Below, one piece after another: positions 1 through 64,000 of a DNA stretch of 64,000 nt (position 1 is the first letter of the stretch; every line of letters starts with the position of its first letter). Both the position numbers and the translations under genes were made by a program. The stretch spans positions 1 through 64,000 of the forward strand of contig NZ_PKOJ01000005.1 in the NCBI RefSeq assembly GCF_002860325.1. The letters run 5' to 3'. The stretch is from Neptunicoccus cionae (GTDB lineage: Bacteria > Pseudomonadota > Alphaproteobacteria > Rhodobacterales > Rhodobacteraceae). The notes under the pieces are model-generated. The model was not told the DNA's origin, did not search any database, and saw only the letters and a list, made by a program, of their open reading frames with translations.

Positions 1-1314
1 CACATCATCACTGTCGGATGCACCAGTGTCAGACGCCGCAGCCAGATCCAGCGTCGGCGCTGCCGGCGCGGTGGTGTCGATTGTGACGTCGAGCGGGGAG
101 GAGAGAATGCTTTTGTTACCAGCCAAATCTTCGGCTTCGGCTCTGAGAGTGTGGACCCCGTCTGACAGTGATGATGTTGTAATTGCCCAATTGCCGGTGC
201 TTGTGGTTTGATCGATTCCAACCAGGACCGCACCATCGTAAATGCGTACGACAGTGTTGGCTTCGGTGGTTCCGGACACTCTGACTGTGTCATCTTGTGT
301 CACGCGGTCGGATGAAGAAATCCCGGTATCATGGGATATTGTTGTACTGATCGCAGGCGCGGCGGGATCTGTTGTGTCGATTGTAAAACCAGCGCCTGAA
401 AGCTGAGTTACATTGCCTGCCTTATCCACTGAGCGCAGTGTTAAAGGGTATGACCCGTCGCTAAGAGCCGATAAGGTTGTGGACCACGTGCCGCCGCTGC
501 CAACAACGGCAGTTGCGACTGTCGGGGATAATCCGTCACCCAGTTTGATTTCGATTGTTGCGCCAACCTCGCCCGTACCGGAAAGCGTCGGTGTCGTGTC
601 GCTGGTGATATGGTCGGTTTGGGAGGATCCGGTGTCACTGGACGCGTCAATATTACCGTTAGGGCTTATGGTTTCGCGGTCGTAGGTGAAGGTCAGGCTT
701 TCAACAGTGCTGGTTCCATCTTTTGTGGAGCGCACCAAGATGGTTTTCTCTTCGGTAATACCACCGGGATAGGCATTGGGGTTTGTGAAAGTCTGTGACC
801 CACCCGTTCCTGTGCCGACGGACTGATAGCCAAGACCGTCCCCCCAGTCGATTTCCAGCGCATCACCGTTGCCAGCGGTGAATTCGATCGCGGGCGTGGA
901 ATCAGCGGTGTAATTGTCGGTGTTTGACGACCCTGTATCGGACGCGGATGTCAGGTCTATTCCACTTAACTCTGGGCCATCAACAGTAATGTCGAGAGCG
1001 GAGCTCAGAGACGAGGCGTCTGCTCCAATGCGTGAACCTGCTCGGAAAGAATAGGACCCGTTTTGCAGTTCCCCGTCTGATCCAACGGGATAACTGCCAC
1101 CGTCGCCCACCGTGACCGTCCAGTTCCCGCTTGCAGGGATTGCGCTTAGAAATGCGACAGTTCCAGTATAAGCGCCGAACGCAACAATCTCTAGCGATGC
1201 CCCGGGAGTTCCCGTTCCGGTAAATGTAATCGAACGGTCGGAGGTAATATTATCTCCGACCGTTCCTGTGTCTGTAGAATAGCCGGTGATTACGGGTGTG
1301 GAAGGGGTTGGCAT
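1..1314 (-). CDS. Large Ig-repeat surface/adhesin-type protein, N-terminal part (runs off the left edge)
   Basis: Reading the minus strand from an ATG at 1314 gives 438 uninterrupted codons to the window edge, so the gene continues beyond base 1. The start has an AGGA about 9 bases upstream. I see no signal peptide. The translation is a string of roughly 90-residue units with hallmarks such as SDTGSSQTDHITSDTTPTLS, 'GNWxxTxSxLSDGxHxL' and 'VTIDTTxPAAP'. These are typical of bacterial Ig-like repeats in Bap/RTX-type giant adhesins exported by type I secretion. The first 100 residues and a central unit starting near residue 110 are more divergent. Composition is rich in Thr, Ser, Gly and Asp. 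The family usually has a C-terminal secretion signal, which would lie outside the window. The role in attachment or biofilm is inferred from the family. Confidence 0.85.
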   Translation of the reverse strand, partial: MPTPSTPVITGYSTDTGTVGDNITSDRSITFTGTGTPGASLEIVAFGAYTGTVAFLSAIPASGNWTVTVGDGGSYPVGSDGELQNGSYSFRAGSRIGADASSLSSALDITVDGPELSGIDLTSASDTGSSNTDNYTADSTPAIEFTAGNGDALEIDWGDGLGYQSVGTGTGGSQTFTNPNAYPGGITEEKTILVRSTKDGTSTVESLTFTYDRETISPNGNIDASSDTGSSQTDHITSDTTPTLSGTGEVGATIEIKLGDGLSPTVATAVVGSGGTWSTTLSALSDGSYPLTLRSVDKAGNVTQLSGAGFTIDTTDPAAPAISTTISHDTGISSSDRVTQDDTVRVSGTTEANTVVRIYDGAVLVGIDQTTSTGNWAITTSSLSDGVHTLRAEAEDLAGNKSILSSPLDVTIDTTAPAAPTLDLAAASDTGASDSDDV

Positions 1315-1604
1315 GATGAAAAATCCTGTATTCAAAGGCAGCCATTGAGGAAAATAACGGAAAGACCCAAGGCCTGCGGTCTACCCGCATTGGTTTAGTG
1401 CTTTAATAAAGAATTGTTGCGTACAGGCACATCTATGGATTCATACATATGGGCCATTTTTTGTGCAGTTTCCGGGCGTAAATTTTCAATTCATTGAAAT
1501 TAAATGTAAAAATATTCGGGTGTTTTGACCCTTCGCGTGGCCGCCGAAGGCGGTCCTTGGGGGAGGTGAGCAAAGCTGGAATACGCGCAACCCGCGCCTT
1601 TTTA

Positions 1605-3398
1605 CTAACCCCAGTTCAGGGTTACGGATGTGCCCTTGGGTCCACTGGTAATGTATAATTCAGCCCCCAATTCATCAGCACGTTTTCGCATGCTTAGAAT
1701 TCCGATTCCGCTACGCCCCGCTGTCAGGGCCACATCAAAGCCTGTTCCATCGTCGGAAATGATGACTTTATCCTGCGTGGTGGTTACTTTGACTGTGGTT
1801 GCATTGGCATGTCTGACGGCGTTTGTGATCGCTTCTTGCACCAGTCGCAGCAGGGTCAGGTTTTTCATCATGCCGGGGGTCGGCAGTTGTGGTTCCTCGC
1901 CGATTTCCCAGTCAAATTTCATGCCCGCTGTTTCAAGCATCGGCTCGATCCGCCTGCGCAGGGCCCCCAACAGTTGCACCACACTGCCGGTCATCTGAAG
2001 ACTGTCAACCATAAGCCCCAGATCCCGCAACGCCCCTGCAAGCGCGTCTTGCAGCACAGGATCCTGCTGCGGGTGACCGTTTACATAGGCCAGTGTGTTT
2101 ACCAACTGCCCACCCACACCGTCATGCAAATCCATCATAATGCGCTGCCGCTCGTGCGAGACCGCTTCTTGCTCTACAACCAGTGACAGCTTCTCATGGG
2201 TCTCTTTCAGCTCGCGCATGCGGGCCTTGATACGACCCCGCAAATCCCGAATCAGACGGCGGTTTGCAGCTTGGGCGGACAACAGATGGTGGATCATCAT
2301 CACAAGGTACAACAAAAAGATCGGCGCGGTGGCAAGGTGATACACCTCGCGGTCATAAGGGACCAACCAACCGATCTGGCGCAAGGCTTCGGCAATCACA
2401 CCTGCTGCACTGATGGACATAAGCCCGAACAAGGCAATACGCAGATGCACAAGACGTCGCGATGGCAAAAGCCAGAAGGACAGCGTGTGAATATACAGGA
2501 TCAGCGAGCAGACAGCCATGATGCCGATCAGCCACGGTTCCCAGTTGGGGTTATGACACCATATAAGAAAGATACACAGGGCCTGAACCGACAACACCAG
2601 ATAGCCGAGTTTACGTGTTTTAAGGTTCAGGTATCCCGATACAAAGCGGTACATGGCAAAAACGTGGATATGCAGGGCAGATACCCAGATCAAAAGCCAT
2701 GACTGTGTGTCAATGGGATCGAACCGCATCATGATGTGCCAGAGAAACACCAGCTGTGCCAGATTCGCGACCAATAGCCAGCGATAAAACCGTTCCCGTC
2801 GCTGAAGCAATGCCATGACGGCAAACACAAATATTGCAATTACCGTAAGCCCGAATGCGATCCGCGCCAATCCGACCCGATAGATTGCCACGGCCTGATA
2901 GTGAAACTCTAGGGATGCAACACTGCCCACCAAAATCGGGCTAAGACTGATGCGGCTGCCCCGTCCGGCCATTAGGGTGATTTCCAAGTCGCGGCGGGGG
3001 CCATCCAGCAGTACATTGGGAAAGGTCAGGAAAAAGGGTGCATTCCAGCGGCGTGCGTCAGGGGTCGGAACAGGACTGATGGCAATGCCGGCAACCCGGA
3101 CTTGGGCCAGATCGGACAGCCGCGGAAGGAGGACACCCGTTACCTCTCCCGATACGTCCGGAATTTCAAAACGATAAGTCTCGGCAATGATACTATCGCT
3201 GAAATTCCGCGCGCCGACACCTGGCAGGGTGGAGCGTTCACAGATCCCTTCAACGCAATGCTCGGCCGTGGTCAGGCGCAGGACATCGTCAATATCCCAG
3301 CCGAACTTTGGCAAGGCGAAGGCAAAGACCAGAACCAGCAGGGTGACGCTGATGATGCTTGTTCCGATGGCGAAGGCTCTGGAAAATGGCAGGGTCAC
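1605..3398 (-). CDS. Membrane sensor histidine kinase, HisKA_3/NarX-type, with 7TM sensor region
   Basis: This 597-residue kinase has a first membrane segment (about residues 8-30), an extracytoplasmic stretch to about 165, and then about seven hydrophobic segments (about 170-380), a plan like 7TMR-DISM receptors. A charged coiled-coil linker leads to the H-box 'ERQRIMMDLHDGVGGQL' of the HisKA_3 family. The ATPase domain follows, with N-box 'EAITNAVRHANA', G1 'SDDGTGFD' and G2 'GIGILSMRKRADELGAEL'. It should autophosphorylate on the H-box His and pass phosphate to the regulator encoded directly upstream, whose stop overlaps this start by 4 bases (ATGA), so the two are translationally coupled. 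The signal is unknown. The window holds no obvious dedicated target. Confidence 0.9.
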   Translation of the reverse strand: MTLPFSRAFAIGTSIISVTLLVLVFAFALPKFGWDIDDVLRLTTAEHCVEGICERSTLPGVGARNFSDSIIAETYRFEIPDVSGEVTGVLLPRLSDLAQVRVAGIAISPVPTPDARRWNAPFFLTFPNVLLDGPRRDLEITLMAGRGSRISLSPILVGSVASLEFHYQAVAIYRVGLARIAFGLTVIAIFVFAVMALLQRRERFYRWLLVANLAQLVFLWHIMMRFDPIDTQSWLLIWVSALHIHVFAMYRFVSGYLNLKTRKLGYLVLSVQALCIFLIWCHNPNWEPWLIGIMAVCSLILYIHTLSFWLLPSRRLVHLRIALFGLMSISAAGVIAEALRQIGWLVPYDREVYHLATAPIFLLYLVMMIHHLLSAQAANRRLIRDLRGRIKARMRELKETHEKLSLVVEQEAVSHERQRIMMDLHDGVGGQLVNTLAYVNGHPQQDPVLQDALAGALRDLGLMVDSLQMTGSVVQLLGALRRRIEPMLETAGMKFDWEIGEEPQLPTPGMMKNLTLLRLVQEAITNAVRHANATTVKVTTTQDKVIISDDGTGFDVALTAGRSGIGILSMRKRADELGAELYITSGPKGTSVTLNWG

Positions 3399-4057
3399 AA
3401 TATACCGGACTTCCCTGCGATAAACACCGCTTCCGTATTCGAAGAGGCGTTCAGCTTTCGGTAGATGTTGTGGATGTGGTTTCCCACCGTCCCCACAGTA
3501 ATTGCCATCTGACTGGCAATTTCACCCCGTTTATAGCCTTTTGCGATCAGTCCCAGAACCTCGCGCTCCCGTTCTGTCAACAGGTCCTTGCCTTCTTGGG
3601 TCGCTGTATCGCCCCTGACGATTGTCAGCAGATAATGGGCAATCTGCGGGCTGATCGGCGCGCCGCCTTCAAGCACAATTTCAATTTCTTTCACAATGTC
3701 CTTGGCGTGGCTGGTCTTTAGAATATAACCCTTCGCCCCTGCACGAATGGCAGAGAGAACGTTTCTTTCATCCCCGAAAACCGTGAATACCATGCTTTCA
3801 CAGGGCCAGTCCGCCGCAGCTGCCGCCCGGATTACTTCTATCCCTGAACCGTCGGGCAACCCTATATCCGTTAGGACAAAATCAGGCCTGTAATTGGCCA
3901 GCATAGACAGAGCCTGAGACATTGTCTGGCAATTACCAATCACCTTTAACGAGCGGGCGCTGTCGATAGCTTCTCTAAGGCGATCAGATGTATGCTTCTG
4001 GTCCTCAACGATAAGAACCGTACGGACTTGGTTGTTTTTCTGGTATTCGTTATTCAT
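3395..4057 (-). CDS. NarL/LuxR-type response regulator
   Basis: This 220-residue protein is the partner of the downstream kinase. The receiver domain (about residues 12-130) has the acidic pocket 'VEDQ', phospho-acceptor Asp64 in 'VLTDIGLPDGSG' and the conserved Lys in 'GYILKTS'. A LuxR-type helix-turn-helix (about 155-215) reads 'LTEREREVLGLIAKGYKRGE' then 'TVGTVGNHIHNIYRKL'. It should bind DNA as a dimer when phosphorylated. It is the first gene of the two-gene operon. The upstream side is bounded by an insertion sequence whose end lies at 4130, so its native promoter region may be only about 70 bases long, or may have been altered by the insertion. The target genes cannot be told from the sequence. 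Confidence 0.9.
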   Translation of the reverse strand: MNNEYQKNNQVRTVLIVEDQKHTSDRLREAIDSARSLKVIGNCQTMSQALSMLANYRPDFVLTDIGLPDGSGIEVIRAAAAADWPCESMVFTVFGDERNVLSAIRAGAKGYILKTSHAKDIVKEIEIVLEGGAPISPQIAHYLLTIVRGDTATQEGKDLLTEREREVLGLIAKGYKRGEIASQMAITVGTVGNHIHNIYRKLNASSNTEAVFIAGKSGIL

Positions 4058-4129
4058 TCTTTAGGTACTAACTACATATTTTGTGCTGTCGCAAGAAATC
4101 TGAAATGGATTGCTGACTTTGGAAAACTT

Positions 4130-4955
4130 GGGTTCTGTTGCGTTATTCGATTTGCCAAACTGGACTCTGCTTCTGGCTTCCGATTAGGCTGCGGATTTGA
4201 AAAGCGTTTCGATAAACTCGATCTCGCCGCTGACGCCCTCACTCTTGTCGTAAACATGTCTGCGTTTTTTTGTCCTGATGGTCTCCATGCCGCTGAGAGT
4301 TGCCTTTGCTGATCGTAAAGATCGAAAGCTCTTGCGATATCCTAACAGCCTCTTCAAAGCAGCGTGATCGCTTGCAATGCGGTTGTTGCGCCATTTCCGG
4401 TCAATGTGTTTGATACTATCAAAATGGGGATCGTTCCGGTGGTCGAGCTCGCAAATGACGCTCCGATTGGCATGCGCCTTGTCCGTGCAAATGGACACCG
4501 GTCGGTGCAGGCGAACCTTCTCGATTGCCTTTCGCAGAAACGCGCGTGCTGCTTTTGCGTCGCGCCGCGCGGTCAGCCGGAAGTCTACCATTTGCCCGTC
4601 AGCATCAATGGCGCGCCAGAGGTAGCGCCACCGGCCTCCGACGCGGATGTAGGTCTCGTCGACGTGCCATTTGAGGCTTGCTCGCCGAAGGTATCTTTCG
4701 GTTCGTTTGGTCAGTTCCGGAGCAAACTTTTGAACCCATCGGTAGACGGTCGACCGATCCACCGCGACGCCACGTTCTTCGAGAAGATCGACGACATCCT
4801 GGTAGGACAAAGGATATCGGAGATACCAGCGCACGGCACACAGGATGACTTCACGGGGAAAACGGTGGCGCTTGAACGGTGAACTACGCGGCATATCTCG
4901 CTCCAAAATCCCGAAACTGGCGAAATGGAACAATTAATGCATCAGTCGCTCCCCT
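4130..4955 (-). mobile_element. IS6-family insertion sequence, one terminal repeat recognisable
   Basis: The transposase reading frame is preserved. The end nearest its 3' side begins with GGGTTCTGTTGCGTTAT at 4130, an IS6-family-like terminus also found at 12304 (reversed) and 25005. I cannot find the matching inverted copy (GCAACAGAACCC) in the 200 bases beyond the transposase start, so the other end is deleted or diverged. A 17-base block at 4931-4947 recurs with one mismatch, inverted, at 11900-11916, so element DNA extends at least to about 4950. The right limit given is approximate. No target duplication can be assigned. Confidence 0.7.
4184..4894 (-). CDS. IS6-family transposase, probably inactive (catalytic Glu replaced by Ala)
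   Basis: This 236-residue DDE transposase starts at an ATG with GGAG upstream. An in-frame ATG 13 codons earlier is less likely. Family landmarks are an N-terminal zinc-finger-like/HTH part with 'FPREVILCAVRWYLRYPLSY', then 'WHVDETYIRVGGRWRYLWRA' with the first catalytic Asp, and 'SICTDKAHA' with the second. The third catalytic residue normally sits in the block NNxIExDH. Here the codon is GCA and the block reads 'RNNRIASDHAALKRLLGY', so Glu is replaced by Ala by what would be a single-base change from GAA. The rest of the frame is intact. By family knowledge the protein should not catalyse transposition. It could still bind terminal repeats of related copies. Confidence 0.9.
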   Translation of the reverse strand: MPRSSPFKRHRFPREVILCAVRWYLRYPLSYQDVVDLLEERGVAVDRSTVYRWVQKFAPELTKRTERYLRRASLKWHVDETYIRVGGRWRYLWRAIDADGQMVDFRLTARRDAKAARAFLRKAIEKVRLHRPVSICTDKAHANRSVICELDHRNDPHFDSIKHIDRKWRNNRIASDHAALKRLLGYRKSFRSLRSAKATLSGMETIRTKKRRHVYDKSEGVSGEIEFIETLFKSAA

Positions 4956-5128
4956 GTGGGGTGATGCCAGAATACCGGCGTTCATTCCTGACCTGTTTTA
5001 TGTTACAAACTTGACTGTCTGCAGCGCATAGGCCGATTCCTGAGGTCTTGAAGTACATTGTTTACCGACAGGGCTCGCAGGTAAACGGGATGTGCTGCAC
5101 GTAAACCAATCTGGGGCTAACACCACGC

Positions 5129-6073
5129 ATGGATACCCATTCATTCAGCCAGCTTGTGTTCCAACTTACCAATTCAGCAATTGAGTTGCCGCCCGACGCA
5201 CACCAGAAGGCCCAGATCAATATCCTGCGCAACGCCATCCCTTTTGATGCCGCTTGGTGGGGCTGGTCTAATTTTGGCAACGGGCGCAACAAACTGGTCA
5301 ATACAGGTCTGTTCGGATTGCCACGCAGCTTTGAAAGTGCAGTAAGGGCGGTCTTGCACCTTGACCCATTTGTGCAGACAGGCCGCAATCTGGCTGTTTT
5401 CGGCAAGTCTCTGGAGGTGCAATCTGCGCCGTTGCCAGATGAGTTTCGCAAATGTCTCGAAGCCTTCCAGATTACCTCGGTTCTGAACGGGCATTGCCGT
5501 TTGCAGGGGAACACCGAATTCAATTTCTTCCTGTCCCTTTACAAACGTGACAGCAACGAGCGCTTTTCAACGGCGGAAACCGCAGACTACCGGTTTATCC
5601 TGCGCCACATAGAGCAATGCCTCTCGCTGGCGCTGCGGGCGGAGTTACGCAGCCTCGCGCCCGAAGGCGGGGAGACTGCATTGATCAGTGCGGGCGGCGC
5701 CATTGTACGTGCCACAAGCCGCTTTCAGGATCGCTTGGCACAAGAGGTTTCGGGCACGGCCGAGCGGCAGGCGATCTTGTCCGATTTATCCTTCGGACGC
5801 GCCAAGTGGACAGGTGCGCAACTGGTTCTGACTGGCGCGCCTTACAAGCAGGGACTCGTCCTTGTCCGACTAGCGGCGACCGATGTTCTTGCCTGCCTGT
5901 CTATTGAGGAACGGCGGGTTGCCGATTACCTGACCCAAGGGCTAACCATGCGCGAAATTGCGGCAACGCGCGGCGTTGCGCATAATACCGTGCGCAACCA
6001 AGTTGCTACAATATATAGGAAAATCGGTGTCAAAAACCGAGCGACCTTTATGACGCGATCCGGTGCGGGCTAA
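5129..6073 (+). CDS. LuxR-family transcriptional regulator
   Basis: This 314-residue protein has a C-terminal LuxR helix-turn-helix (about residues 255-310): 'LSIEERRVADYLTQGLTMRE', 'ATRGVAHNTVRNQVATIYRK'. The first 240 residues have no receiver Asp pocket and resemble the variable ligand- or GAF-like N-terminal regions of stand-alone LuxR proteins in roseobacters. I cannot identify a ligand. The gene lies about 95 bases upstream of the ABC transporter-deacetylase operon in the same direction, so it is a good candidate regulator of that operon. The upstream neighbour is the insertion sequence. The start used is the first ATG of the frame; an internal start is possible. Confidence 0.8.
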   Translation: MDTHSFSQLVFQLTNSAIELPPDAHQKAQINILRNAIPFDAAWWGWSNFGNGRNKLVNTGLFGLPRSFESAVRAVLHLDPFVQTGRNLAVFGKSLEVQSAPLPDEFRKCLEAFQITSVLNGHCRLQGNTEFNFFLSLYKRDSNERFSTAETADYRFILRHIEQCLSLALRAELRSLAPEGGETALISAGGAIVRATSRFQDRLAQEVSGTAERQAILSDLSFGRAKWTGAQLVLTGAPYKQGLVLVRLAATDVLACLSIEERRVADYLTQGLTMREIAATRGVAHNTVRNQVATIYRKIGVKNRATFMTRSGAG

Positions 6074-6168
6074 TTTTCAAAGCATAGTGCATTTGCACTA
6101 TTACCAACGCGGTACGTCTTCGGCCAAGCTTGATGCATTGGAACTGCACTCAGCTGGGAGAACTGCCC

Positions 6169-7455
6169 GTGACCTTCAAAACCAAACTCAACCGCCGCGC
6201 CCTTCTGGCCGGTACAGGTACAACATTCGGGCTGCTGGCCGCACCGGGAATCCTACGGGCACAGGCGCGGGATATTCGCATCGGTTACATCACTGCCCTG
6301 ACGGGTTCACGGGCCGAATTTGGCGAAAGTGACCCTTGGATGCTGGAGCAGGTGAAGAAAATCACCGACGAAGGCCTGACCATCGACGGTAACACCTATT
6401 CAGTGGAATTCATCGTCAAGGACAACCAGTCCAACCCCAACCGCTCTGCTGCTGTCGGGAACGAGTTGATCCAGCGGGAGGGGGTCGATCTGCTGCTGGT
6501 ACAGGACCTCGATGCGTCAGTCGCGGTGGGTGAAATGTCCGATATCGCCGGAGTTCCGTCAATCTCGACGATGGGACCGTGGCAGGCCTGGATGTTCGGG
6601 CGCGGGTCAAATCCCGAACAGGGCTTCCCCTATTCCTTCACCTTCTTCTGGGGTGTTGAAATGGCGATGCAAACCTTTGTCAGGCTCTGGGAGCAGATCG
6701 ACACGAACAAGGTTGTCGGGGACTTCTACTTTGACAATCCTGCCGGCCAAGCCTTCGCGCACCCCGAACTCGGCCTTCCGGCGGTGATGGGAAATGCGGG
6801 ATATTCGCGGGTGGACGGCGGTATGTTCCAGTTCGACACGCAGGATTTTTCAGGGCAACTGTCCAAATTCAAGGCCGCCAATGCGCAGATTGTAACCGGC
6901 TTCGGATTCCCACCGAACTGGGCCACATTCTGGGCGCAGGCGGGGCAACAGGGCTTTACCCCCGAAGCAGCCTCCTTCGCCGCATCCTTCCTGTTTCCCT
7001 CTGCCATCGAAAGCCTCGGGGCGCGGGGCAACGGCATGTCCACCGAGGTTTGGTGGACGCCGAACATGCCTTGGTCATCATCCCTAACCGGCCAGACCGC
7101 ATCGCAAATGGCCGCCGCATGGGAGGCACATTCGGGCAAGCAGTGGGTGCAAACTCTGGGCTATTCCCATGCCTTGTTTGAAACAGGGATTGCAGCACTC
7201 AAAAATTCCGGCGATCCCAAAAATCCCGATGCCGTGCGCGATGCCATTGCCTCTATGAACATGAACACGATGGTCGGTCCGGTGAACTGGGCGGGCTCCC
7301 CGATCAAAAACGTCGCTGTGACAGAGGTGGCCGGCGGTCAGTGGCGCAAGACGAACGGCGGCAATCACGCCTATGATCTGGTGATCAATGACAATAGCTT
7401 TGCGCCTTCGGTCGATGTGCAAGACCGGCTGATCCCGCTGTCGCAGCTTGGGTAA
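6169..7455 (+). CDS. ABC transporter substrate-binding protein, branched-chain/amide (urea-like) type
   Basis: This is a periplasmic binding protein of about 428 residues, type I fold. I choose the GTG at 6169 because GGGAGA lies 7 bases upstream. An earlier TTG at 6130 lacks such a site. The N-terminus carries a twin-arginine-like export signal ('NRRALLAGTGTTFGLLAAPG' followed by an AQA cleavage site). The mature start 'RDIRIGYITALTGSRAEFGE' is typical of the LivK/AmiC/UrtA families. It is the first gene of a six-gene operon encoding two ATPases, two permeases and a histone-deacetylase-like enzyme. The ligand is not deducible from motifs. The context suggests an N-acetylated amine or another amide rather than a free amino acid. 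Confidence 0.88.
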   Translation: MTFKTKLNRRALLAGTGTTFGLLAAPGILRAQARDIRIGYITALTGSRAEFGESDPWMLEQVKKITDEGLTIDGNTYSVEFIVKDNQSNPNRSAAVGNELIQREGVDLLLVQDLDASVAVGEMSDIAGVPSISTMGPWQAWMFGRGSNPEQGFPYSFTFFWGVEMAMQTFVRLWEQIDTNKVVGDFYFDNPAGQAFAHPELGLPAVMGNAGYSRVDGGMFQFDTQDFSGQLSKFKAANAQIVTGFGFPPNWATFWAQAGQQGFTPEAASFAASFLFPSAIESLGARGNGMSTEVWWTPNMPWSSSLTGQTASQMAAAWEAHSGKQWVQTLGYSHALFETGIAALKNSGDPKNPDAVRDAIASMNMNTMVGPVNWAGSPIKNVAVTEVAGGQWRKTNGGNHAYDLVINDNSFAPSVDVQDRLIPLSQLG

Positions 7456-7458
7456 GGC

Positions 7459-8181
7459 ATGATGCTAGAGGTTCGCGGGCTGGCAAAAGCGTTTGGCGCA
7501 CTGACGGTGATCGACGATGTGTCGGTCACTGTCAGTGGTGGGCAGGCGCTCGGGGTTATGGGGCCGAACGGGGCGGGGAAAAGCACGTTCTTTGATCTGC
7601 TGACCGGCATCACGCCGGCGGATGCCGGTCAGGTCTGCCTGAACGGGACAGACCTTAGCCGTCTGTCCACCGAGGCGCGGGTGCGCCACGGATTGGTGCG
7701 CGCATTCCAGATTCCCAAACCCTTTGCCACGCTGACAGTGCGCGAGCATCTGATACTTGCCGCGACTGCGGGGGCGGGGCTTGACCGGAAAGCGGCGCTG
7801 AGAGAGGCAGATAATGTGCTTGAGAGAACCGGCCTGACAGGGCTTGCCGCGCAAACAGGGGGCAGTTTGCGCCTATTGGATCGCAAGCGGCTTGAACTGG
7901 CCAAGACACTGGCCACCCGCCCCCGTGTGATCCTGCTGGATGAGATCTCGGGCGGGCTTACAGAAGGTGAAGTGCATGCGCTTGTGGATTTGATCCACTC
8001 TCTCAAATCGCCAGATCTGGTGATCCTTTGGATCGAACACATCGCCCACGCCCTGAGCGCGACCTGTGACCGGATTATGATGCTGCATTTAGGGCGCAAA
8101 GTTATCGAAGATACACCGGACAAGGTTACTTCGGATGCGCGGGTTCGGGAATTGTATCTCGGGGCGGTGCCCCATGCTTGA
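7459..8181 (+). CDS. ABC transporter ATP-binding protein, LivG/UrtD type
   Basis: This 240-residue ATPase has Walker A 'GPNGAGKST', the Q-loop region 'VRAFQIPKPFATLTVREHL', Walker B 'RVILLDEISGGLTEGEV' and an H-loop-like 'WIEHIAHAL' in the LivG pattern. The expected LSGGQ signature is degenerate ('GSLRLLDRKRLELAKTLA'), as is common in LivG-type subunits ('LPYGQQRRLEIARAL'). It starts 4 bases after the binding-protein stop and overlaps the next ATPase by 8 bases. It should pair with the LivF-type subunit on the cytoplasmic face to power uptake. Function in this operon is assigned by family and position. Confidence 0.88.
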   Translation: MMLEVRGLAKAFGALTVIDDVSVTVSGGQALGVMGPNGAGKSTFFDLLTGITPADAGQVCLNGTDLSRLSTEARVRHGLVRAFQIPKPFATLTVREHLILAATAGAGLDRKAALREADNVLERTGLTGLAAQTGGSLRLLDRKRLELAKTLATRPRVILLDEISGGLTEGEVHALVDLIHSLKSPDLVILWIEHIAHALSATCDRIMMLHLGRKVIEDTPDKVTSDARVRELYLGAVPHA

Positions 8182-8875
8182 GATTACCGGACTGAACGCC
8201 TTTTACGGAGATTTTCAGGCGCTGTTTGATATCGACATATCTCTTGGCGCAGGCGAAACCTTGGCGCTGATCGGGGCGAACGGGGCGGGGAAGACCTCTT
8301 TGCTGCAAGCGGTCTGCGGGTTGAACCACGCCACGGGTGGCATCGTTTTAAATGGTGCTTCCCTGACCGGACTTGCCCCGCAACTGCGGGCCGCCGCCGG
8401 TGTCGGCCTGTCACCGGAGGGGCGTCGGATGTTTGCCTCGTTAAGCGTGCGGGAAAATCTGGAGATTGGGGCGAACACGGGTCGCAAGGGGCCGTGGTCT
8501 CTGGCGCGGGTGACCAGCCTGTTCCCGATCCTGGGCGAGTTCGCAGACCGCCCCTCGCGTCTGCTGTCTGGCGGCCAGCAGCAGATGGTCGCGATCGGGC
8601 GCGCCCTGATGTCCAATCCAGCGCTGCTGCTGCTTGACGAGGTGTCCTTGGGCCTTGCGCCGGTGGTTGCGGATGAGGTGATGGGCGCCCTGTCGTCCAT
8701 CCGCGGCGAGAGCGAGATGATGACCATTCTTGTCGAGCAGGATGTGGCCCGTGCAATCAAAGCCTCCAACAGATTTGCCTGCCTTTTGGAAGGCCGCAAC
8801 GTGTTGAACGGCACAAGCAAAGGCGCGGATCTGGACGCGATCAGTCGGGCCTATTTCGGAGAGGATACGGCATGA
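8174..8875 (+). CDS. ABC transporter ATP-binding protein, LivF/UrtE type
   Basis: This 233-residue ATPase has the start 'MLEITGLNAFYGDFQALFDI' typical of LivF, Walker A 'GANGAGKTS', the segment 'GVGLSPEGRRMFASLSVREN', signature 'LLSGGQQQMVAIGRAL', Walker B 'LLLLDEVSLGLAP' and the switch region 'ILVEQDVARA'. I use the ATG at 8174, inside the end of the preceding gene (8-base overlap), rather than the upstream in-frame codon. Its own end overlaps the next permease by ATGA. It is the second ATPase of a heterodimer for this importer. Confidence 0.9.
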   Translation: MLEITGLNAFYGDFQALFDIDISLGAGETLALIGANGAGKTSLLQAVCGLNHATGGIVLNGASLTGLAPQLRAAAGVGLSPEGRRMFASLSVRENLEIGANTGRKGPWSLARVTSLFPILGEFADRPSRLLSGGQQQMVAIGRALMSNPALLLLDEVSLGLAPVVADEVMGALSSIRGESEMMTILVEQDVARAIKASNRFACLLEGRNVLNGTSKGADLDAISRAYFGEDTA

Positions 8876-9738
8876 TTGCCATCGACATTCTTATCAACGG
8901 GCTTCTGCTGGGCGGGCTTTACGCGCTGTTCGGACTGGGACTGTCACTGATCTTTGGCGTGATGAAGATCACAAATATCGCCCACGGGGAATTTGCAATC
9001 GGCGGCGCCTATCTTGTGGTTACAGCAGTTCTGTTTTTGGGTGTTCCATTGTGGGTGGCTGTACCTGTGGCGTTGCTCGTGGCTTTCGGGATCGGCTTTG
9101 CCTTGCAACTGGTGCTGATCAATCGGGTGCTCGGGGATGATCCGATGCCCGCTCTTTTGACGACTTTCGGCCTGTCAATTGTCATCCAGAACCTGCTGGT
9201 TGAGGTCTTCGGCGCTGACAACCGTGCGCTGGATATCGGACTACTGGCTACCAGTGGAATATCCGTTGGCGGTTTCTCCATAGGCGTGTTTCCGGTCATT
9301 ATGTTCACTATCGCAATTGGCCTGTTTGCCTGTCTACATTGGATGCTGAACCGTAGCAAAACAGGGCGTAATGTCCGGGCGACATCGGATGATCCCGAAA
9401 TCGTCGTAATGATGGGCGTGGATCGTGCACGGGTTTTTGCGATGATTATGGGGTTGTCAGCGGCCCTTGCAGCCCTTGCCGGAATCCTGCTGGCCATGCG
9501 CGGCTCTATCACCCCGTTTTCCGGAGCAGAGCGCCTGTTGATCGCCTTTGAAGTCATTGTCATCGGAGGGCTCGGGTCGATCTGGGGCAGTCTGGCAGGC
9601 GGGCTGGTTCTGGGGCTGGTGCATGTGATCGCGCTACGGCTTGATCCGTCCTCCGGCCCGCTTTACGGCCATCTGTTGCTGCTGTTGATCCTGCTGGCCC
9701 GCCCCGAAGGTCTCGCCGGAAAGGTACACAGTCGATGA
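8872..9738 (+). CDS. ABC transporter permease, LivH/UrtB type
   Basis: This 288-residue, very hydrophobic protein has about eight membrane segments and the LivH-family start 'INGLLLGGLYALFGLGLSLI' followed by 'GVMKITNIAHGEFAIGGAY'. The cytoplasmic coupling segment 'RNVRATSDDPEIVVMMGVD' contacts the ATPases in this family. It overlaps the upstream ATPase and the downstream permease by 4 bases each (ATGA). It forms half of the inner-membrane channel. Confidence 0.92.
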   Translation: MIAIDILINGLLLGGLYALFGLGLSLIFGVMKITNIAHGEFAIGGAYLVVTAVLFLGVPLWVAVPVALLVAFGIGFALQLVLINRVLGDDPMPALLTTFGLSIVIQNLLVEVFGADNRALDIGLLATSGISVGGFSIGVFPVIMFTIAIGLFACLHWMLNRSKTGRNVRATSDDPEIVVMMGVDRARVFAMIMGLSAALAALAGILLAMRGSITPFSGAERLLIAFEVIVIGGLGSIWGSLAGGLVLGLVHVIALRLDPSSGPLYGHLLLLLILLARPEGLAGKVHSR

Positions 9739-10670
9739 CACGTATTTTACTGCTTTTAACCTGCGTGGTGCTGACCGTTCTGCCCTTTTTTGCCGGTCGC
9801 AGTACGCTGTTTCTGGGGATGGAGATCCTCGTGATTGTGGCCTTGTCGCAGGCTTGGAACCTTGCAGCGGGATATGGCGGATTGCTGTCCTTGGGGCATC
9901 ACGCCTTTGTCGGGATCGGGGGCTATGCGCTTTATGCGTTATCCCGTGATTTGGGGATACACGTCCTGTTTGCGGTGCCGCTGGCTGGCGTTGTCACCGG
10001 ACTGTTCGCCCTTGCTGTTACGCCGATCCTGTTCCGGCTGCGGGCTGTGTATTTTGCTGTTGGCATGTGGGTTGCCGCCGAGATTGTCCGTATTCTTGTA
10101 ATGCGGGCGGACTGGCTGGGCGGTGCATCAGGCCTGCCGCTTGCGGGGGCCCGCGACCTGCCCCGCGCGTGGATGAGTCCGGCTGCCTACTGGATGGCGC
10201 TGGCGGTTGCCCTTGGCACGACCTGTCTGGTGTGGTGGTTGATGCGCTCTGAATTTGGTCTGCGGGTGCGTGCCTTGCGCGATGACGAGGTTGCAGCGCG
10301 TTCTATTGGGGTGAAACCCCATCGCGTGCGCCTGACCGTTTTTGTGTTGTCTGCCACTGCGACCGGCATGGCCGCGGCGGTCTCCTTCTTTTCGACCCTC
10401 TTTATCACACCGCTAGGCGCATTTGATATGGGCTGGGTCATTACCATCGTTTTTGTCACCGTTATCGGCGGCATGGGGCGTCTAAGCGGGCCGGTTCTGG
10501 GTGCGGCCCTGTACTTCATCCTGCGCGAGAGCCTCGCTGATTTTGGCAACTGGTATCTTATCGCGCTTGGTGTTGCCGCCATCCTGACCATGCTGGTGCT
10601 GCCGGGCGGTCTGGCGAGCCTGATGGATCCATTTTTCAACCGTTCCAAAACTGTAAAGGAGCAGCCATGA
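9735..10670 (+). CDS. ABC transporter permease, LivM/UrtC type
   Basis: This 311-residue membrane protein has LivM-family features: 'ALSQAWNLAAGYGGLLSLGH' near the N-terminus and the coupling region 'FGLRVRALRDDEVAARSIGV' near residue 190. About eight to nine hydrophobic segments are seen. It is the partner of the preceding LivH-type permease. The stop overlaps the start of the deacetylase-like gene by ATGA, so the transporter and that enzyme are translationally linked. Confidence 0.92.
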   Translation: MTRILLLLTCVVLTVLPFFAGRSTLFLGMEILVIVALSQAWNLAAGYGGLLSLGHHAFVGIGGYALYALSRDLGIHVLFAVPLAGVVTGLFALAVTPILFRLRAVYFAVGMWVAAEIVRILVMRADWLGGASGLPLAGARDLPRAWMSPAAYWMALAVALGTTCLVWWLMRSEFGLRVRALRDDEVAARSIGVKPHRVRLTVFVLSATATGMAAAVSFFSTLFITPLGAFDMGWVITIVFVTVIGGMGRLSGPVLGAALYFILRESLADFGNWYLIALGVAAILTMLVLPGGLASLMDPFFNRSKTVKEQP

Positions 10671-11785
10671 CAACCGGTTTCTATTTTGACGAGCATTGCC
10701 TCTGGCATACAACGGGTGAACACGCGCTGATCATGCCCGTTGGCGGTTATGTCCAGCCTCCTTCGGCGGGCGGACATGCAGAAAGCCCCGAAAGCAAGCG
10801 GCGGTTCAAGAACCTGCTGGATGTGTCCGGTCTGACGGCGCGACTGAAGGTTCAGTCAGCAGAACCGGCAACACGGGCGGATCTGGAGCGGGTTCACACA
10901 ACCCAGTATCTCGACACGTTTAAAGCCACCTCTGACGCCGGTGGTGGCAATGCCGGAATCTATTCCCCCTTTGGTGTGGGAAGTTACGAAATCGCAGCTT
11001 TGTCTGCGGGTCTGGCCAAAGCAGCGGTCGCGGATGTGTTCACCGGCAAGATTCAAAACGCATATGCTCTGTCACGCCCGCCCGGGCATCACTGTTTGCC
11101 GGAACAGAGTATGGGGTTCTGCCTGCTGTCCAACATTCCTGTCGCAATTGAGTCGGCGCGGGCCAGTCACGGGCTTGGTCGTGTGGTTGTTCTGGACTGG
11201 GACGTGCACCACGGCAACGGGACACAGGCGGTTTATTATGGCCGCGATGACACGCTGACCATTTCGATCCATCAGGAAAGTTGCTTTCCTCCGGGGCAGG
11301 GGGCGACGGGGGAAACGGGCGAAGGCCGGGGTCAGGGCGCGAACCTGAACATCCCGCTGTTGCCCGGTGTGGGCCATGACTCCTACCTTGATGCGATGTC
11401 CCTGCTGGTGTTGCCGTCAATTAAGGCCTTTGCGCCGGATATGATCGTTGTGGCATCCGGCCTTGATGCCAACGCGTTCGACCCTTTGGCACGAATGCAG
11501 GCCAGTTCTGAGACCTTCCGCGAGATGATGCGGCAGGTTATGGCCCTTGCGGAAGAAATCTGTGGAGGGAGGGTCGCAGTGGTTCACGAAGGCGGTTATG
11601 CCGAAGTGGTCGTCCCGTTTTGCGGACTCGCCATTGTAGAAGAACTGTCCGGCCACCGCACTGATGTGATTGATCCCTTTGCCGAGTTGGTTTCAAGCCA
11701 GCAACCTGCCGAGGATATGATTGCCTTTCAGAAAGAACGGCTCTTACGGCAAAGGGCGGATATGAAGCTGGCCGGACCCGACTAA
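10667..11785 (+). CDS. Histone deacetylase / acetylpolyamine amidohydrolase family hydrolase
   Basis: This 372-residue zinc hydrolase belongs to the arginase-deacetylase fold, class II HDAC-like group. The tandem active-site histidines are in 'RPPGHHCLPEQSMGFCL', zinc ligands Asp and His are in 'DWDVHHGNGTQAVYY', the third ligand Asp is in 'VASGLDANAFDP', and the transition-state Tyr is in 'HEGGYAEV', so all catalytic residues are present. It has no signal peptide and should be cytoplasmic. The gene is coupled by a 4-base overlap to the permease, and the whole operon has no gap longer than 3 bases. Enzymes of this family remove acetyl groups from acetylpolyamines or other N-acyl amines. I infer, but cannot show, that it deacylates what the transporter imports. 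Confidence 0.88.
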   Translation: MTTGFYFDEHCLWHTTGEHALIMPVGGYVQPPSAGGHAESPESKRRFKNLLDVSGLTARLKVQSAEPATRADLERVHTTQYLDTFKATSDAGGGNAGIYSPFGVGSYEIAALSAGLAKAAVADVFTGKIQNAYALSRPPGHHCLPEQSMGFCLLSNIPVAIESARASHGLGRVVVLDWDVHHGNGTQAVYYGRDDTLTISIHQESCFPPGQGATGETGEGRGQGANLNIPLLPGVGHDSYLDAMSLLVLPSIKAFAPDMIVVASGLDANAFDPLARMQASSETFREMMRQVMALAEEICGGRVAVVHEGGYAEVVVPFCGLAIVEELSGHRTDVIDPFAELVSSQQPAEDMIAFQKERLLRQRADMKLAGPD

Positions 11786-11895
11786 GAGGGTGTGTGCGCA
11801 AAAGTTGGTGGTTATGCGAAGCAAAGGGACAAAGGAGCAAATACGGAATGCGGAATGGACCGATACAAAACATTGTAGGCTCTCAAGTGACTGAT

Positions 11896-12304
11896 AGGGG
11901 ACTGATGCGTTAATTGACTTATGTCGGTGGGGAGGTTTGTGGGCACGGTGGATCAAGCAGTTGCGAAGAGTTGTTTGACAGACTGGATCTCGCCAGGAAC
12001 ACTTTGTTGTTTTGGGTGGATGTGGCCGTGCTTGATGGTTCGGATTGTTTCGATCCCGCGAATGTCGCGCCGATCGCTTTGAGCCGTTGGGCTTGTCCTG
12101 CGTTTTTTTAGGGACAGCAACCCGCAGCTTGTTACAGTAGCCATCAAGTTGGATGTCCCCCTTCCAGACAGGATTCCTGACATGATTTACCTTCTGTAAG
12201 ACGCAGGCATAATACGGTCTGTCCAACCCCGTCAGATCGGTTCTTTTGTGCAATCTGTGGTTCAAAGCTAATCTGCGCCAAATCTAGTGAGCGCAACAGA
12301 ACCC
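11896..12304 (-). mobile_element. Degraded IS6-family remnant with one terminal repeat
   Basis: On the minus strand the terminal sequence GGGTTCTGTTGCG starts at 12304. About 240 bases further in, codons for 'GIETIRTIKHGHIH' and 'PGEIQSVKQLFATA' end at 11953. This matches the transposase C-terminus at 4.2 kb ('GMETIRTKKRRHVY', 'SGEIEFIETLFKSAA'). The catalytic core is missing, so this is an internal deletion derivative. The first 52 bases match 25005-25056 at 45 positions. A further IS6-type block lies at 11900-11916 (17 bases, one mismatch to 4931-4947, opposite orientation), suggesting a second nested fragment. No functional gene remains. Confidence 0.75.
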
Positions 12305-12411
12305 AGAATATGATGCCGCAGATGGCACGTCAGACGGCCACATCGCGGCTTCATTTCTGGGGCTGGACCCGTTTAACCTGTATCCTGCGTAAGGCGCGGA
12401 GCAGGCAGCTG

Positions 12412-12441
12412 GAAAGGCGCGGGCCATCAATCGGCCCGCGC
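12412..12441 (-). terminator. Intrinsic terminator after the RTX gene
   Basis: Downstream of the RTX gene stop, the minus strand has a perfect 9-bp stem GCGCGGGCC / GGCCCGCGC with a 7-base loop. It is followed by CTTTCC, a short pyrimidine tract. The GC-rich stem 15 bases after the stop supports termination. The weak T-run lowers certainty. Confidence 0.6.
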
Positions 12442-12455
12442 GATGTTTTACTGCA

Positions 12456-13811
12456 TTAGAAGATAAAATCGTTTGCCGACAGATCTAAAATCGAGATGTC
12501 TTCCAATGTAATGGTATTGTCATCCTTGTCCGTGACGACTGCATCACCGTCACTGTTTTCGGAAAGGTGATTGTTCTTCAGGTCGCGGAAGTTCTTGATT
12601 TCACTGATTGATGACAGGTCTATTTTTTCCTGCTTTCCGGCAGTCATGAAATCGGTGATCGTATCGTCGCCGAAATTACCCTTAAAGACGAAGAGGTCGG
12701 CACCGCCACCCCCATTCAGGACATCATCGCCGTTTCCGCCGTCCAACCGGTCACGGCCCAGACCGCCAAAAAGGTCATCCTTGCCGTTTTGGCCCAGCAG
12801 AACATCATTTCCGCCTTCGCCTTCCAGTTCGTTGCCACCACCGTTACCAGTTATCTTGTCAGCGGATTCAGACCCGCGCACGTCTTCGAAATTTTTCAGC
12901 TTGTCACGGTCGCCAAAGCCGTCAATTGCGAAACCCTTGGCCAAATTGACCGTAACGCCATCTGTCCCGCCGTAGCGGTCGTCACGATCATACCGGACCT
13001 CGTCCCGTCCGCCTGCGCCGTTCAGCGTGTCGTTGCCCTCCAAACCCCGCATAATGTTGCGACCACCGTTGCCGGTGAAAGTATCGTCATATGCCGATCC
13101 ACGCAGCATTTCGATGCTTTTCAGGGTGTCGGTGTTGCCCCAACCATCAACCGCCTTGCCTGACTTGAGGTTGGCAGTTGCCCCGCCGGGGTCTTGGTTG
13201 AATGTGACCTGATCAACCCCCTTACCCCCATTATAGACGTCTTTGCCGTCAGAGCTGATGAAGTAATCATCGCCTTTCCCACCGTTGAAGAGGTCACGAC
13301 CGGGCGTGCCGACAAACTCGTCTTCTTCGCTTGTTGTTGTGCCATCTATGGACAAAAAGGAAATGGTGCTTCCTTCCCCAAAGGCACCTGTGGGATCGCC
13401 AATGCCGGTAATCGTTTTATCAAACGCTTTCCATTGCGCCGGTGTTGTCACATCTGGCAGGGCAGGGCCGTCCAGAACGAAGTAATATTCTGTGTCGGTT
13501 TCACTGCCGGTTTCAAAGCTGGCAATCAAAACAACGCTTGTTCCAGCGGACCATGTTACGTTGGCGATAAGCGTTTCAGAGGACTGCACCGAGGGTTCGT
13601 TTTCCAGATCACGACCGTCAAACAACACCTGCGAAATTTTATCGGTCAGGTCGATAATGGCGATGCCGTCGTCAGTGCGACCGGTAATCGTGTAGGTAAA
13701 GTTTGCAGCCGATACGTTGGGAACAATAATCGAACCCGCACCGGACATTACGGCCGAAGGTTCGCCATCTGAAAAATCTACTCGGGTTCCCGAAATCGTT
13801 AAGGTTGTCAT
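12456..13811 (-). CDS. RTX-type calcium-binding secreted protein
   Basis: This 451-residue acidic protein has an N-terminal half (about 1-165) of unknown fold and a C-terminal half with hemolysin-type nonapeptide repeats, for example 'GGKGDDYFISSDGKDVYNGG', 'GLGRDRLDGGNGDDVLNGGG' and 'GADLFVFKG'. Two copies of a longer module 'VNLAKGFAIDGFGDRDKL / LKSGKAVDGWGNTDTL' separate repeat blocks. The last residues 'LSANDFIF' fit an uncleaved C-terminal type I secretion signal. By family knowledge it folds outside the cell on binding calcium. No catalytic domain is recognised and no type I secretion apparatus is encoded nearby. A terminator follows the gene. Confidence 0.88.
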   Translation of the reverse strand: MTTLTISGTRVDFSDGEPSAVMSGAGSIIVPNVSAANFTYTITGRTDDGIAIIDLTDKISQVLFDGRDLENEPSVQSSETLIANVTWSAGTSVVLIASFETGSETDTEYYFVLDGPALPDVTTPAQWKAFDKTITGIGDPTGAFGEGSTISFLSIDGTTTSEEDEFVGTPGRDLFNGGKGDDYFISSDGKDVYNGGKGVDQVTFNQDPGGATANLKSGKAVDGWGNTDTLKSIEMLRGSAYDDTFTGNGGRNIMRGLEGNDTLNGAGGRDEVRYDRDDRYGGTDGVTVNLAKGFAIDGFGDRDKLKNFEDVRGSESADKITGNGGGNELEGEGGNDVLLGQNGKDDLFGGLGRDRLDGGNGDDVLNGGGGADLFVFKGNFGDDTITDFMTAGKQEKIDLSSISEIKNFRDLKNNHLSENSDGDAVVTDKDDNTITLEDISILDLSANDFIF

Positions 13812-14024
13812 GTGTGCCTCTTGGTAAAACTAAATTTGAACCCGCCCGAAACGATTGCAGGAGCTTATACCTACACTCTACGAATTCATTTGAGTTCTGC
13901 AAGTTTAAGGCAGGCCAATCACCTTAGGCGCAATAACTTTTATACAAATAGATAGTATGAGACATATTAGGCGGGGCATCTGGCAGGAAGCGGCGTCGCG
14001 GTTCAATAATCGCGCACAAAAAGA

Positions 14025-14912
14025 TTAGGTGCGTTTTGTTATTGCGCCTCTTGTTCCAATGACCTCCAGCGCGCAGAGGTGGCCTGTTTCAAGCGCTGTT
14101 GCTATGTCGCCGTTTTGAAGAAACGCCCCGAGAAACGCGCCGTTAAAACTGTCTCCGGCCGCTGTGGTATCCACCACAACTGCGGCCTTCTGATAAGGTC
14201 CGCAGATCCCAAGCCCCGTGTCCAAAGGCAAAGGTCCCAGCGGGCCCCGTTTCAATGCACCGCAAGTGACTCCCCAGCTATTCAAGCGGTCCAGAACCTG
14301 TTGTTCTGTGCTGTCCGCAAAAAGCAGCATTTCGTCATCCACAGAAGGAAGCCCTATGTCCGTGATCTGCCACGCGGTTTTGATCGCGGATTGTGCTGTT
14401 GCCACATCGGGCCAAAGTTTCGGGCGATAATTTGAATCAAAAACTACCGTTTTTCCGGAACCGTCCAGCCAGTCCAGAAATGCAGCCCTGACGTTTGCAG
14501 GTAAAATCGCCAGTGTGATTGCCGAAAAGTAGATCACGTCAAAAGGCAAAAGGCTTTCAAAACCATCGGAGAACAAGGACCGCGCCGCGGAATTTTCACG
14601 CCAGTACAGAAACGAGCGTTCGCCGTCAGGGGCGGTGTCGATTGCATAGAGTCCCGGAAGCAAACTGGGATGCCGACTGATAGCCCCAACCCCGACCCCT
14701 TCGTCGGCGATGAATGCCATCAAACGGTCTGAAAAACTGTCTACGCCCAGTGTGGTGACATAAGAAACCGAGTGTTCCGCGCCAAGATTGCGACGCAGGT
14801 AAATGGCTGTGTTGAGCGTGTCCCCGGCGAAGTTGACACAAGGGGTGGCCCCGTCGAAGGACAGCTCGATCATGGCCTCGCCGATGCAGGAAATTTTCAA
14901 TGGGTCAGGCAA
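14025..14912 (-). CDS. kdgK: 2-keto-3-deoxygluconate kinase (PfkB family)
   Basis: This sugar kinase of about 295 residues phosphorylates 2-keto-3-deoxygluconate to KDPG. The N-terminus 'LKISCIGEAMIELSFDGATP' followed by 'GDTLNTAIYLRR' is the KdgK pattern. The PfkB signature with the catalytic Asp is 'VDTTAAGDSFNGAFLGAFL'. The start is unclear. The frame is open upstream, but the neighbouring gene ends at 14968, and I prefer the TTG at 14912 (another TTG is at 14900). It is last in the minus-strand uronate operon and supplies the final kinase step after UxuA. No KDPG aldolase gene is in the window. Confidence 0.85.
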   Translation of the reverse strand: MPDPLKISCIGEAMIELSFDGATPCVNFAGDTLNTAIYLRRNLGAEHSVSYVTTLGVDSFSDRLMAFIADEGVGVGAISRHPSLLPGLYAIDTAPDGERSFLYWRENSAARSLFSDGFESLLPFDVIYFSAITLAILPANVRAAFLDWLDGSGKTVVFDSNYRPKLWPDVATAQSAIKTAWQITDIGLPSVDDEMLLFADSTEQQVLDRLNSWGVTCGALKRGPLGPLPLDTGLGICGPYQKAAVVVDTTAAGDSFNGAFLGAFLQNGDIATALETGHLCALEVIGTRGAITKRT

Positions 14913-14967
14913 AGCGGGGTTCCGTATTGTGTTGGTTGTAGGTGATGTAACAGGGCCGCTGCAGGCA

Positions 14968-15975
14968 TCAGGTTCGTGTGGCCAGCGCCTGCGCCTGAAT
15001 TGCCAGTTCACACACCCTGAAGGTGCGCGATTGCGGGCAGGCTGTTTCAGATCGGTCGCGCATATCTACCAGTAGTTCGCTAAAATACGGTAGCTCCGCA
15101 TCGGCGCAATCTATATATTCGCAGCGATCTTTATTCACTAGAAACAGATGGTTGTCGCCTGAACGCCCGTCCACATCGACATATTTGCGCAGCTCGATTG
15201 TGCCTTGGGTTCCGGTAATGAACAAACGTCCATCGCCCCAGTTCGGCAAGGCATCTGCCGTATACCAATCAACCCGAATGAACCCTTGAGCCGTACCCGA
15301 GCGCAATGCAAGCGTGCCGAAATCCTCGAATTCGGGGTGGTCGGGGTTGGCGAAATTACCGACTGTGGACAGGGTGATCTCGGCGTCCTCATTGCCAGTC
15401 AGATGCAGGAACTGCTCGATCTGATGTGATGCGATATCGGTTAGAATGCCGCCGTAAGTGGCCGCGTTAAAAAACCAGTCAGGGCGGGAAGGCGCATTCA
15501 GGCGGTGCGGGCCAAGGCCTGTGGTGTGGATGACTGTGCCGATCGCGCCTTCGGCCACAAGTTTGGCGGCAACGGTGACGGCGGGAACCTCGAAGCGTTC
15601 CGAAAAGTTGACCGACCAGATCCGGCCCGTTTCACGCACGGCCTCGCGCAGACGCGCAACCTCGTCCAGAGTGATACAGCCGGGTTTATCAACCATCACG
15701 TCTTTGCCGGCACGCATGGCCTTGATGGCCAAATCCGCGCGTTTGTCCGGCCGGCAGGCGATCAGGACCAGAGCAATACTCGGGTCGTTAAGGATCGCAT
15801 CCAGATCCTGTATACGCGGCGCATCGGGAAAGCGTTTGACAAAACCCTTTACGGGTTGGGGTTCGCCTTCGGTCCACCATCCGGCCAGTTCTGCCCCTGC
15901 GTCTATCATACCCTGGGACATGCCATAGATGTGGCGGTGATCCAGCCCTAAGGCGGCAAAACGTGGATTATTCAT
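14968..15975 (-). CDS. Gfo/Idh/MocA-family oxidoreductase
   Basis: This 335-residue NAD(P)-dependent sugar oxidoreductase has an N-terminal Rossmann domain with an unusual glycine motif ('AALGLDHRHIYGMSQGM' in place of GxGxxG). The usual EKP motif reads 'DVMVDKPGCITL'. The C-terminal substrate domain has the conserved His in 'GGILTDIASHQIEQFLHL'. It overlaps the preceding Gfo/Idh gene (TGATG). Family members oxidise or reduce sugars and inositols. Its place in a uronate operon suggests a uronate- or glycoside-related substrate, but the reaction is not known. Confidence 0.82.
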   Translation of the reverse strand: MNNPRFAALGLDHRHIYGMSQGMIDAGAELAGWWTEGEPQPVKGFVKRFPDAPRIQDLDAILNDPSIALVLIACRPDKRADLAIKAMRAGKDVMVDKPGCITLDEVARLREAVRETGRIWSVNFSERFEVPAVTVAAKLVAEGAIGTVIHTTGLGPHRLNAPSRPDWFFNAATYGGILTDIASHQIEQFLHLTGNEDAEITLSTVGNFANPDHPEFEDFGTLALRSGTAQGFIRVDWYTADALPNWGDGRLFITGTQGTIELRKYVDVDGRSGDNHLFLVNKDRCEYIDCADAELPYFSELLVDMRDRSETACPQSRTFRVCELAIQAQALATRT

Positions 15976-17012
15976 CAGACGACCCCTACTTCAGCCATTG
16001 ATCCAGTCGCACCCGAGCGGATCAGCGCATCTATCAACGCGTGCACCCGCAAGGCTTCGCGCCCTGAAATACGCGGAGCGCCTGCGTCGCGAATGGCAAT
16101 GGCAAAATCCTCGATCAGATCGCGGTGCCAGTCGCAGGGAAAGGCCATCGGGTCCGCCCCGCCCCCTGTGCCGGAAACATCCCCGACGGTTTCTGTACGC
16201 CCATCGCGCCAAGTCACCGTCAGATGCCCGCCTTTTAGAACCGCAGTGCCAAGAGTACCGTCCAGAACCAGACGTTCTTCCTCGCCGGGGTAGGTTGCGG
16301 TGGTTGCAACAGCAGACCCGACTGCACCGCTGGCAAACTGAATGCCGCCCACAGCGAAATCTTCGGTTTCCATTTGGTGCATTCGGGTGGTTGCTGTGAA
16401 GGCCTGCACCGATTTTGCAGGTCCGGTCAGGCTTAGCATCAGGTCAAGTACGTGAATCGCCTGAGAAATCAGAACGCCGCCCCCATCCCGCGCAAGCGTC
16501 CCACGCCCCGGAACATCATAGTAATCCTGATCCCGCCACCACGGGATTTCCGCCCGCACCAGCGCCAGTTCCCCGAGTGCACCCTGGTCGATCAACTCAC
16601 GCAACCGCAGCGCTGCCTTGCGAAATCTGTGTTGAAAGACGATGCCAAGCAGAACGCCCTGTGCTTCGCATTCCGCAACGATATCCTGTGCCGCCTTTAA
16701 TGTGCGTTCAATCGGCTTTTCCATCAGAACATGTTTGCCCGCAGCAGCCATTTTGCTGACGATCTCGGCCCGCTGGTTTGGCGGGGTTGCGATGATCACA
16801 CCTTCGGTATTCGGGTCCGCTGCGATGGCTTCAAGGCTGTCAAAGACCGGAAATCCGAACGCCTGTTCCACCGCTTCTGCTTTTGCGCGCGTGCGGTTGT
16901 AGACGCCCGAAACGGTAACGCGGCCTTTCAGTTCGGCTAAAGCTTCCAAATGGGGTTTTGTCGCCATGCCAAGGCCGATCACGGCAAGGCGGGCAATTGG
17001 TTTATCTGTCAT
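15975..17012 (-). CDS. Gfo/Idh/MocA-family oxidoreductase
   Basis: This 345-residue paralogue of the next gene has the nucleotide-binding start 'RLAVIGLGMATKPHLEALAE', the cofactor-side motif 'HVLMEKPIERTL' and the active-site region 'GGGVLISQAIHVLDLML' with the conserved His. It lies directly downstream of the fused TRAP membrane gene (10-base gap) and overlaps the next Gfo/Idh start. Two tandem, non-identical members suggest oxidation and reduction at different positions of one imported sugar acid. This is inference. Confidence 0.85.
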   Translation of the reverse strand: MTDKPIARLAVIGLGMATKPHLEALAELKGRVTVSGVYNRTRAKAEAVEQAFGFPVFDSLEAIAADPNTEGVIIATPPNQRAEIVSKMAAAGKHVLMEKPIERTLKAAQDIVAECEAQGVLLGIVFQHRFRKAALRLRELIDQGALGELALVRAEIPWWRDQDYYDVPGRGTLARDGGGVLISQAIHVLDLMLSLTGPAKSVQAFTATTRMHQMETEDFAVGGIQFASGAVGSAVATTATYPGEEERLVLDGTLGTAVLKGGHLTVTWRDGRTETVGDVSGTGGGADPMAFPCDWHRDLIEDFAIAIRDAGAPRISGREALRVHALIDALIRSGATGSMAEVGVV

Positions 17013-17022
17013 ATCGCGTTCC

Positions 17023-18873
17023 TTAAGGACCGAACCACTGGATCGGCAGCAGAGTAATTTGCGGGATCATCGTCACCAAAATCAACACGATCAGTTGTGC
17101 GCCGATAAAGGGAAGGATCGCCCGAAAGACCGAGGTTGAAGGTGCCCCGCCCACACGGGCTGTGGTAAAGACAAGAACCCCCAAAGGCGGTGTCAGGGCG
17201 CCGATGACAAGGTTCATCACCATGATAATCCCGAATTGCAGCGGATCGACACCAGCGGCAATAACGACGGGTACAAGAATGGGCACTAGGATCACCATGG
17301 CGGCAATCATTTCAATGAACAGGCCCACAAAGATCAGGAACAGATTGATCAGCAACAGCAGGAAGAACTTGCTACCTGTCAGCGCCGCCAGCCATTCAGC
17401 AATCTTTTGCGGTGTTTGTTCGAACGTCAAAATCCATGCAAAGGGCGAGGCTGCGGCGATGATGACCGCAACAGCGACCGTGTCTTCGACCGCTTCGCGA
17501 AACGCTTCTGACAGGTTCGCAGCGGTCAGGCCCCGATAGATGACCGCACCGCAGAACAGGGCGAAGACAAAGGCCATTGCGCCTGCTTCGGTGGCTGTGA
17601 AAATACCAAAGCGCACACCGCCAACGATCATGACAGGCAGGCACAATGCAGGGGTTGCCAGCCAGAAAGACCGCCAGCGCGTTGATCTGTTCGACCGCTC
17701 TTTGGTGCCGCCAAACCCTTTGCGCACGGAAAGAATCCAGGCTACAAAAGACAGGGCAAGCGCAACCATCAGGCCGGGTAAAATAGTGCCGACAAACAAG
17801 GCGCCTACAGATACAGACGCAAGGGCCGCATAGATGATCAACCCAAGACCGGGCGGGATCATATTCGCCAAAGTAGAAGACGCCGCCGTCAAGGCGCAAC
17901 TGAATGACCGGCTATAGCCGTGCTTTTCCATTTCGGGCACCAGCAGTTTTGCCGTGGCCGAAGCATCTGCCGTTGACGACCCAGACACCCCTGCCAGCAT
18001 AACGTTCGTCACGATATTGGCCTGCGCCAGACCGCCGCGGAAATGACCGACAAGGTGATAGGCCAGATCCACAATCCGCACCGTAATCCCGCCCACATTC
18101 ATCACCGCAGCAGCCAGAATAAAGAAAGGGATCGCCAGCAGCGTAAAGGAATTCAACGCACCGGACATGTTCTGGGTGATCGTTACCAGCATCAAGGGCG
18201 GCAACGGAGTCAGGCCTGCGAATGATCCTATGACAAGTGCGTAAACAATCGGAACCTCGATGAAAATCAGGAACATGGTGACAATCATCAGGATCGCCGT
18301 GCTGCTGGCCTCACCAAACAAGGCACCGCCTGCTTCGCGCAGGGCGTAATATCCGCCAAGCCCGGCGATCAAGGTCGCCAGGCCGCTCCACCACGGAAAG
18401 CCGCGCAGCGGGGCGCTTAGGAACACCAAAGCAACGAGCCCGCCCGCAGGCACAGCCATAAACAGATAGCGCAGTGGCACACGTAATGCGGGCATGACCT
18501 GCATGGTGCGGTTCATAAAATCAATGCCGTGAACCACCAGTATGATACAGGCAATCACGGTCATAACCTTCAGAAAAACCCCGTGGATGGCTTGTGTCTT
18601 TAGGGACAGCTTTGGCACAAACAGGGAAATTGCAATGTGTCGATCCCGAAAGCTGAGCACTGCCATGCCAAGGAAAACCGCCCACACAAAACAGAATTGC
18701 GCGGCCTCTTCCGGCCAGGGCAGGGACGCGTTCAAAACATAGCGGCAGAACACCTGCAAAACGACCACACAGGTTGCGCAAAGCATCAGTACAACAGCGA
18801 TGGTTTCCAGCGTGCGATCAAGCATGCGATACAGGCGCGCTGGCGCGCTTCCTGTCGGGGTCACGTGGTCCAA
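17023..18873 (-). CDS. TRAP transporter fused small and large membrane subunits (DctQM)
   Basis: This protein of about 616 residues joins a DctQ-like four-helix part (about residues 15-180, including 'FCRYVLNASLPWPEEAAQFC') to a DctM-like part of about twelve helices ('GVSGSSTADASATAKLLVPE', 'TEAGAMAFVFALFCGAVIY', 'VIGALTPPLGVLVFTTAR'). I choose the TTG at 18873 because GAGGAGAG lies just upstream. The frame is open for 20 more codons, but those run through the intergenic hairpin. It forms the sodium- or proton-coupled channel that works with the periplasmic protein encoded upstream. It is probably for uronate, given the flanking uxaC and kdgK genes. Confidence 0.88.
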   Translation of the reverse strand: MDHVTPTGSAPARLYRMLDRTLETIAVVLMLCATCVVVLQVFCRYVLNASLPWPEEAAQFCFVWAVFLGMAVLSFRDRHIAISLFVPKLSLKTQAIHGVFLKVMTVIACIILVVHGIDFMNRTMQVMPALRVPLRYLFMAVPAGGLVALVFLSAPLRGFPWWSGLATLIAGLGGYYALREAGGALFGEASSTAILMIVTMFLIFIEVPIVYALVIGSFAGLTPLPPLMLVTITQNMSGALNSFTLLAIPFFILAAAVMNVGGITVRIVDLAYHLVGHFRGGLAQANIVTNVMLAGVSGSSTADASATAKLLVPEMEKHGYSRSFSCALTAASSTLANMIPPGLGLIIYAALASVSVGALFVGTILPGLMVALALSFVAWILSVRKGFGGTKERSNRSTRWRSFWLATPALCLPVMIVGGVRFGIFTATEAGAMAFVFALFCGAVIYRGLTAANLSEAFREAVEDTVAVAVIIAAASPFAWILTFEQTPQKIAEWLAALTGSKFFLLLLINLFLIFVGLFIEMIAAMVILVPILVPVVIAAGVDPLQFGIIMVMNLVIGALTPPLGVLVFTTARVGGAPSTSVFRAILPFIGAQLIVLILVTMIPQITLLPIQWFGP

Positions 18874-18890
18874 AACTCTCTCCTCTTTGT

Positions 18891-18924
18891 TTTCTGCCCC
18901 GCAGATTGCGCTGCGGGGCAGAAA
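18891..18924 (-). promoter_or_regulatory. Intercistronic hairpin between dctP and dctQM
   Basis: A perfect 14-bp inverted repeat, TTTCTGCCCCGCAG / CTGCGGGGCAGAAA with a 6-base loop, lies between the binding-protein stop and the fused membrane gene. No T-run follows. It is likely to stabilise the upstream message or partly attenuate transcription, so that binding protein exceeds membrane protein. Confidence 0.65.
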
Positions 18925-18933
18925 CAAAACCAA

Positions 18934-19959
18934 TTAACCAAGCGCGCGGATCTTTGCGATCATTGCGGCAGTTTCAGGGCTGGTCGCGCCGAATTCTTCA
19001 AAAAGACCGGCGGATTTTTCTTCCCATTTGGCTTTTTCAGCAGCGGGGAACGGGTTCACGATACAGCCTGCGGATTTCAGGTCCTCAAGCGCCTGATCCG
19101 CTCCTGCCCGATTGATGCTGCGTTGTTCTGCAAAGGCTTCTTTGGCAGACGTCCGGCACAACTCTTGCAGATCGGCAGGCAGGCTATCCAGCCATGCAGC
19201 ATTCATCCGGATCGCTTTGGGCAGGAACCAGTGATAGGTCGGCAGAACGTATTTTGCCTGTTCGTGCCATTTGAACCCGAGAATAGAGAAGTAATCCGAA
19301 TCCAGACCGTCGATAACGCCGGTAGACAGGGCGGAATACTGTTCGGAATAGGGCAGCGGTGTCGGGTTTGCGCCAAGGGCTTTCCAGAAATCCACCCAGA
19401 TGCGCACTTCGGGCACCCGTAGCTTGACCCCTTGCAAGCTGGCCAGATCGGTCACCGGAACTTTGGTCAGCAGATGGCGGAAGCCGACTTCGCCGTAAGC
19501 GATGAATTCGACGCCGGTTTTTTCCCGTGCGATCTGGCTGATTTCCTGCCCGATGTCGCCTTGCAGAACCGCGTCAACGTGAGCTTCGTTTTTGTAGATA
19601 AAGCCGGGTGCGCCTGCGGTCGCGGCGATTTCAGGTGCGATGGCTTCTTCACTGTCGGGGCCTGCGGCGGTGACCTGAATTGTCCCGATGCGGCTCATTT
19701 CAAGAAGCTGTGCAAGGCCACCCAACTGACTGGCCGGGAAATGCTGCGCGTCAATGCGCCCTTCGCTGCGTTCGTTCAGCATGGTGGTCCATTTGTCGAA
19801 CGCATTGGTAAACGGTGACCCGATGGCTTCGGAGTGGGCAATTTTACAGACGAATTTATCCTGTGCCCAAGCTGTGCGCATCAAAGCTGGCGTCGCGAGT
19901 GCTGCGGCCCCAAGCTGGAGCACGCTGCGGCGTGCGAAAGTGGTTCTCTTGGTTGTCAT
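18934..19959 (-). CDS. TRAP transporter periplasmic substrate-binding protein (DctP family)
   Basis: This is a 341-residue protein. The start is the ATG preceded by AGGGAGAGA; a longer open frame upstream lacks support. A twin-arginine-like signal ('TTFARRSVLQLGAAALATPA', cleavage after AWA) precedes the mature start 'FVCKIAHSEAIGSPFTNAFD'. The conserved DctP arginine region is 'LASLQGVKLRVPEVRIWVDF', which in the family holds the carboxylate of an organic acid. Next to uxaC and upstream of dctQM, a hexuronate ligand is the best guess. Confidence 0.88.
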   Translation of the reverse strand: MTTKRTTFARRSVLQLGAAALATPALMRTAWAQDKFVCKIAHSEAIGSPFTNAFDKWTTMLNERSEGRIDAQHFPASQLGGLAQLLEMSRIGTIQVTAAGPDSEEAIAPEIAATAGAPGFIYKNEAHVDAVLQGDIGQEISQIAREKTGVEFIAYGEVGFRHLLTKVPVTDLASLQGVKLRVPEVRIWVDFWKALGANPTPLPYSEQYSALSTGVIDGLDSDYFSILGFKWHEQAKYVLPTYHWFLPKAIRMNAAWLDSLPADLQELCRTSAKEAFAEQRSINRAGADQALEDLKSAGCIVNPFPAAEKAKWEEKSAGLFEEFGATSPETAAMIAKIRALG

Positions 19960-20047
19960 GTCTCTCTCCCTTGGTTTTCTGCAAACCGGCATAAATTCCG
20001 GATCAGCAAGTGTTTGATCGTGCCAAAGCGCGACCACGATTAATCTT

Positions 20048-21448
20048 TCAAAGCTGGTAAGCCTGTTTCGCCAGCCCGTGGGCCAGCAATTCGGCAATCT
20101 CGAACGCCTCGGATTCCTCAAGCCGATGGGTTACGATCATTTCGGCAAGCCAGCCGCTATCCACACGCCGTGCCACGTCATGACGGGCCGGAATTGAACA
20201 CAATGCGCGGGTGTCGTCGTTGAAGCCGACCGTGTTATAGATCCCCGCCGTTTCCATCGCCATTTCGCGAAAACGGCGCATGCCTTCATAGCTGTCGTGA
20301 AACCACCACGGCGGGCCAAGCCGCAAGCAGGGCCAGACCCCTGCCAAGGGGGCCAGTTCGCGGGAATACGTGGTCTCGTCCAGCGTGAACAGGATCAGGG
20401 TCAAACGCGGGTCCAGTCCCACAGCATTGAGCAAGGGGCGCAGGGCCTCAGGGAAGCTGACAGGCACGGGAATATCAAACCCGCGATCCGGCCCATAATC
20501 CCGACGCACCGCGCTGGAATGGCCCCGCAAAGACCCTGAATGAAGCTGCATCACAAGCCCGTCTTCAACCGACATCCGCGCCATTTCGGTCAGCATCTGC
20601 GCGCGGAACAATTCACTGTCCCCTTGTACCGCTTTGCCTGAACGCACCCGTTCATAAAGCGCGCGCGCTTCCGTCAGCGGCAAATCTGCCGTGCGGGGGG
20701 TCGGGTGGCCGTGATCGGTGGCCGTTGCCCCAAGTGCGCGAAACGCCGCGCGACGGGACCGGTGGGCGTCCAAATAGCCCTCCCATGTGCGGGTATCACA
20801 ACCTGAAACTTCGGCCAGACGTTCCAGATTGGCGCTGAAATCAGGGGTATCCGGATCAATCACTGCATCAGGGCGATAGGTCGGAACAACGCGCCCCTGC
20901 CAGCCACTTTCGCGCGCCATGTGGTGGTAAGCCAGATCGTCCAAAGCACTGTCGGTGGTCGCAATGGCTTCAATGCCAAAACGGTCATAAAGCGCGCGCG
21001 GGCGTGTATCGGGCTCGGGCAAACGTTCGGCAATGGCATCGTAAATGTCATTGGCGGTTTTCGGGCCCAGACGGCGGGTAACGCCAAACAGACGGGAGAG
21101 CGCATCATCCACCCACATCCGCGACGGTGTTCCTGCAAAAAGATAGTAATGATCCGCAAAAGTTTGCCAGATTTTGCGGGGATCTTTTTCGCAATTCGCA
21201 CCGATGCCAAGCGCTTCGAAGGGGATGCCCTGACTGGTCAACATCCGCGTAACATAATGGTCCGGCGTCACAAATAGGGCTGCGGGATCGGAAAACGCAG
21301 GGTTTTCACCCCACCAGCAGGGATCAGTGTGGCCATGGGGGGAAATAATCGCCAGCCCCTCAACCGCCGTATACAGATCGCGCGCCAGTTTGCGGGTTGC
21401 CGGATCGGCGGGCAACAAACGATCGGGATGCAACATGGGGCTGGCCAT
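20048..21448 (-). CDS. uxaC: Uronate isomerase (glucuronate/galacturonate isomerase)
   Basis: This 466-residue amidohydrolase-superfamily enzyme isomerises D-glucuronate to D-fructuronate (and D-galacturonate to tagaturonate). The N-terminal metal motif is 'AIISPHGHTDPCWW' (HxH), 'NDIYDAIAERL' and 'QLHSGSLRGHSS' carry further conserved blocks, and the C-terminal 'VGFNDDTRALCSIPARHDVA' has the terminal metal Asp. The length is normal. Its start overlaps the GntR gene stop (TGATG). It performs step one of the Ashwell pathway, whose next enzymes UxuB and UxuA are encoded divergently. Confidence 0.95.
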   Translation of the reverse strand: MASPMLHPDRLLPADPATRKLARDLYTAVEGLAIISPHGHTDPCWWGENPAFSDPAALFVTPDHYVTRMLTSQGIPFEALGIGANCEKDPRKIWQTFADHYYLFAGTPSRMWVDDALSRLFGVTRRLGPKTANDIYDAIAERLPEPDTRPRALYDRFGIEAIATTDSALDDLAYHHMARESGWQGRVVPTYRPDAVIDPDTPDFSANLERLAEVSGCDTRTWEGYLDAHRSRRAAFRALGATATDHGHPTPRTADLPLTEARALYERVRSGKAVQGDSELFRAQMLTEMARMSVEDGLVMQLHSGSLRGHSSAVRRDYGPDRGFDIPVPVSFPEALRPLLNAVGLDPRLTLILFTLDETTYSRELAPLAGVWPCLRLGPPWWFHDSYEGMRRFREMAMETAGIYNTVGFNDDTRALCSIPARHDVARRVDSGWLAEMIVTHRLEESEAFEIAELLAHGLAKQAYQL

Positions 21449-22161
21449 CAGGAAGGCTCCGCAATGAAAAACGCAGGTTTGGCCGCAGCGACAACAGGAA
21501 CATCATCCAGAATGCGACGCAGGTGCAGGCGCATTTTTTCTTCGGCGTCGCCGGGGTTTCCGGCTTTGATTGCATCGACGATCTGTGTGTGCTGTTCTAC
21601 GAGAATACTTCGGGGGAACTGGCTGGCGCTAAGGTGGCGCACACGGTCCATCTGGCTTTTCAGCGGCTGAAGAAAATCCCAACCTGCTCCTTGCCCTGCA
21701 ATATCTGCAAGTTTGCGATGAAAGGCTTCGTCCAGATCAATAAACGGTTGGGGATTGTCGGTTTCAGCGGCATCCCTTTGCAACGAGAGGATTTCATCCA
21801 GCTCTGCCAGCATCTGCGCATCCGCACGGGTGGCCACAGCGCGTACAATGTCTGCCTCGACCGCTTCACGAATGAATTGCGCCGCCAGAACCGACGCCAT
21901 GTCGATGCGGCTGACAAAACTGCCTCTTTGGGGGCGGATGTCGATCAATCCGGCCTCGGAAAGCTTGATAAATGCCTCGCGGACGGGCTGGCGGCTGGTG
22001 TCGTAATAGGACGCCACATCAACCTCGGATAAACGCGTTCCGGGCTCCAACTCCCCTTGGATGATGCGCAACCGCAAACGGGAATAAAGCTGCGCCCCCA
22101 CGGGTCCGCTAGCTTCAAGCTGGGCCTTTGCTTTGGAATTGACGTTAGAAGTCTCAGTCAT
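21448..22161 (-). CDS. GntR-family (FadR/FCD) transcriptional regulator, UxuR-like
   Basis: This 237-residue regulator has a winged helix (about 22-90) 'LYSRLRLRIIQGELEPGTRL', 'TSRQPVREAFIKLSEAGLID', then an FCD ligand-binding domain (about 95-225) with metal/ligand residues in 'FIDLDEAFHRKLADIAGQG' and 'EQHTQIVDAIKAGN'. It is transcribed away from uxuA and coupled to uxaC. By family and position it is probably a repressor released by fructuronate or a related uronate. The 110-base divergent gap holds a candidate operator at 22209-22223. Confidence 0.88.
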   Translation of the reverse strand: MTETSNVNSKAKAQLEASGPVGAQLYSRLRLRIIQGELEPGTRLSEVDVASYYDTSRQPVREAFIKLSEAGLIDIRPQRGSFVSRIDMASVLAAQFIREAVEADIVRAVATRADAQMLAELDEILSLQRDAAETDNPQPFIDLDEAFHRKLADIAGQGAGWDFLQPLKSQMDRVRHLSASQFPRSILVEQHTQIVDAIKAGNPGDAEEKMRLHLRRILDDVPVVAAAKPAFFIAEPS

Positions 22162-22208
22162 TTTTTCTCCTCGTCCCGACCTTGCAGGACAACTACCATA
22201 CTAGTCAA

Positions 22209-22223
22209 CACAAAATAATTGTG
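22209..22223. promoter_or_regulatory. Candidate GntR operator between the regulator gene and uxuA
   Basis: CACAAAATAATTGTG is an inverted repeat with 5-bp arms (CACAA/TTGTG) around a 5-base AT-rich spacer, in the divergent promoter region. The position fits control of both uxuAB and the uxaC side. Short AT-rich palindromes occur by chance, so this is tentative. Confidence 0.4.
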
Positions 22224-22276
22224 CTATTCATTGGCTAAGCTTTGAATGGCACCCGCTGCAATCGGAAGGAATGCAT

Positions 22277-23494
22277 ATGAAACAGACTTGGCGTTGGTTT
22301 GGGCCGGAAGACCGGGTTTCGGTCGACACTATGTTGCAGGCGGGCGTTGAAGGAGTCGTCTCGGCCTTGCACCACATCCCCACTGGCGCTGTCTGGACAG
22401 CCGAAGAAATTGCCAAACGCCAAAAGGAAATTGCAACCAGACCGGCGGGCGGTCCTTCGGGTTTGAAATGGGATGTAGTCGAAAGCCTGCCTGTGTCCGA
22501 AGACATCAAGCGGCAAACCGGTGACTGGCGTAACCATCTGGACGCATGGAAAAAATCACTCCACAATCTGCACGCTGCGGAGCTTAGGGTGATCTGTTAC
22601 AATTTCATGCCTGTGCTGGACTGGACCCGCACCGACCTTGCGTTTGAACTGCCCAATGGGGCCACCTGTATGCGGTTTGAACTTCCGGTCTTTGCGGCTT
22701 TTGACATTCATATTCTGAAACGAAAAGGGGCCGTCGAAAGCTATCCCGACCATATCGCAACTGCGGCCGATCAGGTTTTTGCAACCTTGCAGCCAGAGGA
22801 CATCCAAAGCCTTGTGCGCAATGTTGTGTTCGGTTTGCCTGGGGCTGCCGAGAACTTTTCGCTCGAAGATCTGCGCTATCACCTGTCCGCCTATGCTGGT
22901 CTGGGCGCAGAAGGGCTGCGCGCAAATCTGATTGATTTTCTGACCGAGGTTGCGCCCGTGGCACAAGAACTGGGGATGCGCTTGTGTTGTCATCCCGACG
23001 ATCCGCCAACCCCTTTGTTGGGCCTGCCGCGAATTATGTCCACGGAAGCGGATTACAGGCAGGTTCTGGATGCGGTTGATCTGATGGCCAACGGCGTAAC
23101 CCTGTGTTCAGGCTCTCTGGGTGCGCGACCGGATAACGACCTGCCTGGCATGATGGAACGTTTGGGGGATCGGGTGCATTTTCTGCATCTTCGCAATGTT
23201 AAGCGGGAAACCTCTGAAATCTGCGGCAGCTTCCACGAAGCGGCCCATCTTGAAGGTGACACTGATATGGTAGCGCTGATTGCAGCGGTTCTGAAACAGG
23301 AAGAACGCCGTCGGGCATCCGGCAGGGACGATGCGTCAATCCCGTTCCGACCCGATCACGGGCAGGATATTCTGGACGATCTGGGGCGGAATGCGCAACC
23401 GGGGTATCCCTCGATCGGGCGGTTGAAAGGTCTGGCAGAACTGCGCGGCATCGTCACTGCGCTGTCCCACTCTGGGGTTCGGGACAGGATATGA
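22277..23494 (+). CDS. uxuA: Mannonate dehydratase
   Basis: This 405-residue enzyme converts D-mannonate to 2-keto-3-deoxygluconate. The start 'MKQTWRWFGPEDRVSVDTML' aligns with the typical UxuA start, so I use the ATG at 22277 (GGAAGGA 6 bases upstream) rather than the ATG two codons before. Conserved blocks include 'AGVEGVVSALHHIPTGAVW', 'YNFMPVLDWTRTDL', 'MRLCCHPDDPPTPLLGLPRI' and 'HFLHLRNVKRE' with metal-binding Cys/His. The stop overlaps uxuB by ATGA. It follows UxuB in the glucuronate pathway and feeds KdgK. Confidence 0.95.
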   Translation: MKQTWRWFGPEDRVSVDTMLQAGVEGVVSALHHIPTGAVWTAEEIAKRQKEIATRPAGGPSGLKWDVVESLPVSEDIKRQTGDWRNHLDAWKKSLHNLHAAELRVICYNFMPVLDWTRTDLAFELPNGATCMRFELPVFAAFDIHILKRKGAVESYPDHIATAADQVFATLQPEDIQSLVRNVVFGLPGAAENFSLEDLRYHLSAYAGLGAEGLRANLIDFLTEVAPVAQELGMRLCCHPDDPPTPLLGLPRIMSTEADYRQVLDAVDLMANGVTLCSGSLGARPDNDLPGMMERLGDRVHFLHLRNVKRETSEICGSFHEAAHLEGDTDMVALIAAVLKQEERRRASGRDDASIPFRPDHGQDILDDLGRNAQPGYPSIGRLKGLAELRGIVTALSHSGVRDRI

Positions 23495-24960
23495 CTGTGA
23501 AGCGACTTTCCCGCATTGCGGATATTTCCGGCGCAGCCGTGCCGCCCCGCTATGACCCTGATGCCCATGGTGCTGGCATTGTACATCTTGGACTTGGGGC
23601 ATTTCACAGGGCACATCAGGCCGCCATGACCGATGCAGCACTGGCCGAGTCCGGCGGCGACTGGCGCATTGTCGGTGTCAGCCTGCGCAATCGCGATGTT
23701 GTCGACGCGCTGGAACCGCAAAACGGCCTGTATACCTTGATCGAACGGGGTGAAACAGGTGTGTCGGGCCGTGTGATCGGCGCAATTTCACAGGTTATCG
23801 CCGCTGATCCGGCGGCAACCCTGAAAGCATTGTGTAATCCTGCGATCCGTATTGTAACGCTGACGGTCACGGAAAAAGGGTACGGAATTGACCGCACCAC
23901 GGGCCTTCCTGATCCACAAAACCCTGTTATTGCGGCGGATCTGGCCACGCCCGATACGCCCAGATCTGTGCTTGGTTTATTACATGCGGCGCTGTCTTAC
24001 AGAAAATCCAACGGGGTGGCGCCGTTTACTGTTTTGTGTTGCGACAACCTGCCAAACAACGGGCAGTTTCTACAAAAAGGTCTTATCGGCTTTGCCCGCC
24101 TGCTGGAGTCCGGTCTGGCCGATTGGATCAGCAGGAACGTGGCTTTCCCTTCTTGTATGGTGGACCGTATCACCCCCGCCGCAGGGGCTGAAACCCGAAA
24201 CGAGGCGCAACGCCTGACCGGATGTATCGACCTTGGTGCCATTGAAACCGAAACATTCACCCAATGGGTCATAGAAGACCATTTCCCCGAAGGCCGCCCG
24301 GCGTGGGAACACGGCGGGGCGCTTTTTGTGCAGGATGTTGACAGCTATGAGCGGATGAAACTGCGCATGTTGAACGGGGCCCATTCCATGCTGGCCTATT
24401 CCGGTTTTCTGGCCGGGCACCGTTACGTGCGCGATGTCATGTCTGATCCCGACCTTGCGCAATTGGTGCGTCGTCATCTAACGGCGGCTGCCCGAACGCT
24501 GGACCCACTGCCAGCGCTGAGTTTTGAAACCTATGCCAATGATCTGGTGGCGCGGTTCAACAACCCGTCCATTGCACATGAGACCTATCAGATCGCGATG
24601 GATGGCACGGAAAAACTGCCACAACGCATCTTTGCCCCCGCGCTTGATGCCATTGAAAACGGGTTTGATTTACGCCCGTTCGCTTTCGCAACAGCGGTTT
24701 GGATGCGCTATTGCCTTGGGGTGACAGATGCAGGGGATTCCTATGCCCTGCGCGACCCGCGTGAAGCGGAAATTGCCCGCGCCCTAAAAGACATCCCTCG
24801 TGACGCAGGGCGGATTTCAACAGCCCTGCATGACGAATTTGCGTTTATTCCAAAGGCGCTTGTCGAAAATTCTGCATGGCGCGACTGTGTTGCAGACATC
24901 TTGAACACGGTTCTGGAACAAGGCGTTGCAAAGGCGATAGAACTGGAAGCCCTGCGCTAA
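23491..24960 (+). CDS. uxuB: Fructuronate reductase (mannonate oxidoreductase)
   Basis: This 489-residue polyol/mannitol dehydrogenase-family protein reduces D-fructuronate to D-mannonate with NADH. The Rossmann start 'GIVHLGLGAFHRAHQAAMTD' and the C-terminal catalytic block 'YERMKLRMLNGAHSMLAYSG' (with the Lys-Asn-His set) are clear. Length fits the family. It is coupled to uxuA by a 4-base overlap. It is the last gene on this arm; an IS terminal scar starts 44 bases after its stop. Confidence 0.93.
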   Translation: MTVKRLSRIADISGAAVPPRYDPDAHGAGIVHLGLGAFHRAHQAAMTDAALAESGGDWRIVGVSLRNRDVVDALEPQNGLYTLIERGETGVSGRVIGAISQVIAADPAATLKALCNPAIRIVTLTVTEKGYGIDRTTGLPDPQNPVIAADLATPDTPRSVLGLLHAALSYRKSNGVAPFTVLCCDNLPNNGQFLQKGLIGFARLLESGLADWISRNVAFPSCMVDRITPAAGAETRNEAQRLTGCIDLGAIETETFTQWVIEDHFPEGRPAWEHGGALFVQDVDSYERMKLRMLNGAHSMLAYSGFLAGHRYVRDVMSDPDLAQLVRRHLTAAARTLDPLPALSFETYANDLVARFNNPSIAHETYQIAMDGTEKLPQRIFAPALDAIENGFDLRPFAFATAVWMRYCLGVTDAGDSYALRDPREAEIARALKDIPRDAGRISTALHDEFAFIPKALVENSAWRDCVADILNTVLEQGVAKAIELEALR

Positions 24961-25004
24961 TCCAAATTGATTTTAGTGGGGTTCAATACACCTGCCCGAA
25001 CGAA

Positions 25005-25056
25005 GGGTTCTGTTGCGTTATCTAGATTTGGTGCAGATTAGCCTTAAATCACAGAT
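25005..25056 (+). repeat. Orphan IS6-type terminal sequence
   Basis: Fifty-two bases starting GGGTTCTGTTGCG match the reversed segment 12304-12253 at 45 positions, including the inner blocks CTAGATTTGG and GCAGATTAGC. No transposase follows. The copy ends where the Gfo/Idh gene begins. It is a scar of an insertion sequence lost by recombination or deletion. Confidence 0.75.
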
Positions 25057-25063
25057 CACGCAC

Positions 25064-26086
25064 CTAAAGCGCTCGTTTCTGCCCCGTTTCCGCCGACAGG
25101 TAAATTGCATCGCGGGCGCGTATCACGGTCAGGTAATCCTGTGCAGTATTCACGAGTGTACCGCGCCCGGAAAGGCCTTCGATAACATGCTTCTGAAATG
25201 CAAAAACACAGTCGCCCCCGAAATTTTTATGCGTATTGGCTGGTCCGACACAGACGGCCGATTGGGCACCGAACGGGCGTTGCCAGACACTGCCGTCACC
25301 ATAAAGCGATAGCGATGCTTTGGTGCCTTCGATCAAGGCCTCGCCCATCGTGCGCCGATGATTGTCGGCGGCGTGATCCAGGAGCCGGTTGCCATCCAGT
25401 AAAACGCGGACGTCGTCGGGATGATCAAGCAGCACAAATCCCGCGTCTTCGCCTGCAATCGCCGGATTGACCCTGCGCAAATCCGCATAAACATGGGTGG
25501 GATCCCCAAACAAAAAGCGGAACACATCAACCCAGTGAATCCCTGTTTCATGGATAAGCAGTTGCGGCATTGTCTGGAAGTAGGGTTGTCTGTCCATATA
25601 GGCGTCCGGTCCCTGACCATCGCCCGGTCTTAACCGGAACGTGGCCTGTAACACAGTGCCAAGCCCGCCATCGTCCAGAATGTTTCGCATCGTGCGATAC
25701 CATGGCATGAAGCGAAAGTTTTCGTGTATGATCAATGTAACGTCTGCCGCATTGGCGGCCCGAGTAAGTGCCGTCGCTTCGGCTAGATCACGGCAAAACG
25801 GTTTTTGACAGATGATCGTTTTAACGCCGGCCCGCATGGCAGTGCGAATAGTTTCGGCGTGCGCCTGCGGGGGCAGGATGACGTCCAAAACATCGGGCGT
25901 TTCGGTTTCGATCATTGTGACAAGGTCATTGTAAGCATTGATTCCCGTCGACTGCGCGGCGGCAAAGTTGTGATCGCACACACCGACAACGTCAGCCCCG
26001 TCAAGCCGCGCCCAACCATCCCGATGAAACTGGCTGAAATACCCCGCACCGACGCAAGCAATGCGTAATGATTTGCCGATATCCAT
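25064..26086 (-). CDS. Gfo/Idh/MocA-family oxidoreductase
   Basis: This 340-residue enzyme starts at the ATG after GAGGGGGATAAG; the longer open frame upstream crosses the divergent promoter and is not used. The nucleotide fold begins 'LRIACVGAGYFSQFHRDGWA', the EKP motif is changed to 'TIICQKPFCRDL', and the substrate domain has 'LLIHETGIHWVDVFRFLFGD' with the conserved His. It is transcribed away from the second TRAP operon and shares its 130-base promoter region. It is probably an oxidoreductase for the sugar or sugar acid imported by that TRAP system; the substrate is unknown. Confidence 0.85.
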   Translation of the reverse strand: MDIGKSLRIACVGAGYFSQFHRDGWARLDGADVVGVCDHNFAAAQSTGINAYNDLVTMIETETPDVLDVILPPQAHAETIRTAMRAGVKTIICQKPFCRDLAEATALTRAANAADVTLIIHENFRFMPWYRTMRNILDDGGLGTVLQATFRLRPGDGQGPDAYMDRQPYFQTMPQLLIHETGIHWVDVFRFLFGDPTHVYADLRRVNPAIAGEDAGFVLLDHPDDVRVLLDGNRLLDHAADNHRRTMGEALIEGTKASLSLYGDGSVWQRPFGAQSAVCVGPANTHKNFGGDCVFAFQKHVIEGLSGRGTLVNTAQDYLTVIRARDAIYLSAETGQKRAL

Positions 26087-26157
26087 CTTATCCCCCTCTT
26101 TTTTGCCCTGTTCAGCTGACGTTCTTACAGCACCCATCAGGTTGAAAAATAGTGCTG

Positions 26158-26184
26158 TTGACAAGAATACATTAATGTATACGT
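26158..26184 (+). promoter_or_regulatory. Promoter of the second TRAP operon with a palindromic operator
   Basis: A -35-like TTGACA (26159-26164) is followed by a perfect 14-bp palindrome ATACATTAATGTAT (26167-26180) and a weak -10-like TACGTT after a 16-base spacer. The palindrome fills the space between the two boxes, a position where a repressor would block RNA polymerase. A GntR regulator gene lies at the far end of this gene cluster. Confidence 0.5.
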
Positions 26185-26220
26185 TAAAAAACGCAATAAT
26201 GATCGCGTATCAGGGAGGAT

Positions 26221-27228
26221 ATGATGAATTTCACGTTTTTGAAGGTCGCTGCTGCGGCAGGTTTAATGGCAGTCTTAGGCACAAGCGCCGCTGCACAACA
26301 GGTTCTGCGGTTCAGCCACACGGACAATCCGGGGGGATCACGTCAGGCCGCTGCTGAAGTCTTCGCCGAAAAAGTCGGCGAGTATACCGAGGGCCGCTAC
26401 GAAGTGCGCATTTTTCCGGCAGGGCAGCTTGCCAACGATCCGAAAGCGATCGAACAATTGATCCTTGGCGGCGTCGATTTCACCGTTTCCGCAACCGGTT
26501 CTTACGCCACTCACCTTGCTTCGCTGAACCTGACCGCCATGCCATTCTTGGTCGACAGCTACGAACAGGGGTGGGAATTGTACGACAATTCCGACTGGTT
26601 GCAGGGTGAATTTGACAAACTCCCGGAAGTCGGGTTTCGGGTTCTTGCCACATGGGAAGCTGGCTTCAGATCTTTCACAACGAACAAACCGTTGAATTCC
26701 CCTGCCGATGCGCAAAGCATGAAAATGCGCGTCTATCCCAACGACATGATCCGCTGGAGCATGGAGGCCATCGGTTTCCAGACCGTCGTTATGCCGATAA
26801 CAGATGTCTATCTTGCAATCCAGCAAGGCACCGTCAACGGTCAGGAAAACCCGATCGACACAATCAAATCCCTGCGGTTTTATGAAGTCGCGCCCAACAT
26901 TACACTGACCCGCCACGTTTATAGCCCGTTGCCGTTAACCGTGTCCGAGGCAACGTGGAAGAAGTTCTCACCCGAAGATCAGGCGGCTGTAACACGCGCC
27001 GCGACAGAAGCCGCTGCTTTCAGCCGTGATCTGGTGAAAAACTCGGTGGATTCACAGATCAGTGAAATGAAAGCAGCAGGCGCAACGGTCACTGTTCCCG
27101 AAATCGGTCCTTTCCGCGAAGCAGTTGCTTCTGTCTATGATGAAGCCCGCGCGGTTTACGGTGCAGAAGCCGTCGATGGTTTGCTGGCTGATGCTGATGC
27201 AATCCGCAAGGCGATGCCAAGCAACTGA
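26221..27228 (+). CDS. TRAP transporter periplasmic substrate-binding protein (DctP family)
   Basis: This 335-residue protein has GGGAGG just before its start. A Sec signal peptide ends near 'GTSAAAQQ'. The mature protein begins 'VLRFSHTDNPGGSRQAAAEV'. The conserved ligand-binding region is 'ADAQSMKMRVYPNDMIRWSM' with the family Arg, followed by 'VMPITDVYLAIQQGTVNGQE', which is strongly typical of DctP proteins. It is the first gene of a TRAP operon with separate DctQ and DctM genes. The ligand is probably an acidic sugar or hydroxy acid, judged from the dehydrogenase and lactonase-like genes downstream. Confidence 0.9.
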   Translation: MMNFTFLKVAAAAGLMAVLGTSAAAQQVLRFSHTDNPGGSRQAAAEVFAEKVGEYTEGRYEVRIFPAGQLANDPKAIEQLILGGVDFTVSATGSYATHLASLNLTAMPFLVDSYEQGWELYDNSDWLQGEFDKLPEVGFRVLATWEAGFRSFTTNKPLNSPADAQSMKMRVYPNDMIRWSMEAIGFQTVVMPITDVYLAIQQGTVNGQENPIDTIKSLRFYEVAPNITLTRHVYSPLPLTVSEATWKKFSPEDQAAVTRAATEAAAFSRDLVKNSVDSQISEMKAAGATVTVPEIGPFREAVASVYDEARAVYGAEAVDGLLADADAIRKAMPSN

Positions 27229-27252
27229 TCACCAAAATGGGGTAACCCACAC

Positions 27253-27282
27253 GTCGGAGCCCCAAGAACAGGGGCTTCCGAC
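27253..27282 (+). promoter_or_regulatory. Intercistronic hairpin after dctP
   Basis: GTCGGAGCCCC pairs with GGGGCTTCCGAC (one bulged base) around a 7-base loop, 24 bases after the binding-protein stop and before dctQ. No T-run follows. Like the hairpin at 18.9 kb it probably protects the dctP message or attenuates read-through. Confidence 0.55.
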
Positions 27283-27308
27283 ACACTTTGACTTTCGGAA
27301 CTTGTCGC

Positions 27309-27836
27309 ATGGATTACAGACCACTTTACCCAAGACCTTTGAAATTGCTAAGCGCGGCCATTGACGTGTGCCTGGTGTGTGGCGGGCTCTTCATCGTTGG
27401 ATTGGTTTTTACCAACGCATTCTTACGTGGCGCCGTAGGGTTTGATCTTGCCTGGTCGCTTGAAGTGACCGCATTCTTGCTGTTGTGGAGCACGTTTTTA
27501 GGGGCAGCCGCCGCAATGGCACGCGGGGCCCATATGCGCGTCACTGAAATTTCGGCCTATCTGGTTCCCCAAGCCGGGCAGCGCATATTGGCTCTTGTCA
27601 TTGATTTGATTGTTTTGCTCATTCTGGCATCTCTGATCTGGTACGGCACATCAATTGCCAACCACAGTTGGGCGCAACAAACCACTGTCTTGTATTGGCC
27701 TGTCGGGCTGCTTTACGCGTCTATGCCGGTCGGCATGATCTGCGCGCTCATTTTTCATCTTTTCAACATGATCCACGACTGGACCCATCCGGGTGACATG
27801 CTCAAGGATGACCCCGAAGCAGGCGCAATCCTATGA
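27309..27836 (+). CDS. TRAP transporter small membrane subunit (DctQ family)
   Basis: This protein of about 175 residues has four hydrophobic segments. The start 'MDYRPLYPRPLKLLSAAIDV' is chosen at the second in-frame start, because the earlier one lies in the intergenic segment. The ribosome site is weak in both cases. The conserved DctQ block 'SLEVTAFLLLWSTFLGAAAA' follows helix one. It overlaps dctM by ATGA and forms the small integral subunit. Confidence 0.85.
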   Translation: MDYRPLYPRPLKLLSAAIDVCLVCGGLFIVGLVFTNAFLRGAVGFDLAWSLEVTAFLLLWSTFLGAAAAMARGAHMRVTEISAYLVPQAGQRILALVIDLIVLLILASLIWYGTSIANHSWAQQTTVLYWPVGLLYASMPVGMICALIFHLFNMIHDWTHPGDMLKDDPEAGAIL

Positions 27837-29119
27837 TTTTGATTTTTATCGTTGCGGTATTTCTCATTACGATCTTCATGGGTATCCCGCTTGTCTGGGC
27901 CATTCTGGTCACAGCTATTCTGCCAATCTTTGTGTTTGATTTGTCCGGATATCCGCTTCAGGCGGTCTATCTGAACTTCATCGGCGGGGTCGAACCCAAC
28001 CACTTTCTTGCGATCCCGTTATTCATCGTCGCGGGTGAGCTTATGTCGCGGGGCGGTGTCGGCTTGCGCATCATCGGTTTTGCGCGCGCAGCCTTTGGGT
28101 TCATGCCTGGCGGTCTTGGTATGGTTGTTGTCGGTGCATCAATGATCTTTGGTGGTATTTCTGGATCTGCAATTGCTGATTCCGCAGCTATCGGGTCTGT
28201 CATGATCAAAAACATGGCGAAAGAGGGCTATCATCGTCCCTTTGCTGCGGGCCTTGTTGCCGCAGCAGGCACGATCGGCATCATCATTCCGCCTTCAATC
28301 CCGATGCTGATCTATGGCTTTGTTGGCAATGTGTCTGTCGCGGATTTGTTCCTGGCAGGTATGGTGCCGGGGCTGATCTTTGGATTGTTCTTCATGGTCG
28401 TTTGCTACCGCGTTGGTAAATCCACCGGCTGCGATCCGGGGGGACGTACCACCAGCAAAGGTGAACTTTGGCGATCATTTCTTGGCACATTCCCTGCGCT
28501 GATGATGCCTGTGCTGATCCTTGGCGGAATCTTTACAGGCTGGGTTACCCCAACCGAAGCCGCTGCCCTTGCTGTCGTTTACGGGCTGGTTGTCACCATA
28601 TTTGTCTATCGTGATTTCAAGATCCGCGAATTGCCTTCATTGATGATCGACGCCTTCGTCACCTCTGCGGTGGTGATGGTCGTGATCGGCGCAACCAGCG
28701 TTTTGGGTTGGATGATTACGCTTGAACAACTTCCACAGCTTTTGGTGGCCTTCGTTCAAGACCTATCAGGCAGCCCATGGGTGTTCTTGTTGCTAGTCAA
28801 CATCGTCATGCTGATACTTGGCCTTGTGCTAGACCCCGTGCCGGCGATTTTGCTGACGGCACCGTTGTTCCTGCCGATGGCGCAATCCTTTGGCGTTGAT
28901 CCGGTGCATCTGGGTGTCATTATGACCTGTAATGTCGCGGTGGGCCTGTTTACGCCCCCGGTTGGTGCCACGCTATATGTTGCCGCGCGCATATCTGGTG
29001 ACGGCGTTCTGTCTATCGCGCGGGCGATGGCACCCCTTTATATTGCAGCAATCACGGCCCTAATGCTGGTGACCTACATCCCTGCAATTTCGATGACGAT
29101 GGTTCTCCTGTTTCGATAA
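27833..29119 (+). CDS. TRAP transporter large membrane subunit (DctM family)
   Basis: This 428-residue protein has about twelve membrane segments and DctM landmarks 'NHFLAIPLFIVAGELMSRGG', 'GGISGSAIADSAAIGSVMIK', 'AAAGTIGIIIPPSIPMLIYG', 'TPTEAAALAVVYGLVV' and 'GLFTPPVGATLYVAARISG'. It is coupled to dctQ. It is the ion-driven transport channel of the second TRAP system. Confidence 0.92.
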   Translation: MILIFIVAVFLITIFMGIPLVWAILVTAILPIFVFDLSGYPLQAVYLNFIGGVEPNHFLAIPLFIVAGELMSRGGVGLRIIGFARAAFGFMPGGLGMVVVGASMIFGGISGSAIADSAAIGSVMIKNMAKEGYHRPFAAGLVAAAGTIGIIIPPSIPMLIYGFVGNVSVADLFLAGMVPGLIFGLFFMVVCYRVGKSTGCDPGGRTTSKGELWRSFLGTFPALMMPVLILGGIFTGWVTPTEAAALAVVYGLVVTIFVYRDFKIRELPSLMIDAFVTSAVVMVVIGATSVLGWMITLEQLPQLLVAFVQDLSGSPWVFLLLVNIVMLILGLVLDPVPAILLTAPLFLPMAQSFGVDPVHLGVIMTCNVAVGLFTPPVGATLYVAARISGDGVLSIARAMAPLYIAAITALMLVTYIPAISMTMVLLFR

Positions 29120-29130
29120 GATCCACAACA

Positions 29131-29165
29131 GCGCCAACGCATTGTTCTTCGGAACGGGTTGGCGC
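29131..29165 (+). promoter_or_regulatory. Strong hairpin between dctM and the MBL gene
   Basis: GCGCCAAC and GTTGGCGC form an 8-bp outer stem, with an inner GTTC-TTCG-GAAC stem capped by a stable UUCG tetraloop. AAAATCC follows rather than a T-run. It may be a processing or stabilising element, or a weak terminator separating transport from catabolic genes. Confidence 0.5.
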
Positions 29166-29209
29166 AAAATCCAATCTGCGTAACGCAACTGATCTGGAAA
29201 GACGCAACA

Positions 29210-30007
29210 ATGACCGACTGGGAAGTACACGCCGTCAAATACGCCGACCGGAATACGCGCACACGGCGCGACAGTTTTATCTTTGACGACGCCCATGACA
29301 CACCTCATCCGATGGATTATTTCATGTGGGTGCTGCGGCGCGGTTCCGAAACGATCCTTGTGGACACCGGCTACGACAGCGCAGAAGCAGCCATACGCGC
29401 GCGCCCCATTCGCCAGGACCCGGCTGTCTCGCTCAGGCCTTTGGGTTTGCGACCCGAAGACATCACCACCGTAATTGTGACCCATCTTCACTATGATCAC
29501 GCAGGCGGGCTTCATCTGTTCCCAAACGCAAAATTGCATATGCAGGCCGCGGAAATGGCCTTTGCGACCGGCCCTTGCATGTGCCACGACACACTGCGCA
29601 TGCCATTTTCGGCAAGCCACATTTGCGAAGCCGTCAAACGGCTTTATTCGGGACAAGTCATATTTCATGACGGTGAAGGCGAAATTGCGGATGGTGTGAC
29701 AGTGCATTGCGTCGGCGGGCACAGTCGCGGCTTACAGGTCGTGCGGGTGCGCACTGCGCAGGGCTGGATGGTTCTGGCCTCTGATGCAGCGCATTATTAC
29801 GAAAACATGTTGGCGCGCAAACCGTTCCCCATCGTCGTGGATCTGCCTGAAATGCTGGCGGGTTACGACACGCTTTTGCGTCTTGCATCGCGTCAGGAGC
29901 TGATCATTCCGGGGCACGATCCTCATGTGACCCGCATCTTTCCCCAAGGCGTCGCAGATCACATTTGGCGGCTTGATCCTGGTCCGGCTGGACCGATCAA
30001 ACAGTAA
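29210..30007 (+). CDS. Metallo-beta-lactamase-fold hydrolase, AHL-lactonase-like
   Basis: This 265-residue protein has the zinc motif HxHxDH in 'VIVTHLHYDHAGGLHLFPNA', a further His in 'VHCVGGHSRGLQVVRV', the bridging Asp in 'VLASDAAHYYENML' and the last His in 'IIPGHDPHVT', so both zinc sites look complete. I use the ATG at 29210 (GGAAAG upstream) instead of an earlier in-frame start. The family includes N-acyl homoserine lactonases and other lactonases. Within a TRAP/dehydrogenase operon a sugar-acid lactonase is equally plausible. The protein is cytoplasmic, with no signal peptide. Confidence 0.82.
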   Translation: MTDWEVHAVKYADRNTRTRRDSFIFDDAHDTPHPMDYFMWVLRRGSETILVDTGYDSAEAAIRARPIRQDPAVSLRPLGLRPEDITTVIVTHLHYDHAGGLHLFPNAKLHMQAAEMAFATGPCMCHDTLRMPFSASHICEAVKRLYSGQVIFHDGEGEIADGVTVHCVGGHSRGLQVVRVRTAQGWMVLASDAAHYYENMLARKPFPIVVDLPEMLAGYDTLLRLASRQELIIPGHDPHVTRIFPQGVADHIWRLDPGPAGPIKQ

Positions 30008-30067
30008 GTTCGACGCAAGGTATCACGGCCCCGCCACAAGGTGCTGGGCCATAAAATGGAGCAGAAT

Positions 30068-31186
30068 ATGGAAAATCGACAAACAGTTGCATTGATCAAA
30101 GGTGACGGCATTGGCGTTGATGTGTCCAATGCAACCGTCAGGATTGTGAATGCTGCATTGGAAAAAGCAAGCGCGCCGCAATTGACGTTCGAAGAAATCA
30201 AAGCGGGCGCCACCTGTTTTGCTGAAACCGGCCGTGACATTGCCCCCGATGGCGAAGAGCGTGCGGGCGCGGCAGACGCGATATTCCTTGGCGCCATCGG
30301 CCTGCCGTCGATCCGCCATGAAGACGGCACTGAAATCAGCCCTCACTTACGGCTGCGCGACCGGTTCGGGTTGTATGCGGGGGTTCGCCCGGTAAAAGCC
30401 TATCCAAATGCACCCCAGCGCCTTGCCGATCCACGGGCCGCCAACATCGACATGGTTATTCTGCGTGAATCCACCGAAGGCCTGTTCTACTCTGCTGCGG
30501 CCCACGGGCGTAGCCAAATCATCGGTGACAGTGAAGTGCGCGATACCCTGCGGATCACGCGGACGACCACGGAAAAGCTGCACCGTTTTGCATTCCGGCT
30601 GGCGCAAAAACGCAAAGCCAAGGGCGCGCCCGGTTGTGTCACTTGCGTGGATAAGGCCAATGTCTTCGCCTCTATGGCGTTCTTTCGAAAAATTTTCGAT
30701 GAAATCGCGCCCGAATTTCCGGATATCGACCGTGCTTATGCCTATGTCGATGCGCAGGCTTTGAACCTGATCCGTGCCCCGTGGGAAGCCGATGTTTTGG
30801 TTATGGAAAATATGTTTGGCGATATTCTGTCGGATCTGGCAGGTGGTCTGGTCGGCGGTATGGGCATGGCAGCTTGTGCGGAAATCGGCGACAACCATGG
30901 CCTGTTTCAACCTGCCCACGGTTCCGCCCCTGATATTATGGGCCAGGATAAAGCGAACCCGCTTGCCGCGATCTTGTCGGGGGCGTTGATGCTCGATTAC
31001 CTGGCGGAAAAATCGAATGTTGAAAGCTTTGCCAAGGCGGGACAATGGATAGAACATGCGGTTGATGCAGGCTTCGAAGCCAATTCACTGCGTCCGATGG
31101 AATTTGGCGGAGACATGGGAACCGATGCTGTAACAGCCCAAATTCTGTCTCTTATTGCGGCAGATGCTGCGCCAAAATCTGCCTGA
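30068..31186 (+). CDS. Isocitrate/isopropylmalate/tartrate dehydrogenase-family enzyme
   Basis: This 372-residue NAD(P)- and metal-dependent beta-decarboxylating dehydrogenase has 'VALIKGDGIGVDV' at the start, 'VILRESTEGLFYSAAAHGR' in the substrate loop, the metal/substrate Lys and Asp in 'VTCVDKANVFASMAFFRKIF', and 'ENMFGDILSDLAGGLVGGMG'. The start is placed at 30068, with GGAG 7 bases upstream. The substrate loop is not that of leucine-pathway IPMDH (usually RELTGG). Together with the uptake genes this suggests a hydroxy acid such as tartrate or a malate derivative. The exact substrate is open. Confidence 0.82.
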   Translation: MENRQTVALIKGDGIGVDVSNATVRIVNAALEKASAPQLTFEEIKAGATCFAETGRDIAPDGEERAGAADAIFLGAIGLPSIRHEDGTEISPHLRLRDRFGLYAGVRPVKAYPNAPQRLADPRAANIDMVILRESTEGLFYSAAAHGRSQIIGDSEVRDTLRITRTTTEKLHRFAFRLAQKRKAKGAPGCVTCVDKANVFASMAFFRKIFDEIAPEFPDIDRAYAYVDAQALNLIRAPWEADVLVMENMFGDILSDLAGGLVGGMGMAACAEIGDNHGLFQPAHGSAPDIMGQDKANPLAAILSGALMLDYLAEKSNVESFAKAGQWIEHAVDAGFEANSLRPMEFGGDMGTDAVTAQILSLIAADAAPKSA

Positions 31187-31451
31187 TTTGAAAGAAAATC
31201 ACCACACACCTATTATTGCGGGTGCCATCGCAGATGATTTCACCGGAGCTAGCGTTCTTCCAATACGTGGGTCAAACGGCATCATGCCGGTACACCGCGA
31301 TGACGCAATGGTAACGACACGTACAGGTAGGCACAGGAGCAATCCAGACCCTGCCAAAGCTTCAAAACTTGAACTGGACCCCAGTCACCGAAACAAGCGG
31401 GCGAAATCCACCACCGTTGTCCATCCGAAACATAAAGGATCTAACCCATGA
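31164..31451 (+). pseudogene. Remnant of a four-carbon acid sugar kinase (OtnK/DUF1537 family), N-terminal scrap
   Basis: Just after the dehydrogenase the plus strand encodes 'IIAGAIADDFTGASVLPIRG' and 'SNGIMPV'. This matches the conserved N-terminus of DUF1537 kinases (xIGxIADDFTGAxDLAxxL, then RGGMxxV), which in the family forms part of the ATP/substrate region. The intervening residues are shortened and the match ends after about 30 residues. The remaining 50 codons have no family similarity I can see and stop at 31451, overlapping the next ATG. The full-length family is about 420 residues, so over 90 percent is missing. Such kinases usually sit beside dehydrogenases like the one upstream. 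Confidence 0.65.
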
Positions 31452-31756
31452 TCGCCGTGTGCGTCACATTCACTATCGCTGCCGATAAAATGGCTGACTT
31501 CATACCCCTGATGCACCGCCAAGCTGCCCAGTCGCTGGCCAAAGAAGACGGCTGCAAACAGTTTGACGTCTGCGTACAGGGCGAGCCTTCGAACACCGTC
31601 TTTTTGTACGAGCTTTATACAAGCCGCGCGGCCTTTGATCAGCACCTCCAAAGTGATCATTTCAAGGCGTTCGATGTGGAGGCAGCCCCCCTTGTTACAG
31701 CCAAGAAAGTAGACATTTTCGGGCAGGTCTTTACGGATGGCCAAGCAGGTAAATGA
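31448..31756 (+). CDS. Antibiotic biosynthesis monooxygenase (ABM/YgiN-like) domain protein
   Basis: This 102-residue single-domain protein has a ferredoxin-like ABM fold pattern: 'VTFTIAADKMADFIPLMHRQ', 'DGCKQFDVCVQGEPSNTVFL', 'YELYTSRAAFDQHLQSDHFK'. Small ABM proteins act as cofactor-free quinol monooxygenases or as isomerase-like partners in catabolic operons. Its start overlaps the stop of the degraded kinase frame (ATGA), so the overlap may once have coupled the two. The substrate is unknown. Confidence 0.82.
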   Translation: MIAVCVTFTIAADKMADFIPLMHRQAAQSLAKEDGCKQFDVCVQGEPSNTVFLYELYTSRAAFDQHLQSDHFKAFDVEAAPLVTAKKVDIFGQVFTDGQAGK

Positions 31757-31831
31757 CCTGTCAGGCGTCATCACATTTGACCTCCTCCCAGCACCATCTT
31801 TATAGTCCAGATCAAATTAAGGAGTGTCACC

Positions 31832-32503
31832 ATGCCTCGAACCGACAAATCATCGCGGGTCAGTGACGCTTATATGCGTTTGAAAGATGAAATCAGGACA
31901 AACCGGATGCCACCGGGGTTTCAGGCGCCGGAACCCGAAATCGCCCTGCGTTTGGGAATGAGCAGAACACCCGTCCGCGAAGCACTGATCCGCCTGGAAG
32001 CCGAAGGGCTGGTCGAACTCATCCCACGACGCGGCGCACGGGTTAAACCGATCAATGCAGATGACATGCGTGAAATTTATGAAATTCTGACATCTTTAGA
32101 ACCAGATGCTGCGGCAGCAATGGCGCTGCGCAATCCAAGCGCTGCCGAGCTCGCCCCACTGGAACAGGCAACTACAGATATGGAAATGGCGCTGGTTGAA
32201 AAGAACCTTGATGCTTGGGCCGAAGCTGATGACCGCTTTCATCTGACCTTGCTGGAAATGCAGGGTAACCGTCGGCTAAAGGGATTTGTTGAATCGCTTT
32301 ACGATCAGGTGCATCGCGCCCGTGTCGTGACCTTGCGGATGCGCAACCTTCCGACGAAATCCACCGCAGAACATCGCGATATCCTAGAACATCTGCGTCG
32401 CGGTGACGCCGTCGCCACGCGCGAAGCATTTCGCCACCACCGTCAGCGCGCCGCGAAAGAGCTTTTGGACATTCTCGAAAAATACAAACTGGGGCAACTG
32501 TAA
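31832..32503 (+). CDS. GntR-family (FadR/FCD) transcriptional regulator
   Basis: This 223-residue protein has AAGGAG before its ATG. The winged helix is 'AYMRLKDEIRTNRMPPGFQA' and 'LGMSRTPVREALIRLEAEGL' (about 12-75). The FCD domain is 'LDAWAEADDRFHLTLLEMQG' and 'STAEHRDILEHLRRGDAVAT', with metal-binding Asp/His positions kept. It closes the second TRAP cluster and is the natural candidate to bind the palindrome upstream of its dctP gene. The effector is unknown. Confidence 0.88.
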   Translation: MPRTDKSSRVSDAYMRLKDEIRTNRMPPGFQAPEPEIALRLGMSRTPVREALIRLEAEGLVELIPRRGARVKPINADDMREIYEILTSLEPDAAAAMALRNPSAAELAPLEQATTDMEMALVEKNLDAWAEADDRFHLTLLEMQGNRRLKGFVESLYDQVHRARVVTLRMRNLPTKSTAEHRDILEHLRRGDAVATREAFRHHRQRAAKELLDILEKYKLGQL

Positions 32504-32923
32504 GGGACGGTTTGATTAACTTATACCTACTGATGAAGTCTGTATCCGGATGACCACTGCGGGAAACCGATGACGTTTGAATGTCTGTCTTATGCCGGTT
32601 AATGCAAAAGTTCCCTATTGAGCATCCCCACCAGCATTACCCGTTCTAAATCACCGGCTCGCCGTGGACTTGCGCAATCGGGTATTGCGCAAGTCTTGCA
32701 CGGGGAGCGTAGTTCTCAGAAGAACTGACGCTATAACCGCCCCCCCCCGACTGCATCTTTTGCCAAGGCGGGGTTGGGATTGGACACGGCCTTTCCACTC
32801 GCTTCGGCCTACTGGCACCGCGCGGAGTGACGGGATGCTGATTGTGGGTGGGTGTTAGGCGGAACTGGACCCAAACGAATTCTTGCAGGTTACAGGGAGG
32901 TGATTTAACTCTAATGGCCATTC
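32504..32923 (+). other. Intergenic region with two hairpins and a small upstream reading frame
   Basis: No convincing long gene is seen in these 420 bases. A perfect 12-bp inverted repeat GACTTGCGCAAT / ATTGCGCAAGTC (32667-32695, 5-base loop) is followed 10 bases later by a second stem AGCGTAGTTCT / AGAACTGACGCT (32706-32732, one bulge). A run of ten C lies at about 32739-32748. Near the end, GGGAGGTGA (32896-32904) precedes an ATG at 32914 that opens a 28-codon frame ending at 33000, overlapping the next gene in another frame. Confidence 0.5.
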
Positions 32924-33982
32924 ATGAAAGGTTTTTCGCCAATGCCGCTAGGTCGCTCCGATCTTATAGAGTTGGCCGTTATCGTAACTCCCAGCTTTAA
33001 CGCTTTCGCTACCTTGGGATTCATCGACCCTTTCCGCGCGGCAAACTACCTTGAGGGACGGCAGTTGTTCCGGTGGCGGTTCTATTCGCAATCAGGTGGG
33101 ATATGTGTGCCAAGCAACGGAATTGGCATGGACTGTGAACCCCTGCCGGCAAGTGCTGGCCAAACGCCGGACATTGCGTTGATTTCGTCAAGCTGGACCC
33201 CTGAACGCCATGGCAGCAAAAAGCTTCAGTTTGCATTGCAAAACTGGGCGCGAGCGGGTGCGACAATTGCCGGATTAGACACGGGCGCATTTATCATGGC
33301 GCAATCGGGATTGCTGAAAAACCGGCGGGCGACCGTACATTACGAGCATATCGACGCTTTCAAGGAGAGCTATCCGGACACAGAGGTTGTTGAGGATCTG
33401 TTCGCTTTTGACGGGCGGTTTGCATCCTGCTGTGGTGGTACGGCGTCTGTCGATTTTGCATTGCACATCCTGCAGGGTATCTGCGGTCCCGCGCTGGCGA
33501 ACGCTGCATCACGGTATATCTTCCACCCTGAATTGCGAGAACATGGCACATGGCAGCAGCCTGCCGGGGCTGAACCGCTGGGGGCGACGGTTCCGTCTGT
33601 CGTCAAGCAGGTCATACGGATCATGGAAGAAAACCTTGAAGATCCGGTTAAAATTCCGGAAATCTGCAGCCGGCTTGGCTGTTCGCACAGGCATGTGGAC
33701 CGGTTGTTTGCGCAGTATATAAAGAAATCACCGTCGCTTTATTATCGGGACATCCGGTTGGATCGCGCACGCGGGCTTGTCACCCAAACCGAACTGTCCA
33801 TGTCCGAAATCTCGGTCGCATCCGGATTTTCCAGTCAGGTGCACTTCAGCCGTTCCTATAAAGACCGCTTCGGATTGCCACCGGCAAAAGATCGCGTGGA
33901 AGGACGTGTTCCCTTCGAATTCCGCGCCTGGCCCATGTACGGCGAGACAAGTAGAAACAGGAATGATGGCCAAAAAAGTTAA
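32924..33982 (+). CDS. GlxA-family transcriptional regulator (DJ-1/PfpI domain plus AraC HTH)
   Basis: This 352-residue protein has an amidotransferase-like sensing domain (about 15-190: 'ELAVIVTPSFNAFATLGFID', 'ARAGATIAGLDTGAFIMAQS') and two AraC helix-turn-helix motifs (about 230-325: 'PVKIPEICSRLGCSHRHVDR', 'MSEISVASGFSSQVHFSRSY'). Relatives control use of carnitine, glycine betaine and other quaternary amines. It lies directly upstream of a Rieske oxygenase of a type that acts on such compounds, which supports that role. Its start is uncertain. The best ribosome site suits an ATG in another frame 10 bases earlier, and an in-frame ATG at 32942 is also possible. Confidence 0.85.
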   Translation: MKGFSPMPLGRSDLIELAVIVTPSFNAFATLGFIDPFRAANYLEGRQLFRWRFYSQSGGICVPSNGIGMDCEPLPASAGQTPDIALISSSWTPERHGSKKLQFALQNWARAGATIAGLDTGAFIMAQSGLLKNRRATVHYEHIDAFKESYPDTEVVEDLFAFDGRFASCCGGTASVDFALHILQGICGPALANAASRYIFHPELREHGTWQQPAGAEPLGATVPSVVKQVIRIMEENLEDPVKIPEICSRLGCSHRHVDRLFAQYIKKSPSLYYRDIRLDRARGLVTQTELSMSEISVASGFSSQVHFSRSYKDRFGLPPAKDRVEGRVPFEFRAWPMYGETSRNRNDGQKS

Positions 33983-34080
33983 TTCGCTGGCGATCTGTGG
34001 CCATTCAGGTTCAAAACTTCGTGCAATATAATTTTGTTCCATCGTTAGCGATCGAAACGCATCCAGCCGAGGGTAAACAC

Positions 34081-35220
34081 ATGAGCGGATTTCCGTCGAA
34101 AGAACAGTTTAGGGCGATCCATCAGGGCTATGATGTGTCCCCGTCACGTTCGCTGTCTTTACATGCCGACGCCTACACCGAAGAACATTGGTACAATGTC
34201 GATCTGAAGGCCGTTATTTCAAAGACGTGGCAATGGGTCTGCCATGTTGAAAAACTGCGGGGCGAAGGGGCCTATACTACTGTTGAAATTGCAGGACATC
34301 CTGTTGCAGTGGTGCGTGGAAAAGATGGCAAGCTGCGGGCGTTTTATAACGTTTGCAAACATCGCGCGCATATTCTTCTATCCGGCGCGGGGACAACAAC
34401 CCGCATCATGTGTCCCTATCATGCTTGGGTATACCGGCTGAGCGGCGAACTGGTGCGGGCGCCAGAAACAGAGAATCTGGAAAATTTCGAACCGGAAGAA
34501 ATTTGCCTCGATCAGGTCCAAGTCGAAGAGTTCTGCGGTTTTGTTTATGTAAACCTTGATCCGCAAGCAGAGCCCTTGTCCAGCCTGACAGGTGATCTAA
34601 AAACCGAAATCTGCCATTGGGCACCGGATATAGAAGACCTGACCTTCGCCAAGCGTCTGACCTATGATATCAAGTCCAACTGGAAGAATGTCGTCGATAA
34701 CTTTCTGGAATGCTACCATTGCCCGACCGCACACAAAGACTTTTGTGATCTGGTGGATATGGACACTTATAAAGTCACCACGCATGGCATCTATTCCAGC
34801 CATATGGCGGATGCGGGGCTTTCTGAAAACAGCGCTTATGATGTGTCGAACGCCACCGTACGCACCCATGCGGTTTGGTGGTTATGGCCCAATACCTGCC
34901 TGATGCGCTATCCGGGACGCTCTTCCATGATTGTGATGAACATCATCCCCGCCGGACCGAACCGGACCTTTGAAACCTATGACTTTTATCTGGAATCCCC
35001 GGAACCGAACGAAGCCGAACTGGACACGGTTCGCTATATTGATGAGGTGTTGCAGGTCGAGGACATCGCCTTGGTTGAAAGTGTTCAGCGGGGCATGGAG
35101 ACACCTGCGTTTGTGCAAGGCCGGATCGTGAATGATCCCGAAGGCTCCGGCAAATCGGAACACGCGGTTCATCACTTTCACGGGTTGATACTGGACGCAT
35201 ATAGCAAGGCAGCCTTGTGA
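34081..35220 (+). CDS. Rieske non-heme iron oxygenase, alpha subunit (CntA/GbcA-like)
   Basis: This 379-residue oxygenase starts at the ATG after GAGGG. The Rieske [2Fe-2S] ligands are in 'NVCKHRAHILLSGAG' (CxH) and 'IMCPYHAWVYRLSG' (CxxH). The mononuclear iron site is in 'NVVDNFLECYHCPTAHKDFC' (two His), with the bridging Asp/Glu region nearby. Overall it resembles oxygenases that demethylate or split quaternary amines. It needs electrons from a reductase, but no ferredoxin-reductase gene is next to it. Two SDR genes follow. The upstream GlxA-type regulator probably controls it. Confidence 0.85.
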   Translation: MSGFPSKEQFRAIHQGYDVSPSRSLSLHADAYTEEHWYNVDLKAVISKTWQWVCHVEKLRGEGAYTTVEIAGHPVAVVRGKDGKLRAFYNVCKHRAHILLSGAGTTTRIMCPYHAWVYRLSGELVRAPETENLENFEPEEICLDQVQVEEFCGFVYVNLDPQAEPLSSLTGDLKTEICHWAPDIEDLTFAKRLTYDIKSNWKNVVDNFLECYHCPTAHKDFCDLVDMDTYKVTTHGIYSSHMADAGLSENSAYDVSNATVRTHAVWWLWPNTCLMRYPGRSSMIVMNIIPAGPNRTFETYDFYLESPEPNEAELDTVRYIDEVLQVEDIALVESVQRGMETPAFVQGRIVNDPEGSGKSEHAVHHFHGLILDAYSKAAL

Positions 35221-35303
35221 CGGACGATTGTCCTTTACGGGTGGCAGTATGTACGAACATGTAATCTCGGCCACAGCCCCGCAAGGCGAACAGGGAGACA
35301 GCG

Positions 35304-36098
35304 ATGACACTTGAAGGAAAGACAGCATTTGTCACGGGTGGACGGGGTGGTATCGGCCGCGCGATTGTTGCACGGTTCCTGCGCGAAGGGGCCACCGTCT
35401 ATGCTGGCGATCTGACCGAGCAGGGGTCACTGGCAGCGCATGATGCAGATGGCAGCAACTTTGTTAAACTGGATGTGACGTCGGAAACCGACGTGATGGC
35501 CGCGATGGAACGGGTGACCGGCGAGCAGGGCAAACTTGATATTCTGGTGAATGCGGCCGGAATAGAAATTGAAAAAACGATCGAAGACACCACGCTGGAC
35601 GAGTGGAACAAAAGCTTTGCGGTGAATTGCACGGGGACATTTCTGACATCGAAATACGCTTTGCCCTTGCTGCGGGTTGCAGCGAAATCGGGTAGGACGG
35701 CCAGCGTTATCAACTTTGGTTCATATGACGGATTTATCGCCGATCCGGGCCTTGCTGCTTATTGCGCTACCAAAGGCGCGGTGCATGCGCTGACCCGTGC
35801 GATGGCGTGTGATCATGGCCCCGAAGGAATCCGAGTAAATGCTGTTTGTCCGGGCTATGTCGATACCCCGATGCTGCAAAGTTTCTTCAAAGGGGAAGGG
35901 TCCGGCGGCAACGGGGGCGATATCGAGACACTGCAAAAAGCAGTACGCGATGTGCATCCGATGCGCAGCTATGGTTCGCCAGATGACATTGCCAATCTGG
36001 TGAACTGGCTGGCCGGAGACGAGGCGCGCTATGCCTCCGGACAGCTTTGGGTTCTGGATGGCGGCCTGTCTGCCCAAGTCCAGCAAATGAAACTCTGA
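35304..36098 (+). CDS. Short-chain dehydrogenase/reductase (SDR)
   Basis: This 264-residue classical SDR has the cofactor motif 'VTGGRGGIGRAIVARFLREG', an Asp after beta-2 ('VYAGDLTEQ') favouring NAD(H), 'LVNAAGIEIEKTI', and the catalytic Ser and Tyr-Lys in 'INFGSYDG' and 'LAAYCATKGAVHALTRAMAC'. The C-terminal 'SGQLWVLDGGLSAQ' is typical. Start AGGGAGACAGCG-ATG is clear. It probably oxidises an alcohol product in the same pathway as the Rieske enzyme. Confidence 0.88.
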   Translation: MTLEGKTAFVTGGRGGIGRAIVARFLREGATVYAGDLTEQGSLAAHDADGSNFVKLDVTSETDVMAAMERVTGEQGKLDILVNAAGIEIEKTIEDTTLDEWNKSFAVNCTGTFLTSKYALPLLRVAAKSGRTASVINFGSYDGFIADPGLAAYCATKGAVHALTRAMACDHGPEGIRVNAVCPGYVDTPMLQSFFKGEGSGGNGGDIETLQKAVRDVHPMRSYGSPDDIANLVNWLAGDEARYASGQLWVLDGGLSAQVQQMKL

Positions 36099-36183
36099 AG
36101 AAGGAACAGACCGTTGACACAGCCCGTCGTCATTACCTGTATGCCCAAGAAAGAAGTCCTTACCATAGCCGGGATATACGCGC

Positions 36184-36918
36184 ATGGATAAAACAGCCAT
36201 TGTTACCGGAGGTGGACGCGGGATCGGTCGGGCCATTGTTGTACGATTGCTGCGCGATGGTTGGCGCGTCGTGACCTGTGGACGGGGCGCCGAACCGGAA
36301 GATCTGCCCGCAGGCGCGATCTGGGTGCAGGGCGATGTCGCCACCAGCGAGGGATGGGCGGCGTTGTTGTCGGCTGCCGGACCGGTACAGGCATTGGTGA
36401 ACAACGCAGGCGTTCAGGTTGAAAAAACCGTCATCGACAGTACTGATGCGGATTACGATCAGGTGATGGACGTAAACTGTCGCGGCACATTTAATATGTG
36501 TCGCGCGGTGCTGCCCCGAATGACGGATCAGGGCGGTGCAATTGTGAATATCGGCTCTGTTTCCGGCGTGGTGTCAGACCCGACCATGGCGCTTTACAAT
36601 GCCTCCAAAGCTTTCGTCCACGCATTGACCCGTTCCATCGCCGTAGATCACGGCCCGAATGTCCGATGCAATGCGATCCGTCCCGGCTGGATTATGACAG
36701 CCATGGCAGAAGACGCTTTTGCCCTCGCCCGCGATCCGGATGCCGCAAGGTCCGATGCGCTTGCCCGTCATCCGGTCGGGCGCTTTGGCAAGCCTGAAGA
36801 CATTGCAAATATGGTCGCGTGGCTGCTTACGGACGAGGCTTCTTATATCTCCGGCGAATGTTTCACGATCGATGGCGGTATGACGGCAGCTTCCCCGCTA
36901 AATCCGGGGTTATTCTGA
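36184..36918 (+). CDS. Short-chain dehydrogenase/reductase (SDR)
   Basis: This 244-residue SDR is a paralogue of the preceding gene: 'AIVTGGGRGIGRAIVVRLLR', 'ALVNNAGVQVEKTVIDS', catalytic 'INIGSVSGV' with 'ALYNASKAFVHALTRSIA', and 'SGECFTIDGGMTAAS'. An 85-base gap precedes it and the ribosome site is weak. Two neighbouring SDRs with matching 'GxxxEKTxxDxT' regions point to a local duplication. The substrate is unknown. Confidence 0.87.
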   Translation: MDKTAIVTGGGRGIGRAIVVRLLRDGWRVVTCGRGAEPEDLPAGAIWVQGDVATSEGWAALLSAAGPVQALVNNAGVQVEKTVIDSTDADYDQVMDVNCRGTFNMCRAVLPRMTDQGGAIVNIGSVSGVVSDPTMALYNASKAFVHALTRSIAVDHGPNVRCNAIRPGWIMTAMAEDAFALARDPDAARSDALARHPVGRFGKPEDIANMVAWLLTDEASYISGECFTIDGGMTAASPLNPGLF

Positions 36919-37084
36919 CGGCTGAATTTTCGCCTTTCCCTTGCCTGCGCCGCGCAGGATTTCTGGCAAGGTGCTGCACAGGCGGAACCGAACCTGCGTG
37001 ACCCCTTCAAGGGCGCAATGAAAAGGCTTGCATCAACAGGGCCGCGCGTGGGATTGCCGTTGAATCAGCCAAGGAGAACGCCCC

Positions 37085-37414
37085 ATGATGATATATGGTC
37101 TGGAAACCTGCCCCGAATGCCAGAAAGCCCGCAAGGCGCTGGAGGCTGCGGGGCACGATATCGCGTTTCGCGATGTGCGTGCGGAGCCGTTAAGCGAGGC
37201 GGAACTGGAAGAGTTGATTGTCGAGTTTGGCGACAATCTGGTAGACCGCAACACCAATGACTACCGCGCGCTCAGCGACTGGTTGAAAAACTCCGAAGCA
37301 GAGGCACAGATTACCGCGAAGCCCAAAGTGATGGCACGTCCGGTGATCCGCAACGGCGATGCGCTGTATCTGGGCTGGGGTGCGGAGGTGCAGAACGCCT
37401 TGCTGGCCGGCTGA
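37085..37414 (+). CDS. ArsC/Spx-family thioredoxin-fold protein
   Basis: This 109-residue protein has a CxxC motif at the N-terminus ('MIYGLETCPECQKARKALEA') and the ArsC-family segment 'KPKVMARPVIRNGDALYLGW'. AAGGAG stands before the start. The family includes glutaredoxin-linked arsenate reductases and related redox proteins of unknown substrate. The arsenate-type middle region 'LVDRNTNDYRAL' is partly kept. No ars genes are nearby, so a general redox role is as likely as arsenate reduction. Confidence 0.75.
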   Translation: MMIYGLETCPECQKARKALEAAGHDIAFRDVRAEPLSEAELEELIVEFGDNLVDRNTNDYRALSDWLKNSEAEAQITAKPKVMARPVIRNGDALYLGWGAEVQNALLAG

Positions 37415-37531
37415 AGCCGGCGTTGAAGGCGGAACTGTTCTCCGGTTATTCATTTGGGATCTGGGGCCACTGCCTTAGACTACAATCGCAACCGGGGTCA
37501 GGTTGGAATTTTCAAGAATTTCAACCACCCT

Positions 37532-37669
37532 CTATACCGCAAGGACCATCGCGGTATAGAGCCCGTACTCTACGGGGAGCCCAGCGTTAGTGGCCAACGC
37601 GCCACCCCGAGGCAAAACAATTGCCGTATTGGGCACGCCAGCAATCAGGTCCTGCTTGCCGCACACCAT
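37532..37669 (-). pseudogene. Scrap of a SulP-family anion permease
   Basis: The minus strand encodes 'MVCGKQDLIAGVPNTAIVLP' and 'RGGALATNAGLPVEYGLYTA', then stops at a TAG. This matches the first conserved region of SulP transporters (DLIAGxxxAxxxxPxGxAxAxxAGLPPxYGLYTA). Only about 45 of the usual 500 or more residues remain. The stop falls in an inverted repeat CTATACCGC / GCGGTATAG (37532-37559). A second inverted repeat, GGTTGGAATT / AATTTCAACC with one mismatch, is at 37501-37526. It is a decayed gene fragment, not an expressed protein. Confidence 0.6.
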
Positions 37670-37707
37670 TTAATCTGGGCCCTATGCGATCCAAGACGCT
37701 GGTTAGA

Positions 37708-39069
37708 TTATGCGGCAGGCGGATCAGGCAGGCGAAGCGTTTTCAGGTCTATCTTGTTAATCGTCTCGATCAGCGCCTGGCTAATCTGGGAAACCTCTTC
37801 ACTGTCAATCACGAGAGGCGGCGTCAGCGTGATGACATTCGCACGCAACCCCAACAGAATTCCATATTCGTGACGCACGTAGCGCGGCAAGTCTTTGAAA
37901 AGCCAAGGCGCATCTTGCGTAAGTGGTGCACGGCTGTCCTTATCCTTCACCAGCTCGATCCCCAGCATCAGCCCGCGTCCACGGATGTTGCCAACGAGTG
38001 GATGATCCTGAAGTGGTGAAAGCTCGACTAGGAATTGCGCGCCGCGGGCTTTACTGTTCTCCAGCAGGTTCTCACGCTCGATGATGTCGATATGGGCCGA
38101 TGCAACCGCTGCCCCGACCGGATGTCCTGCATAGGAATTTCCTGGACCAAAACCGTTGACGGTCTCGGCCACATCCTCACTCATCATAACGGCGGCCATG
38201 GGTACGTAACCGCTGCATATTCCCTTTGCGAGAACGATCATGTCCGGTGCGATACCATAGGCTGCGGACATGAACCATTCGCCGGCGCGCCCAAACCCGG
38301 TCACGACTTCATCTGCGACGAACAAAATGCCGTGCTCTTTCAACACTGCTGTCATGGCGGGCCAATAGTCGTCCGGCAACGGGATCATTCCTCCTGGTCC
38401 GATCATCAATTCGCCGAACATGGCAGCGATGGAGTCCGCCCCGTGCTTTGTAATTACGTTGCGCAATTCATCCACACAGAATGCTGTCATGTCGCGATTG
38501 CCATAAAGCTCGGTATGATAAGGTCTTGGCGGGGTGAGTAATATGACATCATCTGAAGGTGGTGCGATGCCGGGACGACCGCCGGTTAATTCCACACCTC
38601 CCATTGTTCCCCCATGATAAGCCTCGCGGTGCACCAATATCTTGCGGCGCCCGGAATGGCCTTTTTGCGCCTGATAAATCCGCGCGAGTTGCAACGCATG
38701 GTCGTCCGCTTCACCGCCGCCAGTCTCGTACCGCACTTTGGTAATGTTATCCGGAGCACGTGCCACAAGCTTTTCGGCAAACTCGATCGACGGCTGGTTC
38801 GCGTAGTCAAAACCGATTGAAAAACATGCGAGATCCTGCATCTGCCGCGCGGCGATATCTGCAAGTTCCTTACGGCCGTATCCGACCTTGTTAAGCCATG
38901 CTCCACCTTGTGCGTCAAGATACTTGCGCCCGTCTACATCCCAAACACATGCGCCTTTGCCATACGACAGGACGACCGTGTGCTCGCCGCCGCCACCACC
39001 CGGGTGTTGCACCACCACTTCGTCGCGGGCAATCCAAGCCTTAGAGTTGTTTTGCGTTGTGCTTTTCAT
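37708..39069 (-). CDS. Class III aminotransferase (PLP-dependent)
   Basis: This 453-residue enzyme transfers an amino group, usually a terminal one, to pyruvate or 2-oxoglutarate. The start is the ATG after GAGAGGGAACGTGCA; 18 further codons upstream overlap the intergenic space and are not used. The PLP Lys is in 'DMIVLAKGICSGYVPMAAVM', the cofactor Asp in 'ILFVADEVVTGFGRAGEWF'. The usual glycine-rich block (SGSEANE) is altered to 'RYETGGGEADDHALQLARIY'. It is the last gene of the tct operon. With the divergently encoded aldehyde dehydrogenase it could turn an omega-amine into an acid. Confidence 0.88.
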   Translation of the reverse strand: MKSTTQNNSKAWIARDEVVVQHPGGGGGEHTVVLSYGKGACVWDVDGRKYLDAQGGAWLNKVGYGRKELADIAARQMQDLACFSIGFDYANQPSIEFAEKLVARAPDNITKVRYETGGGEADDHALQLARIYQAQKGHSGRRKILVHREAYHGGTMGGVELTGGRPGIAPPSDDVILLTPPRPYHTELYGNRDMTAFCVDELRNVITKHGADSIAAMFGELMIGPGGMIPLPDDYWPAMTAVLKEHGILFVADEVVTGFGRAGEWFMSAAYGIAPDMIVLAKGICSGYVPMAAVMMSEDVAETVNGFGPGNSYAGHPVGAAVASAHIDIIERENLLENSKARGAQFLVELSPLQDHPLVGNIRGRGLMLGIELVKDKDSRAPLTQDAPWLFKDLPRYVRHEYGILLGLRANVITLTPPLVIDSEEVSQISQALIETINKIDLKTLRLPDPPAA

Positions 39070-39086
39070 TGCACGTTCCCTCTCTG

Positions 39087-39455
39087 TTAAAACGTCGAAA
39101 ACGTCTTGCTGATAATTTTCCAAGAACCGTCCCGTTTAAGCAGATGCATGTAGTCGGTAAAATTTCGGCCTCCGAATCCGTATTCCTGAATAGTGACCGC
39201 AGCAGCTTTGCCCCTGATCTCTACTTCGCCGACTTCGTAGCGCGGCGAAATTCCTTTCGACGCAAGTGATGGAGCTGTCCCGACATTCCGGATAAAGACT
39301 TCCGGCGTGCCTTCGATCAAGCGATCTTCCAGATAGCCGTTCATCACCGCATCGCTGGCGAAAGCACCTTTCAGTGCTTCCGCATCGGCGTGAATGTAAC
39401 CTTCCACATATTGGGTGATCACTCGCTGGACCTCGGCAATGTCATCCACTGACAT
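39087..39455 (-). CDS. NTF2-like / SnoaL-type small protein
   Basis: This 122-residue protein has the cystatin-like NTF2 pattern: 'VQRVITQYVEGYIHADAEAL', 'GAFASDAVMNGYLEDRLIEG', and C-terminal 'YMHLLKRDGSWKIISKTF'. Members serve as small enzymes (isomerases, dehydratases) or binding proteins. It overlaps the tctA stop by 14 bases and lies 17 bases before the aminotransferase, so it is part of one operon. The specific role is unknown. Confidence 0.8.
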   Translation of the reverse strand: MSVDDIAEVQRVITQYVEGYIHADAEALKGAFASDAVMNGYLEDRLIEGTPEVFIRNVGTAPSLASKGISPRYEVGEVEIRGKAAAVTIQEYGFGGRNFTDYMHLLKRDGSWKIISKTFSTF

Positions 39456-40944
39456 CGGCGCTCCCCTTTTTGCTGCCCTTGAAGGCGTTCCGAATTGCTG
39501 TAACGATCAGAACGACGATCAAGATAACGAATACGAGACTTGTTGGCCGGCTTACGAAAACAGTAAGATCCCCTCCCGCCGCACCGATGCCTTGCCGAAA
39601 ATATCTCTCCATGATCGGGCCGAGAACGAGGCCAAGAATAATCGGAACCATCGGAATTTTGGCGCGGCGTAATGCGAATCCCAGTACACCAAATCCAATC
39701 GCGATCAGCGTGTCCGTTAGCCGGTAGTTTGTTGAATAGGACCCGATGAGCGCCAAACACAGGATGATGACACCCAATAACCGATCTGGGATCGACGAGA
39801 GTTTAGCAATCCAACGTGTTCCGGCGAGCAGAAGCGCTACGATGACTACGTTCATCACCAGAAGTGTCATGTAGAGGCCAGCCACAAACTCCTTGTTTTC
39901 CTGAAACAACGTGGGTCCCGGGTCGACACCGTGAATGATAAAGACAGTTAACATCATTGCGGTGAAAGACTCTCCCGGGATCCCAAGCGCCAATAGGGGC
40001 ACAAGAGCAGCAGGAGGCACGGCGTTGTTAGCCGTTTCCGAGGCAATGATACCTTCCGGTGCGCCTTTTCCAAATAGCTCCGGCGTTTTGGAAGATGCTC
40101 TCGCTGTCGTGTAGGCAAAGAACTGGGCGAGGAATTCACCGACGCCCGGCAGAACGCCCATTCCAACACCAAAGCCCGCAGAGCGGAACAAAGTTTTCGG
40201 GTATCTGAAAACCTCGGTGAACCCGCCCAATAAACCGCGGTTCATTTCCGGTTCGTTCCCGTCTATTTGCCGATCCGAAAAAATCAGTGTGAACGCCTGC
40301 CCGAGTGCGAACAGACCAAGGATCACCGAAATTAGAGGCACACCCGCAAGCATCCAAGTCGTGCCAAAAGTATACCGGGCGGAGCCATAAGCCGTCTCCA
40401 GTCCAATCGTGGAGATAAAGAGACCGGCACCGAGCAAAGCAAATGACGCGAGCTCACTGCCGCGGTGGGCCACAACAACAAGAACCATGGCCAGAAGTGC
40501 TGCCATTCCGAGATCTATCGAAGTCAGATGTCTGGAGAGCGAGGCGATTGGCCAAGCTGCGACCATCAGCACGAAGACAGCAAAGACGCCACCTACGAAA
40601 CTTGATGCATATGCGAGTGAAAGCGCTCGCTGCGGCTCGCCCTTACTGGCCATTGGATAGCCGTCATAGGTTGTCAGCACGTTGACACCTGTGCCAGGCG
40701 TGTTGATTGTAATGGCCGGGATTGCGCCACCGTACCAGCCCGCCGCATACAATCCCATTAACAATGTGATGCCGGCGAGCGGATCCATTGTATAGGTCAC
40801 CGGTAAAAGTAGTGCGATGCCAACCCCGGGGCCAATGCCTGGGATAGCTCCGAGAATAATACCAAGAATGCTTCCGCCGACCAATGCGACCCAAACCATC
40901 GGGTCACCTAGTTGCTGAAGTCCGAGAAAAACAGATTCAATCAC
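39442..40944 (-). CDS. tctA: Tripartite tricarboxylate transporter large membrane subunit (TctA)
   Basis: This 500-residue protein has about eleven to twelve membrane segments and TctA signatures 'GAIPGIGPGVGIALLLPVTY', 'AIPAITINTPGTGVNVLTTY', and a second half repeat with 'LGIPGESFTAMMLTVF'. It is the transport channel of the TTT system. It starts directly after tctB (adjacent bases). The substrate is a carboxylate in the characterised members. Here the operon also encodes an aminotransferase, so an amino or keto acid is possible. Confidence 0.92.
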   Translation of the reverse strand: MIESVFLGLQQLGDPMVWVALVGGSILGIILGAIPGIGPGVGIALLLPVTYTMDPLAGITLLMGLYAAGWYGGAIPAITINTPGTGVNVLTTYDGYPMASKGEPQRALSLAYASSFVGGVFAVFVLMVAAWPIASLSRHLTSIDLGMAALLAMVLVVVAHRGSELASFALLGAGLFISTIGLETAYGSARYTFGTTWMLAGVPLISVILGLFALGQAFTLIFSDRQIDGNEPEMNRGLLGGFTEVFRYPKTLFRSAGFGVGMGVLPGVGEFLAQFFAYTTARASSKTPELFGKGAPEGIIASETANNAVPPAALVPLLALGIPGESFTAMMLTVFIIHGVDPGPTLFQENKEFVAGLYMTLLVMNVVIVALLLAGTRWIAKLSSIPDRLLGVIILCLALIGSYSTNYRLTDTLIAIGFGVLGFALRRAKIPMVPIILGLVLGPIMERYFRQGIGAAGGDLTVFVSRPTSLVFVILIVVLIVTAIRNAFKGSKKGSADVSG

Positions 40945-41490
40945 TTAAAGCACTCCCTGTAGCCAGAACGGCAGGTCGATCAGCTTGAATAGCGCTGGTC
41001 GTGGAAACCAGACAGAAAAGCCGACGCGAAAGACCAGCACCATTGCGATTGAACTTAGCAACGCGATGACAACAAGACGTCCACCGCGATATCCAGCGAT
41101 AAAGCCAACGCCGCCTGCAAAGACAAAGATGGACAGCGCAAAGCCCAATATTCCGATCAGGAAGACCGTAATAACCATGCAACCTGACAAGATCGCAACG
41201 CGCCCATAATCTTTGGCGACTTGCGTCCAATCAATCACTTCTCGCTTGGCAACAAAGTACGCAGCGACGCTGGTGATGACGGTGATTACAAGAAATACAG
41301 CCGGGCTCAGCCCGGGTTCGGCCCACCATCCGACTTCAAGGCGCCCGCTTACTTCGCTGCCACGGACAGTTTGGCTGCCAACCAAGGAAAGCAGGATGAT
41401 GGCAGTGCACACCATCCCGCCGAGAAGATGCCGACCACCGTGGCGCTCTTCCTTGAACGGAGACTTTTCCTGATTTGCGTCACCGGACAT
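40945..41490 (-). CDS. tctB: Tripartite tricarboxylate transporter small membrane subunit (TctB)
   Basis: This 181-residue protein has four predicted membrane helices ('LLGGMVCTAIILLSLVGSQT', 'GLSPAVFLVITVITSVAAYF', 'LSGCMVITVFLIGILGFALS', 'VVIALLSSIAMVLVFRVGFS'). Sequence conservation in this family is low, so the call rests on size, helix pattern and position between tctC and tctA. It begins 5 bases after the tctC stop. Confidence 0.82.
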   Translation of the reverse strand: MSGDANQEKSPFKEERHGGRHLLGGMVCTAIILLSLVGSQTVRGSEVSGRLEVGWWAEPGLSPAVFLVITVITSVAAYFVAKREVIDWTQVAKDYGRVAILSGCMVITVFLIGILGFALSIFVFAGGVGFIAGYRGGRLVVIALLSSIAMVLVFRVGFSVWFPRPALFKLIDLPFWLQGVL

Positions 41491-41495
41491 TGCCT

Positions 41496-42428
41496 TCAGT
41501 TCCCAAGTAGATTGACGACGCGGTCATAATAGGCATCTGCATAGGCAGCGGCCTCGTTTGCAGGAACCCACTGCACAACGGCGCCGATTCTAGAGGCCAG
41601 TTCCTGGGCTTCATCGCTTTCAACAACTTCCCGGGCAATCCGCGAGATCACGTCACGTGCCTCTTGGGGCGTATCTTTGCGAACAAATATTCCGGCCCAT
41701 CCAGGCGTTGCGATTCCCGGCACCTGTTCTTCCAGCGTAGCGACATCCTCATAGATCGGGATGCGCGTGGTCGCCAAAGAGGCAAGCCCCTTCGCTTCCC
41801 CGCTGACCAAGCAGGGTCGCATTGTGGTGCCGCCGAGCAAGACATCGACTTCCTTGTTAAAGAGCAGGAGGCATGATGCTTCATCATAGCCCGAAACTGA
41901 AGTGAATTCGAAACCGAGGGTTTCCGCCATTTTCAGCGTCTGCAAGGCGGGCGGAGCGTTCAGACCGACAACGCCCAGTGTTACATCATTTGACTGCGCG
42001 TACTCTGCCAACTCTGCGAGGTTGTTGAAAGGCGCGTCCGCACTTGCAGCCAACACCTGGCCATAGCCGATGATACCGGCGAGCGGCTCGAAGGCTTCAC
42101 GATCATAACTCGCGTTACCACGAATGATGTGTGTCGAGATGATATTCGCGGTAAATACACCAACGGTGTATCCATCAGGGTTCTGGCTGAACACATGCGT
42201 CGCGCCCACAAGGCCACCGCCACCCGCGATGTTAACTGTACTGGTGGGAACGCCGGTTTCATTACGCACGGCAGTCGCAATCATGCGAGTCAGAGTGTCT
42301 TCGATATCACCTGGAGGCCATGGAACAACGAATTCGACAGGCCGTTCGGGGTATTCGGCTAATACAGGCGAAGCGAGTGTGGATAGCGAAACCGCCAAAG
42401 TGCAGCCGATTTTCTTAAGGTTCTTCAT
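41496..42428 (-). CDS. tctC: Tripartite tricarboxylate transporter binding protein (TctC/Bug family)
   Basis: This 310-residue periplasmic protein has signal peptide 'MKNLKKIGCTLAVSLSTLAS' cut after 'PVLA', and Bug-family mature start 'YPERPVEFVVPWPPGD'. The usual motif (xxFxxGGxxD) is changed to 'PPGDIEDTLTRMIA'. 'VVNIAGGGGLVGATHV' resembles the ligand-contact loop. It is the first gene of the tct-aminotransferase operon. The altered pocket residues could mean an unusual ligand. Confidence 0.88.
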   Translation of the reverse strand: MKNLKKIGCTLAVSLSTLASPVLAEYPERPVEFVVPWPPGDIEDTLTRMIATAVRNETGVPTSTVNIAGGGGLVGATHVFSQNPDGYTVGVFTANIISTHIIRGNASYDREAFEPLAGIIGYGQVLAASADAPFNNLAELAEYAQSNDVTLGVVGLNAPPALQTLKMAETLGFEFTSVSGYDEASCLLLFNKEVDVLLGGTTMRPCLVSGEAKGLASLATTRIPIYEDVATLEEQVPGIATPGWAGIFVRKDTPQEARDVISRIAREVVESDEAQELASRIGAVVQWVPANEAAAYADAYYDRVVNLLGN

Positions 42429-43075
42429 GATACTTCCTATTCCCTGTTGTGGTTACATTTTTTGCGCGGCGTTTCGGTTAAACAATAAGGTGCTGCCGCA
42501 TGGACCTTTCCGATTACGATTTCTTTAAATATTCAACTGGCCGCTTCCTCACGTGTAGCGACAAGCTGCCAATCAGCGTCCTGTATGCCCCGGAGGCGCA
42601 GCGAATGTTTGCGATCAATGAAGAATAGGCGAGTGGTCGGGGTCATGTGGTACCCGCCAATCCGCCAAAGGTATCGTCTGTTACAGCAAGAGAAGTGGGT
42701 GTCTGACCACCTTCGGTCCGCCCCTTCGAATCGTCAGCGGGCATAAATCTAGGGTGTTTAGTTCTATTTCCCTCAGCAACTTTCGCAAAACCGCCCAAAC
42801 GAATGACAGGACGACGGATGCTTAAGAAGCGCAACGTTGCCAGTACCTTGTGATCTGCGATGGCTTCTCTGAACACGTTTCTTTCTCTCATGATCTGCAA
42901 AGATTTCGATGATCGTCTTGCGCGATGCTTGACGGTGCTTTATGTCGATCTACAGTATTTGAGCCGATGGATCAATAGTTGTTTCATGACTCAAAGATTG
43001 CCCGTGGCCGGGATCTTCCAATCCGGTCACACCGGACCACACAAAATGAAACGATTAGATTGGGGAATTCTGAAT
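42429..43075 (+). other. Divergent intergenic region between tctC and aldehyde dehydrogenase
   Basis: These 647 bases contain no clear long gene. A short plus-strand frame at 42500-42628 (42 residues, 'MDLSDYDFFKYSTGRFLTCS' onward) has AAGGTG before its ATG but no family I recognise. The frame of the downstream dehydrogenase is open back to 42860, yet those codons look non-coding. A candidate promoter is at 42930-42957. The region should hold the control sites of both divergent units. Confidence 0.4.
42930..42957 (+). promoter_or_regulatory. Candidate sigma-70-type promoter of the aldehyde dehydrogenase gene
   Basis: TTGACG and TACAGT are separated by 16 bases, about 120 bases upstream of the chosen start codon. 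The boxes match the consensus at five and four of six positions. No operator is obvious next to it. Confidence 0.35.
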
Positions 43076-44563
43076 ATGCTAGACCAAGCTCAAATCGATG
43101 CCCTGCGAGCAGAGATCATTCCGCCGCAAACCCAATTGATTGATGGCAAGAAGACGGCAGCTTCGAACGGCGGTGTGCGGGATGTGTTTAGCCCGATCGA
43201 CGGGAGCATGCTCACGACGATTGCTGAAGGAACGTCAGCGGATGTGGACGCAGCTGTTGCCGCTGCGAAGAAGGCTTTCAATGATGGCCGCTGGTCGCGT
43301 ATGGCACCGGCCAACCGTAAACAGATCCTTTATCGCTTTGCAGACCTCATTCAACAACATGCGCTCGAACTGGCAGTCCTCGGTGTCCGCGACAACGGCA
43401 CTGAAATCAGTATGGCCATCAAGGCCGAACCGGGTCTTGCTGCGCAAAATATCCGATACTACGCAGAGGCCATCGACAAAGTGGCAGGCGAGATTGCGCC
43501 AACGCCAGAAGGAACTCTAGCCTTAGTCCACCGCGAACCTGTTGGTGTTGTTGGCGTGATTGTACCGTGGAATTTCCCCCTGATGATCGGGACGTGGAAA
43601 ATTGCACCAGCCCTAGCTGCGGGAAATTCAATAGTCATGAAGCCAGCAGAGAGCGCGTCACTTTCACTATTGAAGCTAGCGGCACTTGCCCAAGAGGCTG
43701 GCTTGCCCGATGGAGTGTTGAATGTGGTCACGGGCGCGGGCGCTGTGGTTGGCGAAGCAATCGGGTTGCACATGGATGTCGATGTCCTTGCGTTTACTGG
43801 ATCGGGTGCCACCGGCCGCAGGTTATTGCAATATTCGGCGGCTTCAAACATGAAGCGCTGTTACCTCGAGCTTGGTGGCAAATCTCCCAACGTCGTATTT
43901 TCCGACGCCCCCGATCTGGAAATGGCTGCGATCGCTGCGGCTAACGGAATCTTTCGCAACTCCGGTCAAGTCTGTATTGCAGGCTCACGCCTTCTTGTTG
44001 AGCGTTCGATCCACGCAGAGTTTACGAAGCGCGTTGTCGAGATCGCCGAAGCTCTGAAGATTGGCGATCCCTTAGATACAACCACTGAAATTGGTGCTGT
44101 CCACAGTGAAACACAGTTGGCACAGAACCTAGACTTCGTCCTTAAAGCCGAAGCCGAAGGCGCAAAGCGCCTTACTGGCGGCGAGCGGGTACTCCAAGGC
44201 ACCGGCGGCACATACATGTCACCCACAGTTTTGGACAATGTGACCCCTGAGGCATCTGTCTTTCGCAACGAAGTGTTCGGACCGGTTCTTACGGTCAAGC
44301 CGTTTGATACGCCCGAAGAAGCGATCCACCTGGCGAATGCTACAGAGTTTGGCTTGTCGGGAGCGGTCTGGACCTCGGACCTTTCGACGGCACATCGGCT
44401 CACAATGGGGATCAAGTCGGGGATGTTGCACGTCAACACCTACGGCGGATCTGATATCACCATCCCGATGAGCGGCATGAAGCAGTCTGGTAACGGAGTG
44501 GATAAATCCCTCCATGCGCTGGACAAATATGTGGACCTCAAATCAGTGTGGATGAAAATCTGA
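43076..44563 (+). CDS. NAD(P)-dependent aldehyde dehydrogenase
   Basis: This 495-residue ALDH has the nucleotide block 'VGVVGVIVPWNFPLMIGTWK', 'AGNSIVMKPAESASLSLLKL', 'AFTGSGATGRRLLQYSA', general base Glu in 'KRCYLELGGKSPNVVFSDAP' and catalytic Cys in 'IFRNSGQVCIAGSRLLVERS'. I use the ATG at 43076 (GGGGAA upstream), which gives the usual family length. It oxidises an aldehyde to an acid and may follow the aminotransferase. The stop overlaps the start of a broken metallo-hydrolase gene (TGATG), so the two were one operon. Confidence 0.92.
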   Translation: MLDQAQIDALRAEIIPPQTQLIDGKKTAASNGGVRDVFSPIDGSMLTTIAEGTSADVDAAVAAAKKAFNDGRWSRMAPANRKQILYRFADLIQQHALELAVLGVRDNGTEISMAIKAEPGLAAQNIRYYAEAIDKVAGEIAPTPEGTLALVHREPVGVVGVIVPWNFPLMIGTWKIAPALAAGNSIVMKPAESASLSLLKLAALAQEAGLPDGVLNVVTGAGAVVGEAIGLHMDVDVLAFTGSGATGRRLLQYSAASNMKRCYLELGGKSPNVVFSDAPDLEMAAIAAANGIFRNSGQVCIAGSRLLVERSIHAEFTKRVVEIAEALKIGDPLDTTTEIGAVHSETQLAQNLDFVLKAEAEGAKRLTGGERVLQGTGGTYMSPTVLDNVTPEASVFRNEVFGPVLTVKPFDTPEEAIHLANATEFGLSGAVWTSDLSTAHRLTMGIKSGMLHVNTYGGSDITIPMSGMKQSGNGVDKSLHALDKYVDLKSVWMKI

Positions 44564-45071
44564 TGTCAAAAACCCAAGATCAAATTGTGCTCCTCGGCGT
44601 AAAAGGCGGCCCTGCCATTCGACAGGGCGGTGCGATGCCAACATCAACGCTATTGCAATTCGCAGGGCAGAACATCGTCCAGTAACAGATTGTTTTGCGC
44701 TACGCTTCGAAGCGTAGCGCAAAAGTGTCGTCTTCTCTGCCGACACCTGCTATTTCCCGCCTTTGGCTGATTTCGCGAAAGGCGCGACTGTGATGGTGCA
44801 TGAAGCCATGCTGATCGCCGGCATCGACAAACTGGTCGCCCGAACACCGGGTGCTAACAGATTACGCGAACACCTGATTGCATCTCATACCCCGGCTGAA
44901 GACGCCGGCCGCATCGCGTCATCCGCTAAGGTGGGAACTTTGGTTCTTAATCACCTCGTACCAGCAGACGATCCCGAATTTGCGGAACGTGACTGGCTGC
45001 GCGAGGTTTCGCAAACGTGGAGTGGACCGATCACGATTGGGAGCGATGGATTAAGAATTCCGATTTGCTGA
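44563..45071 (+). pseudogene. Metallo-beta-lactamase-fold hydrolase gene with an internal deletion
   Basis: The first 40 codons (44563-44685) give 'QIVLLGVKGGPAIRQGGAMP' and end in a stop, matching the N-terminus of RNase Z/arylsulfatase-like hydrolases (LLGTKGGPxxRxGxxMPTS). A downstream part, in frame from about 44724 to 45071, gives 'VVFSADTCYFPPLADFAKGA', 'TVMVHEAM', 'REHLIASHTPAEDAGRIASS' and 'VGTLVLNHLVPADDPEFAER', the family C-terminus. The central part with the HxHxDH zinc motif, roughly 190 residues, is missing. A perfect 32-bp palindrome sits at the junction. The coupled position after the dehydrogenase suggests the intact enzyme once belonged to that pathway. Confidence 0.82.
44693..44724. 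repeat. Perfect 32-bp palindrome at the pseudogene junction
   Basis: The half-site TTTTGCGCTACGCTTC is followed at once by its exact complement, with no loop, centred between 44708 and 44709. It separates the two remaining pieces of the hydrolase gene. The arms end in TTTT and AAAA and no further T-run follows, so it is not a classic terminator in either direction. Confidence 0.9.
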
Positions 45072-45115
45072 TCCGAAGTTTAAAAGCCTCAACCCAAGGC
45101 CGAAGGAGGAAACCA

Positions 45116-45892
45116 TCAAGATGGAAATTGGTCCGGAGAACTCCCACCCCTTAACGCAGTTAGTCGCTGCGCGGCCGCTTTTACTTGCTCTTCAATAAAG
45201 GCCTTTCGTTCAGTGGTCGCGCGACTTGTTGGAAGGGAAATTGCAACCGCACCACAGACCTTACCGTTGGGCCCGAAATAGGGAGCGGCAATACCTAGGA
45301 CATCATCGCAGTAGGTCCCATCAGAATAGGCGGCGCCGGTTTTTCGGATCAGCTCGAGCATTTTAGAAATCTCATCAGGATTTATGATCGTTCCTTCTGT
45401 ATGCATTTCAAGCTCTTGATCCAGTGCCTTTTTAACAGTGTCTGGTGAAGAAAAAGCGAGGTATGCGAGACCGGAGGCGGTAGCATGAAGCGGCAAGGAT
45501 TCACCTGGTTCAATGATTATCCGATTAATCTGATTACTTTGAACTACTCCAATATTCGCTAGCAATTCACCTGCAATTAATGAAGCATGAGCAGTCTCTT
45601 CTGTCGCGTCTTTGAGATCTCTCAAAACGGTGTTCACAGCCTCTGTTAGCGGAAAACTCGCTTCACGAAGATGCGAGAACCGGAGAAATGCTGGTCCCAG
45701 AAGGTACTCTCGTGACACCTGATCTTGCTCAACGAAACCTTTTACCTCAAGGGCTGACAGAAATCTCTGGGTTGTAGCTTTGTGATAGCCGGAAAGTTTG
45801 GAAAACTCGCTCAGGCCGATGGTCGGACGTCGTTCATTGAAGAAATCAATCAGTGACAGGGCCTTGAGGACAGTAGAAGGGCCGGCGTTCAT
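45116..45892 (-). CDS. IclR-family transcriptional regulator
   Basis: This 258-residue protein has a winged HTH (about 5-70: 'VLKALSLIDFFNERRPTIGL', 'LSGYHKATTQRFLSALEVKG') and a GAF-like effector domain (about 80-250: 'PGESLPLHATASGLAYLAFS', 'GAAYSDGTYCDDVLGIAAPY'). It is convergent with the hydrolase pseudogene and is the only regulator near the tct/aminotransferase/ALDH genes, so it may control them. The effector is unknown. Confidence 0.88.
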   Translation of the reverse strand: MNAGPSTVLKALSLIDFFNERRPTIGLSEFSKLSGYHKATTQRFLSALEVKGFVEQDQVSREYLLGPAFLRFSHLREASFPLTEAVNTVLRDLKDATEETAHASLIAGELLANIGVVQSNQINRIIIEPGESLPLHATASGLAYLAFSSPDTVKKALDQELEMHTEGTIINPDEISKMLELIRKTGAAYSDGTYCDDVLGIAAPYFGPNGKVCGAVAISLPTSRATTERKAFIEEQVKAAAQRLTALRGGSSPDQFPS

Positions 45893-46099
45893 GAATCATC
45901 ACTCCTAATTCTCCGGTGGCTAACCAATGAGATCGTTTGCACTTTGAAGGATATAAACGTCTTTCGCAAGATATGAACCAGTATCTCAATATGTGTGAAG
46001 ATAAGAGATAGCCGTCGAAAGCCAAGAAAATTACCTTACCAAGTCCCTTTAGTCTGTCCTACCTGTAAACCGAGTTGAATTGACCTTTGGTTTCAGCGA

Positions 46100-46420
46100 A
46101 GACTCTTGCTCTTCTGCCCATTTACTACGCCACCAGAGATAACGCTACCCGCCACCGATTGGGACATCGGCTTCAACGAAGCGCCAGTTTACACTTGCCC
46201 TGCGGAGGAGCTTTTCGCTTCGCTTTGTTAGGCCAAACGAGCCCTGCTGTATCCAGCGACAAGACAGTCGACCGGGCAACCCTGTTCCGCGCTTGTCCAA
46301 AAGATCTGGAACAGCGGATAGTGCAGATACCATTGTACGGCACAAAGAATGATTTCACGCGGAAATTGATGATACTTGAACAGAGAGTCACGCGGCAGGG
46401 CGAATTTCGAATGCGCCAAA
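46100..46420 (-). pseudogene. Degraded IS6-family transposase, N-terminal half
   Basis: Fragments in different minus-strand frames read 'FKYHQFPREIILCAVQWYLH', then 'CRWIQQGSFGLTKRSEKLLR' and 'RASVNWRFVEADVPIGGG', a stop, and 'RYLWWR'. These line up with the transposase at 4.2-4.9 kb ('HRFPREVILCAVRWYL', 'YRWVQKFAPELTKRTERYLR', 'WHVDETYIRVGGRWRYLWRA'). At least one frameshift and one stop are present, the first catalytic Asp region is altered (VEAD for VDET), and the C-terminal half is missing. No terminal repeat is found nearby. Confidence 0.75.
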
Positions 46421-46593
46421 ACCCGACAAAGGGCTCAGATATAGCGAAAATCCCGTCTATGTTCTGTTCATTAAGAAAATTCGCAATTCGTGCCGAACAA
46501 ACGGAGCTCCAGCACTCTCGGTTTCGGACAATGGACCCTTATAATAACAGAACCTCAGATGTTCGCAGGGCCGACCGAACCGCTTACGCTCTT

Positions 46594-47982
46594 TTATTCG
46601 GCGGCGTGTAATGTGGCTGTTTGCGCCGCTGCGTGTTTTGGCCATGTGACAAGAACGATAGCGCATCCGGTTATACCATTCTCGGTAATGCTGTGTGCCA
46701 GCGACGACACTGTTGCACGCACATGCCGCTCGTTCTTTTTGGAAACGTCAGCGCAAATATCGACCCTGCTTTCAGCGGGAATCCCCTGACGGATCCAGTG
46801 CTCGGCAAGACGGGCGGCCTGTCGCACGGACATATAAAGCGCTGTCACCGTGCCTGGCCCTGACAGGCGTGTTCCGTTTGGCACCGGATCATCGGCACAA
46901 CCTGTGCCTGTGGCCAGAACCAGCGTGTCGGCAATTCCGCGTTGTGTCAGGCTTCGGGTCAGGCTGGCGCCTGCGGCGCAGGCCGCGGTGACGCCGGGCA
47001 CGATCTCGACCGGAATATTTGCAGCGTCAGCGGCGGCGATTTCTTCGCCCGCACGGCCGAAAACGCCGGGATCACCGGATTTCAATCGTACCACGCGGCG
47101 GCCCTTGCGCGCCTCGGCAACGATCACGCTGTTAATGCGGTCTTGGGGCCATTGATGGGCACCAACGTGTTTGCCGACAAAAACCCGTTCCGCATCACGG
47201 CGGGCAAGCTCCAGCACCTCTGTATCAACAAGTCTGTCGTAGAAGATCACATCCGCTTCCTGCAACCGCTGCACGGCCCGCAGGGTCAGAAGATCCCGTG
47301 CTCCCGGTCCTGCTCCGACCAATGCGATATGGCCGGTATCTGTGGATTCCGGTGCTCCCCCGCTCCGGATGGCAGATTTGATGTCACGGGTGGCCTGACG
47401 TTCAGCACCCCGCACCCAGTTGTCTCTTGGTCCGCCTTTGAAAACCCATGCCCAGAACGCACGGCGCCCTGTCTCGGGAATATTGCGGCTGACACTGGGC
47501 CGCAGCCGTCCTGCCAGTGCGGCAAGCCCGCCAAGGGTTTGGGGCAGGATGTGTTCCAGTCGGGTCTTGATTTCGCGGGTCAGGACAGGAGCGGTACCTT
47601 CGCTGCCGATGGCGACGATGATCGGGTCGCGATCCACGATGGCAGGAGTCGTCATGTCACAGAGTTCGGGTTGGTCCACCACATTCACAATGCAACCTGC
47701 GGCTTTGGCGAGCGTATGGGCGGCCCGGTCCAGAGCAGGGCAACCTGTGGCGACAAAAACCATCGCTGCCCCGTCGAGAACACCGGCGGACAGTTCGGGT
47801 TCATGCTGTGCCCGTCCATGCCGGACCAGATCGGACAGTTCGTCCTCCAGCCGCAATGCGACGATTACAAGCGTCGCATCCGTTTTCAGCAAAAGCCGGA
47901 CCTTTTGCGCCGCTGTTTCGCCGCCACCGATAATGACAACCCGTCGCCCCGAAGTGCGGATAAACATGGGAAAGGCTTTCAT
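46594..47982 (-). CDS. cysG: Siroheme synthase (uroporphyrinogen-III methyltransferase / precorrin-2 dehydrogenase / ferrochelatase)
   Basis: This 462-residue fusion has an N-terminal CysG_N part (about 1-205: 'RRVVIIGGGETAAQKVRLLL', 'PVLTREIKTRLEHILPQTLG') and a C-terminal SAM-dependent methyltransferase (about 215-455: 'IALVGAGPGARDLLTLRAVQ', 'ADVIFYDRLV', 'VVRLKSGDPGVFGRAGEE', 'VEIVPGVTAACAAGASL'). The start is the ATG after AAAGGAGACATTCC. It makes siroheme, the prosthetic group of the nitrite reductase encoded in the same operon. It is the last gene of the nitrate assimilation unit. Confidence 0.93.
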   Translation of the reverse strand: MKAFPMFIRTSGRRVVIIGGGETAAQKVRLLLKTDATLVIVALRLEDELSDLVRHGRAQHEPELSAGVLDGAAMVFVATGCPALDRAAHTLAKAAGCIVNVVDQPELCDMTTPAIVDRDPIIVAIGSEGTAPVLTREIKTRLEHILPQTLGGLAALAGRLRPSVSRNIPETGRRAFWAWVFKGGPRDNWVRGAERQATRDIKSAIRSGGAPESTDTGHIALVGAGPGARDLLTLRAVQRLQEADVIFYDRLVDTEVLELARRDAERVFVGKHVGAHQWPQDRINSVIVAEARKGRRVVRLKSGDPGVFGRAGEEIAAADAANIPVEIVPGVTAACAAGASLTRSLTQRGIADTLVLATGTGCADDPVPNGTRLSGPGTVTALYMSVRQAARLAEHWIRQGIPAESRVDICADVSKKNERHVRATVSSLAHSITENGITGCAIVLVTWPKHAAAQTATLHAAE

Positions 47983-47995
47983 GGAATGTCTCCTT

Positions 47996-48943
47996 TTATG
48001 CTGCTTTGCCAAAGGGGCGCGTGTCCCAAAGGGATCGGGCGAATTCTGCGCTGTTCTTCACCCCGAGACTGTCGAGCGCGGCTGCCGCAGTGCCGGTGAT
48101 GACATCGGCTTCAAAATCTGTCGGGGCGGTCGGGTCCCACGGCTTTGTCGCTGTATCCTGTGTTTCGTTAAGGCGGCGTGTTTCAGGGCGGATCGCCGGA
48201 TAGATGCCGTCCCACGGGACACCAGCGCGAAGGCCGAAACCTGCTATATCTTTTGCGGGATGGCGTTCGAATTCCCCGCCACCGCCTTTGATTACGGTCA
48301 GGTTTTCCCAGCCCAGAAGTGCGGCGGCATCTGCTTGCAACAGCCGGTATGACGGGTGAAATACACCCTGAACACTGGCAGGTGCCGCGCCGGGGTTGAG
48401 CATGCGACAGACAGTGTTAATGCACGACCGCAATCCGAGCACCGACCGCAGGTTTAACAAATGGAACAGGGCAGGATGTGCGACTTCCAAGGGCAGATAG
48501 GCGATGCCGTCCCGTTCCAACATCTGCGCTGCGGCGTCCAGCGTGTCGGCCGTCCCGATGCCAGCGTCCTGCAACCCTTTGCGGATTTTCACGTCCTGAC
48601 CGTTCCAGCCGTGGAGCAGGACTTTATGGCCCGCCTGCGCCACCAGTTTTGCAGAGAGCAGAAACCACGGCGCGCCACGGGTCCGTCCGGCAGCATAGCT
48701 TGGCCAGTCCAGATCAACCTGTGGCAGGGCGGGCAGGTTGCCTTGCGCGGCAGAGACCAGTCCTGCGATTTCCTGCGCGGTTTCGCCTTTCATACGTAAC
48801 AACATCAACAGCGCCCCTATGGCTTCGGGTGCGGTGTCAGGGTCCAGCATGTCGCACATTGCGTCGCGGGCTTCATCCTGTGTCAGGGAACGGGATCGTC
48901 CCGGACCGCGCCCGAGGGTGCGCACATGTTCGGCAAGGCTCAT
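47996..48943 (-). CDS. TrpD2/YbiB-like 'glycosyl transferase family' protein in the nas operon
   Basis: This 315-residue protein resembles anthranilate phosphoribosyltransferase: an all-alpha N-terminus ('LTQDEARDAMCDMLDPDTAP', 'AIGALLMLLRMKGETAQEIA') and a PRPP-binding-type core. The TrpD motif GTGGD is replaced ('QVDLDWPSYAAGRTRGAPWF'), so it is probably not a tryptophan enzyme. TrpD2-type homologues bind nucleic acid. It is coupled by ATGA to nasA and lies 13 bases before cysG, hence it is co-transcribed with nitrate reduction. Its role there is unknown. Confidence 0.8.
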   Translation of the reverse strand: MSLAEHVRTLGRGPGRSRSLTQDEARDAMCDMLDPDTAPEAIGALLMLLRMKGETAQEIAGLVSAAQGNLPALPQVDLDWPSYAAGRTRGAPWFLLSAKLVAQAGHKVLLHGWNGQDVKIRKGLQDAGIGTADTLDAAAQMLERDGIAYLPLEVAHPALFHLLNLRSVLGLRSCINTVCRMLNPGAAPASVQGVFHPSYRLLQADAAALLGWENLTVIKGGGGEFERHPAKDIAGFGLRAGVPWDGIYPAIRPETRRLNETQDTATKPWDPTAPTDFEADVITGTAAAALDSLGVKNSAEFARSLWDTRPFGKAA

Positions 48944-51573
48944 TGGGCGGCTTCCTTCTGGTTAAGGCCCTGTAACAAGGTGGCGATTTCCGGCCTGCAA
49001 GACCCGCAATTTGTGCCTGCGCCAAGGGCCTCGCCTACGTGATCCACACTCAGTAATCCTTGCAGCTCGATGGCGTTAACAATGGTGTTCACACCGATGC
49101 CAAAACAGGAGCAAAGGATCGGACCGGGGTTTGGCGCATCGCTTCTGTTGCGGCCCGACAGGGCATCCGGTGCAGGTGTGCCGGGCAGGGCGGTCAGATA
49201 ATCGCGCATCACGGCCACCGGAGTTGTCGATACAAACAACGCGCCGCTTAACACTCCGTCCTTGCTCAGAACGATGCGGGCAGTGCCCCGTTTGGCGTCT
49301 ATTATGGAAGACACTTCGCATCTGGTGGTGCCAAACAGGCGTTGTGCTTCGCTCACCCAGTCCTCAACAGTGTCTGCACCGGCCAGCTCTGCGCGATAGC
49401 CTTGTGTTGTGCGTGCCAGTGCCCAATAGTCGCTGTTCAATGCCATCGGCCCGCTTGAGACAGCAAAACCGTACCAGCGTGCGCGGTAGGGTTTTACATC
49501 CACCACGCTCGCCTTGCTTTCTGGTTGGCCTGACACCGGATCACAAGCCGCCGCAACCAACGCATCCACCCGCGCAGAGGGTGCGGTCTCGCCGGTCCAG
49601 TGAATGGGCGCAAAAACCTGCCCCCGCTGTACCCCGTCGGTGACAAGGGCGCGCAATATGGCGGTGCCTGTGGGGCCGGTCAGGCGTAACAGATCCGCCG
49701 GACCGATCCCCAGATCGCGGGCGTCATCGGGGTGGATTTCAACAAAAGGCTCCGCGAGATGGGCCGACAGCCGCGGGCTTAGTCCGGAGCGCGTCATCGT
49801 ATGCCACTGGTCCCGCGTACGTCCGGTGTTCAGGCGGTAGGGAAACCGTCGGGTCGTTCGCGCGGCAGGGGGTTTCCAAGTGACCGGCAGCAGGCGGGCC
49901 TTGCCATCAGCGTGATAAAAGCCCCCGTCAGCAAAAAAACGTCCGCCACGGCGGGACTTGGACACCGGCCAGGATTGCGGTTCAAGATCCGCATAACCGG
50001 AGTCCGAAATCGCCGCCAGTCCGGAGATGTCGAAATCCCGTCCGAACTGCCCTGCGATGCCTGACAATGCCGCGTGTTCGCGGAAAATCTCAGCCTCGTT
50101 GGCATAATCAAAGGCCTTAACAAAGCCCATACGCCTGCCAACTTCGGCAAGGATATCCCAGTCGGGGCGTGCTGTTCCGGGGGCGGGCAGGGCGCGTCTC
50201 TGGCGGCTGATGGTGCGATCGGAGTTGGTGACGGTGCCATCCTTTTCCGCCCAGGCGGTGGCAGGCAGCAGGACATCCGCCAGCCGCGCCGTGTCTGTCT
50301 GGCCGGTGATGTCGTTGACGACCGTGAAGGGGCAGTTTGCGATGGCATCGCGTACGCTGTCGGCCTCGGGCATGGTGACGGCGGGATTGGTGTGAATGAT
50401 CCAAAGGGCCTTGATCTCTCCGCTGGCCACAGCCCGAAACATATCAACAGCTTTCAGCCCCGCCCTGTCCGGTATTGCCGGCGCCTCCCAGAACTGCCGC
50501 ACGGCAGAGCGATGATCGGCGTTTTCCAGATCAAGATGGCAGGCCAGCATATTGGCAAGGCCACCGACCTCGCGTCCTCCCATAGCGTTGGGCTGGCCGG
50601 TCACTGAAAACGGGCCCATCCCAGGCTTGCCGATACGCCCCGTGGCCAGATGACAGTTCAGGATGGCATTGACCTTGTCCGCCCCCGAAGTGGACTGGTT
50701 CACGCCTTGGGAATAGACTGTCACAACCTTTCGGGTGCGCGCCCAAAGATCGCAGAACGCTTCAATTTCGGCTTCGGACAATCCGGTTTGTGATGGGGTG
50801 TCCTGACGGGCAGCTTCAAGGGCGGTGTCAAACCCTGTGGTACGGGTCAGATAGTCCTGATCCACCGCGCCCTTTTCGTGTAGCGCGACCAGCAGTCGGT
50901 TGAACAGGGCCACATCCGAACCGGGCTGCAAGGCAAGATGCATGTCTGCTTCGTGGCAACTGGCGGTCCGGCGCGGATCTATCACAACGATCTTTGTGCC
51001 GCGCATCTTGCGGGCGGCCAGCAGGCGCTGGTGCAGGACCGGATGGCACCATGCAAGGTTGGAACCGACCAGCACCACCAGATCGGCTTCGTCAATATCT
51101 TCATAGGTTCCCGGAACGGTGTCGCTACCAAAGGCGCGTTTGTGTCCCGCGACGGATGACGCCATGCAAAGCCGTGAATTTGTGTCGATATTCGCCGACC
51201 CGATGAACCCCTTCATCAGTTTGTTGGCGACATAGTAATCTTCTGTCAGCATCTGGCCGGACACATAGAAGGCAACACTGTCGGGGCCGTGTTCTGCGAT
51301 TGACTGTGAAAACCTGTCAGCCACATGTTGCAGGGCTGTGTCCCAATCCGAAACCTTCCCGTTCATAAGGGGTGCCCGCAGGCGGCCCTGTAGTCCGACG
51401 GTTTCGCCAAGGGCGGATCCTTTGGAACACAAACGCCCGAAGTTTGCGGGGTGATCCGGATCGCCCTGCACGTCAAGGCCACCCAGACCGTCAGGCCGCA
51501 ACAACACACCGCAGCCAACCCCGCAGTACGGACAGGTCGAGCGGACCGCAGGCGCCTTTGTCCCGTCCATCAA
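48940..51573 (-). CDS. nasA: Assimilatory nitrate reductase catalytic subunit
   Basis: This 877-residue molybdopterin enzyme reduces nitrate to nitrite in the cytoplasm. An N-terminal [4Fe-4S] motif lies in 'STCPYCGVGCGVLLRPDG' and 'NFGRLCSKGSALGETV'. The Mo-bisMGD domains follow ('GSANIDTNSRLCMASSVAGH', 'PGMGPFSVTGQPNAMGGREV'), then a C-terminal dinucleotide-binding domain. The last 70 residues form a BFD-like [2Fe-2S] domain ('LCSCFGIGVNTIVNAIE', 'GTNCGSCRPEIATLL') that would accept electrons. It overlaps nirD and the next gene by ATGA each. In Paracoccus the equivalent enzyme (NasC) shares electrons with NasB through a Rieske protein. Confidence 0.95.
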   Translation of the reverse strand: MMDGTKAPAVRSTCPYCGVGCGVLLRPDGLGGLDVQGDPDHPANFGRLCSKGSALGETVGLQGRLRAPLMNGKVSDWDTALQHVADRFSQSIAEHGPDSVAFYVSGQMLTEDYYVANKLMKGFIGSANIDTNSRLCMASSVAGHKRAFGSDTVPGTYEDIDEADLVVLVGSNLAWCHPVLHQRLLAARKMRGTKIVVIDPRRTASCHEADMHLALQPGSDVALFNRLLVALHEKGAVDQDYLTRTTGFDTALEAARQDTPSQTGLSEAEIEAFCDLWARTRKVVTVYSQGVNQSTSGADKVNAILNCHLATGRIGKPGMGPFSVTGQPNAMGGREVGGLANMLACHLDLENADHRSAVRQFWEAPAIPDRAGLKAVDMFRAVASGEIKALWIIHTNPAVTMPEADSVRDAIANCPFTVVNDITGQTDTARLADVLLPATAWAEKDGTVTNSDRTISRQRRALPAPGTARPDWDILAEVGRRMGFVKAFDYANEAEIFREHAALSGIAGQFGRDFDISGLAAISDSGYADLEPQSWPVSKSRRGGRFFADGGFYHADGKARLLPVTWKPPAARTTRRFPYRLNTGRTRDQWHTMTRSGLSPRLSAHLAEPFVEIHPDDARDLGIGPADLLRLTGPTGTAILRALVTDGVQRGQVFAPIHWTGETAPSARVDALVAAACDPVSGQPESKASVVDVKPYRARWYGFAVSSGPMALNSDYWALARTTQGYRAELAGADTVEDWVSEAQRLFGTTRCEVSSIIDAKRGTARIVLSKDGVLSGALFVSTTPVAVMRDYLTALPGTPAPDALSGRNRSDAPNPGPILCSCFGIGVNTIVNAIELQGLLSVDHVGEALGAGTNCGSCRPEIATLLQGLNQKEAAQ

Positions 51574-51899
51574 GCCGCGCTCCGCTTGGCCAGTTCGGTG
51601 CCGTCGAGCAAAATGCGGCCGTCTCGTACTTCAACGGGGAATGTGGGAATTGAAGCGTCTTCGCCCTGTGCCTGCCCGCTGTTCAGGTCGAACACCCAGT
51701 TGTGCAAGGGACAGGTCACGGACTGACCGTGGATGATCCCTTCCGATAAGGGCCCGCCCTTATGTGGACACAGGTTAGAGGCTGCAAATACTTCCTGCAG
51801 GCCGGTCCGGAAGATCGCAACACAGCCAAGGGCTGTCTTGATCTTGCGGGCCCCGCGCAGGGGGATGTCCTCTATGGCGCCTACGTCGATCCAGTTCAT
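51570..51899 (-). CDS. nirD: Nitrite reductase small subunit / Rieske ferredoxin (NirD/NasG-like)
   Basis: This 109-residue Rieske-fold protein starts at 51899, inside the nirB end (ATGA overlap). Unlike enterobacterial NirD, it keeps full cluster ligands: CxH in 'NLCPHKGGPLSEG' and CxxH in 'SVTCPLHNWVFDLNSG'. It should therefore hold a [2Fe-2S] cluster and carry electrons between NirB and the nitrate reductase, as described for NasG of Paracoccus. An upstream in-frame start lies within nirB and is rejected. Confidence 0.9.
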   Translation of the reverse strand: MNWIDVGAIEDIPLRGARKIKTALGCVAIFRTGLQEVFAASNLCPHKGGPLSEGIIHGQSVTCPLHNWVFDLNSGQAQGEDASIPTFPVEVRDGRILLDGTELAKRSAA

Positions 51900-54334
51900 T
51901 CTGCCGCCTCCAGTGTCAGATCTGCCAGCGGCTGGAAGGACGTCGCGACTTTTGCCCCTTCGGCCCAAGGATCGCGACGGTAAACCGACTGGCTGAGTTC
52001 AAAAGCTTCGATCAAGCGCGCACGCTCGTTCAGGTCGTCAACAACTTGGGATTTGACCCAATCAAGCCCCACTTTGGCGACCCATTTGTAGGCGCGATCA
52101 AGGTATTTTGCGTTTTCGCGGTAGAGCTGGACAAAGGCGATAGTCAGGTCGATGGCTTCCTGTTCGCTGGCCGCATCGCCAAGGGGTTCGGTTTCCTTCA
52201 GGTCCATGCCGGCGGCACCGGCGACGCTGACCTGATACCCGCTGTCAACGCAGATGATGCCGATATCCTTGCAAGTGGCTTCGGCACAATTGCGCGGGCA
52301 GCCCGAGACCCCCAGCTTTACCTTATGGGGTGTCCATGATCCCCAGAGGATCTGTTCCAGTTTGATCCCGAGTCCGGTGCTGTCCTGCGTCCCGAAGCGG
52401 CAGTGGTCGGACCCGACACAGGTTTTGACCGTGCGCAGACCCTTGGAATAGGCATGGCCCGAGACCAAGCCCGCCCTGTTCAGATCGGCCCAGATAAAGG
52501 GAAGGTCTTCGCCTTTGACACCCAGCAGATCGATCCGCTGACCGCCTGTCACCTTGACGGTTGGTACGTTATATTTGTCGGCAGCATCCGCGATGGCGCG
52601 CAATTCTGCCGGATTGGTGATCCCGCCCCACATGCGCGGAACAACGGAAAAGGTACCGTCTTTCTGGATGTTTGCGTGTTTGCGTTCGTTGACGAAACGG
52701 CTTTGCGGGTCGTCGCGGTATTCCAGCGGCCAGTCCGCCAGAAGGTAGTAGTTTACCGCCGGACGGCAGACATGGCAGCCGTTGCGGGTTTTCCACCCCA
52801 GTTCCTGCCAGACCGCTTCCTGACTTTTCAGTTCCTGACTTTTGATCAGGCGGCGCAGGTCTTCGTGGGTCAACTCGCAGCACCCGCAGACCGGTTGCGC
52901 GGTCGGCATCTGGAAGTCATCCCCGAGCGTTACCTGCAAAAGCTGCTCGACAAGCCCTGTACAAGTCCCGCAAGACGCGCTGGCTTTGGTGGTGGCGCGC
53001 ACAGTCCCAAGGTCGCCCGCACCCCCTTCGATTGCATCCACAATGGTGCCTTTGCAAATGCCGTTGCAGCCACAAATTTCCGCATCACGCGGCAATGCTG
53101 CAACGGCTGAGAGCGGGTCCACGGTGTCGCCCCCCTGTGCCGACGGCCCGAAAATCAGGGTTTCCCGCATGTCCTCAACATCGGTTGCGTCCTTGATCAG
53201 CTGGAAAAACCAGTTTCCGTCGGCCGTGTCGCCATACATAACGGCACCGATCAGACGGTCCTCTTCAATCACAAGGCGTTTGTAAACGCCGCGGGCGGGA
53301 TCGCGCAGAACGATATCCTCGCGGCCTTCGCCATCGGCAAAATCACCGGCGCTAAACAGATCGCAGCCTGTCACCTTCAACTTGGTGGCTGTATCCTTGA
53401 CCACAAAAGCGTCCGCTTGCCCCATAAGGGTTTGGGACAGCACCTTGGCCTGATCATAAAGGGGTGCGACCAGCCCGAAGAGATTGCCGTCGAACTCGAC
53501 ACATTCCCCGACAGCAAAGATGTCCGGATCCGAAGTTTGCATCTGTGCATCCACTTGAATGCCACGGGCAACTTCCAGCCCTGCATCGGTTGCAAGCCGT
53601 GTTTCTGGACGGATGCCTACGGCCATAACGACCAGATCAGCGGGCAGGGATTCATCCGTATCAAGCAGCACAGCTTCGGCGCGACCGTCTCCGATAATCG
53701 CCTTGGTAGAGGCTTGGGTGCGGATCGTAATGCCACGACGCTCCAGATCGCGGCGCAGCAAATATCCTGCGGCTTCGTCCAGTTGCCGCTCCATCAGGTG
53801 GCCCATCAGATGGACAACCGTTACAGACATGCCCCGTTCCGCCAGTCCCGCTGCGGCTTCTAGCCCCAGCAACCCGCCGCCAATGACAACCGCGCTGCCG
53901 CCTTTCTGTGATGCTTCTATCATCGCGTTGGTGTCATCCAGATCGCGGTAGGTGATCACTCCGGGCAGGTCCTTGCCGGGCACCGGAATGATAAAAGGCG
54001 CAGAGCCTGTGGCGATGATTAGTTTGTCATAAGACACGGTGCCGTTCTGCCCCGTCACCGTTTTTTGCGCCGCATCAATCCCGACAACATGTTCGCCAAA
54101 GCGGCAGGTCACGCCGTGGGCTGCATACCAGTCATCGTCATGGGTGACGATGTCTTCATAGGTTTTTTCGCCCGACAACACAGGGCTGAGCATGATGCGG
54201 TTGTAGTTGCCGCGCTGTTCGGCGTTGAACAGTGTGATGTCAAAGTCGTCTGGTGCGGTTTCAACCAGATTTTCAATCACGCGACCCGAAGCCATGCCAG
54301 CACCGATCACAACGATTTTCTGTTTCTGTTTCAT
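51896..54334 (-). CDS. nirB: Assimilatory NAD(P)H nitrite reductase large subunit
   Basis: This 812-residue enzyme reduces nitrite to ammonium. The FAD/NAD part (about 1-400: 'KIVVIGAGMASGRVIENL', 'VVIGGGLLGLEAAAGLAERG') is followed by two BFD-like [2Fe-2S] regions ('EICGCNGICKGTIVDAIE', 'ASCGTCTGLVEQLL', 'CGCCELTHEDLRRL', 'GCHVCRPAVNYYLL'). Then come the siroheme/[4Fe-4S] ligands in 'KTCVGSDHCRFGTQDSTGLG' and 'LGVSGCPRNCAEATCKDIG'. The start is the ATG at 54334; an earlier open stretch runs into the upstream ABC gene. It needs siroheme from CysG. Confidence 0.95.
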   Translation of the reverse strand: MKQKQKIVVIGAGMASGRVIENLVETAPDDFDITLFNAEQRGNYNRIMLSPVLSGEKTYEDIVTHDDDWYAAHGVTCRFGEHVVGIDAAQKTVTGQNGTVSYDKLIIATGSAPFIIPVPGKDLPGVITYRDLDDTNAMIEASQKGGSAVVIGGGLLGLEAAAGLAERGMSVTVVHLMGHLMERQLDEAAGYLLRRDLERRGITIRTQASTKAIIGDGRAEAVLLDTDESLPADLVVMAVGIRPETRLATDAGLEVARGIQVDAQMQTSDPDIFAVGECVEFDGNLFGLVAPLYDQAKVLSQTLMGQADAFVVKDTATKLKVTGCDLFSAGDFADGEGREDIVLRDPARGVYKRLVIEEDRLIGAVMYGDTADGNWFFQLIKDATDVEDMRETLIFGPSAQGGDTVDPLSAVAALPRDAEICGCNGICKGTIVDAIEGGAGDLGTVRATTKASASCGTCTGLVEQLLQVTLGDDFQMPTAQPVCGCCELTHEDLRRLIKSQELKSQEAVWQELGWKTRNGCHVCRPAVNYYLLADWPLEYRDDPQSRFVNERKHANIQKDGTFSVVPRMWGGITNPAELRAIADAADKYNVPTVKVTGGQRIDLLGVKGEDLPFIWADLNRAGLVSGHAYSKGLRTVKTCVGSDHCRFGTQDSTGLGIKLEQILWGSWTPHKVKLGVSGCPRNCAEATCKDIGIICVDSGYQVSVAGAAGMDLKETEPLGDAASEQEAIDLTIAFVQLYRENAKYLDRAYKWVAKVGLDWVKSQVVDDLNERARLIEAFELSQSVYRRDPWAEGAKVATSFQPLADLTLEAAE

Positions 54335-54338
54335 GTTC

Positions 54339-56027
54339 TCATTCCGCCGCAATGGGTTTCGGGGTGGGCTTTTTTGGCTTTGCGCCATGCTCGTATTCCT
54401 CAAGGAAATCGAGCACCTCTTGCCGGTAGGCATAATAGTCGGGGTGTTGCAGCAGGGCCTTGCGGGTGCGCGGACGGGGCAGATCGACATTGGTGATTTT
54501 ACCAATGGTTGCTTGCGGTCCGTTGGTCATCATCACCACGCGGTCGGCCAGCAGGATCGCTTCGTCCACATCATGGGTCACACAAATCGCGGTGACTTTG
54601 GTGCGCGACCAGACTTCCATCAGAACTTCCTGCAACTCCCAGCGCGTCAGGCTGTCCAGCATCCCGAAGGGTTCGTCCAGCAACAACAGTTTGGGGCTGA
54701 GCGCGAAGGCCCGCGCGATACCGACCCGTTGCTGCATTCCGTTGGACAGATCGCAGGCCGGCTTGTCCATTGCATCGCCCAGACCAACCCGTTCCAGATA
54801 ATATTCGACAACGTCCTGCCGTTCTGCCTGACTGGCGCGGGGGTAGACCTTATCAACGCCGATTGCGACGTTCTCTTTTGCCGAAAGCCACGGGAAAAGG
54901 TTGGGCGACTGGAACACAACTGCGCGTTCCGGATCGGCCCCTTCGACGTGCATCCCGTCGAGCACAATGCCCCCTTGGGAAATCTCGTTCAGACCGGCGG
55001 CCATTGTCAGAACGGTTGATTTTCCGCAGCCGGAATGGCCGATCAGGGAAATGAATTCGCCCCGTTCGACCTTTAGATTGAAGTCCTCCACAACGGTCAG
55101 CGGGCCTTTGGGGGTCGGATAGACTTTGTGCAGCTGGCTGAAATCCAGATAACGCTGCTGGATCGCGCTTTTTTGGGCTTTGGACACAGCGGCAGGCAGC
55201 CCGTGGATGGGCGTCACATCCGGTAACAGTCGGGTGCCTTCGACCTTGGCCTCGATCCCGACATCCATAAGGTATTTGGTGACATCCGCCCGAAGCCGCT
55301 TGAAGGTTTCGTTCGTGTTCATATCCATCCGGTCACGGGGGCGCGGGATGGTGACTTTGAATTCCTCTCCCAATGTCCCGTCCGGATTCAGCGCAATGAT
55401 CCGGTCGGCCAGTATGATCGCCTCGTCCACATCGTTTGTAATCAGAACGCAGGTCTTTTTGTCGGCCTCCCAGATGTGCTCGATCTCATCCGCTAGATTG
55501 GCGCGGGTCAGGGCGTCCAGTGCGCTGAGCGGTTCATCCAGCAGCAGCACTTCGGGGTTCATTGCCAGTGCCCGCGCCACGTTCACGCGCTGCCGCATTC
55601 CGCCCGACAATTCGGCAGGGCGCCGGCTGGCGGCGTGGCTCAGCCCGACCATATTAACGAAATGTGCGGTTTTTTCCGCCTTTTCCGCCTTGCTCAGCCC
55701 GGGGAAGACAGTGTCCACCGCCAGCCCCACATTGCCGCTGACCGTCAGCCATGGCATCAAAGAGTAGCTTTGGAAGATCACACCGCGTTCCGGTCCGGGG
55801 CCGGTGACGGGCTTGCCGCGGAAGGTCACCTTGCCCTTGCTTGGCCGTTCCAGTCCCGCCATCAGGTTGATCAGCGTGGTTTTCCCCGTTCCAGAGAACC
55901 CCAGAAGGACCAGAAACTCGCCTTCCTGCACGTCCAGATTAATGTTTTTCAACACATGGGTGGCATGAGTGCCGCTGCCAAAACTTTGCGAAACACCTTC
56001 GAATTTCAGAATGCTCATGTCGCTCAC
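54339..56027 (-). CDS. Nitrate ABC transporter ATPase, two fused nucleotide-binding domains (NrtC-NrtD type)
   Basis: This 562-residue protein joins two ABC ATPase domains. Domain 1 (about 5-265) has Walker A 'GFSGTGKTT', signature 'LSGGMRQRVNVARAL', Walker B 'VLLLDEPLSALD', and 'VLITNDVDEAIILADR' with Asn where the switch His is expected. Domain 2 (about 295-540) has 'GHSGCGKST', signature 'LSNGMQQRVGIARAF', 'LLLLDEPFGMLD' and a normal 'ICVTHDVDEAILLADR'. Start is a GTG overlapping the permease stop (GTGA). The fused form replaces separate NrtC and NrtD and lacks the NrtA-like regulatory tail of cyanobacterial NrtC. Confidence 0.9.
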   Translation of the reverse strand: MSDMSILKFEGVSQSFGSGTHATHVLKNINLDVQEGEFLVLLGFSGTGKTTLINLMAGLERPSKGKVTFRGKPVTGPGPERGVIFQSYSLMPWLTVSGNVGLAVDTVFPGLSKAEKAEKTAHFVNMVGLSHAASRRPAELSGGMRQRVNVARALAMNPEVLLLDEPLSALDALTRANLADEIEHIWEADKKTCVLITNDVDEAIILADRIIALNPDGTLGEEFKVTIPRPRDRMDMNTNETFKRLRADVTKYLMDVGIEAKVEGTRLLPDVTPIHGLPAAVSKAQKSAIQQRYLDFSQLHKVYPTPKGPLTVVEDFNLKVERGEFISLIGHSGCGKSTVLTMAAGLNEISQGGIVLDGMHVEGADPERAVVFQSPNLFPWLSAKENVAIGVDKVYPRASQAERQDVVEYYLERVGLGDAMDKPACDLSNGMQQRVGIARAFALSPKLLLLDEPFGMLDSLTRWELQEVLMEVWSRTKVTAICVTHDVDEAILLADRVVMMTNGPQATIGKITNVDLPRPRTRKALLQHPDYYAYRQEVLDFLEEYEHGAKPKKPTPKPIAAE

Positions 56028-57100
56028 CGGTTGTTCGTGAAGGTAAAGAGCGATTGCAGCGCGTACATCACACGGTCGAGCAGGAAGCCGATAATGCCGA
56101 TGGTAAGAACCGCAACGATGATCTTGGCGAGCGAACTGGAAGATCCGTTCTGGAATTCATCCCAGACGAATTTGCCCAAACCGGGGTTTTGCGCCAGCAT
56201 TTCCGCAGCAATCAGTACCATCCAGCCGACACCGAGGCTGAGCCTCAGGCCTGTGAATATAAGGGGCAGGGCAGACGGCAGGACCAGTTTGGTGATCTTG
56301 GTATAGGTGTTCATCTTGAGCACCTTGGAAACGTTGACCAGATCCTTGTCGATGCTTGATACACCCAAGGCTGTATTGATCAGCGTCGGCCAGAGCGAGC
56401 AGAGCGTCACCGTGATCGCGGAGGTCAGAAAACTTTTGGCAAACAGCCCGTCGGGGTTGGTGTAAACGGCCGACACTACCATGGTTACAATCGGCAGCCA
56501 TGCCAGCGGTGAAACAGGTTTGAAAATTTGAATGACCGGATTTAGCGCGGCATTGGCAGTGGGGGAGAGACCCGCTGCAATACCCAGCGGGATCGCAACA
56601 GCGCTGGCGATCAGAAATCCGAAGAAGACTGTTTTGATCGAAGTCCAGATCTGGCTGTAATAACTCGGGGCGCCGGTGTAGGCCCGTTCGACCGGTTCCT
56701 TGCCCTGTTCGACGCGGCGTTCGTTCAGAGTTGCGACCTGCGTTTCGAATTTTGCCCGCGACTCTGCTTTGGCCTGCGCGTCCTTGTGCAGGTTTACAGC
56801 TTCGCTCCAGACTTGGGCAGGACCGGGGATCGCGCCGAGGGACGTCTGCACCGTGGGGGCCAGAGCCGCCCAGAGCATTAGAAACCCGACAATCGCCAGC
56901 AGCGGGACGCCCAAAAGACGCCAGATGTCACCGACCTGTGCCTTGGGATTGTCACCGGCAGCAGCTTTCAGGATCGGGGTCAGCCAGGACAGACCAATGA
57001 CCTGAAACCATTTATCGGCGGTGTTAATTCGGGTGAATAGACGTTCGCGGCGGGCTTCCCGCGCGGCATCAATGTCAAAATCTGGATCGGCTGTGCTCAT
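56024..57100 (-). CDS. nrtB: Nitrate ABC transporter permease (NrtB)
   Basis: This 358-residue protein has a cytoplasmic N-terminal tail, a first helix ('LLGVPLLAIVGFLMLWAALA'), a charged extramembrane insertion (about 105-155, rich in Lys, Glu and Arg) and five further helices with the permease motif 'LAWLPIVTMVVSAV' and 'LGVGWMVLIAAEMLAQNPGL'. NrtB proteins are typically about 280 residues; the extra length comes from the N-terminus and the insertion. It couples to the fused ATPase, whose start overlaps its stop. Confidence 0.9.
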   Translation of the reverse strand: MSTADPDFDIDAAREARRERLFTRINTADKWFQVIGLSWLTPILKAAAGDNPKAQVGDIWRLLGVPLLAIVGFLMLWAALAPTVQTSLGAIPGPAQVWSEAVNLHKDAQAKAESRAKFETQVATLNERRVEQGKEPVERAYTGAPSYYSQIWTSIKTVFFGFLIASAVAIPLGIAAGLSPTANAALNPVIQIFKPVSPLAWLPIVTMVVSAVYTNPDGLFAKSFLTSAITVTLCSLWPTLINTALGVSSIDKDLVNVSKVLKMNTYTKITKLVLPSALPLIFTGLRLSLGVGWMVLIAAEMLAQNPGLGKFVWDEFQNGSSSSLAKIIVAVLTIGIIGFLLDRVMYALQSLFTFTNNR

Positions 57101-57129
57101 AGACCTGTCTCCTGCGAAATACTGGGGAA

Positions 57130-57151
57130 GGGGGCGAACTGCTTCGCCCCC
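57130..57151 (-). promoter_or_regulatory. Intercistronic hairpin between nrtA and nrtB
   Basis: A perfect 9-bp stem GGGGGCGAA / TTCGCCCCC with a 4-base loop stands 11 bases after the nrtA stop. On the minus strand it is followed by mixed sequence, not a T-run. It is likely to protect nrtA mRNA or reduce expression of the downstream genes. Confidence 0.65.
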
Positions 57152-57162
57152 GTGTGTGGCAG

Positions 57163-58530
57163 CTAGCCTTGAACCTGATCGCCAACGACGGTTTGCGTAC
57201 CCTTCAAGCCGATTGGCAGGCTTTCCAGATAGGCGTTCGGTGTGCGGCCATCAAAAGGAATGCCATCGATGATATCCGCAGCGGGTGTCGGTGCCTTGAA
57301 GCCGTCGCTGTCAAAAGGAAAGTCGGCTTCATTCGCAAGGTCGTCCTCTACCAGAGAGCGTGCAGCCTCCAGGTAGATGTCAGGGCGATAGACGCTTGCT
57401 GCAACTTCCTTGAACCAGTCGTCAGACTTTGGCTCGGCAATCTGGCCCCAGCGGCGCATCTGCGTCAGGTACCAGATCGCGTCCGAGTAATAGGGGTAGG
57501 TGGCGTTGTGGCGGAAGAAGACGTTGAAATCGGGGATGTCGCGCTTGTCACCTTTTTCAAACTCGAAAAAGCCGGTCATGGAATTCGCGATCACATCCTG
57601 ATCCGCACCAACATATTCCGGACGGCTCAGGATTTCTACAGCTGCAGGACGGTTGGCGTTGTCGTTTTCATCCAGCCACATTGCTGCACGGATCAGCGCG
57701 CGAACAACGGCTTTGGTTGTGTTGGGGTTTTCTTCAACGAAACCGTCTGTCAGGCCGAACACTTTTTCAGGGTTGTTCTTCCAAAGCTGATAGTCGGTGA
57801 TGACCGGCACGCCGATCCCTTTGAACACCGCCTGCTGGTTCCACGGTTCGCCTACGCAATATCCGTGAATGGTGCCCGCCTCCAGCGTTGCTGGCATCTG
57901 GGGCGGAGGGGTTACGGACAGGAACACATCCGCGCCGATCTGGCCGGAAATATTTTCAGGACTGTAATAGCCCGGATTGATCCCGCCTGCGGCCAGCCAG
58001 TAGCGCAGTTCGTAATTGTGGGTGGACACCGGAAAGACCATTCCCATGTTGAAAGACTCGCCCTTGGCGTTGAAATCCTCGATCACCGGAACAAGCGCCT
58101 GTGCCGAAATCGGATGCTGCGGGCGGCCGTCTTCCATCGACGGAATATGTGGACGCATCATGTCCCACACTTCGTTCGACACCGTAATGCCGTTGCCGTT
58201 CAGGTCCATGGAGAATGGAGTCACGATATGGGCTTCTGTACCATAGCCGATCGTAGCGGCCAGCGGTTGCCCGGCCAGCATATGCGCCCCGTCAAGCTGG
58301 CCATCGATCACACCGTCCAGCAGAACTTTCCAGTTGGCCTGCGCCTCCAGCGTTACAAAGAGACCTTCGTCAAGAAAGTAACCCTGTTCGTAGGCCACGG
58401 CGAGAGGGGCCATATCTGTCAGCTTGATGAAACCGAATTTCAGCTCGTCCTTTTCAAGGTCCAGAAGCTCGGCAGAGGCCTGGCTGAACAGTGCGGTTGT
58501 GGCGGCGAGTCCTAAGAGAAGTCGTCTCAT
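57163..58530 (-). CDS. nrtA: Nitrate/nitrite ABC transporter substrate-binding protein (NrtA)
   Basis: This 455-residue protein has signal peptide '[20 protein letters not shown]'. Mature segments '[20 protein letters not shown]', '[20 protein letters not shown]' and '[20 protein letters not shown]' are typical of the NrtA/CmpA family, where the last holds anion-contact residues. AAGGA precedes the start. It is the first gene of the nitrate assimilation operon and lies behind the leader RNA described at 58583-58729. It delivers nitrate (or nitrite) to the NrtB permease. Confidence 0.93.
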
Positions 58531-58582
58531 GTTGTATCCTTCGGGGGTTGCCGGTCAAACAGGAGGAAGACCGGTAAAACGC

Positions 58583-58636
58583 AAAAAAAGGCCGATCACT
58601 AACCACCGACATCATCGGTAGAAAGCGAGCGGCCTT
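58583..58636 (-). terminator. Conditional intrinsic terminator in the nrtA leader
   Basis: On the minus strand the arm AAGGCCG (58636-58630) pairs with CGGCCTT (58594-58588), which runs into seven T (58589-58583). Between them TCGCT/AGTGA and CTACCGA/TCGGTGG form further stem segments (including wobble pairs) around a TGATG loop, giving one long imperfect hairpin. The 5' arm is the loop of hairpin P2, so the two structures exclude each other. Confidence 0.8.
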
Positions 58637-58695
58637 GCTCAAAGCATCCCTGTCATTGGGAAAAATTCGTTACGTTCCACACCGTTGTGGACGTA
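58627..58695 (-). ncRNA. NasT (ANTAR) antitermination leader RNA of the nitrate operon
   Basis: Two hairpins with six-base loops carry the A1/G4 signature of ANTAR targets. P1 (58690-58677) is CCAC-AACGGT-GTGG, extended by an ACGT/ACGT stem with one bulged base. P2 (58640-58627) is GAGC-AAGGCC-GCTC. The P2 loop overlaps the 5' arm of the terminator just downstream. By the known mechanism (NasR, EutV), a dimeric ANTAR protein holding both hairpins prevents the terminator from forming. NasT is encoded just upstream, which fits. Confidence 0.78.
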
Positions 58696-58701
58696 AGGCC
58701 G

Positions 58702-58729
58702 AGTATGCTGCAATGCAGCGGGAACTCAA
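58702..58729 (-). promoter_or_regulatory. Promoter of the nrtA leader and nitrate operon
   Basis: On the minus strand TTGAGT (58729-58724) and CATACT (58707-58702) are 16 bases apart. The predicted start near 58695 lies just before hairpin P1, so the transcript would begin with the NasT target. A GCTGC/GCAGC inverted repeat lies between the boxes. No sigma-54 promoter was recognised by eye. Confidence 0.5.
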
Positions 58730-58791
58730 GAAAAAATTTGGCCTTCGCCGAAATTTCCTAACAAGCCATTGAATAATATCCATAAAAAACC

Positions 58792-59964
58792 CTACTTGAG
58801 TGCGGGGTCGAAGATCTGGCCGTCGAAAAACTGGTTCGGCATGAGGGTGAGCGCGCCTCCGGCAGAGGCCACGGGCATGGCATGGGGAATCGCGCCTTCA
58901 ACTTTTTCCGAGGCTCCGGGCAGATCGGGGTCCAGCCGGCCAAGATGCATCCGGTGCAGGTCGGTGCGGAACACTTTTGCAACTTCGTCCAAGTCGAAAC
59001 CGGATTCGGCTGCAAGGGATTTTGACAGGTTTTGTGCGATCCATTTTGCCTGACTGCGCCATGGAAAATTGACCGCTCCCTTGTGAAATTCGAGGAACCT
59101 TTCGACGTGTCGCAACTCTCCCTGACCCGACAATGTCAGATGTCCCGAAAGGGCACGGTCAATCAGTTCCGAAGGCACATCAAGATAGGCTTTGCGCGAC
59201 AGCAGATCGCTGGCAGCGGTGCGGGTGCTCGGATCGGCCAGCCAGCGGCCCGCCTTCCAGACCGCACGCATAAGACGCCCCAGCAAATCCGGTTCGCTGG
59301 CGGCCCAGTTGGTGCGCGTGGCCAGAACCTTTTCGGGCGCAAAGCTCCAAATCGCACTGCCCGGAAGAAGCAGCGCACCGGCGCCTTGCTCTACCGAAAC
59401 AGAGCCCCAGGGTTCGCCTACACAAAACGCATCCACATCACCGTTAGCCAGCGCGCTTGCCATCAGGGGCGGCGGGACTGTGCGGATTGCCACACCTTCG
59501 GTGCCGAGCGCCGAGGCCCGTGCCCAGTAGCGAAGCAATTCCACATGCATTGAAAACGGGAAGGGCACGCCAAACACAATCGGCCGCGGGCTGGCCTGCA
59601 CCAGCGCTGCTGCAGCCGCCATCGGATCGCTGAAGTCAAACCCGTATCCGGTGCGGCGCAATTCTTCTTCCAGCCGTTTGCCCACGCCGATTACGTTGCC
59701 GTTCACAGAGAGCACCGACACAGCCGAAATTTCGGTTGTGACACCCCCCAGCCCCATCGCCATTGCAACCGGCATGGGGGAGAGCATATGGGCTGCATCT
59801 ACGCGGCCAAAGGCCAGCATGTCCCGCACGGAGGACCATGACGGCGCGGCAATCAGGTCAAGGGTCAATCCTTCTGCTTCCGCAAAACCCATCTCTTGTG
59901 CAATGACCAGCGGGGCCGCATCCACCAAGGGCATAAAGGCCACGGCGATCGTAACTGTATTCAT
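58792..59964 (-). CDS. nasS: Nitrate/nitrite sensor NasS (cytoplasmic NrtA homologue)
   Basis: This 390-residue protein of the NrtA/CmpA binding fold lacks a signal peptide, starting 'MNTVTIAVAFMPLVDAAPLV'. Family segments include 'MLAFGRVDAAHMLSPMPVAM' and 'DVDAFCVGEPWGSVSVEQGA'. In Paracoccus and related bacteria NasS binds NasT and releases it on sensing nitrate or nitrite. Its start overlaps the nasT stop by ATGA, giving a fixed co-expression of the pair. The stop is about 100 bases before the nrtA leader. Confidence 0.92.
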   Translation of the reverse strand: MNTVTIAVAFMPLVDAAPLVIAQEMGFAEAEGLTLDLIAAPSWSSVRDMLAFGRVDAAHMLSPMPVAMAMGLGGVTTEISAVSVLSVNGNVIGVGKRLEEELRRTGYGFDFSDPMAAAAALVQASPRPIVFGVPFPFSMHVELLRYWARASALGTEGVAIRTVPPPLMASALANGDVDAFCVGEPWGSVSVEQGAGALLLPGSAIWSFAPEKVLATRTNWAASEPDLLGRLMRAVWKAGRWLADPSTRTAASDLLSRKAYLDVPSELIDRALSGHLTLSGQGELRHVERFLEFHKGAVNFPWRSQAKWIAQNLSKSLAAESGFDLDEVAKVFRTDLHRMHLGRLDPDLPGASEKVEGAIPHAMPVASAGGALTLMPNQFFDGQIFDPALK

Positions 59965-60545
59965 CCCAACAATCCCGATGCTGTGACCAGTGCTTCGGCC
60001 ACATCGGCAACCCGCCGCCCCTGATCCATCGCCGCCTTGCGCAGCAGGGCATAGGCTGCACCCTCGTCGAGCCCTTTGGCTTTCATAAGCAGCCCCTTAG
60101 CGCGGTCGATGACCTTGCGTTCTTCCAGTGCGCGCCGTGTTTCGGCCAGTTCACTGCGCATCTGGCGTGTCATTGCAAATCGGGCGATGGCCGTGTCCAT
60201 GACGGCCTTGACCCGATCTGGCGACAGGCCGTCCACGACATAAGCCGAGAAACCTGCTTCGATTGCGGCCTGCGCCAGCCCGCCTGCTGCACCGGATACG
60301 AACATGGCTACAGGACGTTCCAACGGGCCGGAGGCCAGTGTCAGTTCTTCCATCATGTCGCGGGTCGGGTTGTCTATGTCGATCAGGACGATGTCCGGCA
60401 AACAGGCGGCGATCTTCCGGGCCAGTCCGCTGGAATTGCCGATGATGGAGACATCGCAGGGGCAGGCCTCTTTGAGGGCGTCCACAATTGCTATCGCGCG
60501 GTCGCGATCTTCTTCCACAACAACAATGTTCAGCGCTTTGGGCAT
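59961..60545 (-). CDS. nasT: Antiterminator NasT (receiver-like plus ANTAR RNA-binding domain)
   Basis: This 194-residue protein starts at the ATG after the divergent region; a longer frame upstream lacks support. The receiver-like part (about 5-125) 'LNIVVVEEDRDRAIAIVDAL' includes 'DIVLIDIDNPTRDMMEEL' with the Asp. The ANTAR domain (about 130-190) 'LEERKVIDRAKGLLMKAKGL', 'GAAYALLRKAAMDQGRRVAD' binds hairpin pairs in leader RNA. NasS holds it inactive without nitrate. The target is most likely the nrtA leader at 58.6 kb. Confidence 0.93.
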   Translation of the reverse strand: MPKALNIVVVEEDRDRAIAIVDALKEACPCDVSIIGNSSGLARKIAACLPDIVLIDIDNPTRDMMEELTLASGPLERPVAMFVSGAAGGLAQAAIEAGFSAYVVDGLSPDRVKAVMDTAIARFAMTRQMRSELAETRRALEERKVIDRAKGLLMKAKGLDEGAAYALLRKAAMDQGRRVADVAEALVTASGLLG

Positions 60546-60914
60546 GGGCGCGAAAAAAACCTCGGAATGATGGGCGACGTGCGGCGAGTCGTTGCTGCAA
60601 TGCAACACGGGTTTCCGCTCACAGCAACAGATGCGGCGCCTCAACAACAGGAATGGGATCACTTGGTGTTTCGAGCGTCATTCCGATGGCTGTGTGCACA
60701 TTTTTTCACCACGATAATGACAAGGGGAAGCTGCGCATTGGAACGCCCGCGCTATACCGGTGTCGCGATCGCTTGCGCTGTTTTGCGCGTGAGCGTGTCC
60801 ATTTCGCGGGATACAAGCCTCATTCCTCAAAATGAAAGCGATCGTTGCCATTTTGCGGGATTGCGCCTATATCTAAAAAAAATGCAAACGATCGCACCCA
60901 TTGCGGAGGCTCTA
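60546..60914 (+). promoter_or_regulatory. Divergent region with a hipBA promoter flanked by inverted operator-like repeats
   Basis: TTGCCA (60845-60850) and TATATC (60868-60873), 17 bases apart, form a good promoter. GCGATCGTTGCCATTTT (60838-60854, plus strand) and GCGATCGTTTGCATTTT (60895-60879, minus strand) are inverted copies that flank it. A partial direct copy of the adjacent sequence, GTGTCCATTTCGCGGGAT, lies at about 60795-60812 against GTTGCCATTTTGCGGGAT at about 60844-60861. This suits repression by the HipB antitoxin. The rest of the gap must hold the nasT promoter; I see no clear boxes for it. Confidence 0.6.
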
Positions 60915-61151
60915 ATGACCGTATCTACCATAACGGACCCTCAATCGCTCGGGACGGCGATCCGGCGCAGCCGGAAGGCATTGAAGATCACCCAAGAGGA
61001 TCTTTCGCTTCAGACAGGTATATCCAGAACGACAATCCGGGCAATAGAACAGGGCAAGGAAACGGCCCAGATCGGTCTGGTCCTGCAGCTCTGCCGCGAT
61101 CTCGGGCTGACGGTTCAGGTGGATGCACCGGATACGGCGGACAGGGTATGA
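60915..61151 (+). CDS. hipB: HipB-type antitoxin / XRE-family repressor
   Basis: This 78-residue protein starts at the ATG after GGAGG. The Cro/CI-type HTH is 'LGTAIRRSRKALKITQEDLS' and 'LQTGISRTTIRAIEQGKETA', followed by 'LVLQLCRDLGLTVQV' as in HipB. It should neutralise HipA and repress the operon from the repeats upstream. The stop overlaps the hipA start (ATGA). The frame is open far upstream, but without coding character. Confidence 0.88.
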   Translation: MTVSTITDPQSLGTAIRRSRKALKITQEDLSLQTGISRTTIRAIEQGKETAQIGLVLQLCRDLGLTVQVDAPDTADRV

Positions 61152-62497
61152 CAACGCTTGATGTCTATCTTGAAGCGGTAGAACAGCCAATCGGCCGGCT
61201 TTCTTCGGGGCTGGACGGAGAGATGTCTTTTGCCTATGTCACGGATGCCTTGCCCCATCCCGTTTCCGCATCCCTGCCCGTACAGGACGCGCCGTTCGGG
61301 GACGTTGCCACGCGGGGGTTCTTTTCCAACCTCCTGTTTGAAAACGAGATGCGCGATCAGGTGATGCAGCGCCACGGCCTGTCAGAACGGGACATTGTCG
61401 GGCTGCTGTTCCATCTCGGAGCGGATTGTCCCGGAGCGATCAGTTGTGTGCCGGAAGGCAGCGGGCCGGCGAAACGTCCGGGCGTCCTGTCTACCGACTA
61501 CGATCCGCTGGGCGGGTCACCTTCCGTTCCGTTGAACCTGTCGGACGTTTCCGGACCGCTGGAGGTCAGCGGAGACCTTGCACGCATTATGGTGTCCCTG
61601 CGCGACAACCGCCGCCTTCCGGCCGAAACCGACGATCCGTCGCCCCTTGCGGGCGTACAGGGGAAAATTGCCCTGACACGGCTGGCGGACGGGCGTCTTG
61701 CGCTACCGAAACAGGGACGCGGGGCGCCGACCACGCATATTCTGAAGGTTCCCCGCGCCAGCCAGATGCGTACGGTTCAGCGGGAACATCTCGCCACGCA
61801 GGTGATGTCTGAAATCCAGTCCCATCCCACGGTGCAGACCTGCGTTCTTGGATCCGGCGATCTTCAGGGACTATTGGTTACACGCTTTGACCGGCGCCTT
61901 GAGGGGGATGAAGTGCATCGTATCCACCAAGAGGATTTCTGTCAGGCGCTCGGGCTGGGGGTGCACCTGAAATACGAACGGAACGGCAATCCCCCAAGAG
62001 CCTTCTCAGCCGAAGCGGTTGGAAAACTGCTGAATGCCACCCGTCTGCCGGGTGCAGCGCGGATAGCCTTTTTCGAGATGACCATTGCGAATATGCTGCT
62101 TGGAAACTCTGACAATCATGCAAAAAACCACGCCCTGCTTTACACCGGTCAGCGTCCTGTTCTGGCACCAGCCTATGACATTGATCCGGTCTTGCTGGAG
62201 GACGTGACACATGAGATGTCGTTTCGTATCGGTAAGGCCCAAATGGCAGATGATGTGGGGGCCGCGGATCTGGAGCTGTTTTTAAAGGCAATCGGTGCCA
62301 GAGGCTTCGGGCGTCCGCTTGCACAACGCAGCGCAGGCATCATCAAAGCCGCCCTTGCGCGGGCAGCCGCGCTGCCGCGACCTGTCGGGAAGGCGCTGTC
62401 TGATGTGATCCGGCAACAGGCACATCACCTGTCACAAAACGCGGGTTTTGATATGGAAGTGCCGGATTTTGATAATGTACCGGTAAACCGCCCTTAA
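61148..62497 (+). CDS. hipA: HipA-type serine/threonine kinase toxin
   Basis: This 449-residue kinase has HipA N-terminal couplet region 'DVYLEAVEQPIGRLSSGLDG' (about 1-100), ATP-binding segment 'LAGVQGKIALTRLADGRLAL' with 'GAPTTHILKVPR', catalytic loop 'MLLGNSDNHAKNHALLYTGQ' (Asp/Asn) and the metal Asp in 'LAPAYDIDPVLLED'. All catalytic positions look kept. Family toxins phosphorylate glutamyl-tRNA synthetase or other substrates and induce persistence. It follows hipB with ATGA coupling and converges on the yaeQ gene. Confidence 0.9.
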   Translation: MTTLDVYLEAVEQPIGRLSSGLDGEMSFAYVTDALPHPVSASLPVQDAPFGDVATRGFFSNLLFENEMRDQVMQRHGLSERDIVGLLFHLGADCPGAISCVPEGSGPAKRPGVLSTDYDPLGGSPSVPLNLSDVSGPLEVSGDLARIMVSLRDNRRLPAETDDPSPLAGVQGKIALTRLADGRLALPKQGRGAPTTHILKVPRASQMRTVQREHLATQVMSEIQSHPTVQTCVLGSGDLQGLLVTRFDRRLEGDEVHRIHQEDFCQALGLGVHLKYERNGNPPRAFSAEAVGKLLNATRLPGAARIAFFEMTIANMLLGNSDNHAKNHALLYTGQRPVLAPAYDIDPVLLEDVTHEMSFRIGKAQMADDVGAADLELFLKAIGARGFGRPLAQRSAGIIKAALARAAALPRPVGKALSDVIRQQAHHLSQNAGFDMEVPDFDNVPVNRP

Positions 62498-62528
62498 GGC
62501 GCGATCAGACACCAAAAGCTTCATCCGT

Positions 62529-63071
62529 CTAAACGGTGTCTTTCCATTTCGTCTGGGACAGGTAAACGATGCTTTCGTCTACGCTGACCATCACTTCTCC
62601 GTCCTGAATGTTGACTTGCAACTTCATCGTGCGATTTGCAAGTTTTGCGAGCTCTTGCGTATCCGCTTCGGAAAAGTGGACAACCCGAAGGTTGTCAAAA
62701 CGGGTGGTGCTGTTCTTGATCTTCTCCCACCAGACCTCGGCGGTTCTACCATAGCTGTAGATAATTACCTCTTTGGCCTTGCTACAGGACTGGCGCACAA
62801 TCTTCTCGCTCGGAAGCCCGAGCGCAACCCATAATTCCAGCTCGCCGCTCAGGCTTTTCTGCCAAATGTCCGGCTCGTCATCATCTGACAGGCCCTTGGT
62901 CAGCTCCAGCTGTTCACCGGCATTCAGCGCGAAGGCGACAAGACGGACCATCAGCCGTTCATCGGTTTCCGACGGGTGTTTTGCAACGGTCAGCTTGTGG
63001 GTCTCGTAATAGTGGCGGTCCATATCGGACACGGAAAGCTCGACTTTATAAATAGTAGATTTTTGCGCCAT
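62529..63071 (-). CDS. yaeQ: YaeQ family protein
   Basis: This 180-residue protein starts at 'MAQKSTIYKVELSVSDMDRH', with earlier in-frame codons rejected because YaeQ proteins begin here. Conserved parts are 'THKLTVAKHPSETDERLMVR', 'SLSGELELWVALGLPSEKIV' and 'EVIIYSYGRTAEVWW'. The family has a PD-(D/E)XK nuclease-like fold, and its Glu-Leu-x-Val core is kept ('ELELWVALG'). Its biological role is not settled. It is convergent with hipA. Confidence 0.9.
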   Translation of the reverse strand: MAQKSTIYKVELSVSDMDRHYYETHKLTVAKHPSETDERLMVRLVAFALNAGEQLELTKGLSDDDEPDIWQKSLSGELELWVALGLPSEKIVRQSCSKAKEVIIYSYGRTAEVWWEKIKNSTTRFDNLRVVHFSEADTQELAKLANRTMKLQVNIQDGEVMVSVDESIVYLSQTKWKDTV

Positions 63072-63238
63072 GACTTTTTCCAGAACAGGGGATGGGCGTG
63101 TGTAGAGTGCGGCGCGGTTTTGTGAAAGCCCAAAGCGACGCGTAAAAGTCGTGAGGGCAGGGGCGGGGAGCCAGGCAAAAACCGTGCCTGACACCCCTTG
63201 CCGACAAAGCGGCAGTTTCTCTTGCAGAAAGGGGCCGT

Positions 63239-64000
63239 CTATACTGTCTGTTCAGCGATCCGTTGCGCCCGTTGCCGCAACATATGATGGGCCAGTGCCA
63301 GACCGGCCAGCGCCAGTCCGAACAACGTCATACCATGCCAGCCCGCGACGCTCATCACTTTGACGCCAAGCGCAGAGCCCGCTGCCGCAGCAATGTAATA
63401 GGCAAGCATATAGACCGCGTTCATCCGGCTTTGTGCGTCGGGATCAATGGAAAAAACCCTTACCTGATTGGGGATTTGTGCGCCGAACACACCGATGTCC
63501 AACAGGATGATCCCGACGATGAGTCCGATGAGACTGTCGCCCGATACGGCCAGAACCACAAAGGATGACACCACCAGCCCGAGCGCGACAGTGATAATCC
63601 GGGCGGGGCCGAACGTGTCTACCATCCGGCCGGCTAGTTTGGCGCCGATAATTCCCGCCATCCCAACCAGTCCGAACAGACCCGCCTGCTGAACGCTGTA
63701 GGAAAACGGGACATCCGTGACATGAATGGCGAGCGTTGCCCAAAGCGCGTTGAAAGCGGCAAACCACAATGCGCCGGTCAGCGCACTTTCCCGTAGGGAT
63801 CTGTGTTTCCGGATCAGTCCGAACATTGATGCAATAAGGGCCGGATAAGGCAGTGAGACCTTGGGTTTGTTGTCAGGAAGATTCCGGCGCAGAAGAATGC
63901 CAAACAGCGCGGCCAAACCGGCAGCGACCAGGAACACTGATCTCCAACCGAAGTATTCCGCGATTGAACCGCTGATAGTACGGGACAACAGGATGCCGAT
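63239..64000 (-). CDS. MFS transporter, C-terminal part (runs off the right edge)
   Basis: The minus-strand frame is open from 64000 to the stop at 63239, 253 codons, so the N-terminus lies beyond the window. It covers the end of the first half ('IGILLSRTISGSIAEYFGWR', 'SVFLVAAGLAALFGILLRRN') and six helices of the second half ('GLFGLVGMAGIIGAKLAGRM', 'FGLALAGLALAHHMLRQRA'). The pattern is that of a drug/proton antiporter-like MFS exporter. The substrate is unknown. Confidence 0.88.
   Translation of the reverse strand: MGILLSRTISGSIAEYFGWRSVFLVAAGLAALFGILLRRNLPDNKPKVSLPYPALIASMFGLIRKHRSLRESALTGALWFAAFNALWATLAIHVTDVPFSYSVQQAGLFGLVGMAGIIGAKLAGRMVDTFGPARIITVALGLVVSSFVVLAVSGDSLIGLIVGIILLDIGVFGAQIPNQVRVFSIDPDAQSRMNAVYMLAYYIAAAAGSALGVKVMSVAGWHGMTLFGLALAGLALAHHMLRQRAQRIAEQTV

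Follow-up and report, generated by a model that had tools for sequence, protein, structure and literature searches.

We report that a plasmid-borne operon of Neptunicoccus cionae, in which the genes of a branched-chain/amide-type ABC importer are followed by a gene for a histone deacetylase (HDAC)-fold amidohydrolase, probably serves the uptake and intracellular deacylation of an N-acylated small amine. N-acyl aromatic monoamines, e.g. N-acetyltyramine or N-acetyldopamine, are put forward as the likeliest, though tentative, substrate class. The operon lies within positions 1 to 64,000 of contig NZ_PKOJ01000005.1, the whole stretch that was analysed and here referred to as the window, and comprises the following genes together with a regulator gene upstream.

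5129..6073, + strand: LuxR-type (GerE) regulator gene, 314 aa; PF00196, 34 bits
6169..7455, + strand: branched-chain/amide-type ABC periplasmic binding protein, 428 aa, GTG start; PF13458 (Peripla_BP_6), 134 bits
7459..8181, + strand: ABC ATPase 1 (LivG/UrtD position); PF00005 (ABC_tran)
8174..8875, + strand: ABC ATPase 2 (LivF/UrtE position); PF00005; 8-base overlap with the ATPase 1 gene, frame checked
8872..9738, + strand: permease B (LivH/UrtB-like); PF02653 (BPD_transp_2), 124 bits
9735..10670, + strand: permease C (LivM/UrtC-like); PF02653, 112 bits
10667..11785, + strand: predicted class II HDAC-fold amidohydrolase of the HdaH/PA3774 group (cluster 1b), 372 aa; PF00850 (Hist_deacetyl), 263 bits

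Every ORF was re-read and internal stops were absent. The six genes at 6169-11785, all on the forward strand, are separated by a gap of 3 bases and then by overlaps of 8, 4, 4 and 4 bases, which bears out the single tight chain of five transporter genes and an HDAC-family gene described in the initial annotation. The accompanying description of the hydrolase as translationally fused to the importer was wrong; the genes encode six distinct proteins and overlap at their stop and start codons, and the start of the HDAC-fold gene, which overlaps the permease C gene by 4 bases, is preceded by its own Shine-Dalgarno-like AAGGAG. The regulator gene, absent from that earlier reading, ends 95 bases before the start of the binding-protein gene. 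Pfam and family scans covered 27 of the 55 ORFs listed in the window, and the Pfam matches of all six operon proteins were above the respective cut-offs.

The importer set is complete (binding protein, two ATPases and two permeases, each in the expected Pfam family) and shares its five-part architecture and Pfam families with both the Liv and the Urt systems, from which it differs in that none of the listed Liv, Urt and LptB equivalog families was matched above its cut-off. ATPase 1 is under the UrtD (146.5 bits, cut-off 304.1), LivG and LptB cut-offs, ATPase 2 scored 187 bits with UrtE (cut-off 285.8), permease B scored 154.9 bits with UrtB (cut-off 250.3), and LivH reached 91.2 bits against a cut-off of 379; scores with the LivG, LivF, LivH and LivM models were all far under their cut-offs. 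A urea importer or a plain branched-chain amino acid importer was rejected on these missed NCBIfam cut-offs. Inspection by eye shows a twin-arginine-like signal, NRRALLAG, in the binding protein. A single-sequence search of solved structures retrieved no relative of it at 1e-3, and a profile search retrieved distant relatives (best 4q6w, E 1.3e-11), some of which presumably bind aromatic acids. The single-sequence AlphaFold model of the protein (mean pLDDT 32.9) was unusable for reading a ligand from the predicted structure.

On sequence grounds, the enzyme is a member of the HdaH/PA3774 group (cluster 1b) and not an acetylpolyamine amidohydrolase (ApaH). Its best solved chains are 5li3 and 5g0x (516 bits), which we take to be PA3774, and the eight best are HDAH-type, KpHdaH, PrpH and DmhA chains. 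It is 59% identical to the Klebsiella aerogenes enzyme, which itself matches KpHdaH (9glb) at 841 bits, and the N-terminal ~60 residues (L1-loop region) align to it without gaps. H141/H142, the zinc ligands D179/H181/D267 and Y311 of the GGY motif align with the K. aerogenes and Pseudomonas enzymes, so that the full catalytic set noted earlier is confirmed. The available portion of PMC11532494 provides the roles of these residues, the cluster 1b assignment of the relatives and the active-site-lining stretch, which reads GIYSP in the window enzyme and GKEAP in KpHdaH. Fold, catalytic residues and N-terminal region are as in PA3774 and the HdaH enzymes (KpHdaH, DmhA, PrpH), whereas the position as last gene of an ABC importer operon sets the window gene apart. 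The physiological role of PA3774 is described as still to be elucidated in the portion of PMC4784309 available, and a literature search on the PA3771-PA3774 group returned no paper naming two or more of these tags.

The linkage of importer and enzyme is conserved but rare. The whole unit including the regulator recurs in the same gene order in Ruegeria pomeroyi DSS-3 (SPO_RS20325 to SPO_RS20295), with the binding protein 63% and the enzyme 67% identical to those of the window, and differs there in having a divergent aldehyde dehydrogenase gene alongside. In Variovorax, the importer and enzyme genes stand in the same order without the regulator, and the binding protein is 54% identical. As the six proteins of these two operons are just 45-67% identical to those of the window, a gene order kept over such distances is more than chance. 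A search for published work on the R. pomeroyi operon, made with guessed locus tags and including the accessible part of PMC10130141, found no function. A homologous binding protein (E ≤ 1e-30) occurred in 63 of 248 genomes, of which only the window's own had an HDAC match (E ≤ 1e-60) within 20 kb, the match tables being compared by eye; the next nearest pair, in genome G077, was 21 kb apart. Binding-protein homologues at 36-47% identity represent a wider family, and an HDAC gene was present in none of the nine such loci read. The initial annotation named a lack of conserved linkage in other genomes as grounds for refutation; the linkage is conserved in R. pomeroyi and Variovorax, though rare, at one in 63 genomes with a binding-protein homologue.

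The regulator gene belongs to the importer-enzyme module and probably regulates the operon. Its product is 40-41% identical over the full length to regulators encoded beside HDAC genes in R. pomeroyi (40%), Rhizobium paknamense and an Agrobacterium 4-hydroxyphenylacetate (hpa) cluster (41%); among the 384 further genomes of a class sample, none gave a match to it at E ≤ 1e-20. Full-length orthology with the Klebsiella monoamine regulator was rejected; only the C-terminal HTH part aligns (26% over 104 aa).

Relatives of the enzyme adjoin transporters of several unrelated kinds. A qualifying neighbour was defined as a co-directional gene within 100 bases encoding at least 6 predicted membrane spans, and was sought at 80 loci, the best 80 of at least 591 confirmed candidates, which for that reason lean to close relatives; gene clusters were single-linkage, and neighbour genes came from our own ORF finder, which places some starts wrongly and overlooked the binding protein of locus L158. 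Outside a large, mostly Rhodobacterales clade taken from the branching of a tree built by a quick method, 17 of the 41 loci among these best 80 had such a neighbour; the background rate was 18/254 genes (Fisher p 8e-8), and inside the clade the count was 0/39 loci; with a limit of 5 spans the counts among the same 80 were 17/41 and 2/39. The 17 loci are not independent, since 12 share one MFS type and most are closely related. In the enzyme's own clade, three of six members (L066, L067, L086) had no co-directional neighbour within 120 bases. Fifteen of 25 plasmid records were opened by choice, one being without annotation, and in 11 of the 14 annotated ones the HDAC gene run held a transporter: 4 branched-chain-type ABC, 2 other ABC, 2 MFS, 2 sodium/solute symporters and 1 amino-acid permease.

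Genes of amine and aromatic catabolism stand beside several of these relatives. The Agrobacterium HDAC gene lies in the hpa cluster, those of Rhizobium paknamense and Pantoea beside hpaB/C/D-like genes and hpaD/hpaE, respectively, and that of K. aerogenes beside moa, feaB and a gene whose annotation reads monoamine regulon regulator; the divergent aldehyde dehydrogenase of R. pomeroyi shares 61% identity with its Agrobacterium hpa-locus counterpart. This hpa/fea linkage was seen in relatives of the enzyme and not within the window, where no amine catabolism gene adjoining the operon was seen and the nearest candidates are more than 20 kb away: class III aminotransferase, aldehyde dehydrogenase and Rieske oxygenase genes 22-31 kb downstream, with the aminotransferase at 26 kb. 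The host genome encodes an HpaD on another contig (411 bits, cut-off 321), no protein over the HpaB cut-off, and a best match of only 40% identity to the Agrobacterium hpa-locus aldehyde dehydrogenase. Neither the Variovorax context, with its amidase and aminotransferase III genes, nor that of Shinella points to aromatics. A literature search on HDAC and monoamine genes together found nothing.

Since relatives adjoin other uptake systems and amine-breakdown genes, the enzyme most likely deacylates an imported amine, not proteins or polyamines. The LuxR-type regulator would control the operon; the binding protein and ABC importer, judging from family and linkage, would import an N-acylated small amine; the cytoplasmic zinc hydrolase, whose fold and catalytic residues are evident, would remove the acyl group; and the free amine may then pass to enzymes of amine and aldehyde oxidation encoded at other sites of the genome. 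More speculatively, the HdaH/PA3774 branch may be catabolic at heart and repeatedly joined to ABC, MFS, TRAP and symporter importers for the salvage of N-acyl aromatic or other monoamines, with the window/R. pomeroyi operon as a dedicated ABC importer for N-acyl monoamines. This branch has so far been discussed mainly in terms of lysine deacetylases, and the importer coupling and hpa/monoamine neighbours in several lineages provide a concrete small-molecule hypothesis for its role, testable in the model marine bacterium R. pomeroyi DSS-3, for which the part of PMC10130141 available describes an arrayed mutant library. If true, many of the histone deacetylases annotated in bacteria would be scavenging enzymes for N-acylated amines.

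The initial annotation had proposed an uptake and deacylation route for acetylated amines, in which the enzyme acts on the transported solute. That link is probable, given the linkage kept in R. pomeroyi and Variovorax and the coupling of related enzymes to other importers; the acetylpolyamines given there as an example are not supported and are highly improbable. ApaH-group HDAC-fold enzymes do deacetylate acetylpolyamines, and the host genome has two ApaH-like genes, each downstream of other ABC importer-like genes (named by eye) much as in the window, with a different importer gene order. The window enzyme, however, belongs to another subfamily. The acidic gatekeepers of ApaH, which we take to be E106/E117 of the M. 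ramosa enzyme, correspond to E118 and E129 of the host's first ApaH-like protein and to Thr and Tyr in the window enzyme, the second site alone not being diagnostic as K. aerogenes HdaH also has Glu there. By letter count in the alignment, the stretch from the His motif to the G(S/T)(Y/W)E motif is ~30 residues longer in that ApaH-like protein than in the window enzyme, and the L2/polyamine-specificity loop insertion, named in the portion of PMC11532494 available, is absent from the aligned window enzyme. PA3774 did not deacetylate acetylpolyamines according to the accessible text of PMC4784309, and the two ApaH-like genes already offer this function.

Importers of the branched-chain/amide class often transport amino acids, and an N-acylated amino acid (chiefly free N-epsilon-acetyl-lysine, which the enzyme would convert to lysine) would suit the aminotransferase III genes found near some relatives and downstream in the window. 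PA3774 and KpHdaH also cleave acetyl-lysine substrates in vitro (available parts of PMC4784309 and PMC11532494). This solute is quite unlikely, as the hpa and monoamine contexts do not fit it and the Liv scores are so low. A different amide, or an ester, is unlikely too as the substrate, for example an N-acyl amino alcohol or an aryl-alcohol ester whose oxidation would fall to GMC and aldehyde dehydrogenases. In Agrobacterium, Martelella and Shinella, genes for a GMC oxidoreductase and an aldehyde dehydrogenase stand within or beside the HDAC gene run, and the Variovorax operon has an amidase gene upstream, but the annotation around the R. pomeroyi and Variovorax operons lists no GMC gene. A role in the deacetylation of protein lysines, with an incidental or regulatory importer linkage, is considered very unlikely. 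KpHdaH and VsHdaH of cluster 1b do act on lysine peptides, but the accessible part of PMC11532494 also has two members of this cluster, DmhA and PrpH, hydrolysing the small amides dimethoate and propanil, and DmhA is cited, in the source text available, as paracetamol-degrading. The coupling to several unrelated transporter types is moreover hard to put down to chance, and the operon is kept in both R. pomeroyi and Variovorax.

The six ORFs proposed in the initial annotation to form one chain were confirmed, as were the tight junctions along it (+3, -8, -4, -4 and -4 bases), the importer and HDAC families (Pfam: Peripla_BP_6, ABC_tran x2, BPD_transp_2 x2 and Hist_deacetyl) and, by alignment, the full catalytic set of the HDAC-fold protein. 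The description of the hydrolase as fused to the importer was however wrong: the products are separate proteins of overlapping genes, and an AAGGAG of its own precedes the start of the HDAC gene. The operon and its immediate surroundings are as follows:

4184-4933 (-), IS6-type transposase gene, 5' of the operon (DDE_Tnp_IS240, 153 bits)
5129-6073, LuxR-type regulator gene, directly 5' of the operon
6169-11785 (+), six-ORF chain of binding protein, two ATPases, two permeases and HDAC-fold enzyme
11965-11994, 30-base match (73%) to the 3' end of the IS6-type transposase gene, 3' of the HDAC gene

All parts of the operon belong to known families, and we infer that the transporter works in the import direction, that importer and enzyme function together and that the LuxR-type protein regulates the operon. 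No description of an importer and an HDAC-fold enzyme coupled in this way was found in the portions of the literature that were searched. The contig also carries a repC gene. As the 30-base transposase 3'-end stretch recurs beyond the HDAC gene, the operon may lie between an IS copy and an IS remnant.

Among solved structures the window enzyme is closest to HDAH-type chains such as 5li3 and 5g0x (PA3774), KpHdaH, PrpH and DmhA; it scored 516 bits against the HDAH-type chains versus 121 bits against acetylpolyamine amidohydrolase (ApaH) chains. A tree of 108 proteins was built by a quick method with SH-aLRT support and left 37 forks open. In it, with a support of 94 (not starred), the enzyme clusters with those of R. 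pomeroyi and of loci L065, L066, L067 and L086; this group joins Actinomycetota and Chloroflexota rows (96, starred). The Variovorax enzyme lies apart, among Burkholderiales rows, and two ApaH-like proteins of the window's own genome make up one side of a starred branch. These two scored 470 and 332 bits against ApaH chains. Between two shared motifs the first of them exceeds the window enzyme by about 30 residues, and two Glu of this longer stretch are Thr and Tyr in the window enzyme; the second of these Glu is also present in K. aerogenes HdaH. The acetylpolyamine substrate suggested initially was therefore abandoned, since the enzyme groups with the HDAH-type and not with ApaH, and PA3774 does not deacetylate acetylpolyamines (PMC4784309). 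Both ApaH-like genes (L185 6258-7331 and L186 7297-8325, contigs C12 and C16) lie 3' of importer-like genes, named by eye, in an order unlike that of the window operon, and are likely to be a pair of loci for acetylpolyamine uptake and deacetylation.

The neighbours of related HDAC genes suggested another substrate class. The Agrobacterium plasmid pAtCFBP7129a carries in one block hpaR, hpaE, hpaD, hpaH, hpaI, a regulator 41% identical to that of the window, an MFS gene and the HDAC gene, together with AraC-type, aldehyde dehydrogenase, GMC oxidoreductase and 4-hydroxyphenylacetate hydroxylase genes. The block of Rhizobium paknamense resembles it, and as the two regulators are 88% identical, both are counted as one lineage. 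In Pantoea piersonii the HDAC gene is accompanied by hpaD, hpaE, hpaR, a LuxR-type gene and an aldehyde dehydrogenase 74% identical to Klebsiella FeaB. Klebsiella aerogenes groups moaF, moaE, atsA, atsB, an MFS gene, hdaH and feaB, with a 149-aa short ORF annotated as monoamine regulon regulator; the HdaH of this species is nearly identical to the crystallised KpHdaH (841 bits). The aldehyde dehydrogenase adjoining the R. pomeroyi operon is 61% identical to that of Agrobacterium. Among the best 80 of at least 591 HDAC loci, aldehyde dehydrogenase-cluster genes occurred within 8 genes of the HDAC gene in 14/41 loci outside the large, mostly Rhodobacterales clade of the tree and in 1/39 inside it. 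Of the cluster 1b members, DmhA and PrpH hydrolyse dimethoate and propanil, KpHdaH and VsHdaH deacetylate lysine peptides (PMC11532494) and DmhA is cited for paracetamol degradation (PMC9420511). Taken together, these observations point to N-acyl aromatic monoamines as a candidate substrate class. Other HDAC genes neighbour class III aminotransferase, GMC and aldehyde dehydrogenase, glutamine synthetase or amidase genes, which shows that the enzymes of the HdaH/PA3774 group, taken together, probably act in more than one pathway.

In the window's genome, HpaD (homoprotocatechuate 2,3-dioxygenase) is encoded on another contig (C12, 120050-120928), where an aldehyde dehydrogenase match adjoins it. 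No HpaB was found above the cut-off in this genome, and none of 15 aldehyde dehydrogenase matches exceeded 40% identity to the Agrobacterium protein. Rieske oxygenase, aminotransferase, TctA-type and aldehyde dehydrogenase genes lie 22-31 kb 3' of the operon:

32924-33982, AraC-type regulator
33997-35220, Rieske oxygenase
within 33997-44563, short-chain dehydrogenase
37708-39123, class III aminotransferase
39442-40944, TctA-type transporter
within 42860-44563, aldehyde dehydrogenase

The stretch 33997-44563 may represent a distinct region of the same contig for the catabolism of amines or aromatics.

The operon is conserved in two named genomes. A plasmid search with the window regulator returned two records at E ≤ 1e-15, from Agrobacterium tumefaciens and R. 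pomeroyi DSS-3. The latter, on a megaplasmid, has the complete order of regulator (40% identical), binding protein, two ATPases, two permeases and HDAC (63, 60, 55, 62, 49 and 67%), the HDAC gene being preceded by a 4-base gap. Variovorax paradoxus VAI-C has the part from binding protein to HDAC (54, 53, 50, 53, 45 and 61%). The order in Martelella also matches, at identities of only 39% for the binding protein and 52% for the enzyme. The linkage of hydrolase and transporter is kept in R. pomeroyi and Variovorax but is not general: the binding-protein family is common (63/248 family genomes, E ≤ 1e-30), yet in tables compared by eye only the window's genome had it within 20 kb of an HDAC gene, a distance of about 21 kb separating the next nearest pair (G077). 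Matches at E ≤ 1e-100 in a phylum sample of 398 genomes, the window's own aside, were 42-47% identical. On these results the specific operon is rare.

Coupling of HDAC genes to transporters is broader. Among the best 80 of at least 591 loci, neighbours with at least 6 predicted spans were enriched outside the large clade (17/41 HDAC versus 18/254 background genes, p 8e-8, a value overstated because the loci are related), and inside it numbered 0/39 versus 5/218. Within the same 80, branched-chain-type ABC genes lay on the same strand within about 6 kb at L158, L160 and L162; L085, L087 and L153, left out of this count, have further ABC genes nearby whose type is different or unclear. Directly 5' of the HDAC gene were an MFS-cluster gene in 12 of the 80 (Pseudomonas, Burkholderia, Rhizobium, Marinobacterium and Raoultella; Pfam on one representative), a TRAP permease in two (Pfam on one), a BenE-type transporter in one and a Na_H_antiporter-family protein in one. 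Of 25 HDAC-bearing plasmid records found, 15 were opened and 14 of these were annotated; 11/14 had a transporter within the HDAC gene run, the exceptions being Novosphingobium, Pantoea and Leisingera methylohalidivorans. One of 11 family genomes read had a branched-chain-type ABC operon at the HDAC gene (L065), whose binding protein gave no BLAST match to that of the window at 1e-5. On the labelled rows of the HDAC tree the branched-chain-type ABC label requires 5 changes at best, at least 2 of them forced by starred branches, so the pairing seems to have been gained or lost on more than one occasion.

Further settings were also observed. In an alphaproteobacterial MAG (L163, 4154-9602) the HDAC and Rieske oxygenase genes overlap, with HpaB-like, flavin reductase-like and DUF1028 genes nearby, which is another catabolic setting. 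At L069 and L103 (Pfam on L069) a class III aminotransferase-cluster gene directly precedes the HDAC gene with a 1-base gap or overlap, and a metallo-beta-lactamase-fold cluster and, further on, a P450 gene follow. In the large Rhodobacterales-rich clade, e.g. L070, the HDAC gene has a conserved neighbourhood: two clusters, one of the nitroreductase family (24 genes) and one of EI24/CysZ-family membrane proteins (31 genes), recur 3' of it in the 92 loci compared, each with Pfam on one representative.
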